Below are positions 1-64,000 of a stretch of DNA of 64,000 nt, piece by piece. How positions within the stretch are numbered: the first letter of the stretch is position 1; each line of letters begins with the position of its first letter. A program made the translations under genes and the position numbers. Under the pieces are notes generated by a model. It was given only the letters and a program-made list of their open reading frames with translations, searched no databases and was not told the origin of the DNA. Source of the DNA: Norana najaformis (Eukaryota; Annelida; Clitellata; Crassiclitellata; Hormogastridae); assembly GCA_964023275.1 (NCBI GenBank), contig OZ029914.1:42387924-42451923 (forward strand). Direction: 5' to 3'.

Positions 1-371
1 CGGCATCGAACTTCGAACAAATGGGGAGAATTGAAGCCTTTCGAACGGTTTTCTCTTTCCCATCGACAAACAAGCTATATGTTTCCAAAGTATAAGTATC
101 AGCCAAAACATTGAGCCAAGTGGCTCAAATATGGCAAGAATGTAAAGGTAGAGGTATTTTGATTATAATAATTATTACCTCGTCATTGTTCTGTTCGTCT
201 GTTTGTGTAATCTTAAAACGTAGGCTGAATCTAAATGTAAAATGTTCAGTTGATCTTAAAATTAAAATAAACTGATATATATAGGCATTTATGTCCATTA
301 ATTGGTGTTGAATTTGAAAATATCAACTAATTTTAACATCTTTTCTTTGGATTTAAGCGTTTCGTTTCCAG

Positions 372-764
372 GTACGTTCCGCCTAGAAGACTACACCAAT
401 TGGCTGGAGAATCATACACTTAACTTGGTCAACTATGTCGCAGAGGTTGGAACGGATGTAGTCATCATGTCACCCATGACACCAACTCCATTCGGCCTAC
501 GTTGGTTCAGTCTAAATATGGATGGCGAACTACCACATCGCGAAGACGAAGAAGTCGGTCTTGCCACTTCGAGCTACTTTGAGAATTTTCAAAAGACTTA
601 CAACACTTCGTGGAAGAATGCTTTCAAGCATAATATACTCAATCGATGGCTGAAGATCAAAAAGGTCCATCTCGGTTACGCTGATGTGTTTCGAGTGTTT
701 GTTGGAGACACAGTTCGGACAGAAGCTCAAAATTTTGACGTGGCGATAACTCTCATGACTTTCG
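372..764 (+). CDS. Gene A exon, Ig1-like without the cysteine pair
   Basis: Acceptor ...TTTCCAG, donor GTAAGA, 393 nt, phase 1 to 1. It aligns with Ig1 of genes B/C (AEVGTDVVIMS against AVVAGKSVELFC; GYADVFRV against AGYYKCLR), but both canonical Ig cysteine positions are replaced (S and V). Confidence 0.75.
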
Positions 765-2800
765 GTAAGAATTTCTAAGAGGAACTAGTAGCCTGCCTGG
801 TTGTTTTTGTGCTTTCATCTTCTGTTTGAAAGTTCACCACTCCTAAAACAGACAGATCCTTGATTTGATTCATCTATTCATCTATTCATCTATTCATCTA
901 TTCATCTATTCAATCTATTCAGTCTATTTAGAAAACTGCTATCGCTTTTGTGCGGTTGCTCATGATAGTTGCAAGTATAACTGCAGAAATGATCTACTCA
1001 GCGAGGTATAGCGAAGATTGATGACATAGCGCCCATCTAAAGATTCTGACTTTCAAACTCTGGATGCTGTTTGCTCCTTGCTAGCAGCAGCAACAGAAGC
1101 AAATGCGACAACAGAAAATAACGAAATAATTAAGACAGTAACATAACAAATATTTGAAATAACAAAGGTTCAATTACACCTATGACATTTTGACCTTTTG
1201 ACCTTTGAGACATGCTGTTGCTTGAGTTTCAAAAGATTGATGGTTTTAAAAACTATTATTACCCAATAATAACGACTAAAATTAGTTCATATCGTATACA
1301 CGGGTTCGATCTCTTGATGAGGAATGTACAATATACTCTGTAGAGAAACACGAATGTGGCTTCGCATCGAAGAGTCAACGTCCGACGACAAAGGGTGACG
1401 TTTTCGTCCTCAATTGCAGTGCCATAGTCAACGGATTTTGGAATGCATCTTTCGTATTTTGCAACAAGTATGGTGAAAGTGAAACCAGAGGAGAAATTTC
1501 CGAATGTGACAGTCAGCCAAGCACTGGTTTCAAGATCTGCAGCACGGTCAAGGTCAAGGCTTTAACGCACATCCTCGCTTATAGCTGTCGCCTTGAATTT
1601 CCCTCAAATGAAAGACATGACCCGAAAAACGTCTTGTTCCAGAATTCAAAATGGACGGACAAGTTTAATAAAGAAGTTGTTTGCATTCTTCCAAAAATCT
1701 ACTTAGAGGGTAAGTATTTTTTGTCTCGGTCTTGTCCATTCCTGGCCGAAGTTCCCTTCCCTCTGCTGCACAGCATGATCTGGTTTCTTCTCTGGCCCAA
1801 ACTTTCACGGGGCAGCAGAGAAACCTTTGCTGGGGTTTGTCCAACTATCTGGAATAGGTTGCCTAACACCCTGCAACATAAGCTCTTTGGTGTTTCTTAA
1901 CCTCTGTTCCGTAATAGCTTGAAAACCAGCTTGACAACAATTGACACAAGTTGCTCCTTGGGCTCCCGCTGTTGGCCCAATGAGCGTGGCTGTCTGAGAA
2001 GAGTTCTGTGTAAGCATAATGAGTTCAAAATGTAAAACTATAATTAATGTAACTAGGATTTTATCCATTACAAAGAACAAAGGCAGTCGATATCAAGGAC
2101 GGGTCTTAATCTGTATGTGATCTTATGATTTCTGTATGTAGCTACGTAATTGCAAATCAAGGCCATTAATGTATTTGCAATCCAAGGCAGAAATAGAGCC
2201 TAAGGAGGACTACTATGAGAAAGTGAATTAACAGACATTTAAAAGCAACTCTACAAATTCTATGAAGATATGCAACTGATATTTCTTACTTGTTTTATTA
2301 GCTATTCCATCGGTCGTATCGTTCTTATGCAACAATATGCCTTGCGGAGATACGGTGCAAGTTAACGATACAGTGTCGTGCTTGGCTCACGGATATCCAC
2401 AGCCAGTCTTTCACCTTCGCAGCCAGCATTTTTCAAATGGACACGAAAATGCATCTGAGGGTTTAAGCTCTGAAGTCGATTATGAAAACCGGTTCTTCGT
2501 GGACAAGGCAGACGAAATAAATGAAGTGGAGATCAAGGGTTCTGTAGATTATCGAATAAGTCAAAGATATGTGGGAGATCTTAAAATAACCTGTAACGTA
2601 TCAAATGCACTCGGCTGGGGATACAACTCAATGGTTCTGGAAGTAAAAACAGGTAAGTCAGACGACAATATTTAGGTTAACTCCAAGTGAAGACGATTCC
2701 ATGAAACTTATCGCCACAATTATTTTTATTGGCTTTGTCATTCTTAAGCCTACCATAGAAACTATCTTCAAAACTGTGATGGAAATTTCAATCTTAATTT

Positions 2801-2831
<31 letters not shown>

Positions 2832-4295
2832 TTATTATTATTTTTGTTGTTGCTGTTGCTGCTGTTGTTGTTATTGTTGTTGTTACCGCCGCATGGTTCA
2901 CCGCCGATATTTTCAAAGGACAACGATAATGTTGGAATGTAATTCGAACTCCTGACGCCTTGGTGACTGTAAGACGCGTTTACCATTAGCCATCTGAAAT
3001 AAATGACATAGAATGTTTTGCTCTTTAGAAGATAAAGAGGATGTGACATCAGCCGCTGGAGAATATGGTAGGGAAAGATTGTGACATTTAGTTTTTTAAA
3101 TAATGCAAAGCTTGGGATGATTGTCACATGCTAAACTCAGCGGCTAGGTTTACTGACGATTAGTAAAGAAATAAGTAGCAAATTTAGAATGTAAAAGTGT
3201 TAATCTTAGCCAAATTTCGACCATGTTTGGTTAGTAAAATGCAAGTGAACAGCGTTAAAGCGCCGCTTTTGTTACGTTGAGCTTCTTATCTTGTTTCAAG
3301 TAAACGAAGAGATGCTTCTTAAATTGCCACTGATGACGACGTTTGCTCAAATTAGTAATGTTCTCGCAAAATAATGGTAGTCTGTTGAGTTCAATCTTGA
3401 CCAACACGAAGCTTCATTTCCAGAATGTCTTGATCCCTTCATATATTTAAGGCTGAACCAAACGGCATACACTTACATGTAGTTTCTGCCGAATATTTGT
3501 GATGATTATGAAGTTGGTGGTGGAGGTGGTAGTGATGATGGCTGACGACGACGATGATGATCATCATCAGCGGAAAAATCATCATCAAGTACATCACCAT
3601 CATTTTTAACAATGCTGCTAAACTATAAACCATTCAATACAACACATCTTGGCAAATTACTTGTAGACGAGTGGAACGGAATATACATTCTTTGCAATGG
3701 CAAGATCTGCACCGACTACGAGGCCATGCGAATTCAGGACGAAATTTCCTGTGACTTTGATGCCACGAGTCTTGAAAGCAACGTGTCTTTCTCTTTGAAG
3801 ATGAATGGCGTTGAGAAACCTGTAAGAAAGCCGTGGCTGTATACGTTGCAACTGGAAGACATTGGCGAAAAGCTGGTGCAGTGCATCGTTAACACGGAGG
3901 CGGGAGTATCTGTGTCGGAAACTACCATTACGGTCATTTACGACCATAGACATCCACACGGGAACACAAATTCCTCGGAAGGTCTGTAACTAAATTCTAT
4001 GCTAACTCGACAAGAACATGTGCAATAATGGCGGATGCTTATAGTGGATGTTAGTAAAATTTGTAAAGCGCAAGAACATATGACCAAGTGAACCGTAGAA
4101 GCGATGACGCTAAATAAATTTGCGATTATAATAACGATTACGGTTAGCAATTTAGTATATCCATCGATGTTTAGCTTAAGGTATTTCTCTTTTTCCTCTT
4201 CCTCTTCTTCCTCTTCCTCCTCCTCTTCTTCTTCCTCCTCCTCCTCCTTTCTTCTTCCTCTTCTTCTTTCTTCTTCTTCCTCCTCTTCCTCCTCC

Positions 4296-4327
<32 letters not shown>

Positions 4328-7095
4328 CTCGTCCTCCTCCTCCTCCTCTTCTTCTTCTTCTTCTTCTTGATCGTTTTTAATAATATTCTGTCTATCTTGT
4401 AGATCAAGAGACGATAGTCATTCTGTGCAACGAACACGAGTGCGAAGAGAACGAAACAGTGGAGACGACGCAGACCATAACGTGTAGCCTGGGTATCAGT
4501 CGTGCGAATGAAGTCATAGAGATGCAGCTGAATGGCGTTACAGTGGGCAGCGCTGAGAAAAATTATTCGCATAAGATCGTCGAACCCCCGATCAATGGCA
4601 CCCTGCTCCTCGTTGTCTGCAATTCTTCGTCGATTGCCAACGACATTGCCTCCGTTCTACTTAATGTCAGCAATACAGGTAGCTTATAAAGTAGTAACAC
4701 TAATTGTAGTATCTAATGTAATAGTTATATTGGTGGTGGTAGTAGTAGTAGTAATAGTAGTAGTAGTAGTGGTAGTAGTAATAATAATAATAATAATGTT
4801 AATGGTAGTAGTAGTAATAATAATAATAATATTAATAATGGTGGTGTTGGTGTTGGTGGTGGTGGTGTTGTGGTGGTGTGGTGTTGGTAATAACAAGCGC
4901 ACCCTATACTAGTTTTCTCAAATTTTACAATAAACATTTATCTTTAACTAGAAATCATGCACATTTAACAAATCAAATTAGTATCATTGCGTCTTCGGCT
5001 TCTTGTGTTGAGAACTATGAGCTTGGGTATCGCAACTCTAACGAGAACATGAGTGATAAACATGCAGCTACCTTACAATCGGGGCCCTTTTACAGTTTCG
5101 GAGAGCCCCGGACCAATGCCAACATGAGGCCAATATGAGGCCCCCATCTCGATGCATGAACATCAAAAGCGTACTAAATCGCAATTGTGAATTATAATAC
5201 AAAAAACATAGAAATAGATATTATTAATTAATAATAATATCAAGGAAAATAATTCGAAAGATTTTGTTGTTAGTTACCGAATCAGAAATAGAAAATCTTT
5301 GGTTCAAATAAAAACATTTCTTTCTTATTTTAAAGTAGACGAACAACAGTATGTAAATTTGAGGCCCCTTACCACGTGAGGCCCGGGCCAAATGGTCCTG
5401 CTGGCCCCTTCTGATAGGGCCTGCTTACCATACTTTACCTCTGCTCTCATTTAGGTTCAGAAGCGGCATCTGGTAGGGTGGGATTTTCCTACGAGGAAGA
5501 ACATTTCTACAGTTCAGGTAAGGCCTCTTCTGTAAGGCATTGAGGTCTGTTTTCTCCAAGTGTAAGAACTTCAAGGAGCAAATGATTAGTGGTATCCGTC
5601 TCGTGGTGCTGAATATGTCCTGTCCTGACACTTATTACGATGGTCTGTGTCTCTCTATCTCTCTTTTATCGCTCTCTGTCTGTCTCTATCTTCCCATTCC
5701 AGCTAATTGTAAGTCCTAATCGTTATTGCATTTTGTAGCCCATTTAGTGGTAAAAGCGCCACTAGAAAGAGCAATAAATCTGAAACTTATTATATCCACT
5801 TTCATCCACCATCCGTGAAACATTTGTAAAGAGCCTTTTAAGAACTTCCGGAAACAGTACATCGTACATCGACCTTCATCCACCGCCTGTGAAATGTGGT
5901 ACGTGAAGCGACGCATCGCGTAAAACTAAAATCTGCTTATCAGCAGTCTCACTTTCGTCGTTTTGTTGTTTATAGTTTTCTTTAAATTCAACTCTAGCCC
6001 AGAACATGAACTTGCTCTTTTAAGCAATAAACGACGACTAGTTTCATTTAACCTCCTGTCTTAATACACTTTCAGATTTTGATCGCTACGACGATGCGAA
6101 GTCGAAGTTTCGAGACGAATCAAAATACGATGGTAAATATAGGCAGCACTGGGTTTTGTATGTTCAGGAAACGAGCCCAATATTTGGCTTAGATTTTTGT
6201 TAACAGTAAGAGCCTTGACTAAAACAATATGAGCATCGCATAATTTGTGAGCTTATGCTCTTGATGCGCGATGGAACAAATTAAAAGTCATCCAATTTTT
6301 CTGTAGCGATGCTACCGATAAATTCATTGAAAAATGAGCAGGTCGAGGTCATACGGTCGCTATATAAAACCGTGTACATTTACATTTTATGTGGCATTTT
6401 GTAATGCCCAGAACTCGCCAGAGTGCTACTGCAGCCATCTAGCGATTAACCAGGCCAGCTGCAACCACTTTTTCGTACTATCCTTTCACCTTTCGCCAGG
6501 TAAACTTCGAGCATTTCGTAAGCGATCGTTCTCCACCTCAACCACCTGTCGCTAATGAAGATGAAATTGTGAGGACGCAGAATGAAATGCAAACGCAATT
6601 GTAATCGTAATCGTAAACTTGAAATTCTAAAGCGCTACTTAAAAGCTAAGCACAAGGCACCAACTTAATGACGAGCGCTGCATTAAGTCCGCAGGATTGT
6701 CCAAATATGCCATGCCAAGAACCAAGCGCGGTTGCCAGGCGACCAGAGAGAGGAGGGGAGAGTATGCTAGGGTGGGTTATGTTTAAGCTTAGAGAAATGG
6801 GAAGACTGATCAGGGTGAAATTTCTTGAATAGGTGAGAATGTATACCTGTATCTGCATATGTCTGCTTCAGGTACTTAGTCGGGAGCAATATAGCATCTA
6901 AATAACATAAAGATAATTTAGCCAGTACAGTTTATGTTTTCATTTTGCTTGAGTTATTTTTAAAAATTTTGCACAGAATACTTTGCAGAGTTTCAAAACA
7001 CTTTGCATAGCAACGACGTCTTGGGCGGGCCAAAAAGTTTCGTCCTTCTTGAGCTCTTCGTCATCTTCTTCGGTGTCTGCGTGGCGCTAATATAA
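372..7095 (+). CDS. Gene A: five-Ig-domain surface protein with GPI-like C-terminus (5' partial)
   Basis: Predicted spliced gene with exons 372-764, 1344-1709, 2302-2652, 3667-3981, 4403-4678, 5455-5517, 6076-6132 and 6977-7095. All are bounded by AG/GT and all are phase 1. The first three Ig exons match Ig1-Ig3 of genes B and C in order and in motif pattern. Two more Ig exons, a short acidic tyrosine-rich stalk and a terminal exon follow. The terminal exon reads SNDVLGG, then a hydrophobic run ending exactly at TAA, which fits a GPI-anchor signal or a tail-less membrane anchor. No signal-peptide exon is visible in 1-371, so the start is probably off the window. The likely role is an extracellular recognition or adhesion protein. 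The exon structure is strong; ligand and immune role are inference. Confidence 0.8.
868..930 (+). repeat. Tandem repeat (8-bp unit CTATTCAT)
   Basis: About seven copies in the first intron seen of gene A, decaying at the 3' end. Confidence 0.85.
1344..1709 (+). CDS. Gene A exon, Ig2
   Basis: Acceptor CTCTGTAG, donor GTAAGT, 366 nt, phase 1 to 1. The Ig cysteines are in DVFVLNCSA and AYSCRLEF. These align with ELRCSV and KYSCKCYF of genes B/C Ig2. Several extra cysteines are present (HECGF, FVFCNK, SECDS, FKICS), as in the paralogue. Confidence 0.8.
1790..1893 (+). pseudogene. LINE pol C-terminal fragment
   Basis: Translation gives ETFAGVCPTIWNRLPNTLQ. It matches the common non-LTR retrotransposon C-terminal pattern (F-x-V-x-x-P-x-x-WN-x-LP). 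A short remnant in the intron after the Ig2 exon. Confidence 0.45.
2302..2652 (+). CDS. Gene A exon, Ig3
   Basis: Acceptor TTTTATTAG, donor GTAAGT, 351 nt, phase 1 to 1. It begins with the LCNxxxC motif (FLCNNMPCGD). The motif TVSCLAHGYPQPVF aligns with TVICSAEGYPYPNY of genes B/C Ig3, and the second Ig cysteine is in KITCNVSN. Confidence 0.8.
2796..2998 (-). mobile_element. tRNA-derived SINE with microsatellite tail
   Basis: On the minus strand a tRNA-like head lies at about 2998-2938, with box-A-like TGGCTAATGGTAAACGCG and box-B-like GAGTTCGAATTAC. A short body follows and then a CAA/TAA microsatellite (2884-2796). It sits in the intron between the Ig3 and Ig4 exons of gene A. Confidence 0.55.
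3495..3606. repeat. Degenerate GAT/CAT trinucleotide tract
   Basis: Interrupted GATGATGAT/CATCATCAT repeats just upstream of the Ig4 exon. Confidence 0.7.
3667..3981 (+). CDS. Gene A exon, Ig4
   Basis: Acceptor CTTGTAG, donor GTCTGT (weaker than the others), 315 nt, phase 1 to 1. It has the LCNxxxC start (YILCNGKICTD), then DEISCDF and KLVQCIVN as the Ig disulfide pair, and N-glycosylation sequons. It has no counterpart in genes B/C. Confidence 0.75.
4188..4369 (+). repeat. Polypyrimidine CTT/CTC tract
   Basis: About 180 bases of almost pure pyrimidine immediately before the acceptor of the Ig5 exon, so it may serve as an oversized polypyrimidine tract. The open frames across it are low-complexity artefacts. 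Confidence 0.9.
4403..4678 (+). CDS. Gene A exon, Ig5
   Basis: Acceptor ATCTTGTAG, donor GTAGCT, 276 nt, phase 1 to 1. It starts with the LCNxxxC motif (VILCNEHECEE), then TITCSL and LLVVCNSS as the likely Ig cysteine pair. It resembles exon 3667-3981, which suggests tandem exon duplication. Confidence 0.75.
4728..4886 (+). repeat. TAG/AAT/TGG trinucleotide tract
   Basis: GTAGTAGTA, AATAATAAT and GGTGGTGTT runs shortly after the Ig5 exon donor. Confidence 0.9.
5455..5517 (+). CDS. Gene A exon, acidic stalk 1
   Basis: A 63-nt phase 1 to 1 exon with acceptor CTCATTTAG and donor GTAAGG. It encodes a short segment with FSYEEEHFYSS. No fold is recognised; it is probably an extracellular stalk, because a membrane anchor follows only in the last exon. 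Confidence 0.6.
6076..6132 (+). CDS. Gene A exon, acidic stalk 2
   Basis: A 57-nt phase 1 to 1 exon with acceptor CACTTTCAG and donor GTAAAT. It encodes FDRYDDAKSKFRDESKYD, similar in composition to the previous stalk exon. Confidence 0.6.
6305..6390 (+). repeat. Dispersed repeat copy in gene A intron
   Basis: The words CATTGAAAAATGAG, GGTCGAGGTCATACG and GTGTACATTTACATTTT recur at 50430-50520 (same strand) and, inverted, around 60280-60390. It is a short interspersed element of unknown class. Confidence 0.55.
6500..6517 (+). CDS. Possible 18-nt micro-exon of gene A
   Basis: A strong polypyrimidine/AG acceptor (CACCTTTCGCCAG) is followed 18 nt later by a strong donor (GTAAGC). Phase 1 to 1 is kept, adding about six residues (KLRAF core). 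The flanking exons also join in frame without it, so it is optional. Reading on without the donor gives an alternative terminal frame ending near 6604. Confidence 0.25.
6977..7095 (+). CDS. Gene A terminal exon, GPI-signal-like C-terminus
   Basis: Acceptor TTTTGCACAG, phase 1 entry, TAA at 7093-7095. It encodes EYFAEFQ..., then small/polar residues SNDVLGG, a short PK spacer and a 17-residue hydrophobic run (VLLELFVIFFGVCVALI) that ends at the stop. No cytoplasmic residues follow. This fits a GPI-attachment signal; a tail-less transmembrane anchor is the alternative. Confidence 0.65.
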
Positions 7096-7760
7096 GGCCA
7101 ACAACGCATACAAGATGATATTGAATGAGGGATTTAAGAGGATAGATTATATTAAATCTGGGATAGATATTAGATGATTAGATGTTTGATGATATTAGAT
7201 TATGTTGAATGAGAGATCAATAGCATTCTCAAATTCGGATTAATTAACTATGCCACATGAACTACTGCTATTCTCTGTATTTTAATAGTTTTAATAGTTG
7301 CTATTTTCTTGCATTTATTTGAAAACTTTTATATTACAAACGTACGCAGTAACATTGAAACTGTGGTTCTGTTTGCAAAAAATATAAACACTGAGCATTT
7401 AACCGTTCAAAAAACATTTCCATTGTGAGTGTTAATTAATCTAAGCACTTTTGTGTAGGAATCAGTCAAAAGTGATATATTTACTTGAACTATTATGTTG
7501 TAAAGTACTAAGGTAGCTGTCAAGAAAAAGAGAGCGTTTCATATATTCTTCTTGTATTGAAACACGTTTATTTACAACTTGACGGTCTCATTGGAAACAG
7601 TTCAACTTCTTAGTTCTCTTTCAATTCGCAGGTCTCATTCTGCTGGCGTCGAACTCCGAGTCTCTGTTCCCTCTTCTCACTCCACACCTCTGAAACTGTC
7701 GATGGGTACTATAGGTGACATCAGTTTCTCAGTTCTTTATCACAGAAGTGCAATATATTT

Positions 7761-7766
7761 AATAAA
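7761..7766 (+). promoter_or_regulatory. Candidate polyadenylation signal of gene A
   Basis: AATAAA about 670 nt after the gene A stop, on the same strand. Position is the only support. Confidence 0.25.
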
Positions 7767-8124
7767 GCCCTCCTGAAAACCTAAAGAGGAGTCTAGTATT
7801 CTTAATCAAAAAACTTGACGCAAACATATTCACAGTTTATGATAGAGTACTTTAGGCTATGGAGTACAAATGACACATGTAGTAGGTTTGTAAGACGCTA
7901 TATAAATGATCAGATGTCTCGACATAAAACTTGTAAAGCCAATCAACTTTTATTTATTTTTAAAGCCTATTTTACTTATTTTTTTCCACCTAGTGAGCTG
8001 TCAGAACTGATGTAGGCCTACGTAATTATTATATGGCATTATTATTGGTCATGCAACTCTCATTGCAAACGTATTGCTACTGGCTATCAAACGTTGACTT
8101 TTTACAATAGACAAATAGTTTTCG

Positions 8125-8285
8125 AATTGAATTGAATTTCCATTTATTCAATCACCTACAACAATGGTATATCTACATAAGAACACTACTGGTCTAACAG
8201 GTGATGTCAGCTCTCAACAGGTGACCCAAAAGGACCAGTCCCGCAGCAAACTGTATATATGAACGCTTTTAGGACAGCAGCCTAA
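8125..8285 (-). mobile_element. Possible LINE 3' end
   Basis: On the minus strand the sequence ends with AATAAATGGAAATTCAATTC plus one more repeat unit, the kind of short repeated tail seen on CR1/L2-like LINEs. No coding part is recognised. Confidence 0.3.
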
Positions 8286-8569
8286 TTTGTTCAGGACCTG
8301 CATTGCATGCTTACACTTTCATATTTAGTCAATGTGACACATCTATGATAACTAGTTAATTATACTGGAGCACTCGTATAGAGGTCACGTGACCCGTATT
8401 AGAGTATGAGCCGAGTAGACCAAGCCAAACTTTGTTGATTGTTACCTCTTGACTTCTTTCTGATTAATGTCCATGTTTTCTGTGCTTACATTACTATCTT
8501 ATTTTTCTGGTTTTCCGCAATTTTAAAGGAAAATATAGTATTCAATTATGGCCTAGAGTATAGTGTGTA

Positions 8570-8865
8570 CTTATATGCTTTATATAGCGCTTTTTCGGAG
8601 CCGCACAAGGACGCTAAGATAGCATTTCGTATATATAGTATAGCACATAGTATAATACACAACAGTACCGGACGGTATGGTAGGGTATAGAATGGTATAG
8701 TGTAGTACAGTGTAGCGTAACATAGTATATCGTAGTTTAATGTAGTGTGGAGTGATGTGTAGTGTTGTAGAATGGTGTGGTAGAGTATGGCACTGGTTGG
8801 TAGAGTATGGAGTGGCATGTATGGTATGTTATGAAATGGCATGGCAGGATATCTTATAATTGTCA
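8570..8865 (+). repeat. TATAGCGC element followed by TAGTATGG-type degenerate tandem repeat
   Basis: The core TTTATATAGCGC with a GGAGCCGCACAAGG body is followed by about 220 bases of drifting TAGTATGGTATAGTGTAGT repeats. Confidence 0.65.
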
Positions 8866-10426
8866 CGATGTATTCCAATGTAATATAGCACAGCCGATTG
8901 CGCTGTACTAACGTAGATTGGCTATATATAATACGATCTAACTACATCAGCTCATGCGTGGTTTGATTAGATTCGATGGAAGTCAAAACATGTGTACACT
9001 TTCCTCTCCGATGTTAAGCAATTTTATTTTCCAATTTTTTACAACGAAATATTTAGAATCTTTGCGTAGCAGTTGTTACAAAAGCCTTTCCTTTATAATG
9101 TAAACAACGCTTGTTCAGTTTTACATTGATATACATATACAACAATGCGGTTAAAGTAAATTTCAGTATTACATTTTAGTTACAGCAAGAGTACCAACGC
9201 CTGCAATAATGTATCAAAATCTCAGGTAATACACCACAATAAGATGAACTGAAGTACAAATGCTCCTTAAATTTACTCATTATTATTGGGGATACGTTTG
9301 AGTTGTATGCTACTGTTTGCCCAGAACCGATGTTCGCTGTAAAACCGAAAACTTGTCAGAACCTATTTGAAACTCTGCAATAGCTTTTACAGCTGATGCT
9401 GCTTATCCTCTTTAAGCGTTTATCTCTCTCCGGATGACTGCACTGACTGGAAAATAAATAGGCTTTGCGCCATTTATTGACACCTTGAGCATTAGTCATC
9501 CTCGCAATCCACAAAACTTTACATGTTAAATAGCTGAACCATCCCCACTGTTTCTACTTGAACCTGCATAAACCAGCTGGCTGCTTTTGGCATCTTAACA
9601 ACATCTTTCGTTCAAACTACTTCACTTGCCTCTAAATGGAAGGGGATGGGTGATTGTGAGGGACGGAAATTCTAATTAGGCCAAATCAATATTTGAAATA
9701 ATACTACGCAAATGCGTTCAGCACACCCTACTGCAAACACTAACAGTTAACACAATCTGTCTCAGCGTCATGTTGGACCTTCCTGGAATTTTGTAATTCT
9801 AATTGCAAATCGCAAATTTGCAACTTCGATTCCTCAATCAAATAATTCCACGCAATGATGATCAGGCCCTAATTTTCAAGGTAATAAGCGATGGCGCCAC
9901 TTCAAGTGGAACTCATCAGAGGCTCCAAGTAGTGGAAACGGATAAGTTTGTGAAAATGACTGGGCTGTAGGCTTTGGAATTTGATTTTGGTGAACGAATG
10001 TTAAAAATAGGCTTCTAGTAGGGACATCAGAAGGTAGTTTTGCTCGGATTTATCTGCCAAGCTAACCTTTGGCTAACCTAGAAAATCATAAACACTTTTC
10101 ACAATATTATGCCCAATAAAATTTGGTTTGTCAGCAGAAATCCGGTGTATTGATGTCGAATGTTAGCTGTATAATATAGTAAACACTTTTAGTATTTGGC
10201 CAACGGTACTCTAACAATTCCGGTTTATGCATCAGGCTAAAGGCTTTAGTGAAAGCCATATAAAAATGGTTAGGCTAAATAAAAAAGAAAGAAAAAGCCG
10301 TATGGTACAATAAAAGCGAAAATGATCAGGAAAGTGAAAACAGCCGATAAATGTCACTCCTGCTTTAACTACAGTTGGGCTGCAATGTCAGTTTTACTTC
10401 AGCAGACATGTTAAAATGAAAATTAT

Positions 10427-10432
10427 TTTATT
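10427..10432 (-). promoter_or_regulatory. Candidate polyadenylation signal of gene B
   Basis: AATAAA on the minus strand about 117 nt after the gene B stop codon, a plausible short 3' UTR. Confidence 0.4.
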
Positions 10433-10548
10433 AGCTTTGAACTTATTACTTCCTTTTCTCTCAAATATTGTATTACTGTGGCCAATAATTTCTGCTTGGC
10501 CATAAAGTTAACCAAAAGCAGTAATAATTACAGATGTGTCAACAATTT

Positions 10549-10700
10549 TTACTCTGAACTCCCAGATTTTGTGAGAAGAGGCGACGGGGGGCGCAGTGTG
10601 TGGTCGATACTTGCGTACACCACAGGTTCATGTGTACTGGGCAGGGTTGGCGGCGGATTTGTTGTTGGGAGTGGTCTAAATCCATTCATCTCCATGTATT
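10549..10700 (-). CDS. Gene B exon 8, C-terminal tail with ITIM-like motif
   Basis: The phase-1 acceptor CACAG at 10701-10705 joins in frame and gives EYMEMNGF (YxxM), a proline-rich linker, EPVVYASIDH (ITIM-like) and a TAA stop. A second AG at 10723 has a better pyrimidine tract but would need a different phase. The stop and the frame are the same either way. Confidence 0.7.
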
Positions 10701-13700
10701 CTGTGCCATCAGCGCCAACGTTCTACAAAAACAATCTCATAGCTTAAGGCAAGACTAGATTTAAATCTTGCACTGACTAGATTGACCTACATTAATATCG
10801 TTTTCTCTCGACAGAATCTGTAAAATGTGCTCTTAAAATGGACTGCAGCTTTATTCAGTTATGTGGTGCGGTTCTAAGACCACGCTTGGCTTCCAGAGTA
10901 AAATGATTCAACATGTAACATGGATTGTTTTGCTGAGCTAATATTCTCTTCCAAGTGGCTTAACGCTTACTTGTTTTTAAAAGGGAACTGAAGTTACGAA
11001 ATTTTACAGTATAATCCAGATAAATCGAGGAAAACAGTTTAAGTTTAGATTATATCATGCCTTTGATTGCGTCGTTACTATAATATCTTGAAAGTGTTAT
11101 GTTAAGGCGTCTAACAAAACTATGGCATCCAGTTAGAGTGCCCTGTTTCTTAGTATTCAACTGCTGAAAAGGCCATAATAACGAGCAAGTTATCTGAGAA
11201 TTAGCTCTAACCTTTAACATCACGCACATTACGAGCTTACCGGTGAGTATCGTATTTCTCTTTCGTGAAGACCATTTATTCTCTGCACATGTCTGTAGTC
11301 GAATGCAGCTTCGGCTATTCAATCAAATAAAAAATACACTGATTTGCAATTTAAGTTTTCTATTATTTTATCATTGCGAATTTGTGGCAGTTGTGCGCTA
11401 CAGAAAAAAAGCAAGACTGTGAGCAATGAATAAGCGAGGTATATCTGTGCACGGTATCTAGTTCCATGAAGTAGTTAATTACTTTTTGAACAATTAAGAA
11501 ATGTTTACCATTTTCTGCAATTCCTCCTATTGCCAAATTGTCTTCAATACGACAAACACGTGGATCCGGTGCCACATCTAAAAAAGAACATTTCAGATCG
11601 GTTGAACTGATCATTATATTAATCAGCAATGAAGATATAAGTCTGGGAATTTTAGCACATTGTCTACTTTGTCTGCATATCCACGAATTCCTAGTTCACT
11701 TATAAGATATGCAGTTGTCTAAAACTATTTTTAGCTTACAAAAGCACGGGAGGTGACCAAGTTTTGCGGCTCCCATATTTTTCCATGCGTCGGAGTTAAC
11801 TTAACGCGACTGAAATAGTCTATGAATAACTAATGCTTCTATAATTAGGCCTATGTTTTATTCTCAAGATGTTCGGCAACATTTTCAATATGTGTCAGCC
11901 CTAATGCTAAGTACTTATTAACACACAATTTCGATAAGAAATAAAACTTCCGAGTTAAGGCGTAGTTCAGCCTATGTCATAATTATTCAGCAAGCATGAA
12001 GAGCTTACGTAGGCTAGAGCAACAGAAGAAACAGTTTCAACATAAACGGCAAAGGAAACGGGGCTGCAACATAAAATTCGTCACATAAAATCCAGAAAAC
12101 AGGTAAGTCATAAAGATCTGCCTGTGAAGAAATTTAAAAAAAACATTTTACTTAATTTCTTACTCGTTTATGTGCTGGTCTGCGACTGTAAACAATATCT
12201 AAGTTTATGAATCAGCTTTATCATCAATACTTCAACGTTATTCGTTGAATCGTGTATTTGAACGCTTGTTTGTCATCTCTGAGTATTTTGAATACTATGT
12301 TGATATATTTAAGAAACAGATTATGCAGCGGAGGTTTTACCTGGCCTCATATCCAAGTAGTCCGGAATTCCTCTGATGCCCACGTAAGCCCCAAAACGGT
12401 CCTCGTCTGCCATAGCTTCCGCCCCTCTCTCTCCGACTACGAAAACATTAGCATTGTAATTTCATGTGGCATAACCACATGCTGTTGCAGCGCATGTTAA
12501 GCAATACCTAGAAGAACTACACAATGAGTGATTCTCTGTCCTAAAAGGTAAATTACAGTGAATTTGCTGTGACACCCGACCAGTTACGTCTATGAGCATT
12601 TTAGTAAATCTTCCGATACGTAGCCAACGCTAAAGTCAATGACATGAAATTGATGAAGACAGGGTAATGTGGCAATCAGGCCGTAGTGAATCAGCCTTTC
12701 ACTTCTGTCTTGTAGGCTCAATTTTCTCTCGAGTAGTCTGGTATTTAGGATGGGCATCGTGTTATTGAGTCTTTCTTCAGCCAGTGTTGAACAATTGTTA
12801 GTGTATATTAAATTTCAGCTAAAAATTCTAACAACCTCACTCTTGCGCATTTGACGATTAGCATAGCTGACACGGGCGTATGCTAAGTAAACCTGAACTA
12901 CTTTAAGAGAGAACTAGTCACTCCAGGCCGTTACTCTTGCTCTTTTTGAATTTCTTCACTTTGACATATCCAATCTGCGACATAGGTAAGACTCCTCCCT
13001 CTCGGGAGTGGCCCGGAGGTAGACTCATGCAAAATGCACTCGTCCATCAAGTATATCGATACAGTTTCCTTCACCAGTTCAAAGAATGCTGTAGTGCCCT
13101 CTCCCTCCGCTCCTGGGGTCGGGGTTCCAGGATTTCACCCTGCAGGCAACAGGGCGACCCACTCTGAGCCGTTCACTTGCTTTACAGGCGGCCGCTTGGC
13201 ACTCTCCAATTCGAACCGGGCCACCGGCACCTGTCCCCTCAGATGCTCCATCGTAGCCCATCGACAATGATATATGACAGCCCTCCACCCCGGATTACAC
13301 ACTCTGTTCCGAGAACGACCAGTGATCAGGGTACAATTCACTACTGTACTGATCGGTTGGCATTCGACCCGTCTCTTTCAATATTTCCGCATTAAGTGGG
13401 CAGTGGTGGGCCCATTCCCCCTCTGCCTGTACGGAATACAGGCAAGGCCAGTGAACAGCCTGTTAGTTGCCTGACAGAACAGATAGAGCAGACGGGTGTT
13501 GCAGCACCCCGCTCAGGGAGTTGAAGTTGACCTCACCACTCGGCTACATGCTTTTCGCTTCCGCCACGAGGAGACCGGACAGCAGAAACCACTAAGTTCT
13601 TCCTCTCATGGTATCCAACCAGTCAACCTCTGCTAAACTAAACCTAAATAGTCACGTGTTTTCTCCGCTTTCTGCCAATCACCCGGAGTGAATATTTAAT

Positions 13701-16700
13701 CAAATTAATTTAAGCATGGGGAAAGTGAAAGACATTCTACTGAAACTTTACAACATGTGTTAATCTCAAAAACTGGATTTGAGTATCGAATAAGTAAAAT
13801 AAATTTCTGTAATGTTTGACCTGCTTCTCCATGCTCTTGAACATTAACCTGCCTTCTGAATCGTGAAGCTATCTTCGCAGTCCACTCTATTGATAAAAAG
13901 GCCGTAATAGTTAAACTAGAAACGATTCACTAAGTTAAGCCGATGTTGACAGTATAGACAACAGCTATTAACACAAAGACGTTCGTGGCCGAAACTTAGT
14001 CTCTACTAAAACCAAACGTTTATATGAAATGCGCATTTAGTTTTTCACTATTTGCACCGATGCCTCCAATATGAATAATTACAATCTTCGTAAATCTAAA
14101 GCAGTCTATGAAAAAACACAAACATTGAGATATTTCTTATGATTCACGATGTCTTATAATATATCGACTTCCAGATGATCAACAATTTAGGCCTACGTAA
14201 ATATTATAAAATGATGCATATCTGACGACTTCGACTGATGTAACTAATTAAACTGACTAAGTAACCACACTAAACACCTGACAACCATGCACAAAACCTT
14301 TAACCTTTACTGGGCAATCTCTCCCTTCTATCAGAGTATGCTAAAATGTATAATTATTTTCTAATTCTAACTAATATTCAGCTGTAATTCGAACAAAGCC
14401 ATTGCAAATCAAAGTTTATACGTAAATAATCAAAACAGTAACTCTACACAACAATTCTAGAAGTTATGGATACTACAAAAATTTATAAAGTGTCAGCTAC
14501 ACAAAGAGAACTTATAATTAATTACAGAAAACTATTATAATTAATTACCCAAAACTTTGATCCCCTATTCCTAAGATAGAAAGCTCTCTGCCTCACTGAC
14601 CATCGACAAACAGTCTCTTCTACCCACACCTGTCGATTTTGTACGCAAACTAACTAGATTAAGTAAACATTAAAGAAAACGGTACTAATAAATTAATATA
14701 TAACCAAATAAAATAAGCTAATAAACTCTTAGTTATGACATGACGCACCGCGCAATGAAACTTACGGACAAAATATTTTTATCACTTACCTTTAACATGT
14801 CTCAGTCTGATTACAAAGATTGTGAAGCATAATAAAATGGCCACTATTCCCACCAATATCGTTGCAGTGGTTAGAATTGAAACAGGAGCTAGATAAATAA
14901 CAACCTAAACGGCTAAACATACTGTTTGGAATACATACTCAAATAATTCATAGATGTAAAAGAAAACTGTGTCCTATAAAATACTAGGGTACTTCAGTCA
15001 TCCAAAAGTCAGGTGAGTTTATGCTAAGTGTATAGGCCTAAATGGCTAAAATATAGAAACCTACAGAAGATGAATAAAAGGCTCACAATTCGAAAAATTT
15101 TATTTCGGATAAAATAGTACTGAAATGCTGTAGAAGAATTTCTAGATTGTGTGTACAAACGTCATAGAAGACGCGATATATTAGCTCAGAACATCAATTT
15201 AGCAAAAAAATTGCCAAATAATTATAGATCTGAGTTTTATAACATCAGCAATTGTTCAGTGCCATATTCTGAGGGTGCTAAAATATAACTGGATGTGTAT
15301 GAGACAGCAAAGGGACCCGAACAATATAACAAAAAACTGTAAACATACGTTTGACTGTAAATGTGATCCTCCCTGTGATTTCAGTGTTACTTTCGCTGTT
15401 GCTTGCTTCACATTCAAATAAATATGCCGAGTCTCGTATCATTTCTTTCGTGATATAAAGTACTGGTGCATGGCGAATAGCAGATACCTTGTCCTCTAAA
15501 TTCCTCCACGTGTAATTTGGATATGGATAGCCTTCAGCTGAACAAATGACTGTTTCGCCAGGATAAAAGACATCCTTCATAGGAATTATAATGACATTTC
15601 TCGGATCATCTTCGAATAAACCATTACAAATTAACCATTACATATGGAAATACATTTTCATAGTCGTGATACTACAGTATCAGCAAATTTCACACTTTGG
15701 CAATAAAATCCCAAGAAGTTTCTTAATGTGACAGTGACACAGTGTTCAGCAAAAATAATTGAATGTTATCGAAAACTAACCTACAAGTACTCTAGTAAAA
15801 CGACAATTTTTGATTATTCTAAGATAAAATTTGCTGAAAGAACTCACGTTTCACAAGAATAATCGGTGATGTCCAAGTATACTGGTAGTCAGAAACCTTA
15901 CATTCCGAAGTTCCTAGTTGATAGCACGATTGTCTGAAGTAACACTTGCACGAATATTTTGAATTATGTAGACTAGAATCAATCTTTACAGAAACTGACG
16001 ACACCACTTCGGTCTCTGTGACATTGTCGATATATTCGTTGCTAATCATTTCTCGTTGTTCTGTTCCGCCTTTCGTCCATTCCATCAACGGAGCAATATT
16101 ACCATAGTATTTAACACTACATCTGAGTTCGATGTATTCGCCTTCGTTAAATACGACTTGGTTGATGTTACACTGCGGATCAGAAGCTGCAATTTATTCC
16201 AATTTTACAAAAATCAACCTAATCGTAGATTGTGTTAATTCAGTGATTAATTAATCTAACAATGAAAGAAATAATGTTTAAAGAATGGAAGATGAAAGAA
16301 AGAAAGAAGAATGAATGAATGAAACACAAACAGACAAATCTATGGTCAAAGTGATGAACTCAAGTTCTTACCCAAAACGATAAGCTCCAATATCGTCTCA
16401 TTTGATTTTTTAATACTCTGATTGAGTTGTTCTGATCTTAAACATTTATAATAACCAGCGTTGCTCGTATCAACCCATCTGATGTGCAAAATCCACTTCC
16501 CATTTGCATTTTTTGTCCAGTTGATGTTGGATTTAAATTCCGTCCGTATATCCACTCCATTATAAATCCTATTCCAACTTCTTGAACCGTTATTTGCTGT
16601 TGAAGACAAAAGATCCCAATACTGAACATCAGTGCCGTCTTCTGCACCGCAAAACAGTTCAACGGATTTTCCAGCAACTACTGCGATGGTCGATGAAGCG

Positions 16701-17213
16701 TTGTAAAATACTGCTGTACTCAACCCTATAATATAACGTATTAAGCATGATAAGGACATTGAGACGTTTGGCAAAAAACGTCTTCTACATATGGTAAGTT
16801 TCTTGACTGCGAGGACTGTGATGCTGCCCAGAATAACAATGGCTACATAAAACTAAGCGGAAGCACTTCTTTTGACTTAAATTAGAATGTTAATAATTGA
16901 AAACAATGAATAGTACTTTAGCGTCCATTGTTAAAAGGTATCGAATTTAATGTCAAAAGTCTTCAATGAACTTATTAAGAATAGGTCTATGTCTAGTTAA
17001 GCAATACATAATTTCATAATTAAATGTCAATTACAATCAAACAGGATTACACAGTATTCAGGTTCTATGATTAATTTCTAATTGTGTGATATCCATTAAA
17101 TATTATGAACTACTTATAGGTATCTTTTTAGGTTGCAGCTACCACAGTTGTAGAACTATATACCTACCCATATAGGATGTCATGAACAAACTTATAACCA
17201 AACTGTTCATCAT
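10549..17213 (-). CDS. Gene B: three-Ig receptor with ITIM-like/YxxM cytoplasmic tail
   Basis: Minus-strand spliced gene. Exons in transcript order: 17213-17168 (signal), 16725-16372 (Ig1), 16186-15848 (Ig2), 15609-15349 (Ig3), 14888-14790 (TM), 12436-12341, 11577-11509 and 10700-10549 (tail). All introns are phase 1; the sum is 1416 nt, 471 residues. It is a type I membrane receptor with N-glycosylation sequons. The tail has YVGI, YLDM, YMEM and VVYASI. VVYASI fits the ITIM consensus [IVLS]xYxx[ILV], and YxxM is the known PI3-kinase SH2-binding pattern. It lies head to head with gene C, and its ectodomain is identical up to the last bases of Ig3. The structure is strong; an immune role is inference. 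Confidence 0.85.
11509..11577 (-). CDS. Gene B exon 7, cytoplasmic tail
   Basis: 69 nt, phase 1 to 1, acceptor TCTTTTTTTAG, donor GTAAAC. Encodes DVAPDPRVCRIEDNLAIGG and a few more residues. No tyrosine; a linker between the motif-bearing exons. Confidence 0.65.
12341..12436 (-). CDS. Gene B exon 6, cytoplasmic tail
   Basis: 96 nt, phase 1 to 1, acceptor TTTCGTAG, donor GTAAAA. Encodes an acidic segment with GAYVGIRGIPDYLDM, that is YVGI and the YxxM motif YLDM. No counterpart in gene C. Confidence 0.72.
12960..13640. repeat. GC-richer block in gene B intron, probable old repeat
   Basis: About 680 bases clearly richer in G+C than the surrounding AT-rich intron. It carries a box-B-like GGTTCGAATT on the minus strand. 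The open frames in it overlap on both strands and match nothing I recognise. Probably a decayed mobile element. Confidence 0.35.
14790..14888 (-). CDS. Gene B exon 5, transmembrane segment
   Basis: 99 nt, acceptor TTTATCTAG, donor GTAAGT. Encodes SILTTATILVGIVAILLCF and then a basic stop-transfer (RLRHVK). It differs from the gene C exon at about 14 positions. Confidence 0.88.
15349..15609 (-). CDS. Gene B exon 4, Ig3
   Basis: 261 nt, phase 1 to 1, donor GTATGT. TVICSAEGYPYPNYTW and AYLFECEASN mark a compact I-set-like Ig domain. It is identical to gene C except in the last eight bases, where the conversion tract ends. Confidence 0.88.
15848..16186 (-). CDS. Gene B exon 3, Ig2
   Basis: 339 nt, phase 1 to 1, acceptor AATTGCAG, donor GTGAGT. 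ELRCSV, MEWTKG and KYSCKCYF mark the Ig core. Extra cysteines (PQCN, QSCYQ, SECK) suggest further disulfides. Identical to 20939-21277. Confidence 0.9.
16372..16725 (-). CDS. Gene B exon 2, Ig1 (V-like)
   Basis: 354 nt, phase 1 to 1, acceptor TATTATAG, donor GTAAGA. Ig hallmarks: ELFCGAED, VQYWDLL, and the second cysteine in DTSNAGYYKC. Several N-glycosylation sequons (NAS, NGS, NQS, NET). Identical to 20400-20753. Confidence 0.9.
17168..17213 (-). CDS. Gene B exon 1, signal peptide
   Basis: Starts at ATGATGAAC and encodes MMNSLVISLFMTSYM with donor GTAGGT (phase 1). Joined to the next exon it gives a signal peptide with a likely cleavage after LSTA (S-x-A). The mirror copy is at 19912-19957. 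Confidence 0.7.
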
Positions 17214-17507
17214 GGCTTACGAAAACCAGATATTTAGACTTTCTACTGATTAGACTGACAGTAGAAACGAATTCTGTCTAGTGATATATCTACCGACATC
17301 AAGAGTTATGTTGTCTCTTCACATCGACGAAATTTTCATTGTGCTGTGTAATAAACTCTAAGTGTAATATTGCACATGTCGGATTTTGGTGCAGTAAATG
17401 GAGTCTATAGGCCTATATATCTTTTGGATCATAGCCTCTGTGTTAGCCAAAATGCGAAATTGAATGTGTTTGTTTAAGCTTTCACTATTGAGTATAACAT
17501 GTGGATC

Positions 17508-19617
17508 ATATATCCGCACCACTAGAAGGTCAGATATTTTATTTCTTTTTGTAAACAAGCATTCAAACATGCGTGTACCTTGAAATTATATAGCGCCATT
17601 TGCATAATTTGAAAGTGCTGTTTTAAAGATTCTACATGATCATAGATATATGATTCCAGTGATGTTCCAGTGTTTTAGAAAGCAATGCAAAAATTGCAAT
17701 TACAGAATGTGTTTTTACGGCTACACGAATGAAAGGACTCATTTAAAGCAGCAACGATTAGCCACCATTACAGTTGAAATCTCAATACTGGTCATCTGCC
17801 CTGGCAGTATGGTTTCAAATGTATTTGCGCTTCAGTTTTTACTGCTTTAAACTTATCATTTCAGTTGTGTAGCATGAGTTTTACCCTATGTAAATTCGAA
17901 TCCTCTGAACCGATTGTTCAAACGTTTATGTGGTAATTTCTTTGCCCAGAAAAGTGTGGATGCTATCGGAATACAAGTGGCGTCATCACCCATACCCAAC
18001 CTATGCATTCTTTATACTTTTTTCTGCAGGGACTGCCGACAGGCGAAACTCTTTGACGAAGTGTTGATCATTATCCCTCCTTATATTAGCAGTTAGAACG
18101 TTAACGGGTCTACTCGACACGCTGGCAGCCCTCGCCCGTCAGAAGGGGTGGCAGGACCCCTTAGAGCGACACCCAGCGAAATCCCTGCAAACCCCGGAGT
18201 GAGGGCGAGAAATCAGACTATGGGATTGATTTCAGTGGAAAACTGAGGCTTGAGACGCTGAATATCCGGCGCTCTCTTCTGGAACCTTGTAAGTTTAGCC
18301 TATTGATGAAAGAACTTGAGAATACGAGTAAAGCCTTCATAGGCCTTCAGAAGGTGAGATGGCTTGACGTGGGAAAGAAAACCATCGGGACGTGTATGTT
18401 CCCCAAATGAACAAGCCCTCGAAGGATTGAAGAAGACCTTGAATGTGTATTCCCTCTTCCAGACCTGGTCAGAATATCAGTAATCACAGTGGGTCGTATC
18501 GGCTGACTTGATGCATTTAACTCGGTGGATAGGTCGTTTACTCCGGAACTGGGATCTCCCGGTCAAGATTGTCGATCTTAGCTGTGCGCGAGTCGGGGAG
18601 GAAACATTAGACTGGCTTAGAATGGACATTTGATTAAGGCAGAGTGACCTAGTGGCCCAAAACTTTATGCGACACCAATAAACGAATACAGAAGCCTTAA
18701 ATAAGGAGCTCGACATCTTCAATATGTGGTGCCTCGAGAGATTCCTGTGGATTTCCTATATAGACCATGTCAACAACTTGATTATGAGGAGGAGAATGGC
18801 GAAGGTAGCAGTCTCCGCCACAATCGAAAAAACGTGGCCTGGACTTTTTTGGGCATGTTGCACAAGCTCCTGAAGACGAGGACCAAAGGCGAGCCTGGTG
18901 GCAGTAATAAGCAAGTCCCCGAAAGACTGGAGGTAACCACAAGGCAGAACCAGAAATACATGTACTAGAGTCATGGAGAGGATCTGCCAGCCTTAAATTT
19001 CGTTACGGTGGATTGTCTTTAGGCTGAGAGAAATAGGAAGGCGGCAGATTGAACGGATCACGGTAAGAGTTCTTGAAAAGGTGGAACTTCAGTTTTGAGT
19101 GGAATACCTGTGTATACTCAGAAGCCTCTGACTGATTGCGTTAAAATTCGACATGACGGATCATGTTGTCAAGGTCTCAATTTTAAGCCAAGGCTGGTAC
19201 CGAACGGGTTTTTATGGCCCTCGTATTACTTTCTATTTTACAAAAACCTTGAGCTTACCTTGCATGGATGAACCCATATTTGTAAGGTTGCTGCATAATA
19301 AAGAAACTGCACAAACATATTTTGGTATTTGATGTTTAATTGTTAAAAGCTCTGTCAGCTGCTGCCATAAACGTCATGAATATTATTATCAGTGATGCCT
19401 ACGACATATTAATATATTTTGGAGGCCATGGCTTTGGATACAGCTGGTATCACGTTGTATCATAGTACTGTTGTGTTACATCGTGGCACCTGTGGCCGCC
19501 TTTCTAGCAGTTTTAATGTTTAAAAAGGCGTTTTATAGTTTTCAGGTATATGCGTGCTCGATTTAATTTTATGCACACACAAGTTGATTATATGACACTC
19601 TAGTAGTCCGGATATAC
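17508..19617. other. 2.1-kb loop between the inverted arms
   Basis: Next to each arm (about 17508-17600 and 19535-19617) the sequences are still recognisably homologous in inverted orientation but diverged, including a GGCGCTATA/GGCGTTTTATA word. The middle is a decayed LINE. As the common upstream region of two divergent genes it may hold shared or separate promoters; none is recognisable. Confidence 0.6.
18200..18980 (+). pseudogene. Decayed LINE (endonuclease-like start and pol C-terminal part)
   Basis: Near 18245-18415 a frame reads GKLRLETLNIRR ... IGLQKVRWLDVGK, resembling the endonuclease N-terminus of animal LINEs (GKL...E.RW.G.G). Near 18705-18800 it reads LDIFNMWCLERFLWIS, resembling the conserved C-terminal LEAF.MRCLRRIL.I stretch. 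Most of the reverse transcriptase between them is missing and the frames are broken. Confidence 0.5.
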
Positions 19618-19911
19618 GATCCACATGTTATACTCAATAGTGAAAGCTTAAACAAACACATTCAATTTCGCATTTTGGCTAACACAGAGGCTATGATCCA
19701 AAAGATATATAGGCCTATAGACTCCATTTACTGCACCAAAATCCGACATGTGCAATATTACACTTAGAGTTTATTACACAGCACAATGAAAATTTCGTCG
19801 ATGTGAAGAGACAACATAACTCTTGATGTCGGTAGATATATCACTAGACAGAATTCGTTTCTACTGTCAGTCTAATCAGTAGAAAGTCTAAATATCTGGT
19901 TTTCGTAAGCC

Positions 19912-19957
19912 ATGATGAACAGTTTGGTTATAAGTTTGTTCATGACATCCTATATGG
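19912..19957 (+). CDS. Gene C exon 1, signal peptide
   Basis: ATGATGAAC start, hydrophobic SLVISLFM core, donor GTAGGT, phase 1. A second in-frame ATG at 19915 could be used instead. Confidence 0.7.
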
Positions 19958-22900
19958 GTAGGTATATAGTTCTACAACTGTGGTAGCTGCAACCTAAAAA
20001 GATACCTATAAGTAGTTCATAATATTTAATGGATATCACACAATTAGAAATTAATCATAGAACCTGAATACTGTGTAATCCTGTTTGATTGTAATTGACA
20101 TTTAATTATGAAATTATGTATTGCTTAACTAGACATAGACCTATTCTTAATAAGTTCATTGAAGACTTTTGACATTAAATTCGATACCTTTTAACAATGG
20201 ACGCTAAAGTACTATTCATTGTTTTCAATTATTAACATTCTAATTTAAGTCAAAAGAAGTGCTTCCGCTTAGTTTTATGTAGCCATTGTTATTCTGGGCA
20301 GCATCACAGTCCTCGCAGTCAAGAAACTTACCATATGTAGAAGACGTTTTTTGCCAAACGTCTCAATGTCCTTATCATGCTTAATACGTTATATTATAGG
20401 GTTGAGTACAGCAGTATTTTACAACGCTTCATCGACCATCGCAGTAGTTGCTGGAAAATCCGTTGAACTGTTTTGCGGTGCAGAAGACGGCACTGATGTT
20501 CAGTATTGGGATCTTTTGTCTTCAACAGCAAATAACGGTTCAAGAAGTTGGAATAGGATTTATAATGGAGTGGATATACGGACGGAATTTAAATCCAACA
20601 TCAACTGGACAAAAAATGCAAATGGGAAGTGGATTTTGCACATCAGATGGGTTGATACGAGCAACGCTGGTTATTATAAATGTTTAAGATCAGAACAACT
20701 CAATCAGAGTATTAAAAAATCAAATGAGACGATATTGGAGCTTATCGTTTTGGGTAAGAACTTGAGTTCATCACTTTGACCATAGATTTGTCTGTTTGTG
20801 TTTCATTCATTCATTCTTCTTTCTTTCTTTCATCTTCCATTCTTTAAACATTATTTCTTTCATTGTTAGATTAATTAATCACTGAATTAACACAATCTAC
20901 GATTAGGTTGATTTTTGTAAAATTGGAATAAATTGCAGCTTCTGATCCGCAGTGTAACATCAACCAAGTCGTATTTAACGAAGGCGAATACATCGAACTC
21001 AGATGTAGTGTTAAATACTATGGTAATATTGCTCCGTTGATGGAATGGACGAAAGGCGGAACAGAACAACGAGAAATGATTAGCAACGAATATATCGACA
21101 ATGTCACAGAGACCGAAGTGGTGTCGTCAGTTTCTGTAAAGATTGATTCTAGTCTACATAATTCAAAATATTCGTGCAAGTGTTACTTCAGACAATCGTG
21201 CTATCAACTAGGAACTTCGGAATGTAAGGTTTCTGACTACCAGTATACTTGGACATCACCGATTATTCTTGTGAAACGTGAGTTCTTTCAGCAAATTTTA
21301 TCTTAGAATAATCAAAAATTGTCGTTTTACTAGAGTACTTGTAGGTTAGTTTTCGATAACATTCAATTATTTTTGCTGAACACTGTGTCACTGTCACATT
21401 AAGAAACTTCTTGGGATTTTATTGCCAAAGTGTGAAATTTGCTGATACTGTAGTATCACGACTATGAAAATGTATTTCCATATGTAATGGTTAATTTGTA
21501 ATGGTTTATTCGAAGATGATCCGAGAAATGTCATTATAATTCCTATGAAGGATGTCTTTTATCCTGGCGAAACAGTCATTTGTTCAGCTGAAGGCTATCC
21601 ATATCCAAATTACACGTGGAGGAATTTAGAGGACAAGGTATCTGCTATTCGCCATGCACCAGTACTTTATATCACGAAAGAAATGATACGAGACTCGGCA
21701 TATTTATTTGAATGTGAAGCAAGCAACAGCGAAAGTAACACTGAAATCACAGGGAGGATCACATTTACGGTCAAAGGTATGCTTGCAGTTTGTTTTATGT
21801 TGATAGGCGCTGCTTCGCTGTCCCGTGCACATCTGCTTATACTGTAACATCTGCAGAAAACGCTATTGTGTAACTGCTAATGTTTTACAATTCACATCAT
21901 ATTTTTTAGAATTTTAACGAAATTCATGACAAGAGCTATCGATGACTTTACCAATCACAAAATTAAAGCATCTGAAAATTAGTTTGCCTGAAATAAAATT
22001 GATAAAATTCAATTATGTATGAAATCCGTTTAAAGAGTATTTCGAATATAGAAAGTGAAATGCTGATCAAAAAGTATTTTTGGAAAAATAATATAAAGGT
22101 TTTTTAAAAGCATTTTAAGAACACAAATTAATGGTATTTTTAACTGCTTTTAAAGATATTTTTGGAAAATATTTTGTATTCTTGCATTTAACATGTGTTT
22201 ATATTCTAGTGAATAATTAGATGTTCATTGTATTTGAGAACTGGTTTTTAGGTTTATTTTAGGTCATTTCACAAGCTTGACATATAAGTGACATTGACAT
22301 TGCTACTTTTTAACCTTTTACTTTTGAAAATTACATAGTAATTGGCCTCATAGAGCTTTGTACTGTACTGAAGCGAATTTTGAACTTTGTGTCTTTGAAC
22401 TCTTCGTTGCTTGAGTTTGATTTTTAAGTGTATGAATTCCTAGTAGTTTTCTATTTGGTATTACTCAACCCTGTTGCCAAAATCACAGGTGCAAACCTTA
22501 AAGGCTGCTTATTAAAAGGTGTAAACAATTGAATTTTAGTAGGCCTAGCTGAATTAGTGACACATGGACCAAATTGCGTTATGATCTTTTCTAAACCGGG
22601 CTATCGATATTGTACATATAGGTGTTTGTTGCTTTATCCTTTAAAGCGGCTATCCGCTGTATACCACGCGGGCATATTCGCTTACTTTAGATAAATAAAT
22701 AATAATGTAAAGCTTCAAAAGACGTTTAAACGAGCCAAAGAAAAACTTTCAATCTTACAGTTAGCACTGCTTGTGAGAATCCATGTAGTAGTAACATTTG
22801 ACTAGAAGTTAGGTCAGAACAATACAGTGGTATAAGTGAAATATTGAAAAGTGACTTTAAATGAGTGCAAAAACTAAGCTTTAGCCTAGTATATTGTCTC

Positions 22901-24959
22901 GAAAGTTATAGCCTCAGTTTTAGTCTGTGGAGAAAACTTGCAAAGGATAAGAACTAAAACAAGCCATTTCGAACCCGATTTAGTACTGGAGATTATTTAA
23001 TTGTTCTTACTTATACCGGGTTTCATAACCTTAAATTACTGTACAACACAATACTATACAAGTGCTGATGCCGACATACAAAGCCTACATCATCAACGCT
23101 AACCCTACAGAGGATTAATTCAACTTGGGGACAGTCACTGCTCTAAATGTTTAAACAGACAATATCATGGCACTGGCATGATGTTGCATCTTTTTCTCAA
23201 GCGTCAAATTTAGCGGTTTCTGTGTTAGTCTGTGATGGCAAATCAAGTGGCAGACATAAGACGTAGGCTGCAACCGGTGAAACATTCGGTATTGGAATAG
23301 TTAGCAATTTCTTTGACAAGTGACCGAAGAAAATTCTCGATATCATTTTTAGGTTATCGTCTCCAGCTGGAAAGTAGTTGTGAAAGTATTTTGAAAACAG
23401 ACTCTAATGCCTGAATATACTACATTTCAAAATATTTTTAAAATACTAAAACAAAACACTCCAGAACAATATTTTTAAAATACGAAGTAAAATACTACAT
23501 AAAAATACTATTCCCAAATAGTATTTAGCACATCACTGATGAAGTTGTGAGCCATTTAGTTCGTCAATTAAATTTTTTCTGTTGCAGTCGTGTAAGCCTA
23601 GAGAATCAATCCCCGTCTCAGACTTAAAATCAATCCTCACCCTTAAACTTATTAATCAATATTCAACCAGATCATCCGATTGTCATCCTTTGATAGTGCC
23701 AAAGACCGGAACTGTTCTTTGTGAACTAGCTTATCGGCTGCTGGACCTAAATATGGCTCTCTCCTCCTGCATTCGTTCGTTTTGGTCGGTCTCTTACCTC
23801 ATTTCGGCCACAACTTATGACATGCCTTTTTGAGTTGTATGACCCACCGTATAGTTACCTTTCTGTCTCAGTGAACTGACTTCCTGGGTAATGATCTGAC
23901 TGTGCCTTGATTTTGGTGCACCAGCGGTTGATGTCTTGTGCATTAGACACCGGCGCTATAGAAGTTGCTAGTTAGTAAATAATTCTAATACACACAGCAC
24001 ATACTTGCTTCATATTTGCATGCCTGCTGTAGCAAATAATTATTGTATGTTATACGGTTTTCTTATGCATCAACAAATTATTTGAGTATGTATTCTGAGC
24101 AGTGTATTTAAACGATTAGATTGTTATTTATCAAGCTTCTGTTTCCATTCTAACCACTGCAACGATATTGGTGGGGATACTAGCCATTTTATTATGTTTC
24201 ACTGTCTCTGCATTCAGACTGGGACTTGTGAAAGGTAAGAGCAAATACAATTTAAGGATTCTTATAAAAGTTAGTTACAGTGTGTATAATCATAACTATA
24301 TGTATTAATTTATTTTATCGTTCATGTGTTTAATCTCGTTTGGTATTTTTTTGTTTATGTTATTGTTTGCTACCATAATTTGGTAAATAAGGACATATAT
24401 ATTAGTCTAGTTTTAAACCACTGAAGTCCACGACAGTGCATCCGACAATAAGAAGAGCAAGTCTGGAAACAGAAGTATCACGAGAGCAGAGTTTGTTTTG
24501 TATAATAGAGTCACTATTGGTCATAATCTTCAAAAGAAATTCTGACTTGTTTCTTTATTTCTTTTTCATTTCAGTCCTTGTAGTTGACGTTGTAAATCGG
24601 CGATTTGTCACTACCCGATAAATAGTGCTTTATTTGCTCGAATTTTTCAAGGTTTAAAGAGGAGAAACGACAATCCACAGCCAGTGGAGGAAAACGCAGA
24701 CGTGGAAGCAGAATCAGGTTTGTCGCACAATATCCCTGGGTTCGGTGAGGGCGGTGTTCCAGGCGATACCATCGAAGGCGTTTCGACCTCCAGCGAGAAC
24801 GACATATACGCTGAAATCCGTGAATTACCAGTATATGGAAATCTGAAAGTATCGGATCCAACTTCACCGTCTAGTCATCCAGACACAAATTATATGGAAC
24901 TGTGTGGAAGACATCCCGCGATGCCATCCGTTTATACGAGACTTGAAGAACTTGTATAG
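19912..24959 (+). CDS. Gene C: three-Ig receptor with four-YxxL/I cytoplasmic tail
   Basis: Plus-strand spliced gene with exons 19912-19957, 20400-20753, 20939-21277, 21516-21776, 24136-24234 and 24652-24959, all phase 1. The sum is 1407 nt, 468 residues. It is a type I membrane protein: signal peptide, three Ig domains identical to gene B except at the end of Ig3, a transmembrane helix and a tail of about 100 residues in one exon. The tail carries YAEI, YGNL, YMEL and YTRL. TNYMEL resembles the ITSM pattern and SVYTRL fits ITIM. The spacing of YAEI and YGNL (five residues) is close to, but shorter than, an ITAM. Likely a signalling partner or antagonist of gene B on the same ligand; this is inference. 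Confidence 0.87.
20400..20753 (+). CDS. Gene C exon 2, Ig1 (V-like)
   Basis: 354 nt, phase 1 to 1. Same sequence as gene B exon 2; Ig cysteines in ELFCGAED and AGYYKC. Without exon 1 an alternative start at 20366 (MSLSCLIR...) would read into this exon, but its hydrophobic core is weaker. Confidence 0.9.
20939..21277 (+). CDS. Gene C exon 3, Ig2
   Basis: 339 nt, phase 1 to 1, identical to gene B exon 3, with the same extra cysteines. Confidence 0.9.
21516..21776 (+). CDS. Gene C exon 4, Ig3
   Basis: 261 nt, acceptor TTATTCGAAG (purine-rich, weak), donor GTATGC. Identical to gene B to base 21768, then ACG GTC AAA G against ACA GTC AAA C. Confidence 0.88.
23915..23972 (-). repeat. TATAGCGCC-family element in gene C intron
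   Basis: Inverted copy: GCGGTTGATGTCTTGTGCA then GGCGCTATAGAAG. It belongs to the family with core TATAGCGCC plus AAGGCATCAGTCGATGGTCGC, and is part of the extra intron sequence absent from gene B. Confidence 0.5.
24136..24234 (+). CDS. Gene C exon 5, transmembrane segment
   Basis: 99 nt, acceptor TTTATCAAG, donor GTAAGA. Encodes SILTTATILVGILAILLCF followed by RLGLVK. The preceding intron is about 1.9 kb longer than its gene B counterpart. Confidence 0.9.
24652..24959 (+). CDS. Gene C exon 6, cytoplasmic tail
   Basis: Phase-1 acceptor TTTTTCAAG, 308 nt to TAG. It starts with a basic stretch (LKRRND) next to the membrane, then an acidic/glycine linker, then NDIYAEIRELPVYGNL, DTNYMELC and PSVYTRLEELV at the very end. 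No similarity to the gene B tail beyond the YxxΦ motifs. Confidence 0.85.
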
Positions 24960-25249
24960 AATCGTGCAGTGTAATAGAAGACTGCCTTCTGAGGGGCTTT
25001 CGTGTCTACGCTAGCCTACAGAGTTCTATCCACGAACATTCGGTGCAGTAGATTGATATCTCATGTCGCTTTATTGCAACCAAGACAATATGGTCTTTAT
25101 ATTCAGTTGTCTCATTTTCAATTTTTATGATTCGCTATCAATGAACTTGATTGAGTTACACAGGTAAAAGAACCTAGGCAGTAAATAGCCAGAGGAGGTT
25201 TGAGAAGCAAAGTAAAAGATTGCCATTGTGTTCGCATTTTATTTCTGTG

Positions 25250-25328
25250 TCTGCGGTTCAAACCCCCGTGAGTTATGTGAAACTGAAGTCTCTTGTTAAG
25301 CCATGTAGCTGCAATAAGAAAGGTTGAT
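25250..25328 (-). mobile_element. tRNA-like SINE head
   Basis: On the minus strand: AGCTACATGGCTTAAC (box-A-like) and GGGTTTGAACCGC (box-B-like) about 30 bases apart. It lies in the 3' flank of gene C. Confidence 0.4.
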
Positions 25329-25550
25329 ACAATGAGCGCTTGCCAACAGGGGTAAGATAGGGACATTTGCCCCTCCTGGATTTCATATCAAAACATTCTA
25401 GTCCACATCATGCTGTGATGACGTGTCCTAATTTTTCACGTTATGCTCCCTTATGCAAAAATTTTGTGGAAGCCCATGCCTGGTTTTGTTGCTAATTTGC
25501 CTTTGCTGTGTTTAGGCTTCACCCGATAGATCCTGTGACCACTTCTTGAC

Positions 25551-25869
25551 GATAAACATTGTCGCTATCATCACTCCGTGATGATAAATATTGTCACTAT
25601 CATCACTCCGTGATGATGAATATTGTCACTATCATCACTTCGTGATGATGAATATTGTCGCTATCATCACTCCGTGATGATGAATATTGTCACTATCATC
25701 ACTTCGTGATGATGAATATTGTCACTATCATCACTCCGTGATAATGAATATTGTCGCTATCATCACTCCGTGATGATGAATATTGTCACTATCATCACTC
25801 CGTGATAATGAATATTGTCACTATCATCACTTCGTGATGATGAATATTGTCACTATCATCACTCCGTGT
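25551..25869. repeat. 32-bp minisatellite, about 10 copies, hairpin in every unit
   Basis: Units start with ATTGTC at 25558, 25590, 25622 and so on. Each contains ATCATCAC-TCC-GTGATGAT, an 8-bp stem with a 3-base loop. Copies differ at a few sites (GTCGC/GTCAC, TCC/TTC, GATGAT/GATAAT). Confidence 0.95.
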
Positions 25870-25897
25870 CGATTAACATTGATGAAGACGTGAAATG

Positions 25898-25903
25898 AAT
25901 AAA
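25898..25903 (+). promoter_or_regulatory. Candidate polyadenylation signal downstream of gene C
   Basis: AATAAA about 940 nt after the gene C stop. If used, the 32-bp minisatellite would be in the 3' UTR. Confidence 0.2.
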
Positions 25904-26084
25904 CGATTATGCCTATTACTTTACATCAGTTTTCATGATTACATCTTAATGATACTAATATCCACAAATATTAAAATATTATTTTTTATAACTTGGAAAT
26001 ATGAGCCTGCTTAAGGAAACACGAATGCGTTCGACCACAGATAGAAAACAGAAACCATTTGCATATAGCCTAATAGTTGTACAC

Positions 26085-26168
26085 TATGGATGGATGGATG
26101 GATGGAAGGATGGACGGACGGACGGACGGACGGACGGATGGATGGATGGATGGATGGATGGATGGATG
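26085..26168. repeat. GGAT/GGAC microsatellite
   Basis: About 20 copies of GGAT with a block of GGAC in the middle. Confidence 0.95.
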
Positions 26169-26294
26169 AATGGATATGTATAGTTGTGAACAGTTTTATT
26201 TTCAGTTTCTGGGTTTGCCTTTTGTATATCCTGGAAAACTGCACGTTTTTTGTGTAAACTGAAATGCAGAATTTGAGATCAGTAAAAGAGTTAA

Positions 26295-26350
26295 TCGATC
26301 AATCAATCAATCAATCATCAATCATCAATCAATCATCAATCAATCAATAT
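26295..26350. repeat. CAAT/ATCA microsatellite
   Basis: About a dozen imperfect AATC units. Confidence 0.9.
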
Positions 26351-28440
26351 GATTCTTAATGTTTTCTATTGCCCGGCTTCCATGCATGCTTCTGAACTTT
26401 GTAAGGTTGATGCCCACATGACTAATGTTTTAATCACACTATAGTGTCTGCTGTTAACAGTCACTGTGATTCCATGTGAAGAGGTTTCTGCAAGAAAGGG
26501 CTACAAACCTTCCACGTCGATTTTTTTGATCCAGCGTTAAGTTCGTCGCTCTATAAGTGAGATTAACAACTGAAATTGGCGTCTTGTCAGATTTACTAGG
26601 TACAGAATAGCTTAGAGACACGCAGGGATTGTAAACTGCCTATAATTTAACAAACACCTAATATTAACAACTTTCTAAGTCGATTTATAATCGCCATACA
26701 TCATGGAAGACTTGGGAAACAGATCGACTTATTGTCGAAGTGTCTGATATGTTCGCTTGAGAACGCCACTGTGCCCGTCGCTGTACGTCAAGAAAGATAC
26801 AAAGATAACCAAAGTCAATTTCAAGCTGAAATATATCTCTTTGAAAAACCATGAAGAATCGGAAACAGAAGACGGTTGCTAGAGCTGGTGCCTTAAAACT
26901 TGGCGACAAAGCCTCCCACATACCTCCACAAGACGAGGGCTAGGCCTGATGCCGCAAAATCGGCACTTATAAATAGTGATGGGCAGTATACTGTTAACGA
27001 CTCTTACCAGTAAAAACTATACTACTAAATCTCCAAGTCATAGTTAAATACTTTTGCAACTACAGTTTGAGCAAGAGAGGTTTCAGTTGTATATTTTCCA
27101 GTTTGTCTCCAAATTGTAGCCAACTTATTATTTTGGCAACAATGCTGTTAGACTGTATTTCCGATTATAGAACAGTCGTCCGATTGTGAATTTCAATGAA
27201 ATGTAAAGTGATAAAATGGCGCATATGCAGAGTTTAGGTGATGTGAGCTTACAGCATTGGATAGAATAAGGAGCAGATGAGACTTGATAAAGTTTGCAAG
27301 GTTGTAACTAGAGAGATAGCAGTACCGTAGGATAGACTCTGAATTGACATCAAACTAGGCGACCGAATGCCAAAGAGAAATTTCTTAAAGAAACCTACAA
27401 CTTGTTATACGTTAGGGGAGAAATTCTGCAGTCAACCGTCATGTAGACTTTTGAAATAGTTTGGATGATGGTAAGGTCTCAGTGGAGTTTCTCATATTAT
27501 AGCTTTTTAGACAGCATTAGCTATTGACATATATTCCTTGAAAATTTCAGCGATTCTAACGTGGATGAAATGTCTGCTAAATTACTTAAAACCATGCAAT
27601 GCTAGTACTACATAATAGATCTCAAGATCATTTCCTTACCTTAAGTTACTATGCATTAGATGTTCAGTATTACTGGTCACCATAATGTGCAATAGCGACC
27701 ATCGATTGATGTCTTGAGCATTATGATAACGGCGCTGTAGAAGTCAGTAGAAAACATTCCTCTCTCACAGATCCTATCCTGGCACCCCTTCTTCCTCTTA
27801 TCCCTCTTTCCGCTCCATTTCCAAACATCACCAACCGTAGCTGCCACGCTGTCCCTCTGCCTGACTTGGAACCTGGAACCGAACACTAATGCCTATCGAT
27901 TTTGTTTTGACTGAGCGCCTGTAAATAAACTGGTCCCCGTGACGTGGCTTTCGTAGGGCGCTGCAGAAATTTCTGGAATATGATTACGATTACGACTAGA
28001 TTGGAAATGCCATCTTGTTTTCTATGTGTAGGCTATATATCTGTATTTGCACAACAGCAGCAAGCTCTTTAATTTACGACAAAAGCTCAGACAGCTGAAT
28101 TGTCTTATTTTCCAAACGCTGCTGCATAAAAATTTCCTTCATCACTCGCTCACTGTACAAATAAAAATACTCTATTTCTTACAATTCCTTCAGTATCAAT
28201 GCAGCTAGTTTTTCCTTCCAATCGTAAACCTATATAAAGTTTATGCTGTTCGTTTCCGAACTATAGAACTGTATAAAAATTAGACTTTTATAAATTTATA
28301 AATATTGTTTTTACTGACATTGTTCTACTTTTCAGTGTTTTGTGTACATTTTTGTTATAAAGTTTGTTTGTCTCGCGCTAATAAAGATTATTTACCATCA
28401 CCAGAAATTAATTATGTGGACCAAACGACAAAGAACTGAG
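26351..28440. other. Intergenic, no gene seen
   Basis: AT-rich single-copy-looking sequence with one inverted TATAGCGCC-family copy at about 27695-27745 (CGACCATCGATTGATGTC ... GGCGCTGTAGAAG). I found no exon with convincing borders. Confidence 0.5.
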
Positions 28441-28443
28441 TGG

Positions 28444-28611
28444 CAGTGGCGGATTTACCTAAAGGCGTGGGGGACGGTTTGGCCCCCCGTCCCTCTTGGT
28501 TATATGCCGGCGTCTCTCAGACCAGACTCGTGCATGGTGGACTGCCAGAATGTGGCACCCCTCTGGAAATGCTGTCGCTCCCCCACGCAAGCAATCCTGG
28601 ATCCGCCACTG
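28444..28611. mobile_element. hAT-like MITE with CAGTGGCGGAT termini
   Basis: 168 bp bounded by CAGTGGCGGATT... and ...AATCCTGGATCCGCCACTG, i.e. inverted ends of the CAGTGGCGGATCCAGGA type known from hAT elements. The flanks share only part of an 8-bp duplication. Related copies are at 45104 and, degraded, near 30765. Confidence 0.55.
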
Positions 28612-28917
28612 GACAGTGGCATTGTAATTAGACAGAGATACAATATTATTTGCAAAGGGCCATCGATCAATTAGGGTCAGCTAATGCAGTTGTCAACGGC
28701 ATCTGGACTGAGTGCGTGTGGAAGCATGCAGCAAGGATGCAATTCGACAGATGCTGCGAACGGTGTAATGAATAGGTCTCTCAATGACGAACGCATGACA
28801 AACAGAGACATGTAGATTAGACGACCGTTTCCATGGAAGGACCTGCATGACCTAGATTGCTCAACTTTTGTACAGTGAGGAACCCTATCTTCGTGTGCAA
28901 AAGTCATAATGAACACC

Positions 28918-28920
28918 TGT

Positions 28921-28991
<71 letters not shown>

Positions 28992-29168
28992 CATGCCTGC
29001 CTGCCTGCCTGACTGCCTGCCTGCCTGGCTGCCTGGCTGCCTGCCTGCCTGCCTGCCTCTCTGCCTCTCTGTATGTCTGTCTGTATGTCTGTCTGTCTGT
29101 ATGTATTTATGTATGTATGTACGTGTGTATGTGTGTATGTATGTTTGTATGTATGTATGCATGCATGC
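28918..29168. repeat. CTGC then TCTG/TATG microsatellite
   Basis: A long CTGC array, then CTGTCTG and TATG units. It ends next to a TATAGCGCC-type element (TTTATGCAGCGCC at about 29178). Confidence 0.95.
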
Positions 29169-29171
29169 ATC

Positions 29172-29230
29172 TGGATATTTATGCAGCGCCTTTTCAGAAC
29201 CTAATAAAGCTGCTATTATTATAAAATGCT
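29172..29230 (+). repeat. TATAGCGCC-family element next to microsatellite
   Basis: ATTTATGCAGCGCCTTTTCAG and following bases, directly after the TATG array. Confidence 0.5.
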
Positions 29231-30850
29231 CAGAATAACTGTAATTTATGAGAAACGAACCACTTTTGTGAAATTCAAAATACCTTAAAAATGTTGCGCG
29301 AATTCGCAAAATCATATCAACAATTCGATTAAATTCTACGAATTTGGTAGTTTTTGCGCTTAATTGCTCAATAATATGGAAATATAGCATGATAAGATGG
29401 GTTATTTGGAACTTCTAAAAATTAAATAACTCTCATTTATTTGCAACACCGAGCACTTCTCTAAATTAAAAAGCGTCTGCTAATCCTATGACCGTTCTTC
29501 TTAGATGCGCATGCGCGAAGATAGTACAAAAAGATACAATTAAACATAGAGGTCTATAAATATCTCTGACGTTGTCTGCATCTGTGCTACTGCCAAATCG
29601 TCTCTGACGTCACCGTGTTCATCTTATTCTCTCAACGCATCCCACTTCCTATTCTGTGCTTCTTTCTCATCAGTGGATTAGTTACTTTACAGACTGCAAT
29701 TTGTTTTATTCGACTTGGCCTGAACGGTTAATGCCTTAAATACTTATATGAAAGTTTCGATATACGCTTTCTGCTTTTTATAGACCTATACATGTTTCGT
29801 TTATGTTGTTTACGCGCATAGCAAATATCGATTTGATATAAACATCGATTTGATATAAACATCGATTTGATATGTAGAAATCGCCAGATCAGACCAGATT
29901 AGATCAGATTAGATTAGATTAGAATAGATTGGATTAGATTACATTACATTACACTGCATCGGTTTCTTACTCAACAACCATTGTTCTTTATAGTTTAGCA
30001 AAGGATGCGTAATGCAGTCTGCTTCATGATAGGACAGTCGATGATACTAACGAATATGGCCATCCTTTCCAGCTCTGGATCGTTGAAGAAAGACTCCATT
30101 ATAAGTCTACAGAATGGCTGAAGTAGTCCACGATGCTGATGCCACTGTAGGTCTATTTCATGAGACTGGTGTGAGGGGTGAAGTAGGTAGGCCTACGCTA
30201 TCTAGACCTAGATGATGACTCATGAAAGAAGCGCAAAATAGAATTAACTGGTAAAATAACTTTGTGTCAGGAGTAATCGGTTGGATTCATATCTAAAGTT
30301 AGGCCTACCCTGTAAGAACTTGCTACGTTATCAGTATACATATGAGAAGTACTTCACACATCTGTTTATATTTATGCTTAGATATTGGTTTGCTATGTTA
30401 GATTTTAAAAATCGATTTAATTGTGGGATCTTTAAATTATCCTGCCCGGATTTCTCTCCGCGTGTCTACTGACTATTGTCACTAATGTAGGCCTAATTGA
30501 GTATAGAATGTTATCACTTTTTATTAGTTTCTGCAGCACGCCGTGTATCAAGCCGCAAAATATGGACTAGAAAACAATGGTAATCCTAAAATAACGCAGG
30601 GAAAATAGCCAAACTGACGTATTTTGTAAAAATCAAATTTCAGTTTCAGGTGGAATTGGCCCTCCTAATTCTTCCCAAAAGAGGCTTTGCCCTGGAATCC
30701 CACTGGGACGCCGCCCCAGACCCCTGTATAGGCTTGCACTCTGCGATCACCATGTGCCCCTCTACGTGCTGAAATCCTGGATCCGTCTTTGCATTGATTA
30801 GTTTTTTGCGTCTCAACTGAAAAATTCTTCGGCCTCGGGTCCTCGATTAT
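29231..30850. other. Intergenic, no gene seen
   Basis: Contains three copies of an 18-bp ATCGATTTGATATAAAC repeat (29825-29875), a GATTA tract (29890-29950), an NRF1-like GCGCATGCGC at about 29506 and a degraded hAT-like end near 30765-30785. No coding signal. Confidence 0.5.
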
Positions 30851-30879
30851 GAGGTGTTTTTTTTGGTGGTAACCAGTTG

Positions 30880-31070
30880 TATTGTCTTTACCTTTTATCT
30901 TTATCTTTACCTTCTTTTAACCTTTTGTGTGGCCTTTACCTTTTACCTTTACCTTTACCTTCTTTTTACCTTTTGGGTATTGCCTTTACCTTTTATCTTT
31001 ACCTCTACCTCTTTTTACTTTTTATGTCTTGCCTTTACCTTTTATCTTTACCTTCTTTTTACCTTTTGTG
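30880..31070. repeat. Minisatellite of about 48 bp, four copies, CCTTTACCTTTTA-based
   Basis: Units begin GCCTTTACCTTTTATCTTTA and end TTTTTACCTTTTG. Both the unit and its internal CTTTAC words repeat. Confidence 0.85.
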
Positions 31071-31850
31071 AAACGCGAATAAATTACAGAAGGAATTCTC
31101 GATACATCGAAGTATAGGAACTGTGTTCAACTCCCCATATGAATCTCTTGATTAGGCTGTGCGCGTGTGCGAAGACCTGCCCAGTGGTAACTTTGTTAGT
31201 TATCTGAGCAATATTTGCTTATTGATAAACCTGTTGTTGCTAGTAACTTAATAATCATTTCGGCTAACGCAAAGTGCGTCTCGGATTAGTTTATCTAGAA
31301 GTGGCGCTGTACAAATTTCTGCTTACAACTGCAGTTACATATCTATATGGCAGTTCTAAACAGGTGCAGTCTAAGCTGAACATGTTTTCAGAGCTACTTC
31401 TGACCAAGAAGTTGGGATCTTCAGCTGAAGATTGTTCCAGAAGGATCGACGGTCCAAACAACGAGAAAACACAAGATTAGTAATCGCCAGCCCGGCTGGT
31501 TCGAGATAGGAACGCACAGCTCAGACTCGAGAAGCCCTATGTTGCTACCGATTATAACAGTGTTGGTGATGATGACGATTTGATGATGATGGTGTCGACA
31601 CCGACAATGACGACAACGACAACAACGATAATGATGATGATGTCAAAGTTATCTTGCAAACTCCAGACCATTCTTAGTCTATATGCAAAGTTGCAAACGA
31701 AGTTACATACCTCTAAGATAATCTATGCACATCCTATGACATCATTTGGAGGCCTATCATATAACAGCGGAGACAAATTCTTATAACGAACCTCTCAGAG
31801 CTTTCTATATATATACATCAGTCAAACGAAAATACATATCATTGCATGCC
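31071..31850. other. Intergenic, no gene seen
   Basis: Only a short GAT/ACA trinucleotide patch (31565-31645) stands out. Confidence 0.5.
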
Positions 31851-31852
31851 TT

Positions 31853-32200
31853 TTATGTATGTATGTATATATGTATGTAGGTAGGTATGTTTATTGGTAG
31901 GTAGGTAGGTAGGTAGGTATGCGTGCGTGTATGTATGATGTATGTATGCATGTATGCATGTATGTATTATGATTTATGTACGTATGTATGTATGTATGTA
32001 GGTAGGTAGGTAAGTAGGTAGGTAGGTAGATAGGTAGGTATGTAGGTAGGTAAGTAGGTAGGTAGGTAGGTAGGTATGTAGGTAGGTAGTAGGTAATAGG
32101 TAGATAGGTAGGTAGGTAGGTAGATAGGTAGGTAAGTAGGTAGATAGTTAGGTAGGTAGGTAGGTAGGTAGGTAGGTAGGTAGGTAGGTAGGTATGCTTG
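31853..32200. repeat. GTAT/GTAG microsatellite, about 350 bp
   Basis: Alternating TATG and TAGG four-base units with few interruptions. The long minus-strand open frame is a repeat by-product. Confidence 0.95.
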
Positions 32201-32629
32201 CGTGTATGTGTATATGTATATTTTTGCAGTGGTTGGTGTCTGTCGTGCCTCTCTGCAGGGTCTTCTCATAATTCTCCTCGTTTCCATGGTACCCGTAGCT
32301 GCACCCTGTATGTCTATATTCGGCCGCCATTAGCCTAATTCGCTCGAATATGATGCACGCGTCTTTCTAGTGGCCTCATTTCTTGCTGAAATAATCTCGA
32401 ACGCCACTCCCCTACATAAGGCACTGTACACCCCCTCCCAACCCAGTCCTTTGCTTTAGCCGCCTTTTCATCACAGCGCCATTTTACCTGTCTTTTTCAC
32501 ACGCGCACCTATGCAGAGAAAAAACTATTTGCATAATTTATACGTCAGCATCGGCTCTTCTTCTTCCTCTTCTGCTGCAGCAGCCGCCTGTATCTGCTAG
32601 GCGAGGCTTTCTTCTTCTGCGTGGTCAGC

Positions 32630-32800
32630 TATGCGCATGCGCCGTGCGTGTACCTGCGCCCCCTGTCGGTTGGAGGATGACGTCTTGTCTTCAAGACGCG
32701 ACGCGATTGGTCGGTACAGTAGCGCATTATCAAAATGACTGAATCTCGCTGAGGATATTAAAGACGGCGCTCTTTATCATTATTATCGGCAGTGATAATT
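32630..32800. promoter_or_regulatory. Candidate promoter-like cluster
   Basis: Within about 150 bases: GCGCATGCGCCG (NRF1-like palindrome, 32633), GATGACGTC (CRE-like, 32677) and CGATTGG (inverted CCAAT box, 32705). A GC-richer stretch is set in AT-rich DNA. No downstream exon could be assigned on either strand. Confidence 0.3.
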
Positions 32801-32889
32801 CTTATGGTTTCCTATTCGCTTTTATGATATCTCGTTGGAGGCTTTGATTCTTTTTTCCATGCGACATACGAATATCTATCCTCAGGCAT

Positions 32890-32985
32890 ATCTATATCTA
32901 CATACATAAATACATGCATGCATGTATATATATACATATATATGTATATATATACACATATATGTATATATATATATATAATTAG
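32890..32985. repeat. ATAT/ACAT dinucleotide-rich tract
   Basis: Alternating TATATA with CATA words; a large self-complementary stretch. Confidence 0.85.
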
Positions 32986-33639
32986 ACGCGACTTCTTTCC
33001 GGCAAGCAAATTATGAGATGCCTGAGTGATGTTGGAACAAGCTAAGACTGCAGAAGACGGGCGCCGCATGAAGCCGTGCTTCAGGCTTCGTTTAATATCC
33101 CTTCCTGCAGCTACCTGCGTCTTTTTTCCTGTCGTCCTTAGAGGCTTTTCTTCCTTCCTTCCACTCTTCATACCCGTCGCTTTCCCGTTTCTTTTTATGT
33201 ACGAAAGACCAACACGCAACTGACCAGCACATGATATATTTGTGCATATATTCGTGTCAGACAAAGCGACAATATGTCGATCATATAGTCTAGAATATTC
33301 AACAAACCGACATATATAGTCTTAACGTATTGCGCTGTTCTTCTGTGTTCTCCTCTGCTCTCGTTTTTCTTCCGAGAAAATGAAAGGATAAAGCGAGAAA
33401 AGCACAGAAGATCAGAGCCGAGAAAGACGACTTTTTATTAGGAGACAGCATAATTGCTGGATGTATTAGCAAGTCGTAGCCATGGCGACGGAGGCTGAGC
33501 AGCTGGTGTCATTTCATGCAGTTGACGTCAATCACCTGTCAGATGTTCGAATCCAGTTGAGCTCTTGATGCTTGTGTCGGTAATTCCATTGCCTAATTAA
33601 GAAAAATGATGTCATCAGTTTCGGTGAAAAATATCTCAC

Positions 33640-34060
33640 AATAGTATCGATGTATGGATTCGAAACATGGACCATGAGAAAGGAGGATATCAAGAGATTG
33701 GAGGCCTTCGAAATGTGGATTTTGCGCAGGATGGATGAAGTTAGTTGGATGAAACACATAAGAAACGAGAAGGTGCTGAAAAGATTTGGGGAAGAAAGAT
33801 CCATGATAGCTACATGAAGAGGCGACAGAGGAAATGGATTGGTCACATACTGAGAGGGGACTCACCCTTAAGAAACGTAATTGAGGACAGAACGGGGGGA
33901 AGAAGACAAGGGGAAGACCCAGACAGATGCTGCTGGATTGGATGACGTCGGACGGATACAGCAGGATGAAATAAGAAGCTCAGCACCGACAGGAATGGCA
34001 TCATCGGACGTTTGAACCTGCCTGAGGCCAGAGAACCAGAAGAAGTAAGAAGTAACGATA
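33640..34060 (+). pseudogene. LINE reverse-transcriptase C-terminal remnant
   Basis: Broken frames read YGFETWTMRKEDIKRLEAF, MWILRRMDEVSWM and RQRKWIGHILRGDSPLRNVI, then a GGRRQG basic region. This matches the C-terminal region of animal endonuclease/reverse-transcriptase LINEs (YGSETW ... LEAFEMW..RRM ... W.GHILR). At least one frameshift; not functional. Confidence 0.7.
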
Positions 34061-34439
34061 CAGAGAGAAAAGGACAATAACATTAACACTAAATTTACTA
34101 GGAACGACGATCGCAGACAGACAGACACAGACAGACAGACAAATGAATAGAAATACGGTCGCAAACAATGCTTATAGGTCTGTAGACCTTGAATTTGAAT
34201 GAGACAATCGTGGTTTTATGGCATTCGATTTTTCGGTCCATTTACCTGTTGTAATCGTCTCATGAAGGCCTTGGCTTCGTGGCGCATGCTGTAATAAAAT
34301 AAGAATTGTGGCTTTGTATGCAAGTCGATTTATTTTTCCATATAATTATATAGCACCACTGTCAAATAAATGGGTCTCAATCGATAGCGCTAATTTATGA
34401 CCCGGTAAGGAGATTCGTCCAGTTCCTCATAAATATGAT

Positions 34440-34575
34440 TGTCTGTAAGTCTGTCTGTCTGTCTATCTATCTGTCTGTCTGTCTGTATATCTATCTATCC
34501 ATCTATCTATCTATCTATCTACCTATCTGTCAGTCTATCTGTCTAGCTATCTGTCTGTCTGTCTTTCTGTCTATC
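34440..34575. repeat. TCTG/TCTA microsatellite
   Basis: GTCTGTCTATCTATCTG units over about 135 bp. Confidence 0.95.
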
Positions 34576-37230
34576 TAGGACGTAGAAGTAGCTGTTTCTA
34601 TAAGTTTAAGGAACCAGGACATTCGACCACTTAGGACTCAACCGATCACAGAGAATTACTATGGTAACCTTTAAACTGCATTAAAATAACAGGCCCTGTG
34701 ATATTATTAGGACGCAAATTAACCGGGGCCCTAAATTCCATGCTACGCCGCTTGCAATAATTATACGCCGATTAGTAGTGTTCAGTGTTTAACGACATCT
34801 TATGAATGGGCGCCAGAATCATTGACATCGACCCTACCTCATACGGGTTGGACGAAACTAGCGATTAAGCGGATTTGTTGAACGTATAGCGTCGGTGAAA
34901 AACATTCATAGATATCTAAACAGCACCGAAGTTACTAACCTGTGGTTAACAACATTTATGACTGACATGACAGTCGATGTCGACATTACCTTGCCTTTAT
35001 CTGCTATAAATGCAATAACTTTGCAGAGGGTGAGCTCATCTCTATACGAGAAAAAGTTCAGTCCATGATTAAGTACGAAAGCGCAAGCATTTGGGTAATC
35101 CTGTGGTCAGGCAGACTTTTAAGTAACACCACTTAATGTATTCGTGTAGACTATTATAGTGTATTTTAGTCAGGTTCACATTAGCGAAGCATAAACATTA
35201 CACCAGAATGTTTGTTTTAACTCGATGACCCTGTTTTGTTTTACACCAGAAGCCGTTCTGGTGATCAGCGATCGAAGTCCATTGCTTCAGGTGCTGCTGT
35301 GTATAACTACACGCGTTACAAATTGTTGTGGTAATGATTCTCGCTGTAAGAGTTTTTCGTAATGTAATATAATGACGACAATTTATCTAGCATCGTAAGT
35401 AGCAGGCTACTTCTATGGTGCTTTACAAAGTCAAAAGTCGGCCCAAGAACTAAGAGTTACGCATCAAATACAAGTTCAGCTGTTTTTTAAAGATAGGTAG
35501 GGTCGATGTCGTAATACATGCAGTATAGTGTTTTTGCAATAGTAGTTGTTCTGAATAGTCATTTTTACCAATCTGTCTCCAAGAATTTGTCACATATATT
35601 AAAATGACGAATAAACTGCACGAATAGTGCCAGCTGTACATGGAATCAGTCACGAAGTGCAGTCATAGAAGCATTTCGCTGTCGTGTCACACTACACACT
35701 AGTTTCGAAGGCCTAATGTCAACCTAGGGTTACGTTGTCCGATACAGACAATAGACACAATAGTCCCACCTTCCCGGTATAATATTCTCAGTCCATGATA
35801 CTCAGTGCTTATGAATAGGCCTGCGGTATAGGCCTACCTATACAATCAGAGAGCAAATTAATTGAAAGCACAGGTGCAAACCATTAATGAGCAGATACTA
35901 CAGGTTCTCCAGCTCTATTTTAGATATTTAACATTTAATTTCCTACAATTTGGTATTCCTTTTCACAATTTCTGTAGTCATTTGCAGATCTGCGGCGTTG
36001 AATGAGCGCCAAGAAGTCTGTCGTTGTCTCTCTGTGTGAGCGCAGAAAACCAACGCTGATCCACATAAGGCAGTATATCGCACAGTGTCAATTCAGAACG
36101 CAACTGTTTAATATACTACCTCAATTGGAAACAGGTTCGTAGCAGGTGCTCTCTGAGACGGCTGCCGATATCTAGAGCATAACTGTAAGACTAAATATAT
36201 CACGGTTGTTTATATCACGCGGAACATCCATGGGACTGAACACCCGGTGATTGAGTTTCTGGGCCTCAAAGCATCTGCAGGCTCAAGCAACAGGTCGGAA
36301 AACTCCTGTTATGGTAAAATACAGAGTTCACTTGCGTCGTCATTTTTCTATTTGCCTCTTACAGCAATTTGTTCAGACATTCATCAATACACCTTCTAAA
36401 CTGACTGCCGTCATTTCTACACTCAGGATTGAAAGCATTTTTATCTGCTCGACTAATTAGTACTAAAACTTTTCTGCGGATATTGTACAAGAGTATAAGC
36501 ACGAACGTCTGAACGTTGAATTCTAACATTTCAGCTTATTATTCGTTTATGATTAGAGCTACTAACAAATTACGAGGAAGAAAATCGAAGCCGTTAACTG
36601 TGCGAGAAGGAATCGCTCAAGACCCATCCATAGTGACTGTCTCAGAGAAGGCTGAAAACTCTACGACTTAAAATGCCACCAGCAAACAAACCTCCAATCG
36701 ATGTGCTTTTACTAGCCCATCGGTACGCTTCTTTTCTAATCTTCACTTCAAAGGACCCAATTAAATATAGACACCTACAAATACCTAATATAGTCTGTTC
36801 GTCTTTAAATGTCACTAGAGGTCGCCTTCTTGTGATTCTAATTACATTCCACTTGAGATGCTATGCTTCCATCTCAACAGTGGATTATGCACTTCACGGC
36901 CCGCAATCTATTTTATTCCACGCTCGAAACTCACTCCTGGCACTGATGCATCTCAAGCACACAGACTAGTATAAATATTAATAAGTTTCGATATACAACT
37001 TTTTCTGTTTTATTCTTGTTTCGTTTCTATTAGGTATGATGCACAAAAAGTGCAAATAACACTCCTTATCAACGTGTAACATTTTACTCTTTATAGGTCG
37101 CCCGATATGCCCTACATCCATACTTATAGATGTGCTATCATTTTACATTTTCTTACCTGATATTGGCTTATCTCACAAGAGGCAGTGTCCACAGTTATTT
37201 GGGTCTAATAATAAGTACCACACAATATAA
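34576..37230. other. Intergenic, no gene seen
   Basis: AT-rich sequence. The only coding trace is on the minus strand at about 35455-35520 (TLPIFKKQLNLYLM), a tiny piece resembling the last residues of LINE pol proteins. Confidence 0.45.
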
Positions 37231-37232
37231 CT

Positions 37233-37475
37233 CTAATCTACAATGCCCTCCTTACAAAGTTCAGAAGCGCACAATGAAGCCGGGCAACAGAAATCATTAA
37301 GAACCATAAACATGCTGGAAGAGGTGAGTTTTCTCTCTAGAGCGAAAGATAGTCTCGGTATAAGAGAGTTGCGAACGCGAGGAGGTAGAGAATTCCAGAT
37401 GGAGGGACCAGCAACTGTGAATGAACGCCGGCCAAAGTCAAGACGTGTACCAGGAACAACATACTTTCCCAAAGA
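37233..37475 (-). pseudogene. Non-LTR retrotransposon pol C-terminal fragment
   Basis: Minus-strand frame reads VPGTRLDFGRRSFTVAGPSI then WNSLPPRVRNS, ending in a cysteine-containing tail. This is the well-known C-terminal signature of CR1/Jockey-like LINEs (R.....G.R.F.VAGP..WN.LP). It is about 80 codons long, 5'-truncated. Confidence 0.7.
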
Positions 37476-37569
37476 TGCTGATCGAAGAGGCGATCGGCCT
37501 TTAACAGCTACAGGGTGTAACCATGCAGACCTAACTATAGTAACACTCGACTAGGAATAAATATTTAAT

Positions 37570-37620
37570 TACCCAGTTAATATATATAATTTATATAACA
37601 TATATATATATGTATTATAC
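37570..37620. repeat. Short TATA-rich tract
   Basis: ATATATAATTTATATAACATATATATATATG; simple AT-rich sequence. Confidence 0.7.
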
Positions 37621-40270
37621 AGGCCAGCATAGCACATTACTTCGACATTGTGAAGATGTCACGGTAAAAAATCAGTACGCACTCTAAGACGCACCCTTCA
37701 ACACAGAGTGATGAGATCTCCTCACACGTGCAAAACATTATGTCATAAATAAGGCACAACAGCATATATGGTCTTTGATATACGAGAATACTAACGCTAT
37801 AAAAGGCTAACTGTGCGTGCATGAAACGACTGCTTTTTGATTGAATTAAGCAGCTGACGAGTTCGAAATTATCAACGATTTCAATAAATCTCCTTATGTG
37901 TTCTCGTATACACAATAAACTTAAAAGGTCCGCAGTGTGTGCATGTAGCTGCAGAACAACGTTTATAGGCGTTATTAATATCCTCTTGGCCAACATGCAG
38001 ACTATCGTATCAACTTTTTAAAGAAACTGCTGTATTTCATGCATGCAATTGAATGCGTTTATGTGCCATGTGGCGTGTATACTCGTAAAGTTAGTGATTA
38101 ATATGGTACAATATCCGGTACAAAAATCCGGTTATTATTCCTATAATTTCAAACTTGAAAGAAATGGCGTCAGCTGAGGCTTATATTTAAGTATGTAATA
38201 CTAGTCGCTTCTTGTAAGTCTTGGGAATCAGCGTGAGACGCGAGCGATAACCGCGCAGAGTTGGATAAGGGTAATGATGGGGCAGTGACCTTCGGATTCA
38301 GATGATCTGGGACCTTTGCAATCATATCGCTAGAGGTCAGCGTGAGGTCAGGTCATATACAAGGCAGCACAGCGCATGCGTGATGTCGAGGGATATCGTC
38401 AAGTAATATTAATACAGTGCTAGAAGTCGATTCATTTCGTGTCTAATCTAACCTAATGACTTATATAGCGCCGTTATCGTAATGTACACGGCATCAGTCG
38501 ATGGTCGCTTCAAGTGAAATCGTAGTCAGAATGATAATCCGTTGGAGAAGCAATTTCCGATAGGTCAGAGAAACCATAAGTCAGGCTACGGTGGGGATGC
38601 AAGTTATGTAGGTTAATATGCCACGCATGCAAAACAATTGGCTGTTGAGTCTTGAGATGAAAGGCAATGGACAAATATTTATCTTCAGTCATAGATTCCA
38701 AACCATTGGTTTGAGAAAAGCTTGAGCGGCACGAAGGTCTATTCGGTACCGCGCTGGGTCCATAATTCAACGATAGCAGGTTCGAAGCTATTGAGCGAAC
38801 TCCGTGTGATGACCCTGGACAGGTTGTAATTGTAACTGTAATTCGAGATTTATAAAGCGCCTCTTAGAGGATAAACTCAACAGAGGTACTTCCGATCCGG
38901 AAAAGTAAAAACATTGTTGAACAGTACAGTCTTCAGGCAGTTGCATGCTCCTCAGATTCAGTTTTACTCACCCTTGTGCGTGCACGTAATAAGTTAAATG
39001 AATACACTCGATAGAAATAAAATAATACAATAAAACATCTAATTAAGTGAAATTTCCAGTCCCCGGTAAAAGCCGGAATGAAACCAGATTACAATGTTTT
39101 CTTAAATTTCCGTTAATGCGCTTCAGTCGACTGATCGATCACGTGACCGTTTCAGCATCGTCTCTAGAGAGAAGGACTCAAGTCGAACTGAAGATGCAAG
39201 TGACAACTGCCCGGCTTGCATAACGCTTATCTCTGCCTGCACACACGACAGCCTACGCGCATCAAATCAATACAAGCCGCAACTATACACGACATCAATA
39301 AATTTATGAGTTACAGGACATCAATAGATTTATGAGTTATTTGCGAGTAAACGTTTTCCTAGTGCAATATTTTTCTCCATAAAATCGAGATGTAGTGCGA
39401 TTACTGTTTCGATGTCCTGCATCGGATGATGTAAGAGAAAAGCACTTATTCCTGATCTATATAAGTCACGTGATATTATATAATATATGCCATGCATTTG
39501 TATTCATGTTATGTATACGTATTCTTGCCAGTCAAGAATACGCAAGTATCCCGTATATTGCAAACAAATTGTAACTGTGATGTTATATATATAGATATAT
39601 ATGTCATGTATGTGTATAGATGCCCTGGATATGTATACTCGCCAGTAATACACAAGTAGCCTATATATGCAAAACACGTCATGTATATGTATACATGCAA
39701 AAGATATGTATATATGTCAGTCAGAAATACATAATTAACCTGTGTATGTAGCCTACATTCGAAGTCATGATGACGAAATCAACCTCGATGCTGAGACTCG
39801 TAACTACGAACTTGTGATAGAAATTGGAGCACAAATTCGGTAGTACGGGTTCCAATACGGGGTCTGTCGGCCTTGAGTTTCTGCAGGCTTTCCTGTCCCT
39901 GATGCTCGTCAACTATGAATACTGTTTAGATCTACCTGTATCCTATCAGATATTACCAGGTAAGTAAGTAAGGCATTTGTTAACACGCCATGTGTCCATC
40001 GGCTGAGCGAGGAATCGTAGGCGAAATCAGACATTATATGAAGGCAGCATTAACGCAAACTATCAACTGGTATATATTTTTTTCTGCATGACTTGAAATC
40101 TTGGATTCTTCTGTTACCGACTCCACAACTCAGTTTTCCTTTTCATAACTAAGCTTCTAACTTCATTTGAAGCAAAATGATAAGGAAAGGTAGAAATAAC
40201 AGACTTGAAACTCTTCACAAGCATGGTCCTAAGGTCGCATAGATCATTCAGCTGATGCGCAAATACGACT
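37621..40270. other. Intergenic, no gene seen
   Basis: Apart from the repeat at 38455 and TATG-like patches at 39480-39720, I see no exons or RNA genes. Confidence 0.45.
38455..38525 (+). repeat. TATAGCGCC-family element, full core
   Basis: CTTATATAGCGCCGTTATCG then GGCATCAGTCGATGGTCGCT, ending TTCAAGTG. One of the best-conserved copies. Others with the same two-part core are at 47325-47385, 50034-50080 and 60478-60545, and inverted at 27695-27745 and 53540-53592. Confidence 0.75.
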
Positions 40271-40284
40271 CCAGCAATCCATTG

Positions 40285-40452
40285 TATGTATGTATGCATG
40301 CATCTATTTATGTATGTATGTAATATATGTATGTATGTATGTCTGTATATATGTATGTATGTATGTATGTATGAATGTATACATGCATGCATCTATTTGT
40401 CTGTATATATGTATGTATGTATGTCTGTATATATGTATGTATGTACGTATGT
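40285..40452. repeat. TATG microsatellite
   Basis: TATG/CATG units, directly followed by GATATAGCGCCC (40464), again pairing a microsatellite with the TATAGCGCC element. Confidence 0.95.
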
Positions 40453-40671
40453 ATCAGAACACTTGATATAGCGCCCTTTAGTATCTTACAAAGGCTCCGC
40501 ATACCGGCAACTGACACTAGACTTTTTATTAACCTTCCAATGTGCGTTGGTAGGCCTACTTATGTGCCGTTCCAAAAAAGAATCGAGGGATGAGTTTGCA
40601 AGAATTTTTACAAGCATTATCTATTGACTATTGTATACTACACAATTGCTAAACAGTTGAAGCGTCCTATA

Positions 40672-41330
40672 TGTAGGCCTATGTTTACATTTTCCACTAG
40701 GCCTATGTTTACATTTTCTACTAGGCCTGTGTTTACATTTTCTACTAGGCCTATGTTTACATTTTCCACTAGGCCTATGTTTACATTTTCCACTAGGCCT
40801 ATGTTTACATTTTCTACTAGGCCTGTGTTTACATTTTCTACTAGGCCTATGTTTACATTTTATACTAGGCCAATGTTTACATTTTCTACTAGGCCTATGT
40901 TTACATTTTCTATTAGGTCTATGTTTACATTTTATACTAGGTCTATGTTTACATTTTCTACTAGGCCTATGTTTACATTTTCTACTAGGCCTAGGTATAT
41001 GTTTACATTTTCTACTAGGCCTATGTTTACATTTTATACTAGGCCTATGTTTACTTTTTATACTAGGACTATGTTTACATTTTATACTAGGCCTATGTTT
41101 ACGTTTTCTACTAGGCCTATGTTTACATTTTCTACTAGGTCTTTGTTTACATTTTATACTAGGCCTATGTTTACATTTTATACTAGGCCTATGTTTACAT
41201 TTTATACTAGGCCTATGTTTACATTTTATACTAGGCCTATGTTTACATTTCATACTAGGTCTATGTTTACATTTTATACTAGTCCTATGTTTACATTTTA
41301 TACTAGGCCTATGTTTACATTTTCTTTACT
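40672..41330. repeat. 24-bp minisatellite, about 27 copies
   Basis: The unit contains ATGTTTACATTTT, C/A-TACT and AGGCCT. Because 24 is a multiple of three, frames stay open on both strands (8-residue repeats MFTFSTRP on plus, KCKHRPSI/R on minus). This is a length effect, not proof of coding. Confidence 0.95.
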
Positions 41331-42295
41331 GTGATATTGTGCAAAATTGTAGTAATTGACTGGAGGGATAAGTCTATGCAACACTTGTGTCAGTTGTATA
41401 CATATCCAGAATTTAAGAAGCCATTTTACAAATATCCACTCATTTCGAGGACGCCATTTCCATGTAGTGCCATGTCTGCAGACCCCTGAGATGCAGTTTT
41501 AAGATAAATCTCTTTTGAATGAAACTTTTAGGATGCTTCTTATAGTGTGTCATTTTGGGTGTTCTGTCTAGCACGCAATTTTTATTATGCTATTTTAGGG
41601 CGTCCTTTAGAGAAGTTAATTCTGGAATGCAATTTTCAGAAGCTCTTCTTCAATTTCCCAGATGTTATTTTAGATATCCTCTTTAGATTGCAATTTCTGG
41701 AATGCCATTTGTCTAAATCAATTTATCGTAGAAATAGAATCTTAATTATGAATGGCATCCTATAGACGCCAATCATAATTAAGTTGCTATTTCTATGACA
41801 ACCAATTCCATAAGGCTACTTTTACAACATGCTTCTTTTTCGCCCTCGCTGCGTAGTCATTATCATCGTCAACTTCTTAATCACCTCCAGCGGCAGCAGA
41901 ATCCTTTTTGCCATTGTCGTCGCCATCATCATCATCATCATCATAATCACCAACATAATCGTCGGCGTCGTTATGACAACGGTTGATTAGATATGAGACT
42001 CGCAGAAAAGGATAAGTAAGAAATTTACCTGAAGTCATTATGAAATTTGCTCTGTATTCGTGACCTAAAATTCAACGCAAAACCAACGTATCACTTAACG
42101 GCACGTGCGCAAATACATCGTTCAGTAAATAACAATTTAATATACATAATTTAATCAATAACAGTTCAGTATATATGCCAGTAAACTTATAATAAAACAT
42201 AATAACAATAATAAGAAGAAAGCACATAATAATAAAATATATTGCATATAGAAAGCTTAGCAATTCAAATGCCTATATATAACAACTGTTATAAA
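41331..42295. other. Intergenic, no gene seen
   Basis: AT-rich, with a short CAT tract at 41920-41950. Confidence 0.45.
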
Positions 42296-42299
42296 AGTC

Positions 42300-42440
42300 A
42301 TCAGCACCCTCGTTGTCATCAACAACATTATTATCATCACCATCATCATCAACACCATCATCACCTTCGATATCATTGTCATCCTCCTCACCATCATCAT
42401 CGTGATCATTATCATCATTATCCTCAACATCATTATTACA
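42300..42440. repeat. CAT/ATC trinucleotide tract
   Basis: Interrupted ATCATC/CACCAT repeats. Confidence 0.9.
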
Positions 42441-42507
42441 ATTTTTTTTTGAAATCGGCCCAAACTTGCAAAACAATAAAAAGCTGATGCTTTTGCCTCT
42501 AATTTTT

Positions 42508-42625
42508 AATAATATTAATAATAATAATAATAATAAGAAGAAGAAGAAGAAGAAGAAAGAAGAAGACGATTTACAGAGCGCCGTGCTACTGCCGAGGCCG
42601 AGAAAAGGGCGCTGTACATGTATAA
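42508..42625. repeat. AAT/AAG microsatellite next to TATAGCGCC-like element
   Basis: AATAATAAT and AAGAAGAAG runs followed by TTTACAGAGCGCCGTGC and GAGGCCGAGAAAAGG; compare 55786-55815. Confidence 0.7.
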
Positions 42626-42949
42626 TAGAAGGTGATATTTTGGCACTCGCTCACACACCTCGATATTTCTTAATTAGAAGCATATTACGATCTTTCTTGT
42701 CTCGTTAATTTTTTTTTGTTCATCAATGCAACAATGCAATTTTCAATGGCAACAATTAAAAAACTGACAGCTTATGCATGTAAGTCTTTATTAGCTTATG
42801 CATTTAAATCATCTGATCCATAATATTAGAATATTTGATTTTCCAAATTTGTCTCCTTAACTGATTGTAACGTTTTAATAAAATGTGTACTGGGGAAGAA
42901 GGTCAAAGATATAATACGATACAATATAACAGAATGACAGACATGAAAC

Positions 42950-42950
42950 G

Positions 42951-42984
<34 letters not shown>

Positions 42985-42985
42985 G
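42950..42985. repeat. CAGA microsatellite
   Basis: Nine or so CAGA units. Confidence 0.9.
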
Positions 42986-42999
42986 ATTCTTTCAGAAAA

Positions 43000-44500
43000 G
43001 CACGCAGGCAGCAGAAGGCAAGCAGTCAGAAACACAGACACAATGCAATTTTGGGTACCCTTTGCGACAATTGGCAAAGCTATGATTCCGCAGGGTCTGC
43101 TTTTGCGGATAGACCCGCAGTCTGTAAAGAGAGGGTTTGCTCAGAGCTAGATACAGAACAACAAGATCCATTTAAAAAACTCTGTTAAAGGACCCGAAAT
43201 GCAATTTACTGGTGGAGTCTTAAACAATAATTTCCGATTCACGTAACTGCCAACTAAATTTAATTTATTCTTCAATACCAATAATTGTTGCGGTTAAACT
43301 TATACACATTCATTCAGAGCATTTATGTAGCGCCCATTCAAGATGGGTGCTATACTCATAGCCCAACTCCGACAAAGGAGAAAAGTTCTCACGTTAGATG
43401 TTGTTCTTATATATAATAACAATAGTTTCTGAACATTCTTTCGAAGTTAAATATGCCATCTTTATCAACTGTTCTACGTAATTAGTTGGTTTTTTATCAA
43501 TATTTTTATTTAATCGTGTTTGCTTTTGTTGAACTTTGAATGTTCTCGCTATCTTTTAACATTTGACGTAGATTTGATCCTCATTTATGTATCATTTCCT
43601 TCTTCTCCGTTTCATTTGCGACATCTCAGATTCCAAAAACACATACATATGCCCCTCGTCCTCATTCCAAAGAAAGACACAATAAAACTCTGAATTTGCA
43701 TGTCTGACATTCCTTTCCTTACGACACTTAGGCAGCGCTTTTACAAGGTCCTCTAAAGGCGCTATATTAATTGTCTAGATACATATATACGTAGGCCAAC
43801 ATATATACACGCATACATTTTGGTCCGGAAACCGGGATGCAAAGTCTTTCCTTCAGCAATCTTATCTCGAACGTGGATTCAAGATGGTTCGTTTAGTTGT
43901 TTCTGCTCGGTAGTTTGAGAGAGTTTACGACTGCAAGCGAACGCACCAGAAGTCATGACGAACGAGAGAACAACGAACGCCAACGGGCACCTGCCGCGGT
44001 CAGCGTTCAGTGGGCGGACGAGCCAACTGCCCATCACAGCCACCATCACCTGGCGAATGGTCAGTCCGTCTGGACCACTGACTGACCGCCACTCCCAGTG
44101 TGCGCCTCAGCACTGGATGTCCAAAGCCCGGCCTACCACGCAACATCTGGACTCGGCCACTAATAACTGGTCAATATTGCTAACTGACCACTGACTGGAC
44201 GTTACCTGAAGTCCAGCCTACATTTGCTGACCGTCGAGTCATATCGCAGGCGCCCCTCTATATCCACAACTGACCACCGTTCGCTCGATACTGCCCAGCA
44301 CCATATCCATGCGGAAATATGCGCTTGCGGCTTATACGCCATGATCTCCATCAGTACAATAGGATAAATAGTTGACAAGCATCATCCAGCTGAACATGAG
44401 GCATAAATCTCACGTTGCTACGAGCTGAACTATGACTTAAAACTAAAACCAATATAATTAAATAAATAAATAACTCAGTTTGATATACTGCTCAGCATCG
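43000..44500. other. Intergenic, no gene supported
   Basis: Includes a TATAGCGCC-type copy at 43325 and a GC-richer segment at 43860-44300. The latter has overlapping open frames on the plus strand but no recognisable protein. It could be an unrecognised 5' exon or an old repeat. Confidence 0.4.
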
Positions 44501-44504
44501 CAGG

Positions 44505-44970
44505 CGATACAAAACAGTAGACAATATTCATCTATATGCCGTAATACAAAACGGTAGACAATATTCATCTATATGCCGCAATACAAAAATGTCAATACAA
44601 AACGGTAGACAATATTCATCTATATGCCGCAATACAAAAATGTCAATACAAAACGGTAGACAATATTCATCTATATGCCGCAATACAAAAATGTCAATAC
44701 AAAACGGTAGACAATATTCATCTATATGCCGCAATACAAAAATGTCAATACAAAACGGTAGACAATCTTCATCTATATGCCGCAATACAAAACGGTAGAC
44801 AATATTCATCTATATGCCGTAATACAAAACGGTAGACAATATTCATCTATATGCCGTAATACAAAACGGTAGACAATATTCATCTATATGCCGTAATACA
44901 AAACGGTAGACAATATTCATCTATATGCCGTAATACAAAACGGTAGACAATATTCATCTATATGCCGCAA
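44505..44970. repeat. 37/51-bp minisatellite with higher-order structure, 11 copies
   Basis: The basic 37-bp unit contains ACAAAACGGTAGACAATATT and CATCTATATGCCG. Copies 3-6 carry an extra 14-bp partial duplication (AATACAAAAATGTC), giving a 51-bp period; the flanking copies have the 37-bp period. Confidence 0.93.
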
Positions 44971-45103
44971 AAGGCAATAGTTATCAACACAACTAAACAA
45001 TTGACGATTTACAATAACGTATCCGTTGTTGAGAAGATCAGAGAATAGCCATCCTCTTCCATTTGACGAGGCTAAGAAAATGAAGTCGCTAACACTTTGT
45101 GCT

Positions 45104-45205
45104 CAGTGGCGGATCCAGGATCATTGCCTGGGGGAGGGGTAAGGGCAAATGGCATTTCCAGAGGGGAGCCACATTCTGGCAGTCTACCATAAAGGGTATG
45201 GTCTG
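45104..45205. mobile_element. Partial hAT-like MITE
   Basis: CAGTGGCGGATCCAGGATC end followed by AGAGGGGAGCCACATTCTGG, the reverse complement of the interior of the 28444-28611 copy. The other end is lost. Confidence 0.5.
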
Positions 45206-45379
45206 TGGGGCTATATCCACCACTGTTGGTACTAATGGCCGCCTTTCAGGGCTCACTTAAGGGACTACGTTCTTCTCCGTCTTTCTATTACAATCTATAT
45301 GCCGCATTGTTTTGCAATGTTCCAGTTAATTTCGAAGTATAGAACCAAAGTCTAGTCCTTCCTTTTTCCATGTCATCGT

Positions 45380-45620
45380 AATGCATCATCATCATCATCG
45401 TCATCATCACATCATCATCACCATCATCATCACCATCATAATCAATGAAATGCACACAACTAACGTATTTTTAAAACTACAATGACGGAAAGTATGATGA
45501 CAACGACGACGATTATGACGGAGACGACGATTATGATGATGATGCTGACGATTATTATGATGACGACGACGATAATGATAACAACTACAACTATTATGAT
45601 GACGACGTCGATGAAAGGGG
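45380..45620. repeat. CAT then GAT/GAC trinucleotide tracts
   Basis: CATCATCAT (45380-45445) and GATGACGAC (45485-45615) on either side of about 40 unique bases, so the two are roughly inverted. Confidence 0.85.
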
Positions 45621-45779
45621 TAGATGACAAAGATAATTAATTTAGCACAAAAAAACTATGACGTAATGTCGACAGAAACGTTAAAACGCGTTGTAAGCTA
45701 AAAATGAAGACAGGTGATGGAGCAGATGGCGCCGGACAAAGACTGATTCAATGGAACTGGAGACAGGATGAACGGCTGC

Positions 45780-45842
45780 AGCAGCATCATTATCACCATC
45801 ACTACCACCAGCAGCATCAGCAGCAGCGGCGGCGGCGGCGGC
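45780..45842. repeat. CAG/CAT/GGC-rich trinucleotide patch
   Basis: CATCATTATCACCATCACTACC, then CAGCAG and GGCGGC units. Confidence 0.8.
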
Positions 45843-45924
45843 CAGCTAACCTGACCCAACCAGACAATAATCACCTTGAAGGACGACAGCATCTCTGGGG
45901 CTGTTGGCCTCTGTAGTTAACAGG

Positions 45925-46158
45925 CACCTACTAAGACACATACACACACGTACACACACAAACATACACACACATACATATACATATATGCACACACACG
46001 CACATACACATACACACACAAACACAAACAAACGAACACACATGCATATACACATATACACATACAAACACACACACACCTACGCACACGCACACACATA
46101 CACATACAAACACACACACACGCACACATGCACATACGCATACACATACATACACCCA
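45925..46158. repeat. CA/TACA microsatellite
   Basis: ACACACATACACAC-type sequence over more than 200 bases. Confidence 0.95.
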
Positions 46159-46314
46159 CAGGTCACAGGTAATCGGGCTGAGGCGCTGGCTGCATGAATA
46201 CTGCAGGAAGACAAGAGCACAGAAATGAACGCATGAACCACGGAGGCTGTTAGAACAGAGATACAGACCAAACCTTTTTTGCAAATACTGACACAAAGCA
46301 AGCTGTAGAGTCAG

Positions 46315-46690
46315 ACAGACAAATATACATACATAAATGCATACATATATACATAGTTACAAAACTTGTATACAATCAGGTAAACATGCATACATGCATA
46401 CATATGCATACATACATAAATACATACATATATAAATACATACATACATACATCATACATACGCAAATATAGTCACACATACTTGCATACATTCATGTAA
46501 ACACGCATGCATTAATATAATACATATACACATACGTATTTACATACATTCATGTATACACGCATACATGCATACACATCCATACATGCATGTATACTTG
46601 CATACATACGTACATACATACATACATACATACACACATACATACACACATACATACACACATACATAGACATACATACAGACAGACAGA
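46315..46690. repeat. TACA microsatellite, probable SINE tail
   Basis: A long CATA/TACA array. At its right end lies a tRNA-like segment on the minus strand (46800-46700), so the array has the position of a SINE tail. Confidence 0.85.
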
Positions 46691-46699
46691 TAGACGGAC

Positions 46700-46800
46700 G
46701 TATGGACAGCCCGCAGCCACACAGTTCGAGATCCAGGGCTCAAGTGTCTTTGCCTCGTTACACACAGCAAACAGTGTGGCTGCGTGGACCCTGGCTGCAT
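46700..46800 (-). mobile_element. Possible tRNA-like SINE head
   Basis: Minus strand: CAGCCACACTGTTTGC and, about 45 bases on, GGATCTCGAACTGTGTGG. The box-B match is weak. Confidence 0.25.
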
Positions 46801-47324
46801 AATATTAATGGCGGGCAGACGGTCGATATAGCCATATACGACGGCAGTGGCTTTTAATGGCTCCATATTGCACGCTGCAGACCGGCAAGAATTGCAGTAG
46901 CACAGAATTAAAGTCATATTGGTCTGTTATTGAGGCCCTCGACTAGAACCTGTTGAAGATGTCATTTCGATGAATTCGTTGCTGTACGTGTTGGGGTCTG
47001 TACATGTATAGCAGAAATGCGATAAGATTATTATCTATGTCTTGATATATTACTCTGTAATAGGCCTATGAGTTGTTGCCATCTTCATAATTATCCACGT
47101 TTTGATGATAATGCCACATATTAGGCCTGAAACAATTCATGATTAACTATAGCTTGATAGATAGTACTCCCTAGGGGGCCTAAACAGTAATCAATTGTAG
47201 TTGTGTGATTGTAATAACGACAACTTATTTATTGCGTCGTAAATAGCGAGACACTTCTTGGTGTCTTCTACAAGGTGAATGCCAACATCGTGATCGTGGT
47301 AATTGTAATGATGATCCAAGAACT

Positions 47325-47385
47325 TCTATAGCGCCACTGTAATAATGCTAAAGGCATCAGTCAGTGGTCGCTGCTAAGCAAATTC
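47325..47385 (+). repeat. TATAGCGCC-family element
   Basis: TTCTATAGCGCCACTGTAAT then AAGGCATCAGTCAGTGGTCG. Confidence 0.6.
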
Positions 47386-47589
47386 GATGTACATGCCAAT
47401 ATCCGAGGTGAGTATACAAGTGCCAGGATGTCATGGTTTTTGCTCAGTAAGGTAATTTGTCAGAGAGGGAGCTTTGGAACGGATACAGGCAATGATAAGA
47501 TGACAGAAGTTTAAGGTTTTAGGAATGATGGACCAGGGTTAAGTGTCATATCACTGGCAAGAGTATAGGAGGATATGTATTGGTAGTTT

Positions 47590-47865
47590 TCTGATGATTT
47601 GTGACGCCTTTCTTCATATCAGACACTCCAGTCCCGATAATCAGTTCGTATAGTACAGCAATCAAGAAGAGGGAACACCAATTAAGGAAAAGGAATCGCT
47701 AGCAGTTTTGAAAACATTGATATTCCAATGACTTTTTGATGATAAGTGATGCTTTTCTTCAAGTCAGACAGTTCACTCGCGGAAGATAATCAGTTTCGCA
47801 TGGAACAGCAGTCGAGAAGAGGGAACACCATTTCAGGAAAAGGAATCATTAGCAGTGTTGAAAAA
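47590..47865. repeat. Direct duplication of about 135 bp
   Basis: Two diverged tandem copies share TTCTTCA(T/A), CAGACA, GATAATCAGTT, CAGCA, CGAGAAGAGGGAACACCA and AAAAGGAATC in the same order. Confidence 0.7.
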
Positions 47866-48879
47866 CTGAGACAAAATAAAGACAGAAGACAAGAACGGTC
47901 AGTAGAATGAGGTGTAGGACAGTTTCGGAGAGGTCACCGATGGAAGCAAGATTGATCAGACACGCGACAGCAAAGCAGTGAACTTTAGCAAGTAGACGGG
48001 ACGCATATTCCTTCTTTGATCTGAAATCAACAGCCACTACGTCATTACTTATGAATATTTATTGACAGAACCTAGAATCCAATCACAGGCAGGACGTAAT
48101 TACTCAAGAAGATTCATATCTGAATTCGGGTATGAACTGTTTATATGTAGACGGGACACACGCAGAAAAGAGCGAGGACTTGTCGTTGGGCAACTCACCA
48201 GCACTAGAAAACCTAAAGAGTGCCGACTGTGTTAGTATGGAACTAGAATTTGTAATAGCAATCCTGTATACAGCGGAGGGAGGCTCACTGGGTGAATTCA
48301 CCGGCCGACTGTGTAAACAATATACACAAATTAGGTTCAAAGTTCAAAATTCCGACTGCAGGTGTGAAATAAAACATATCCATCAGCATATCAAACCGTA
48401 AATCATCAGAAAATCGATTGCTCTTAACTTTAAAAACAATTATAAAAAGACTTATCAGTAAATTTTAAACAACACGCTCCGTCAACTGCTTCAGGCCTTG
48501 ATATATAGAACCATAAAGTGTAGGCCTCAATCAGTTATAAATTACAATAATCACATTCATGATTAACAGTATGTCTTAATATAGAGTTAAACTTTCATTC
48601 ATATTGATCGTTCCCTCTCTCCATTCAATGTTTTATCCTATCACGTTCTTCTTTTATCACTGCCCACATTAGTCACTCGCTTTCCCTTTTGTCTCAGTTT
48701 CTTTTGTCTTTTAGTGCCAATCAACCTTGCCTCGTATATTCCTCTGTTACCCTGGCCAAGTAGGTCCTTGCCCTCGCATCCACCCAGTGTATTATTGACG
48801 CAGAAACGTTCTCGGCCAATGTGTTTTTAGGCTCCCTAGATGCCGGGCTCTTCATCAGCAATCGGTCCTCTATTTCATC
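47866..48879. other. Intergenic, no gene supported
   Basis: Open frames on both strands at 48100-48400 lack recognisable domains or splice context. Confidence 0.4.
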
Positions 48880-49300
48880 TCCCTCTTTCCTTCTCTACTT
48901 CAAGGCTTATCTAATTTTCTTTTCTCCTTCCCCTTTCTTTTTCCTTCTCTTCTTAGCTTCCTTCCTCTCTTTCTTTCTTCCTTTTATCTTTCCTGTCGTA
49001 CTTTTTTCCTTCATTTCAATATTCATTCCTTCCTAAATTCCTTTCTTCCTAATTTCCTTCCTTCACAATTTCTTTCCTTACTTCCTAATTTGCTTCTTTC
49101 TTAATCTATTTCCTTCCTTCCTAATTTCCTTCCTAATTTTGTTTCTTCCTTCCTAATTTCTTTCCTTCCTTCCTAATTTCCTTCCTTCTTTTTTCCTCCG
49201 TTTCTGCTTCTTTGATTCTTTCCTTTTTCTTTTTCTTCTCTTTCTTATAATTGTCTTTTTATCTGTCTGTCTGTCTGTCTGTCTGTCTATGTGTCTATGT
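48880..49300. repeat. TTCC-rich pyrimidine tract then TCTG array
   Basis: CTTCCTTCCTAATTT units over about 350 bases followed by (CTGT)n at 49262-49290. Confidence 0.9.
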
Positions 49301-49639
49301 CAAGAATTCCTTTAATTGCGAGACTAATACAGAGAAAAAGACAAGCGAACATAATGCAGAGAGTTAAGTTCACAGAAAGGGTCGAATAGCCCTGAATCCT
49401 CGATCGGCTGAAATAGCCCTGAACCCTCGATCAATTTCTGCCACATTCGTTGACCTAAGCGGCGCCGCCGAGATGCCAGACAAACAGCTTTCGTGCCCCA
49501 CAGGGACCTCTGCGCTGGAACGCCGCTCGTTTGCAGCGCCGGATTAAAGTCCTCAAAGTCATTGCGATGTCTGCGGTAGGATCCGAGAAAGCCCTACGAT
49601 CACGGTCAAGCAGGTTCATGTCTCGACAGTGACTCTCTG

Positions 49640-49735
49640 CTTCGATGTCTGCTTGTCTGTGTCCGTGTGGCTGTGTCTGTCTGCCTGTCTGCTGTATGTC
49701 TGTCTGTACGTCCGTATGTCTGTCTGTCTCTGATT
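49640..49735. repeat. TGTC/TCTG microsatellite
   Basis: Interrupted GTCTGTCTG units. Confidence 0.8.
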
Positions 49736-50033
49736 CATGTGCCAATAATTCACGCCACGTCAAGGGGCTCTGTATCTGTCGATCCGTCTCCACCTCCGTC
49801 TGCCTCTCTCTGCCTGTATCTCTCTCGTTATCTGAGCTTTTAACCAGATCCGTCTCTGTCTTACTGTTGTGGAGCCGCAAAAGTCACGGCTCCAGACGGT
49901 AGTGTAATGATTTTAAACAAGGCTTCCAATCATCGGCACCGTATGCACGAATTCACGCATGCGCACAGAAAGACGAACCTCAGCCCTTCATCAATTAGAA
50001 GACGCATTCTATGTAATCCAAGCTAATCCTGAA

Positions 50034-50082
50034 CTTCTATAGCGCCGATATCTAATGCACAAGGCATCAATCGAGCATTCCA
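50034..50082 (+). repeat. TATAGCGCC-family element
   Basis: CTTCTATAGCGCCGATATCT then CACAAGGCATCAATCGAGC. Confidence 0.6.
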
Positions 50083-50271
50083 AAAGCAAAGTCCACTTGA
50101 TATAAGCTCAGGTCCAGCTGTAGAGCAACAGATGCAGATAGAAATTTAGGTTTACTAAGCGTTACAAATGAATTGAGCTGAAGTCACTTCAACGATCAAC
50201 AATAGTTTAGAAAATACACAGACAATCTACAACACTAAGTGTCGGAAAGAGAATTCACAAGGAACTACGAG

Positions 50272-50392
50272 TATGTGTATGTATGTATGTATGTATGTAT
50301 GCAAGTATGTATGTATGTATGTATTTGTGTATGTATGCATTTGTGTATGTATGTATGTATGCTTGTATGTATATGTGTATGCATGCATGCAT
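50272..50392. repeat. TATG microsatellite
   Basis: GTATGTATG array, followed after a short gap by the dispersed repeat at 50417-50520. Confidence 0.95.
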
Positions 50393-50416
50393 AGGCCTAT
50401 AGATGTATGTAGCGGT

Positions 50417-50520
50417 GGTGAAGGATCTCACCCGATAAAGTCATTGAAAAATGAGAAGGGTTGAGGCCATACGTTCGTTACATAAAAGCGTGTACATTTA
50501 CATTTTCATTTACATTTACT
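50417..50520 (+). repeat. Second copy of the 6305-6390 dispersed repeat
   Basis: Shares CCGATAAAGTCATTGAAAAATGAG, cut here to its core CATTGAAAAATGAG, with GGTTGAGGCCATACG and GTGTACATTTACATTTTC. Confidence 0.55.
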
Positions 50521-50754
50521 TTTACACTTGAATCTCGCTATGCATAACAGCCGGTCACAGCGAAAGGTTGAACACTTCTTTGGTTCAATGCATCGCCAAT
50601 CTCTTGAATACAAGTTATTTATGTTAAAAATTATCATTCACTTCTATATTCTTTGACTGAATGTCCAGTACACGTTACAGTTTGGTTCATCATCACTCTG
50701 GACCCGACACTGATATTCATGCAATCAAAATTTCTAACATACCAGAATATGCAA

Positions 50755-50955
50755 TCATTATCGTCTTCGTTGTCATCATCATTGTCACCATCATCACCTT
50801 TATCGTCGTCGTTGTCCTCCTCCTCATCATTATTATCATTACATCATCGTCATCGTCATTATCATCCTCATCATCCTCATCATTACATCATCGTCGTCCT
50901 CTTCCTCCTCCTACTCCTCCTCCTCCTCATCATCATCATCATCACCATTGTCATC
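50755..50955. repeat. ATC/CTC trinucleotide tract
   Basis: CATCATC, CGTCGT and CTCCTC units. Confidence 0.9.
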
Positions 50956-51169
50956 TTCGTCAATCGTTCTAGTCATCGACATCATTTCTATAATAATGAT
51001 ATAACAGCAGCAAATGCATGATAATCATCCCACGATCTGGAAGCAATTCCTCATAACATCACTAACTGTTAAAGGGTTGCCAAACATGCAGGCCCTATCC
51101 GAGGGCTGACCAGCCAGGAGTGTCATCCGGCATCAGACCTTCAAATTCCCTGTCTTTACTTCTATATGG

Positions 51170-51215
51170 GTTTTTCAAAACTGACCAATCGCCAGCTATA
51201 AAAACAGGGCCCCTG
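51170..51215 (+). promoter_or_regulatory. Possible core promoter (CCAAT and TATA)
   Basis: GACCAATCG followed by GCTATAAAAACAGGGC. The two boxes are closer than usual and no transcript can be assigned; it could be part of a repeat. Confidence 0.2.
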
Positions 51216-51559
51216 CCTTTACCAGCGAGCAATCCTTCCTACCAGTGTAGTTTTATTTGTCGCGATTTTTATCGCGGGGCTTCCAAGCAGATCCGAATAG
51301 ACCTATTCAATGCATATGAAATACGTCTGCGCCAAACATGCAGGCGGTGAGGTCAGGCTGCTCCGAACGACACTTGAACGAAGGGATCAATACATCGCCG
51401 TTTAATGCACGCGATTTCAAGCAAACTCCCAGCCATTTAGCACCAGTGCATATCGACTGCAAGCATACAGAGGAGTACAAGCAGACAGGCACGCACATGC
51501 GAGACTCGGGCACAAATGCATCTGCATACATTGGCAGACTAATACAGAGAAAATGACAA

Positions 51560-51690
51560 GCGAACAGACAAACACACAGACATGCAGGCCGACAGACAGA
51601 AGGATAGACGGACAGGCAAACAGATCGACAGATATGCAAGTAAACATGAGGACAGACATACAGGCAGACGGACAGACAGACGGGTTTAAG
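51560..51690. repeat. CAGA-rich tract
   Basis: ACAGACAGACGGAC-like units. Confidence 0.8.
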
Positions 51691-52429
51691 CTGACGTGCA
51701 ACCATAGTCTTATGTCAACACAGCTGTTGGTCAGACAGCCTGACCTAAATAGGCGTCCGTCTGATCGAGTCTTTGTGTTGCGTACGGGGTGTACGTTGAG
51801 CGGCGCTCATTACTCGGCTAACCGGACAACCACACCGGATACAATGATGCCGCTGAATGAAACACAAGGGACGTTTCCACTAGTTCAGTTCAATTAGGAT
51901 ATGATTGGATGCAGAAGTGTGAAACCAAAACAAAGTGGTGCCTGCCTCATTTAAATTGTAATTAAATGTGCCCGTAGTTCAAGGGTCATCCAGAACAGCT
52001 AACAGGGTTAAACTATCATAAACTTTAAACTCCCTGCAGTCTATCCATGTCAAGGTTGTGTTAAACAATGACTAGCTTTAAGATTCGGCAAACGGAATAG
52101 CTAGTGTCAGTTCCAACATCGCGCAGCAGTTTAGGAAGCGAAATCTTACAACACTCGATGCAGTTTATCAATTGGATTTAATGCAAATAACGCAAGCCAT
52201 ACTAGACGACACAAGCCATGCAAATACGTAACATCATCTCATCCAACCAAGCTACCGCAAATATATATTAGTATATAGTTACATAGCTTCATGCACATAT
52301 ATGTGTATATATATGAACTTACATAGGCTATAGACTGATGCATAGGGTAATGCATACATATGCATGAACCATTGAACCTGTATATACATATATATATATA
52401 TATATATCATTCTATAGCCCAGAGGCTCA
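51691..52429. other. Intergenic, no gene seen
   Basis: AT-rich, ending in TATATA tracts (52290-52410). Confidence 0.45.
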
Positions 52430-52430
52430 T

Positions 52431-52716
52431 GCTTCCTCACGTGCACAATAAACCACGCACATGCCTTGTGCCACGCGTACCATCGTCCACACGTCCCTTC
52501 TTATTCTTCCTTCATATATATGTATATACATAATTACTAATTTATATATATATATACATTCATAGTTTTATAATTACAATAAACCACACACATGCCTATG
52601 TATATATATGTATGTGTGTGTGTTTGTGTGTGTGAAGGAAGAATAAGAAGGGACATGTGGACGCTGGTACGCACGGCATAAGGCATGTGCGTTGTTTATT
52701 GTGCACGTGAGGAAGC
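52431..52716. mobile_element. Fold-back element with 83-bp inverted arms
   Basis: Arm 52431-52513 is the reverse complement of 52634-52716 with only a few mismatches (GCTTCCTCACGTGCACAATA at the outer end, CCCTTCTTATTCTTCCTTC at the inner end). The loop is 120 bp of TATATA/TGTG sequence with a further partial copy of the arm (ACAATAAACCACACACATGCC, 52578 on). Confidence 0.85.
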
Positions 52717-53254
52717 AGTGAAGCTCTCAGCGAGCGACATAAAGATGTCACGTGCATCGAGAATATAAGAAGCGCAGTTCCGCTAATGCAGATCGTCGTC
52801 ACGTGTTTGCACGCGCGCATGCGTGAATGTGCCATGCAGGGACAGATTACAGAGGTGGGAGCCATGCAAGGAGACAGAGCGATATCCCTTCTCCTCATAT
52901 ATAACTTTAATTGAATCGAACAAATCCTGTGGATGGATATATGGCGGAAAGTGATGGATTCGATTTCTTTATAAAGCTCGTTGCATGCGGTGCTCGGATT
53001 TGTGTTCTTTTACGAGCCAATTCTGCGTTTACCTAGACTTATGATAGTCTTATGTTTGTGCATATATGTATATATATAGACTTTTATTGTGACGTATTCT
53101 TTTGTACGTAGGATATCATGAGTATATTATGCACATATATATATAAGTTAGTAATTATAGAAAATGGCTTAATGGTTGACGTCATCTTGTGACGCCAAGT
53201 GTGAGGGTTTGGGCCTCCATGCAGCGGGCATGTTCACTGTGCATTTATGGCAAT

Positions 53255-53400
53255 GATGTTTACCTACTGGTGAAGTTTACCTAGTGATAAAGTTAACCAT
53301 TTCATGAAGTTTACCTACTGGTGAAGTTAGTCTATATATTGTCATGATGAAGTGCAGATTTTAGTGATACGCAAGTTCTTCTAACCTACTGATGAATTTT
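53255..53400. repeat. Short direct repeats TTTACCTACTGGTGAAG
   Basis: Three to four imperfect copies of TACCTACTGGTGAAGTT with varying spacing. Confidence 0.7.
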
Positions 53401-53414
53401 GGTAAGGTGAAAAT

Positions 53415-53466
53415 TTTCCTGATATGTGTGTATGTATATGTGTGCGTATGTGCGTGTGTGTGTGTG
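53415..53466. repeat. TGTG microsatellite
   Basis: GTGTGTATGTATATGTGTGC type. Confidence 0.85.
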
Positions 53467-53539
53467 GGAAGGAAGAATAACAAAGGACTTCGATTGGACT
53501 TCTTCAAAGAAAAACAGCCTTGGCTGTGGTCCTACTTCA

Positions 53540-53640
53540 AGCAGCGATCAATTGATGCCTTGTTCACTATGCTAGCGGCGCTATAGAAGTGATTAAATTC
53601 GATTAGATTAAACTGGATTGGATCGAACTAGATCAAGTCA
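53540..53640 (-). repeat. Inverted TATAGCGCC-family element with GATTA tail
   Basis: GCGATCAATTGATGCCTTGT and GGCGCTATAGAAGTGATT, then ATTAGATTAAACTGGATTGG repeats. Confidence 0.6.
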
Positions 53641-54335
53641 GATTCGATGCATAAATTTTCGATGTCGATATGTTACCCCACACGTTCTAGAGAACACAAA
53701 TTTACATTTGGAGCCCGGTATTACTAAAGTGAAGCAGGCGTAAAGGTATATCGATAACGACTTTACCTGCGTAGGCAAGGGCATTCGTAGCCCGGGCTTA
53801 TCTATAATAACATGGTGTTTAATGGAGAATTTGGTCACTTTGGTATAGCACAGTGATGACCTTTTGTACATGATGTGCCGCAAAATTTCCTGCTTATACT
53901 GACTGCGTGTCACTATACATACACGAGGCTTTGTGGCCTGTTCTGATATAAAAAAGGCGCTTGTTCAAGCTACCAATTTAAACAACGGCGTCATGCAGTA
54001 CTTTTCATAAATTCAAGTAAAGTAAAAATAATTCACACTGTAATTGTAATTTAAATAGTCAGTGTTAGCTTTAGAGCGCTATTTTGCATCTAAATTACAA
54101 TTAAAACTAATTCTTTTTTTGGAAATTCCCAAGGTCCTCCGTGCACTCCTCGTAAGCCTGGCGTGCCACAAATGGCACACGTGCCGCACGTTGTCCACCA
54201 CTGGTCTATAGCACGTGTGGTAGAGGCGTCTTCATCAATGGTTGTTCGTTCGACGAAAGATTGTAGCACCACGTAAATATTTTCATTCAGAAATATCATC
54301 AACAGGTACCAGAGTAGAAATTTTTGTTAGATAAC
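53641..54335. other. Intergenic, no gene seen
   Basis: No coding, RNA or repeat signal beyond short AT-rich words. Confidence 0.45.
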
Positions 54336-54339
54336 CTGG

Positions 54340-54430
54340 AGGAGAGACCTGTGGGGGAGGAGAGACCTGTGGGGAGGAGAGACCTGTGGGGGAGGAGAGA
54401 CCTGTGGGGGAGGAGAGACCTGTGGGGAGG
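54340..54430. repeat. 17-18-bp minisatellite, five copies
   Basis: Unit GGAGGAGAGACCTGTGGG; one copy is a base shorter. Confidence 0.93.
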
Positions 54431-54599
54431 ATCCGACTGCATGTGGAAGATGCATCCTCTGACTATTGTGTTTGTGGTATATAGGCTGTTTTCGAAACTC
54501 TTCTCTTTCCTTGAAAACCACACTCAGCTCATGCATGAGCGGGCCTCTACAAAATGCTTATCTATACGATTTTCCTCTTCAAAATCACAATAATTAACA

Positions 54600-54657
54600 T
54601 ATATATGTATGTGCGTGTATGTGTGTATGTGTGTATGTATGCAAGTATGTATGTATG

Positions 54658-54690
<33 letters not shown>
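54600..54690. repeat. TATG microsatellite
   Basis: GTATGTATG array, about 20 units. Confidence 0.95.
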
Positions 54691-54934
54691 GCACGCAAAG
54701 ACCCATTTAAGATTTTAAAGAAATTGGCGTAAGCTATACTTCTGTGAAATGCAAGAACGGATTACTTATACAGTCATGGACTTAGGTTTGAAAAACATTT
54801 TTGTACTACTGTATGTTTAAATGTTGTATGGAAAACAAATTGAGATTACTAATCGGCCTACATGTGATAGGCCCATTTAAAGGCAAATGCTAAAGGCCTA
54901 AATGGCCGATAGTCTGCATGCATATCAATGTCTT

Positions 54935-55365
54935 CATTTCGTCAACGGACATAAAACACCTTGATACATATGCATAGCAGATTTTGAGTCGATAGCCAGA
55001 TAAATCCTCTTTTGTATTACAATGCATATAGCAACCCTACTCATTTCTCTACCCTTCGTTAGTCATTCAACCCTCTCTATCTCTATATGAAAATGACGAT
55101 TACAGTGGCGAATACGACGACGGTAACCACACAATAACAATAACAATGGCGATTACAGTGGCGATTATAACGACGGTAACAAAAACGATAACAATGGCGA
55201 CTATGACCACGGTAACAAAAACAATAACAATGGCGATTACGGGGTTATGTTCCCATGTAGAGATTAACCAACCCTCCAGTTGTATATCCTATACCTCCTT
55301 GAACAAAAACAATAATAATGGTGATTACGACGACGGTAACAAAAACAATACCATAGACGTATTTT
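54935..55365 (+). repeat. Dispersed repeat with AACAATGGCGATTAC units, copy 1
   Basis: Left part (CATAAAACACCTTGATACAT, GAGTCGATAGCCAGATAAAT, CTCTACCCTTCGTTAG) matches copy 2 at 58285-58880. The right part is four to five degenerate units of GGCGATTACAGTGGCGATTA and GACGGTAACAAAAACAATAA. Confidence 0.7.
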
Positions 55366-55589
55366 TCGTGGGTACGGGTACCCACCTTTCAGATTTATGG
55401 ATACTAAATCCCCACCTTTGCATACCGGACACCCAAAAAAAGTTCACAGTATGAGTAAACATTGTCCATTAAGTTTAGTATGAGCTTGGCAGCCACCGAT
55501 CGTTTTTCCTACTATTAGTCGAACAATAGTCACTTTGCGGAAGGGAAGCAAATTGGAACCCCACTTTCTAGACCAAAGTTACGCTTCCG

Positions 55590-55695
55590 TTCACACCCAC
55601 ACACACACATACACACACATACACACACAAACACACACATACACACACATACACACACAAACACACACACACACACAAGCACACATATAAGCACA
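55590..55695. repeat. CA microsatellite
   Basis: ACACACATACACACAAACAC. Followed by ACAGCGCCTTGTAGGG (55699) and, further on, TTATATAGCGCCG (55788). Confidence 0.95.
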
Positions 55696-55785
55696 TACAC
55701 AGCGCCTTGTAGGGTCTCAAAAAGGCACCATGAGAACACACGCGGCCATTTATACAGAAGATATCTAATATAATAATAAGACAAT

Positions 55786-55835
55786 TTATATAGCGCCGTA
55801 ACACAACCGAGGTCGAAAAAATATAGGTGCGTCTC
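55786..55835 (+). repeat. TATAGCGCC-like element
   Basis: TTTATATAGCGCCGTAACAC with AACCGAGGTCGAAAAAAT, like the 42570 copy. Confidence 0.5.
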
Positions 55836-56044
55836 AGGTTATAAAAAGAGATAGTAACTTGAGCGAGCTTAATGAGCTGAGTTAGACTATGCTATACAAA
55901 GTACGAATTGTAATATGAAATGTAGGCCCATAAATTAATAGAATGCAAGCAGTTTTAAATAACGGAGGCTTTCTATGCAGCCTCCAGCCTAAAGCTAATT
56001 CACGCATGGTCTCTCAGAATTAAGTTTGTTCTTTATCTTTAGCG

Positions 56045-56350
56045 CATTTGTTGGAGGGTGTGACAGTCTATAATGGATAGCGTGTTGAACTCTCAACCCT
56101 GATTTCGGGATTTAAGTCTTTGCCACACATACATACATACATAGATACATACATACATACATACATACATACATACTTAGGCCTATGCATACATGCATGC
56201 ATACCTACACACATACACAGATACATACATATATATACATTCATGCATGCATGCATACATACATACATACATATATATACACATACATACATACATACAT
56301 ATACACATACATACATACATATACACATACATACATACATACATACATGT
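56045..56350 (+). mobile_element. tRNA-like head with TACA microsatellite tail
   Basis: GTCTATAATGGATAGCGTG (box-A-like) and CGGGATTTAAGTCTTTGCC (box-B-like) at 56068-56122, then directly (ACAT)n from 56126. This looks like a very short tRNA-derived SINE with its tail. Confidence 0.5.
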
Positions 56351-56534
56351 ATACACCTCTGCAAAATCCTGTCGTTATATATAAACATGTGTTTGTGTGA
56401 ATGTGTGTCGGTATACATATATGAATGTATATATATATATATATATACATGTATGTATAATAGATGCTGTAGATCCAGGGTCTGATCCAGGGTCGCCGCC
56501 GTAAGAGGTCATTAACCATATGCAAATGAGGAGG

Positions 56535-56585
56535 AAACGACAGCTGCTGATGCTGCTGCTGCTGCTGCTGGTGCTGGTGCTGCGG
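56535..56585. repeat. CTG trinucleotide repeat
   Basis: GCTGCTGATGCTGCTGCTG with GTGCTG at the end. Confidence 0.9.
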
Positions 56586-56694
56586 AGGCTGCAGAGAGCA
56601 ATGGAACTCGAATAGAATGAGTTATTGCGATGTCGTGGCGGCAATTGGCGCCGATGGACGGGGGTCACATCGCATAGGCTCCGCGGCAGCACGA

Positions 56695-57135
56695 GAAGGA
56701 TGGGGAGGAGGAGGACGACGAGGAAGAGGAGGAGAAGGAGGAAGAGGGGAAGAAGGATAAGGAGGAAGAGGAGGAAGAGGAGGAGGAGGAGGAGCAGGAG
56801 GAGCAGGAAGTGGAAGTGAAGGACGAGGAGGAAGAAAAACAGAAGGACGATGACGAAGAGGAAGAAGAGGAGGAGGAGGAAAAGGAGAAGGAGGAGGAGA
56901 AAGAGGAAGAGGAAATGGAGGACGAGGAGGGAGAGAAGAAGAAGGACGATGGTAAAGAGGGAGAGCAGGAGGAGGAGGAGGAAGAGCAGAAGGAGAAGGA
57001 GGAAGAGGAGGAAGAGGAGAAGGAGAAGGAGGAAGAGGAGGAAAAGGAAGAGGAGAAGGAGAAGTGCAGGAATTGGGAAATGCAAGAGAAAAGAGTGAGG
57101 GGAGACTATAAGAGGAAAGGGATGGAGAGAGAAAT
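56695..57135. repeat. GGA/GAA polypurine tract
   Basis: More than 400 bases of nearly pure purine on the plus strand. The very long minus-strand open frames here are consequences of this composition and have no domain. Confidence 0.95.
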
Positions 57136-57239
57136 CTACATGTGAGAAGAAGGAAATATAAGGAGACAGAAATGGAGGAATGGAGAAGGGAGGGCAAATG
57201 GAAGAGAAACAATGAAACTGATGTACAGAGAGAGAGCCA

Positions 57240-57361
57240 CAGAAAGGGACGAAGGGAAAGAGAGAGAGAGAGAGAGAAACTGGGAGAGGAGAGAAAGATA
57301 TATATATATATATACATATATACATATATATGTATATATATAGAGAGAGAGAGAAAGAGAT

Positions 57362-57432
<71 letters not shown>

Positions 57433-57475
57433 CACACACACAGACAGATAGATAGATAGATAGATAGATGAGTAC
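57240..57475. repeat. Compound GA / TATA / GATA / CAGA microsatellite
   Basis: (GA)n, then (TA)n, (GA)n, (GATA)n, (CAGA)n, (CA)n and (GATA)n in succession. Confidence 0.95.
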
Positions 57476-57479
57476 GAAG

Positions 57480-58284
57480 TGGAGGAAGAGAAGGTGAGAG
57501 AGGAAAATGGGAGAAATAAAGGAAATGTAGGAAAAAATGGAGGGAGGGAGAGAGGGATGGAATGCAGAAATGAAGAGGGAGGCAGACGGAGACAAAAGGG
57601 TACAAGGAGCGTGAGGCAGGGGCGGAAGGGAGGGATAAGGACAGAAGGAGGGAGAAACGAAGAGGCAGAGACAAGAAGAGACACATGGGTGACAGGGAGG
57701 AGGGAAGAGATAGGGAGCGGAGGGTTAGCTATACAGACGGATGGATTAATGGACGAATCTTGTCCAAATCCCACCGGCTGCGATGTATGGAAATGAGGGT
57801 CGTATTTTGTGCCGAGAGAGAGAGAGGCAGAGACAGCGACAGACAGACCGACAGACAGACATAAACATATAAACAGAGAGACACAGATCAAGAGTCAGAT
57901 AGACATGCAAAGACACAGAAAGAGATGGGTAGAGCGAGAGGACATCTTGGCTGTAGAAGACGACCGCCAATTTACCTAAACAGATAAAGATTTGAATGAA
58001 GAGAACAAGAAGATCACAATTACAACAGTCCCACTGGGAGGAGAGCGAGATACGACCTCGTCTCTTTATCAAAGGAAAGACAACGGGTTTTAAATGCGCG
58101 GCCACAGGCAGATATTTCGTTCCACAGACCATTTAGCACATAGGGCGTTAATTACTGACAACGAGGCTTACGAAATGGGCGCATAAATGTGAAACTTAGA
58201 TAACTTAAATTCGTCGAACTGACTCTAAGAGCATTTGGACAAAATTCCAGCACCAAACAACCTTCGATGCATTCATATCGTCCA
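57480..58284. other. Purine-rich then unique intergenic sequence
   Basis: GGAGGGAGA-rich to about 57930, with unremarkable sequence after that. No gene seen. Confidence 0.5.
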
Positions 58285-58880
58285 AGAACATAAAGCACTT
58301 TGTTACATATGCATTACAGGCTTTGAATCGATAGCCATATAAATACATATTTATATTATATTTTATTCTACTTTACATTACAATGCATAGCTGCCCTTTT
58401 AATTGATTGATTGAAGTTACAACCAACAATGTAGGCAGTTACAACAGTTTCACCCAAAATTACAACTGCTGGCATCAAAGAGGCAATCCAGAAGGGGCAA
58501 ATGTCCCGCTGTAGTATGGAGTACCCTCTCACATAATTGATATACAGGGGGCTAATACAACACGGCATATAAGCTTATAATTGGTTCAAAGTCAAGTATA
58601 ATTTTGTACAAAATAAACCCGAAGAGTGCAGTGCGAAGTGAAACAGTGATAAACCATGTGAACAATTTAAATCTGTGAGAACAATAAGTGGCGTGTAAGT
58701 AAGTGATCAAATCATAATTTTTTATTATACTGTATAGCTGCTGCCACTCCTTTCTCTCTACCCTTCATCCGTCTTTAAACCCTCTCTATCTTTCTATAAC
58801 AATGACGATTACAGTGGCTATTACGACAACGGTAACAAAAACAATAATGATTACAGCAACAATAGCCGTAACAGTAACCA
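58285..58880 (+). repeat. Dispersed repeat, copy 2, interrupted
   Basis: Homologous to 54935-55110 in two parts (58285-58390 and 58736-58870), with about 340 unrelated bases between. Confidence 0.65.
58395..58735. mobile_element. Insertion in dispersed repeat, bounded by ATAGCTGC
   Basis: The word ATAGCTGC stands at 58387-58394 and again at 58736-58743, as expected for an 8-bp target-site duplication. The interrupted repeat resumes after the second copy. The insert has no long frame and no clear inverted ends. Confidence 0.5.
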
Positions 58881-58974
58881 TAGGTGTAATATTCGGGATA
58901 ACTGTGGTACCTGTATCCAAACTTTTGGACTGAGGTACCTCCCTCCCTCCCTCTTTATCTCTGGCTCTGCCTCT

Positions 58975-59092
58975 GCCCCGTCTGTGTGTCTGTCTTTGTG
59001 TCTGTCTATGTCTATGTGTCTGTCTGTGTGTCTGTGTGTCTGTGTGTGTGTGTCTGTCTGTCTTGTCTGTCTGTCTGTCTGTCTGTCTCACA
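58975..59092. repeat. TGTC/TGTG microsatellite
   Basis: GTGTCTGTCTTTGTGTCTG array. Confidence 0.93.
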
Positions 59093-59214
59093 TCGCCCCA
59101 TCTCTCATGAACGAAACGTGCATCTGATGCAAATATCGTCCATCGAGTTAATTCAAACGTCCGCTGTCGAAAAACACAACTTTCAAAACAGTGCATAGAT
59201 ATATCTTCAGAATA

Positions 59215-59285
59215 TATTTCTAGCAAAGCAGGGTAAGAACCGAACCCTTGCGACCTCGTGGATTTAAGACAGGCCAGCCAGACAT
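59215..59285 (-). mobile_element. Possible tRNA-like segment
   Basis: Minus strand GGCTGGCCTGTCTTAAATCC ... AAGGGTTCGGTTCTTACCC resembles box A and a T-arm. Low certainty. Confidence 0.25.
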
Positions 59286-59875
59286 AAAAATCTCTAGATC
59301 TACACATCTGACACACTGCAGCTAAATATCTGCTCAATTCAATGCACAAGATCGCTGACGCATGCACTGCATGACCTAAATTATTAACACTTAACATTTG
59401 ATCACAACAAATTTATATGCACATATGTTTGCATGCATCAAGAAGAAAAATACATTTACAATATTCATTAAATAATTTAAAATGCGTATTTAGTGAACAA
59501 AATTGATACATAAGTACCTAAATTTAGACGTTAAGAATCAGAACGAAAATTATGGCTTTAGTCCAGTTAAAACATAAGAGTTAAAAAGCCGTGATTTTAA
59601 GATCATAAAATGGCATCTACAGTAAAAGTACCTGCATCATATCGCGGGACGAGATAAAACTTGTACACCGACTCCATAAATCATTATATGGACCAGCAGG
59701 ACAGCTAAAATGCAGTTTCAATTTCCGTTCGATTTTCAATTTTCAATTGAATTTTCAATTCGATTTTTAATTACAATTACAATGCAGTTTGTCTTTTACG
59801 ACTTTGTCTGTAGAGATCTGAAGAGATTGTAATACGCCTAAACTATCTCCTTAGGTACATTTCTGTTGATATATT
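59286..59875. other. Intergenic, no gene seen
   Basis: AT-rich; TTTTCAATT words at 59720-59775. Confidence 0.45.
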
Positions 59876-59879
59876 AAGG

Positions 59880-60055
59880 AAACGAGGGAGGCAGAGAAGA
59901 AGGGAGGAAGGGAGGGAGGGAAGCAGGAAGGCAGGTAGGCAGACAGGCAGGCAGGCAGAGCGGCAGGCACGCAGGCATTCAGGCAGGCATTCAGGCATTC
60001 AGGCAGGCAGGCAGGCAGAGCGGCAGGCAGGCAGGCAGGCAGGCAGGCAGGCATT

Positions 60056-60134
<79 letters not shown>

Positions 60135-60250
60135 CAGGGTAATAGACAGGCAGGGCGGCATTGACGCAGGCAGGCAGGCAAGCATTCAGGCAGGCATTCA
60201 GGCAGGCAGGTATAGGCAGGCAGGCAGGGACGGACGGACGGACAGACGGA
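59880..60250. repeat. GGCA microsatellite, about 350 bp
   Basis: GGCAGGCAGGCA with GGGA at the left edge and GGAC at the right edge. Confidence 0.95.
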
Positions 60251-60279
60251 CGTGTAATAGATGAGCGATTATATGTCAT

Positions 60280-60390
60280 CTGAAAAACTCACCCAACCTC
60301 TTAATGCATGTGGTCTGACTTGCCAGGGATAAATGTAACTGTAAATAGACACGTCTGACCTCGACCCTGTTCATTTTTCAAACTGCAGAA
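60280..60390 (-). repeat. Third, inverted copy of the 6305-6390 dispersed repeat
   Basis: Minus strand: TTGAAAAATGAACAGGGTCG, AGGTCAGACGTGTCTATTTA and ACAGTTACATTTAT. Confidence 0.45.
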
Positions 60391-60477
60391 GTCATTAATT
60401 TCAAGGCAAGATAAACGCAAACTGACAAGACGTAATGAGGCCTGCCATGCACTGCGGAATATGTCCATATCTAATCT

Positions 60478-60545
60478 AATGACTTCTATAGCGCCGTTAT
60501 CATAATGTCCAGGCATCAGTCGATAGTCGCTTCAAGTCAAAATCG
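60478..60545 (+). repeat. TATAGCGCC-family element, full core
   Basis: TGACTTCTATAGCGCCGTTA and CCAGGCATCAGTCGATAGTC; very close to the 38455 copy. Confidence 0.7.
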
Positions 60546-60669
60546 CAATCCAAAATCATTATCCGTTGGAGAAGCCGGGTCGAATTCCTATGGTAAGAGT
60601 GCATCTATATGTGATTCGTTGTTGCAATGTTGGTCGGAAATACGCAGCAGATGCTCGGTGTATGAGGCA

Positions 60670-61435
60670 AAATAGGAGGATGGGGAGAATTAAGTGAAAT
60701 GAGGGAAGAGAATAGGAAATAAGAGTAGATAGAGGAGGAGGAAGAGAAGGATGGAATAGGAAATGGAGGAGAGAGGAGCATGATGAAGAGGAGACGGAGA
60801 GAGAGGAGGATGAACAGGAGATGGAGGACAGAGGAGGAGGAAGTGAAAGGTGAGGATGAGATAAGGGAGAAACGAGGGAAGAGGAGGAAGGGGATATGGA
60901 GGAAGAGTAGAGGGAGGACGAGGGAGAGAAGGAGGAAATAGGAGATGGAGGTGAATGGAGCAGGATAAAAAGGAGAAGGAACAGAGAGAAGGATTAAGAG
61001 GAGGTGGAGGACAGAGGAGGAAGAAGTGAGGATGAAAGAAGGATGGATTGAGAAGCTGAGATGGAGGAAGAGATAGAAGGATAAAGGATGACAAACAGAA
61101 GAGACAGACTTCCAATGAAGCAGAGAGGATCAGGACGAAGTTAAAGCGGAAGATGAAACAAGAAAGGAGGATTATTAGAGGATAAGACGGAGAATAGAAG
61201 GAGTAGAATAGAAGAACGAAGATAAGAAGACATACGAGGCAGGCAATGGATGGATAGAGAGACAGACAGACAGAGACAGAGAGAGAGAGAGACAGACAGA
61301 GCGAGAGAGACAGAGAAACAGACAGAGACAGAGAGAGAGAGCGAAGGAGACACAGAGAGAGAGACAGAGAGAGAGACAGAGAGAGACAGAGATAGAGAGA
61401 TAGAGACAGACAGACAGACAGAGAGAGTAGACAGT
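60670..61435. repeat. Purine-rich GGA tract then CAGA/GAGA array
   Basis: GGAGGAAGAGA-type sequence to about 61130, then (CAGA)n and (GA)n from 61250. The open frames are composition artefacts. Confidence 0.93.
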
Positions 61436-61680
61436 CTTATTGCTGCTTCAGCTGCAGGTGCATTGGTTTATGGCCCTCGACGCATTTTCTCTGAAAAGCG
61501 ATGCATCCATATGTCGTCGATTCCATTCTATGGCGACGACAGCGAATCCATCGACCCTGAAGCCAGAGGACGACAACCATTTACTCGACCCAGCGCTCCA
61601 TCCATCGCTTCTTGGCTGCCACTCCTTCGGCTCCGTACAGCAAACAACTCAATCAATGCAAGGCAGCCTCTGTTATACGT
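61436..61680. other. Non-repetitive island between simple repeats
   Basis: About 245 bases of normal complexity with open frames on the plus strand in two phases. No domain recognised and no clear splice borders. It might be a gene fragment. Confidence 0.3.
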
Positions 61681-61758
61681 GTGTGCGTGTGTGTGTTTGC
61701 GCGTGTGTGTATATGTGTGCGAGTGTGTGTGTGAGGGTGCGCGTGTGTGTGTGCATAA
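61680..61758. repeat. GT microsatellite
   Basis: GTGTGTGCGTGTGTG array. Confidence 0.93.
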
Positions 61759-61829
61759 TTATTCTAAGCTTCGATGAGTTTATGTATGCGCTGGTTGCAT
61801 AGATAAATGGAGGCTGGAGTCATGCATTC

Positions 61830-62335
61830 GCCATCTATCTATCTATTCATGCATCCATTCCTTCGTCCAACCGTCCAACTATCCATCTCTTTATCCATCC
61901 ATGAACTCATTTAGTTATGCTTCAGCGCGTGCATGCATGCATCCATTCATCCACCTACCCGTCTATTCGTCCATCTTTCTGTCCATCCATCCATGCGTCC
62001 ATCCATTCAGCCAGCCAGCCAGCCATCCGCCCATCCACCCATCCACCCGCCCATCCATCCATCCATCCATCCCCCACCCATCCATCCATTCATTCATCCA
62101 TCCATCCATCCACCCACCCACCCACCCATCCATCCATCCATTCATTCATCCATCCATCCAGCCGCTCATCCATCTATCCATACATCCATCCACCCATCCA
62201 TTCATCCATCCACCCACCCATCCATCCATCCATTCATTTCTTTAGGCATGTACCAATGCATGCATTCATGCATCCATACATCTACCCATCCACCCATCCT
62301 TCTTATCGTCCTTGCATACATCCATCCATCCATCC
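61830..62335. repeat. CATC microsatellite, tail of a SINE
   Basis: More than 450 bases of CATCCATC/CACCCATC. On the minus strand it follows directly on the element at 62340-62512. Confidence 0.93.
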
Positions 62336-62339
62336 AAAC

Positions 62340-62512
62340 ATTTCTGGATTTATATAGCGCCAGCAGACAACAACAAACCTCAACCAACAACGCCACACAA
62401 CTGTGCATTGAAGTCTCTGTACACAGTAACCGCCTCAGGGCGGAGACTCAAACCAGCACACTTTGCATTACAATGACGACGCTTTACCAATCGGCTACCG
62501 ATTGTTATCAGA
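62340..62512 (-). mobile_element. SINE: tRNA-like head, TATAGCGCC end, microsatellite tail
   Basis: Minus strand, in order: GGTAGCCGATTGGTAAAGCG (box-A-like, about 62508), GCTGGTTTGAGTCTCCGCCC (box-B-like), a short body, then GGCGCTATATAAATCCAG and the GGAT array at 62335-61830. This copy shows that the TATAGCGCC words are the 3' end of a tRNA-derived SINE. Confidence 0.6.
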
Positions 62513-63140
62513 GGAGGAGAGCTGACTGGGCGATGACCCAGTGACAGATGAGAGGGTGGACAAAGAGGGCGAGTGACCCCAGCAGATGGACATACACAAT
62601 GGTCAACGGATCTTACAAACACAGGCAACGCCGGACTACATTAGACGCCGAGAGACGGCGGTCAGAACTACGATGTACGACATACAGTCTGTAGATACGA
62701 GACATACGATAGCGCTAGATAAATATTAACTTAAACGTATAAGGTATTTATGTAGCGCTCCTGTCGCTATAAGACACAATGAACGATGCTAGAGTGGGGC
62801 TCCAACGTCCATTGTGTTCGTGTTTGGGTTGGAATTGGCCTTCGCCGGAGGATGCTCGCCGACACCAAATCTGATCATCTGCAGATGGTCCTGTATACAT
62901 TGTGTACAGGCAAATACGCCCCACGTGATGCATACAACAAAGACACACAGACATCTGGTCCTATAGCTACTGACCGACTAAAACACTGAATATCACGAAT
63001 GTATATTAAATTTAATATATATATATAGGCATATATATATATATATATATATGCCTGAATCTAAGACCAGGCTAAAAACAATGAATATATATTGAATTTC
63101 TTATATATTCCATGAATTATTATATTTATATTATATATAT
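62513..63140. other. Intergenic with one TATAGCGCT element and an AT palindrome
   Basis: TTTATGTAGCGCTCCTGTCG at about 62748; an AGGCATATAT...ATATATGCCT palindrome at about 63027-63054. No gene seen. Confidence 0.5.
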
Positions 63141-63144
63141 ATTT

Positions 63145-63320
63145 GTGGGCAGGGTAGCCAAATGATTACAGCGCTCGGCTTTTAACGCGGAGAGTGCGGA
63201 TTCGATCCTTCCCGAAGTGGTAGCTGTGTCTATAGGAACGTTGAGCAAATTCTCCACTCACAGCTGCTCAGACCATCGACTGATGCTTAGTTATATTGTG
63301 GCATTTAATAAATGCAGAAC
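63145..63320 (+). mobile_element. tRNA-Lys-like SINE
   Basis: GGGTAGCCAAATGATTACAG (box A), CTTTTAA anticodon-loop-like sequence and GCGGATTCGATCCTTCCC (box B). The body includes GACCATCGACTGATGC, the reverse complement of the GCATCAGTCGATGGTC word of the TATAGCGCC family. It ends in a repeated GGCATTTAATAAATGCAGAA. Confidence 0.7.
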
Positions 63321-63369
63321 TAATAATTATATAGTGGCATTTAATAAATGCAGAACTAATAATTATATA

Positions 63370-63480
63370 TAAAATATAAGTAAGTAAGTAATATTTATTA
63401 GCGCGAGACAAACGCTGACATTTTAAAACAACAATGAAAAATCAGAGAAGTGTCAGTGAAAACATTGTAAATATTAAATA
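63370..63480 (-). mobile_element. Possible LINE or SINE 3' end
   Basis: On the minus strand the sequence ends CGCTAATAAATATTACTTAC plus further CTTA repeats, a typical short-repeat tail. Too little to classify. Confidence 0.3.
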
Positions 63481-64000
63481 CATTTTAGAAAGTCTAATTT
63501 TATACACAGTAATAGCATGAAATTTTATATGGGCTACGGTTGCAAAGAAAAGGTAAGAGCATTGGAACTGGACCAGTTATTAGAACTAGAGTATACACAA
63601 TTTCTACGTTTATAGCTGAGTTGTCCTAGGATTGGATATGTAATGAATAATTTAGGCCGATATATAAGTCAGCAAGATGAAGCAGTTGTTATCGATAACT
63701 ATCTCTCAGCTTACTCACTTAACAATGCTTGTATAACGCAAAACTATCCTTCCGGTTTCAGATTTTCATTCACTTTAAAATTAGCACAATTATCATTTTC
63801 TTTTCTTGGTTTAACACTAACCGTTAATAAATGGGTCGGGTCAAAATTTGTGTGTTAATTGGAGGTCGGGTCCTTAAAAAGTGACCCATGGACGTCTGCG
63901 GTTTATACAGCGAGAGAATTAGGAAGGATGCTTTATGCAGCGTTGTATGGAAATAAGTAATTCGAATGGTCGCTCTCTTTCCAGTAAACTGAACTTATGG
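63481..64000. other. Window end, no gene supported
   Basis: A 71-codon frame at 63643-63858 has no recognisable feature or clear splice context. Confidence 0.4.

Follow-up and report, generated by a model that had tools for sequence, protein, structure and literature searches.

Introduction

Paired receptors are defined by an inhibitory partner carrying an ITIM and a short-tailed activating partner with an Arg or Lys in its transmembrane (TM) segment, the two having strongly conserved ectodomains, neighbouring genes, overlapping expression, and a shared ligand (PMC3533184). One such set of genes, SIGLEC11 and SIGLEC16, stands head-to-head about 9 kb apart, and in humans a tract of about 2 kb, made of upstream DNA plus the head, has been converted between them, a process that keeps their ligand preference similar (PMC5701461). 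The definition has its exceptions, because CEACAM3 is termed a paired receptor and has its own ITAM-like tail (PMC5112662), so that a short tail and a charged TM segment are not universal among paired receptors. Among invertebrate chordates, FcoR of Botryllus schlosseri combines Ig domains and a TM segment with a tail that carries an ITIM, a hemITAM, or a Yxx[ILV] motif (PMC12065747).

Here we describe two neighbouring genes, B and C, of Norana najaformis, found in a stretch of 64,000 nucleotides that was analyzed as a whole and is called the window. The gene pair, its diverged homologous flanks, and a perfectly identical tract between these flanks can be read directly from the DNA, and they probably reflect an old inverted pair whose head was lately overwritten by gene conversion.

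The Divergent Gene Pair

Genes B (17213 to 10549, minus strand) and C (19912 to 24959, plus strand) are divergent and head-to-head, with start codons 2,698 bp apart (Table 1). Their models, which are predictions, were drawn by eye from the sequence and then checked by script; in doing so, the exon coordinates of the first-pass annotation were reproduced, together with its estimate of about 14 differing bases in the 99 bp TM exons, which turns out to be exact. All modelled introns are GT-AG with junctions in frame, the introns that precede the first tail exon are in phase 1 in both genes, and the modelled exons, which were picked to be open, contain neither a stop nor a frameshift. Both genes begin with a 46 bp exon, followed by Ig exons of 354, 339, and 261 bp and by the TM exon; C then has a single tail exon (308 bp), and B has four (96, 69, 74, and 174 bp) that were placed by splice prediction alone. 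The predicted proteins are 503 (B) and 468 (C) residues long, and residues 1–333 are identical, as expected from the earlier claim that both genes encode the same signal peptide and the same three Ig domains.

Table 1. Features of the B/C Locus (Window Coordinates)
Feature	Position	Strand	Basis or remark
Gene B exon 1, candidate signal peptide	17168..17213	-	ATG to G|GTAGGT, phase 1
Gene B exon 2, Ig1	16372..16725	-	V-set best stretch, residues 27-115, just under Pfam cut-off
Gene B exon 3, Ig2	15848..16186	-	Ig_3 best stretch, residues 142-214
Gene B exon 4, Ig3	15349..15609	-	weak sub-cutoff Ig models, 262-294; contactin alignment, 236-329 of shared head
Gene B exon 5, transmembrane	14790..14888	-	hydropathy; 14/99 bases unlike gene C
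Gene B tail exon, AYVGI and DYLDM	12341..12436	-	predicted splice sites in phase
Gene B tail exon	11509..11577	-	predicted splice sites
Gene B tail exon, DYRHV	11241..11314	-	predicted splice sites
Gene B last tail exon with stop, EYMEM and VVYASI	10549..10722	-	predicted splice sites
Gene C exon 1, candidate signal peptide	19912..19957	+	gene model
Gene C exon 2, Ig1	20400..20753	+	gene model; Pfam
Gene C exon 3, Ig2	20939..21277	+	gene model; Pfam
Gene C exon 4, Ig3	21516..21776	+	gene model; Pfam; contactin alignment
Gene C exon 5, transmembrane	24136..24234	+	gene model; hydropathy
Gene C tail exon with stop, DIYAEI, PVYGNL, TNYMEL, and SVYTRL	24652..24959	+	predicted gene model
Inferred converted tract, B arm	15357..17507	-	2,151 bp, 100% identical to C arm
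Inferred converted tract, C arm	19618..21768	+	100% identical to B arm
Inner flank, B arm	17509..17601	-	68% vs 19523-19616; 0/300 shuffles reach score
Inner flank, C arm	19523..19616	+	pairs with B inner flank
Outer flank, B arm	15207..15355	-	71% vs 21770-21915; 0/300 shuffles reach score
Outer flank, C arm	21770..21915	+	pairs with B outer flank

The Identical Tract and Its Edges

The two arms are identical base by base at 2,151 of 2,151 bp, 992 of them in coding sequence and 1,159 in introns or upstream DNA. From a point 294 bp upstream of the ATG the tract runs to 8 bp short of the donor that closes the last Ig exon, covering almost all of the head and none of the tail. Its edges are sharp, identity falling at once to about 70%, and homology persists on both sides: the inner flanks align over 95 columns and the outer flanks over 150, at Jukes-Cantor distances of 0.37–0.41. 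All comparisons of arm segments with shuffled DNA (eight tests) used 300 dinucleotide shuffles each, and for the inner flank the margin over chance is modest (its score is 37, while shuffles reached at most 33 in the 400 bp test). Homology reappears in the TM region, at 78% over 252 columns with none of 300 shuffles as high, and a separate alignment gives 82% over 199 bp (E 2e-53). Beyond these near flanks no clear homology was detected, with scores as good reached by 278 of 300 shuffles farther inward, 31 farther outward, 11 after the TM region, and 32 in the rest of the intron. At the divergence of the TM exons, a stretch of 2,151 bp would be free of differences with a probability of about 10^-142. 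Compared with the first-pass account, the identical block is thus larger than the coding head, sharp-edged, and flanked on both sides by diverged homologous DNA.

The Shared Head and Transmembrane Region

In Pfam, Ig_3 (E 5e-15 for gene C) has three passing stretches, only the best of which, over Ig2, is placed; Ig_2 and I-set also score above their cut-offs, V-set stays just under its own with its best stretch over Ig1, and no sushi domain is listed for either gene. Sequence matches in the PDB are weak, contactin-5 being the best (E 1.5e-5), followed by Roundabout 1, contactin-2, and neuroplastin, with CD86 (E 0.0047) and PD-1 ligand 2 (E 0.47) further down and no Siglec among the best 60 of 62 matches with E up to 1. 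From these matches the Ig domain type is best described as generic, and they say little on function. A search of a protein database with gene C gave 5,479 candidates, all with E above 10, and because the collection is seemingly poor in animal proteins this absence of homologues means little. A single-sequence AlphaFold model of Ig1 is beta-rich, with a mean pLDDT of 51.9, a low confidence that was too poor for a fold search. The Ig2 exon encodes six cysteines, i.e., more than the canonical pair, which makes for an unusual Ig domain.

The N-terminus of both proteins looks like a signal peptide, while falling below the hydropathy cut-off of 1.6 in a 19-residue window. Hydropathy places one hydrophobic helix after Ig3 in each protein, and inspection of the modelled proteins found no charged residue in this TM stretch of B or C. 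Between the TM exons, dS is 0.26 and dN 0.14, i.e., a dN/dS of 0.54 calculated from few sites (28 synonymous and 71 other, including the phase base carried over from the exon before), with no confidence interval.

The Cytoplasmic Tails

The modelled tails of B (137 residues) and C (101 residues) give a local alignment score of 33, no better than chance (shuffle mean 29.6, P 0.24), which agrees with the earlier statement that they do not align. A shared ancestry of the tails is unsupported, both for the whole tails and for the last B exon against the C tail (P 0.19).

Tyrosine motifs of the Yxx[ILVM] type are enriched in both tails, comprising five of the six tyrosines in B (P 0.0009) and all four in C (P 0.00175), although these and the following P values are optimistic because we selected the patterns while looking at the sequence and applied seven of them to each tail. 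The B tail has two YxxM sites (P 0.008) and one ITIM-type site, VVYASI, not rarer than chance (P 0.21). In the C tail, YMEL and YTRL stand at ITAM spacing (P 0.008), and the tyrosine of YTRL also belongs to an ITIM-type site, SVYTRL, likewise not rarer than chance (P 0.19); the spacing of a second pair, YAEI and YGNL, falls one residue short of that of an ITAM, and TNYMEL is ITSM-like (P 0.04). Once phosphorylated, the B tail would engage SHP-type phosphatases through its ITIM-type site and p85 through the two YxxM sites, and the C tail may engage Syk through the ITAM-spaced tyrosine pair.

In these models both tails carry mixed motifs, and either of them may be the activating or the inhibitory one. 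The first-pass description of one head on two different tails stands at the level of sequence, with SH2-type tyrosine motifs abundant in both, but neither the motifs nor the uncharged TM segments point to opposed signalling.

Gene Conversion as the Proposed Origin

The best explanation of the locus, which we consider probable, is that of an old inverted pair with a recently converted head. An old inverted duplication would have produced two divergently transcribed Ig receptor genes, which with time would have diverged by about 30% in flank and intron DNA and by 14% in the TM exons, ending up with tails that show no detectable similarity. A recent ectopic gene conversion between the inverted arms would then have copied 2,151 bp of one gene onto the other, taking in the DNA just upstream, the candidate signal peptide, and all of the three Ig domains except the final three codons of the Ig3 exon. 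In old paralogues, an identity that rises abruptly from about 70% to exactly 100% and drops back, introns included, is, judged from sequence, the signature of such an event. Purifying selection is ruled out as the cause of the identity, since 1,159 of the 2,151 identical bases are non-coding and coding constraint cannot explain them. The earlier interpretation of one head with two tails holds at the sequence level, but it had overlooked conversion as the best account of the identity.

Regarding function, both genes would be expressed, plausibly in the same cells because the 294 bp upstream of the ATG are common to B and C, and both receptors would bind the same ligand. The two phosphorylated tails may recruit different SH2 proteins, and a single ligand would then yield two outputs in the manner of paired receptors, the heads being held alike by conversion. 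A more speculative idea, to which we attach little probability, is that the arms serve not only as a substrate of conversion but also as a genetic switch, in which a crossover between them could invert the spacer and swap the upstream regulatory DNA between the tails; if so, both orientations may be present among individuals or haemocyte lineages, which would then differ in the output beside the shared head.

The perfect identity might instead have arisen in the assembly, by collapse of similar ectodomain tracts or by filling of one arm from the other, in which case the pair would be real and its identity would not. A collapse, too, would be expected to leave sharp ends and not a single difference in 2,151 bp, but assemblers would not ordinarily merge sequences that lie as far apart as these flanks, which differ by about 30%; any collapsed tracts must therefore have been nearly identical already, and this in itself would need conversion. 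In addition, the window contains no N, and the TM exons and tails are distinct, hence the second gene is no copy artefact, and we regard an artefactual identity as quite unlikely. The same holds for an inverted-read (hairpin) artefact, given that the spacer of about 2.1 kb between the arms has no inverted homology except the 95 bp inner flanks and that the flanks differ. Sharp edges and full identity would equally be left by a recent inverted duplication or cassette insertion that placed a 2.15 kb ectodomain block before an unrelated TM gene, but beyond either edge of the block diverged homology runs on with order and orientation unchanged, and the TM exons, too, are homologous, so that the partners must have been paralogues of this structure before the block became identical. 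Because of this homology on both sides we reject the recent insertion of an ectodomain cassette, which keeps only a very slight probability.

Two other readings concern what the genes do. Only one of them may be functional, the other being a decaying or silent donor of conversion, as SIGLEC16P is for SIGLEC11; the non-functional SIGLEC16P allele that converted SIGLEC11 is a precedent in the available part of that paper (PMC5701461), a just-copied core cannot show independent constraint, and the B tail is scattered over four small predicted exons. This is nonetheless unlikely, as the open reading of the modelled exons holds for both genes (bearing in mind how the models were picked), divergence is 14% in the TM exons, compared with about 30% in the flanks nearby, with the dN/dS given above (few sites, no confidence interval), and tyrosine motifs are enriched in both tails. 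Somewhat less doubtful, yet still not the reading we favor, is that these are Ig proteins of adhesion or guidance type, not immune receptors, the pair then providing two adhesion outputs. The best solved-sequence matches, to contactin-5, Roundabout 1, contactin-2, and neuroplastin, point this way, all of them weak, but the Ig domain is generic, CD86 and PD-1 ligand 2 are also among the PDB matches, and tails with tyrosine motifs on a matched head would be more typical of immune-type pairs.

The Rest of the Window

A third gene, A (372–7095, plus strand), runs toward gene B and has eight candidate exons, most of them open in the phase-1 frame. It is probably Ig-like, a label given by eye and from weak tblastn matches (E 0.16 and 2.4) to a model that excludes the 5′ end and includes two candidate exons without an AG acceptor at their placed start. 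In its last exon the stop comes immediately after the codons of a hydrophobic C-terminus, which suggests a GPI-anchored or tailless product.

The spacer between B and C holds a decayed element (18165–19000) with a frame that we take to recall a LINE endonuclease, and two fragments, 33584–33942 (plus strand) and 37236–37550 (minus strand), presumably recall C-terminal parts of LINEs. Pfam, run on 60 hand-picked ORFs of the window, returned seven families with E up to 0.05 and one member each, namely PARP (0.00089), SelP_N (0.0035), Ig_PDGFR_d4 (0.0038), Gag_p24_C (0.016), RIFIN, EBNA2_Core, and CmpB. The Ig match excepted, we take these to be mostly low-complexity or chance matches; no endonuclease, reverse-transcriptase, or LINE C-terminal family is among the seven, and no neighbouring gene was identified by domain among the 60 ORFs. 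Rfam gave 0 matches at gathering score in the window.

Tandem repeats occur at several places. A 24-bp repeat of about 27 copies (40674–41325), whose unit includes TAGGCCTA, a string present 33 times in the whole window, has open frames of 246 and 232 residues on the plus strand and 234 on the minus strand. A 32-bp repeat (25540–25868; 10 copies at 93%) lies some 580 bp downstream of gene C, and minisatellite units of 37 and 51 bp are interleaved at 44507–44967, with matches of 95–99%. Over the window the observed/expected CpG ratio is 0.83; vertebrates show strong CpG depletion, and by this value alone the DNA is likely to be from an invertebrate.

Comparison with Known Receptor Pairs

Set beside the definition of paired receptors in the available part of PMC3533184, genes B and C have strongly conserved ectodomains, identical over the first 333 residues, and are neighbours with divergent starts 2,698 bp apart. 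VVYASI in B and SVYTRL in C both fit the ITIM pattern, but as single matches they are not rarer than chance (P 0.21 and 0.19). Neither B nor C is a short-tailed activating partner with a charged TM segment as described there, their tails having 137 and 101 residues. The locus looks built to act as a paired receptor, but we do not class it among the classical ones. In having motifs in the tails of both partners it resembles CEACAM1/CEACAM3, with ITIM/ITSM in CEACAM1 and an ITAM-like motif in CEACAM3, and the CEACAM pairs of Xenopus, which, unlike B and C, belong to a vertebrate family (PMC5112662, available part).

Among invertebrates, the FF and FcoR genes of Botryllus are likewise adjacent, and there co-expressed, but they are two families that may heterodimerise and not one head with two tails; FcoR also has a sushi domain, whereas none is listed for B and C, and the term gene conversion is absent from the text (PMC12065747). 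The oyster receptor CgIgIT2, from haemolymph, is similar in being an invertebrate Ig receptor with a TM segment and an ITAM in its own tail, but it has five Ig domains against three in B and C, and the word paired does not occur in the review that describes it (PMC11999971). In the available parts of these two papers no shared-head pair is described. The allorecognition Ig family of Hydractinia is comparable as a cluster of Ig-type receptors in a family with both ITAM and ITIM (PMC11999971, PMC12065747). Its members, in the portions available, are V-set/I-set proteins of allorecognition, unlike B and C. To our knowledge, no shared-head pair occurs in this family.

None of the open-access literature matches listed, as far as their available text goes, announces an invertebrate head-to-head pair with an identical head, and the terms paired receptors, gene conversion, and invertebrate together gave no match there. 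The first-pass annotation knew of no described invertebrate locus of this layout, and among the listed matches this holds; the layout as such is known from the vertebrate pair SIGLEC11/SIGLEC16 (PMC5701461, available part).

That pair is the closest parallel in layout, since it shares with B and C the head-to-head genes, the Ig ectodomains, the converted upstream-plus-head tract, and the different signalling ends. The step in identity also fits this type, with 100% over 2,151 bp against 68–71% in the near flanks. It differs in that the SIGLEC genes lie about 9 kb apart, while the start codons of B and C are 2.7 kb apart, and in that its members are primate sialic-acid lectins, the activating partner signalling through an ITAM adaptor, whereas B and C have uncharged TM segments and tyrosine tails of their own.

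If confirmed, the locus would place one-head/two-tail pairs matched by conversion outside the vertebrates, apparently independent of SIGLEC11/16, and would allow a test of the idea that counter-balanced receptor pairs are a general way of meeting pathogens that turn inhibitory receptors to their own use. It would also offer a compact locus for watching conversion keep specificity matched while tails diverge. Finally, the own tyrosine tails of both partners depart from the textbook scheme of ITIM versus charged TM, a departure for which CEACAM1/CEACAM3, in the parts of the paper available, is a vertebrate precedent.
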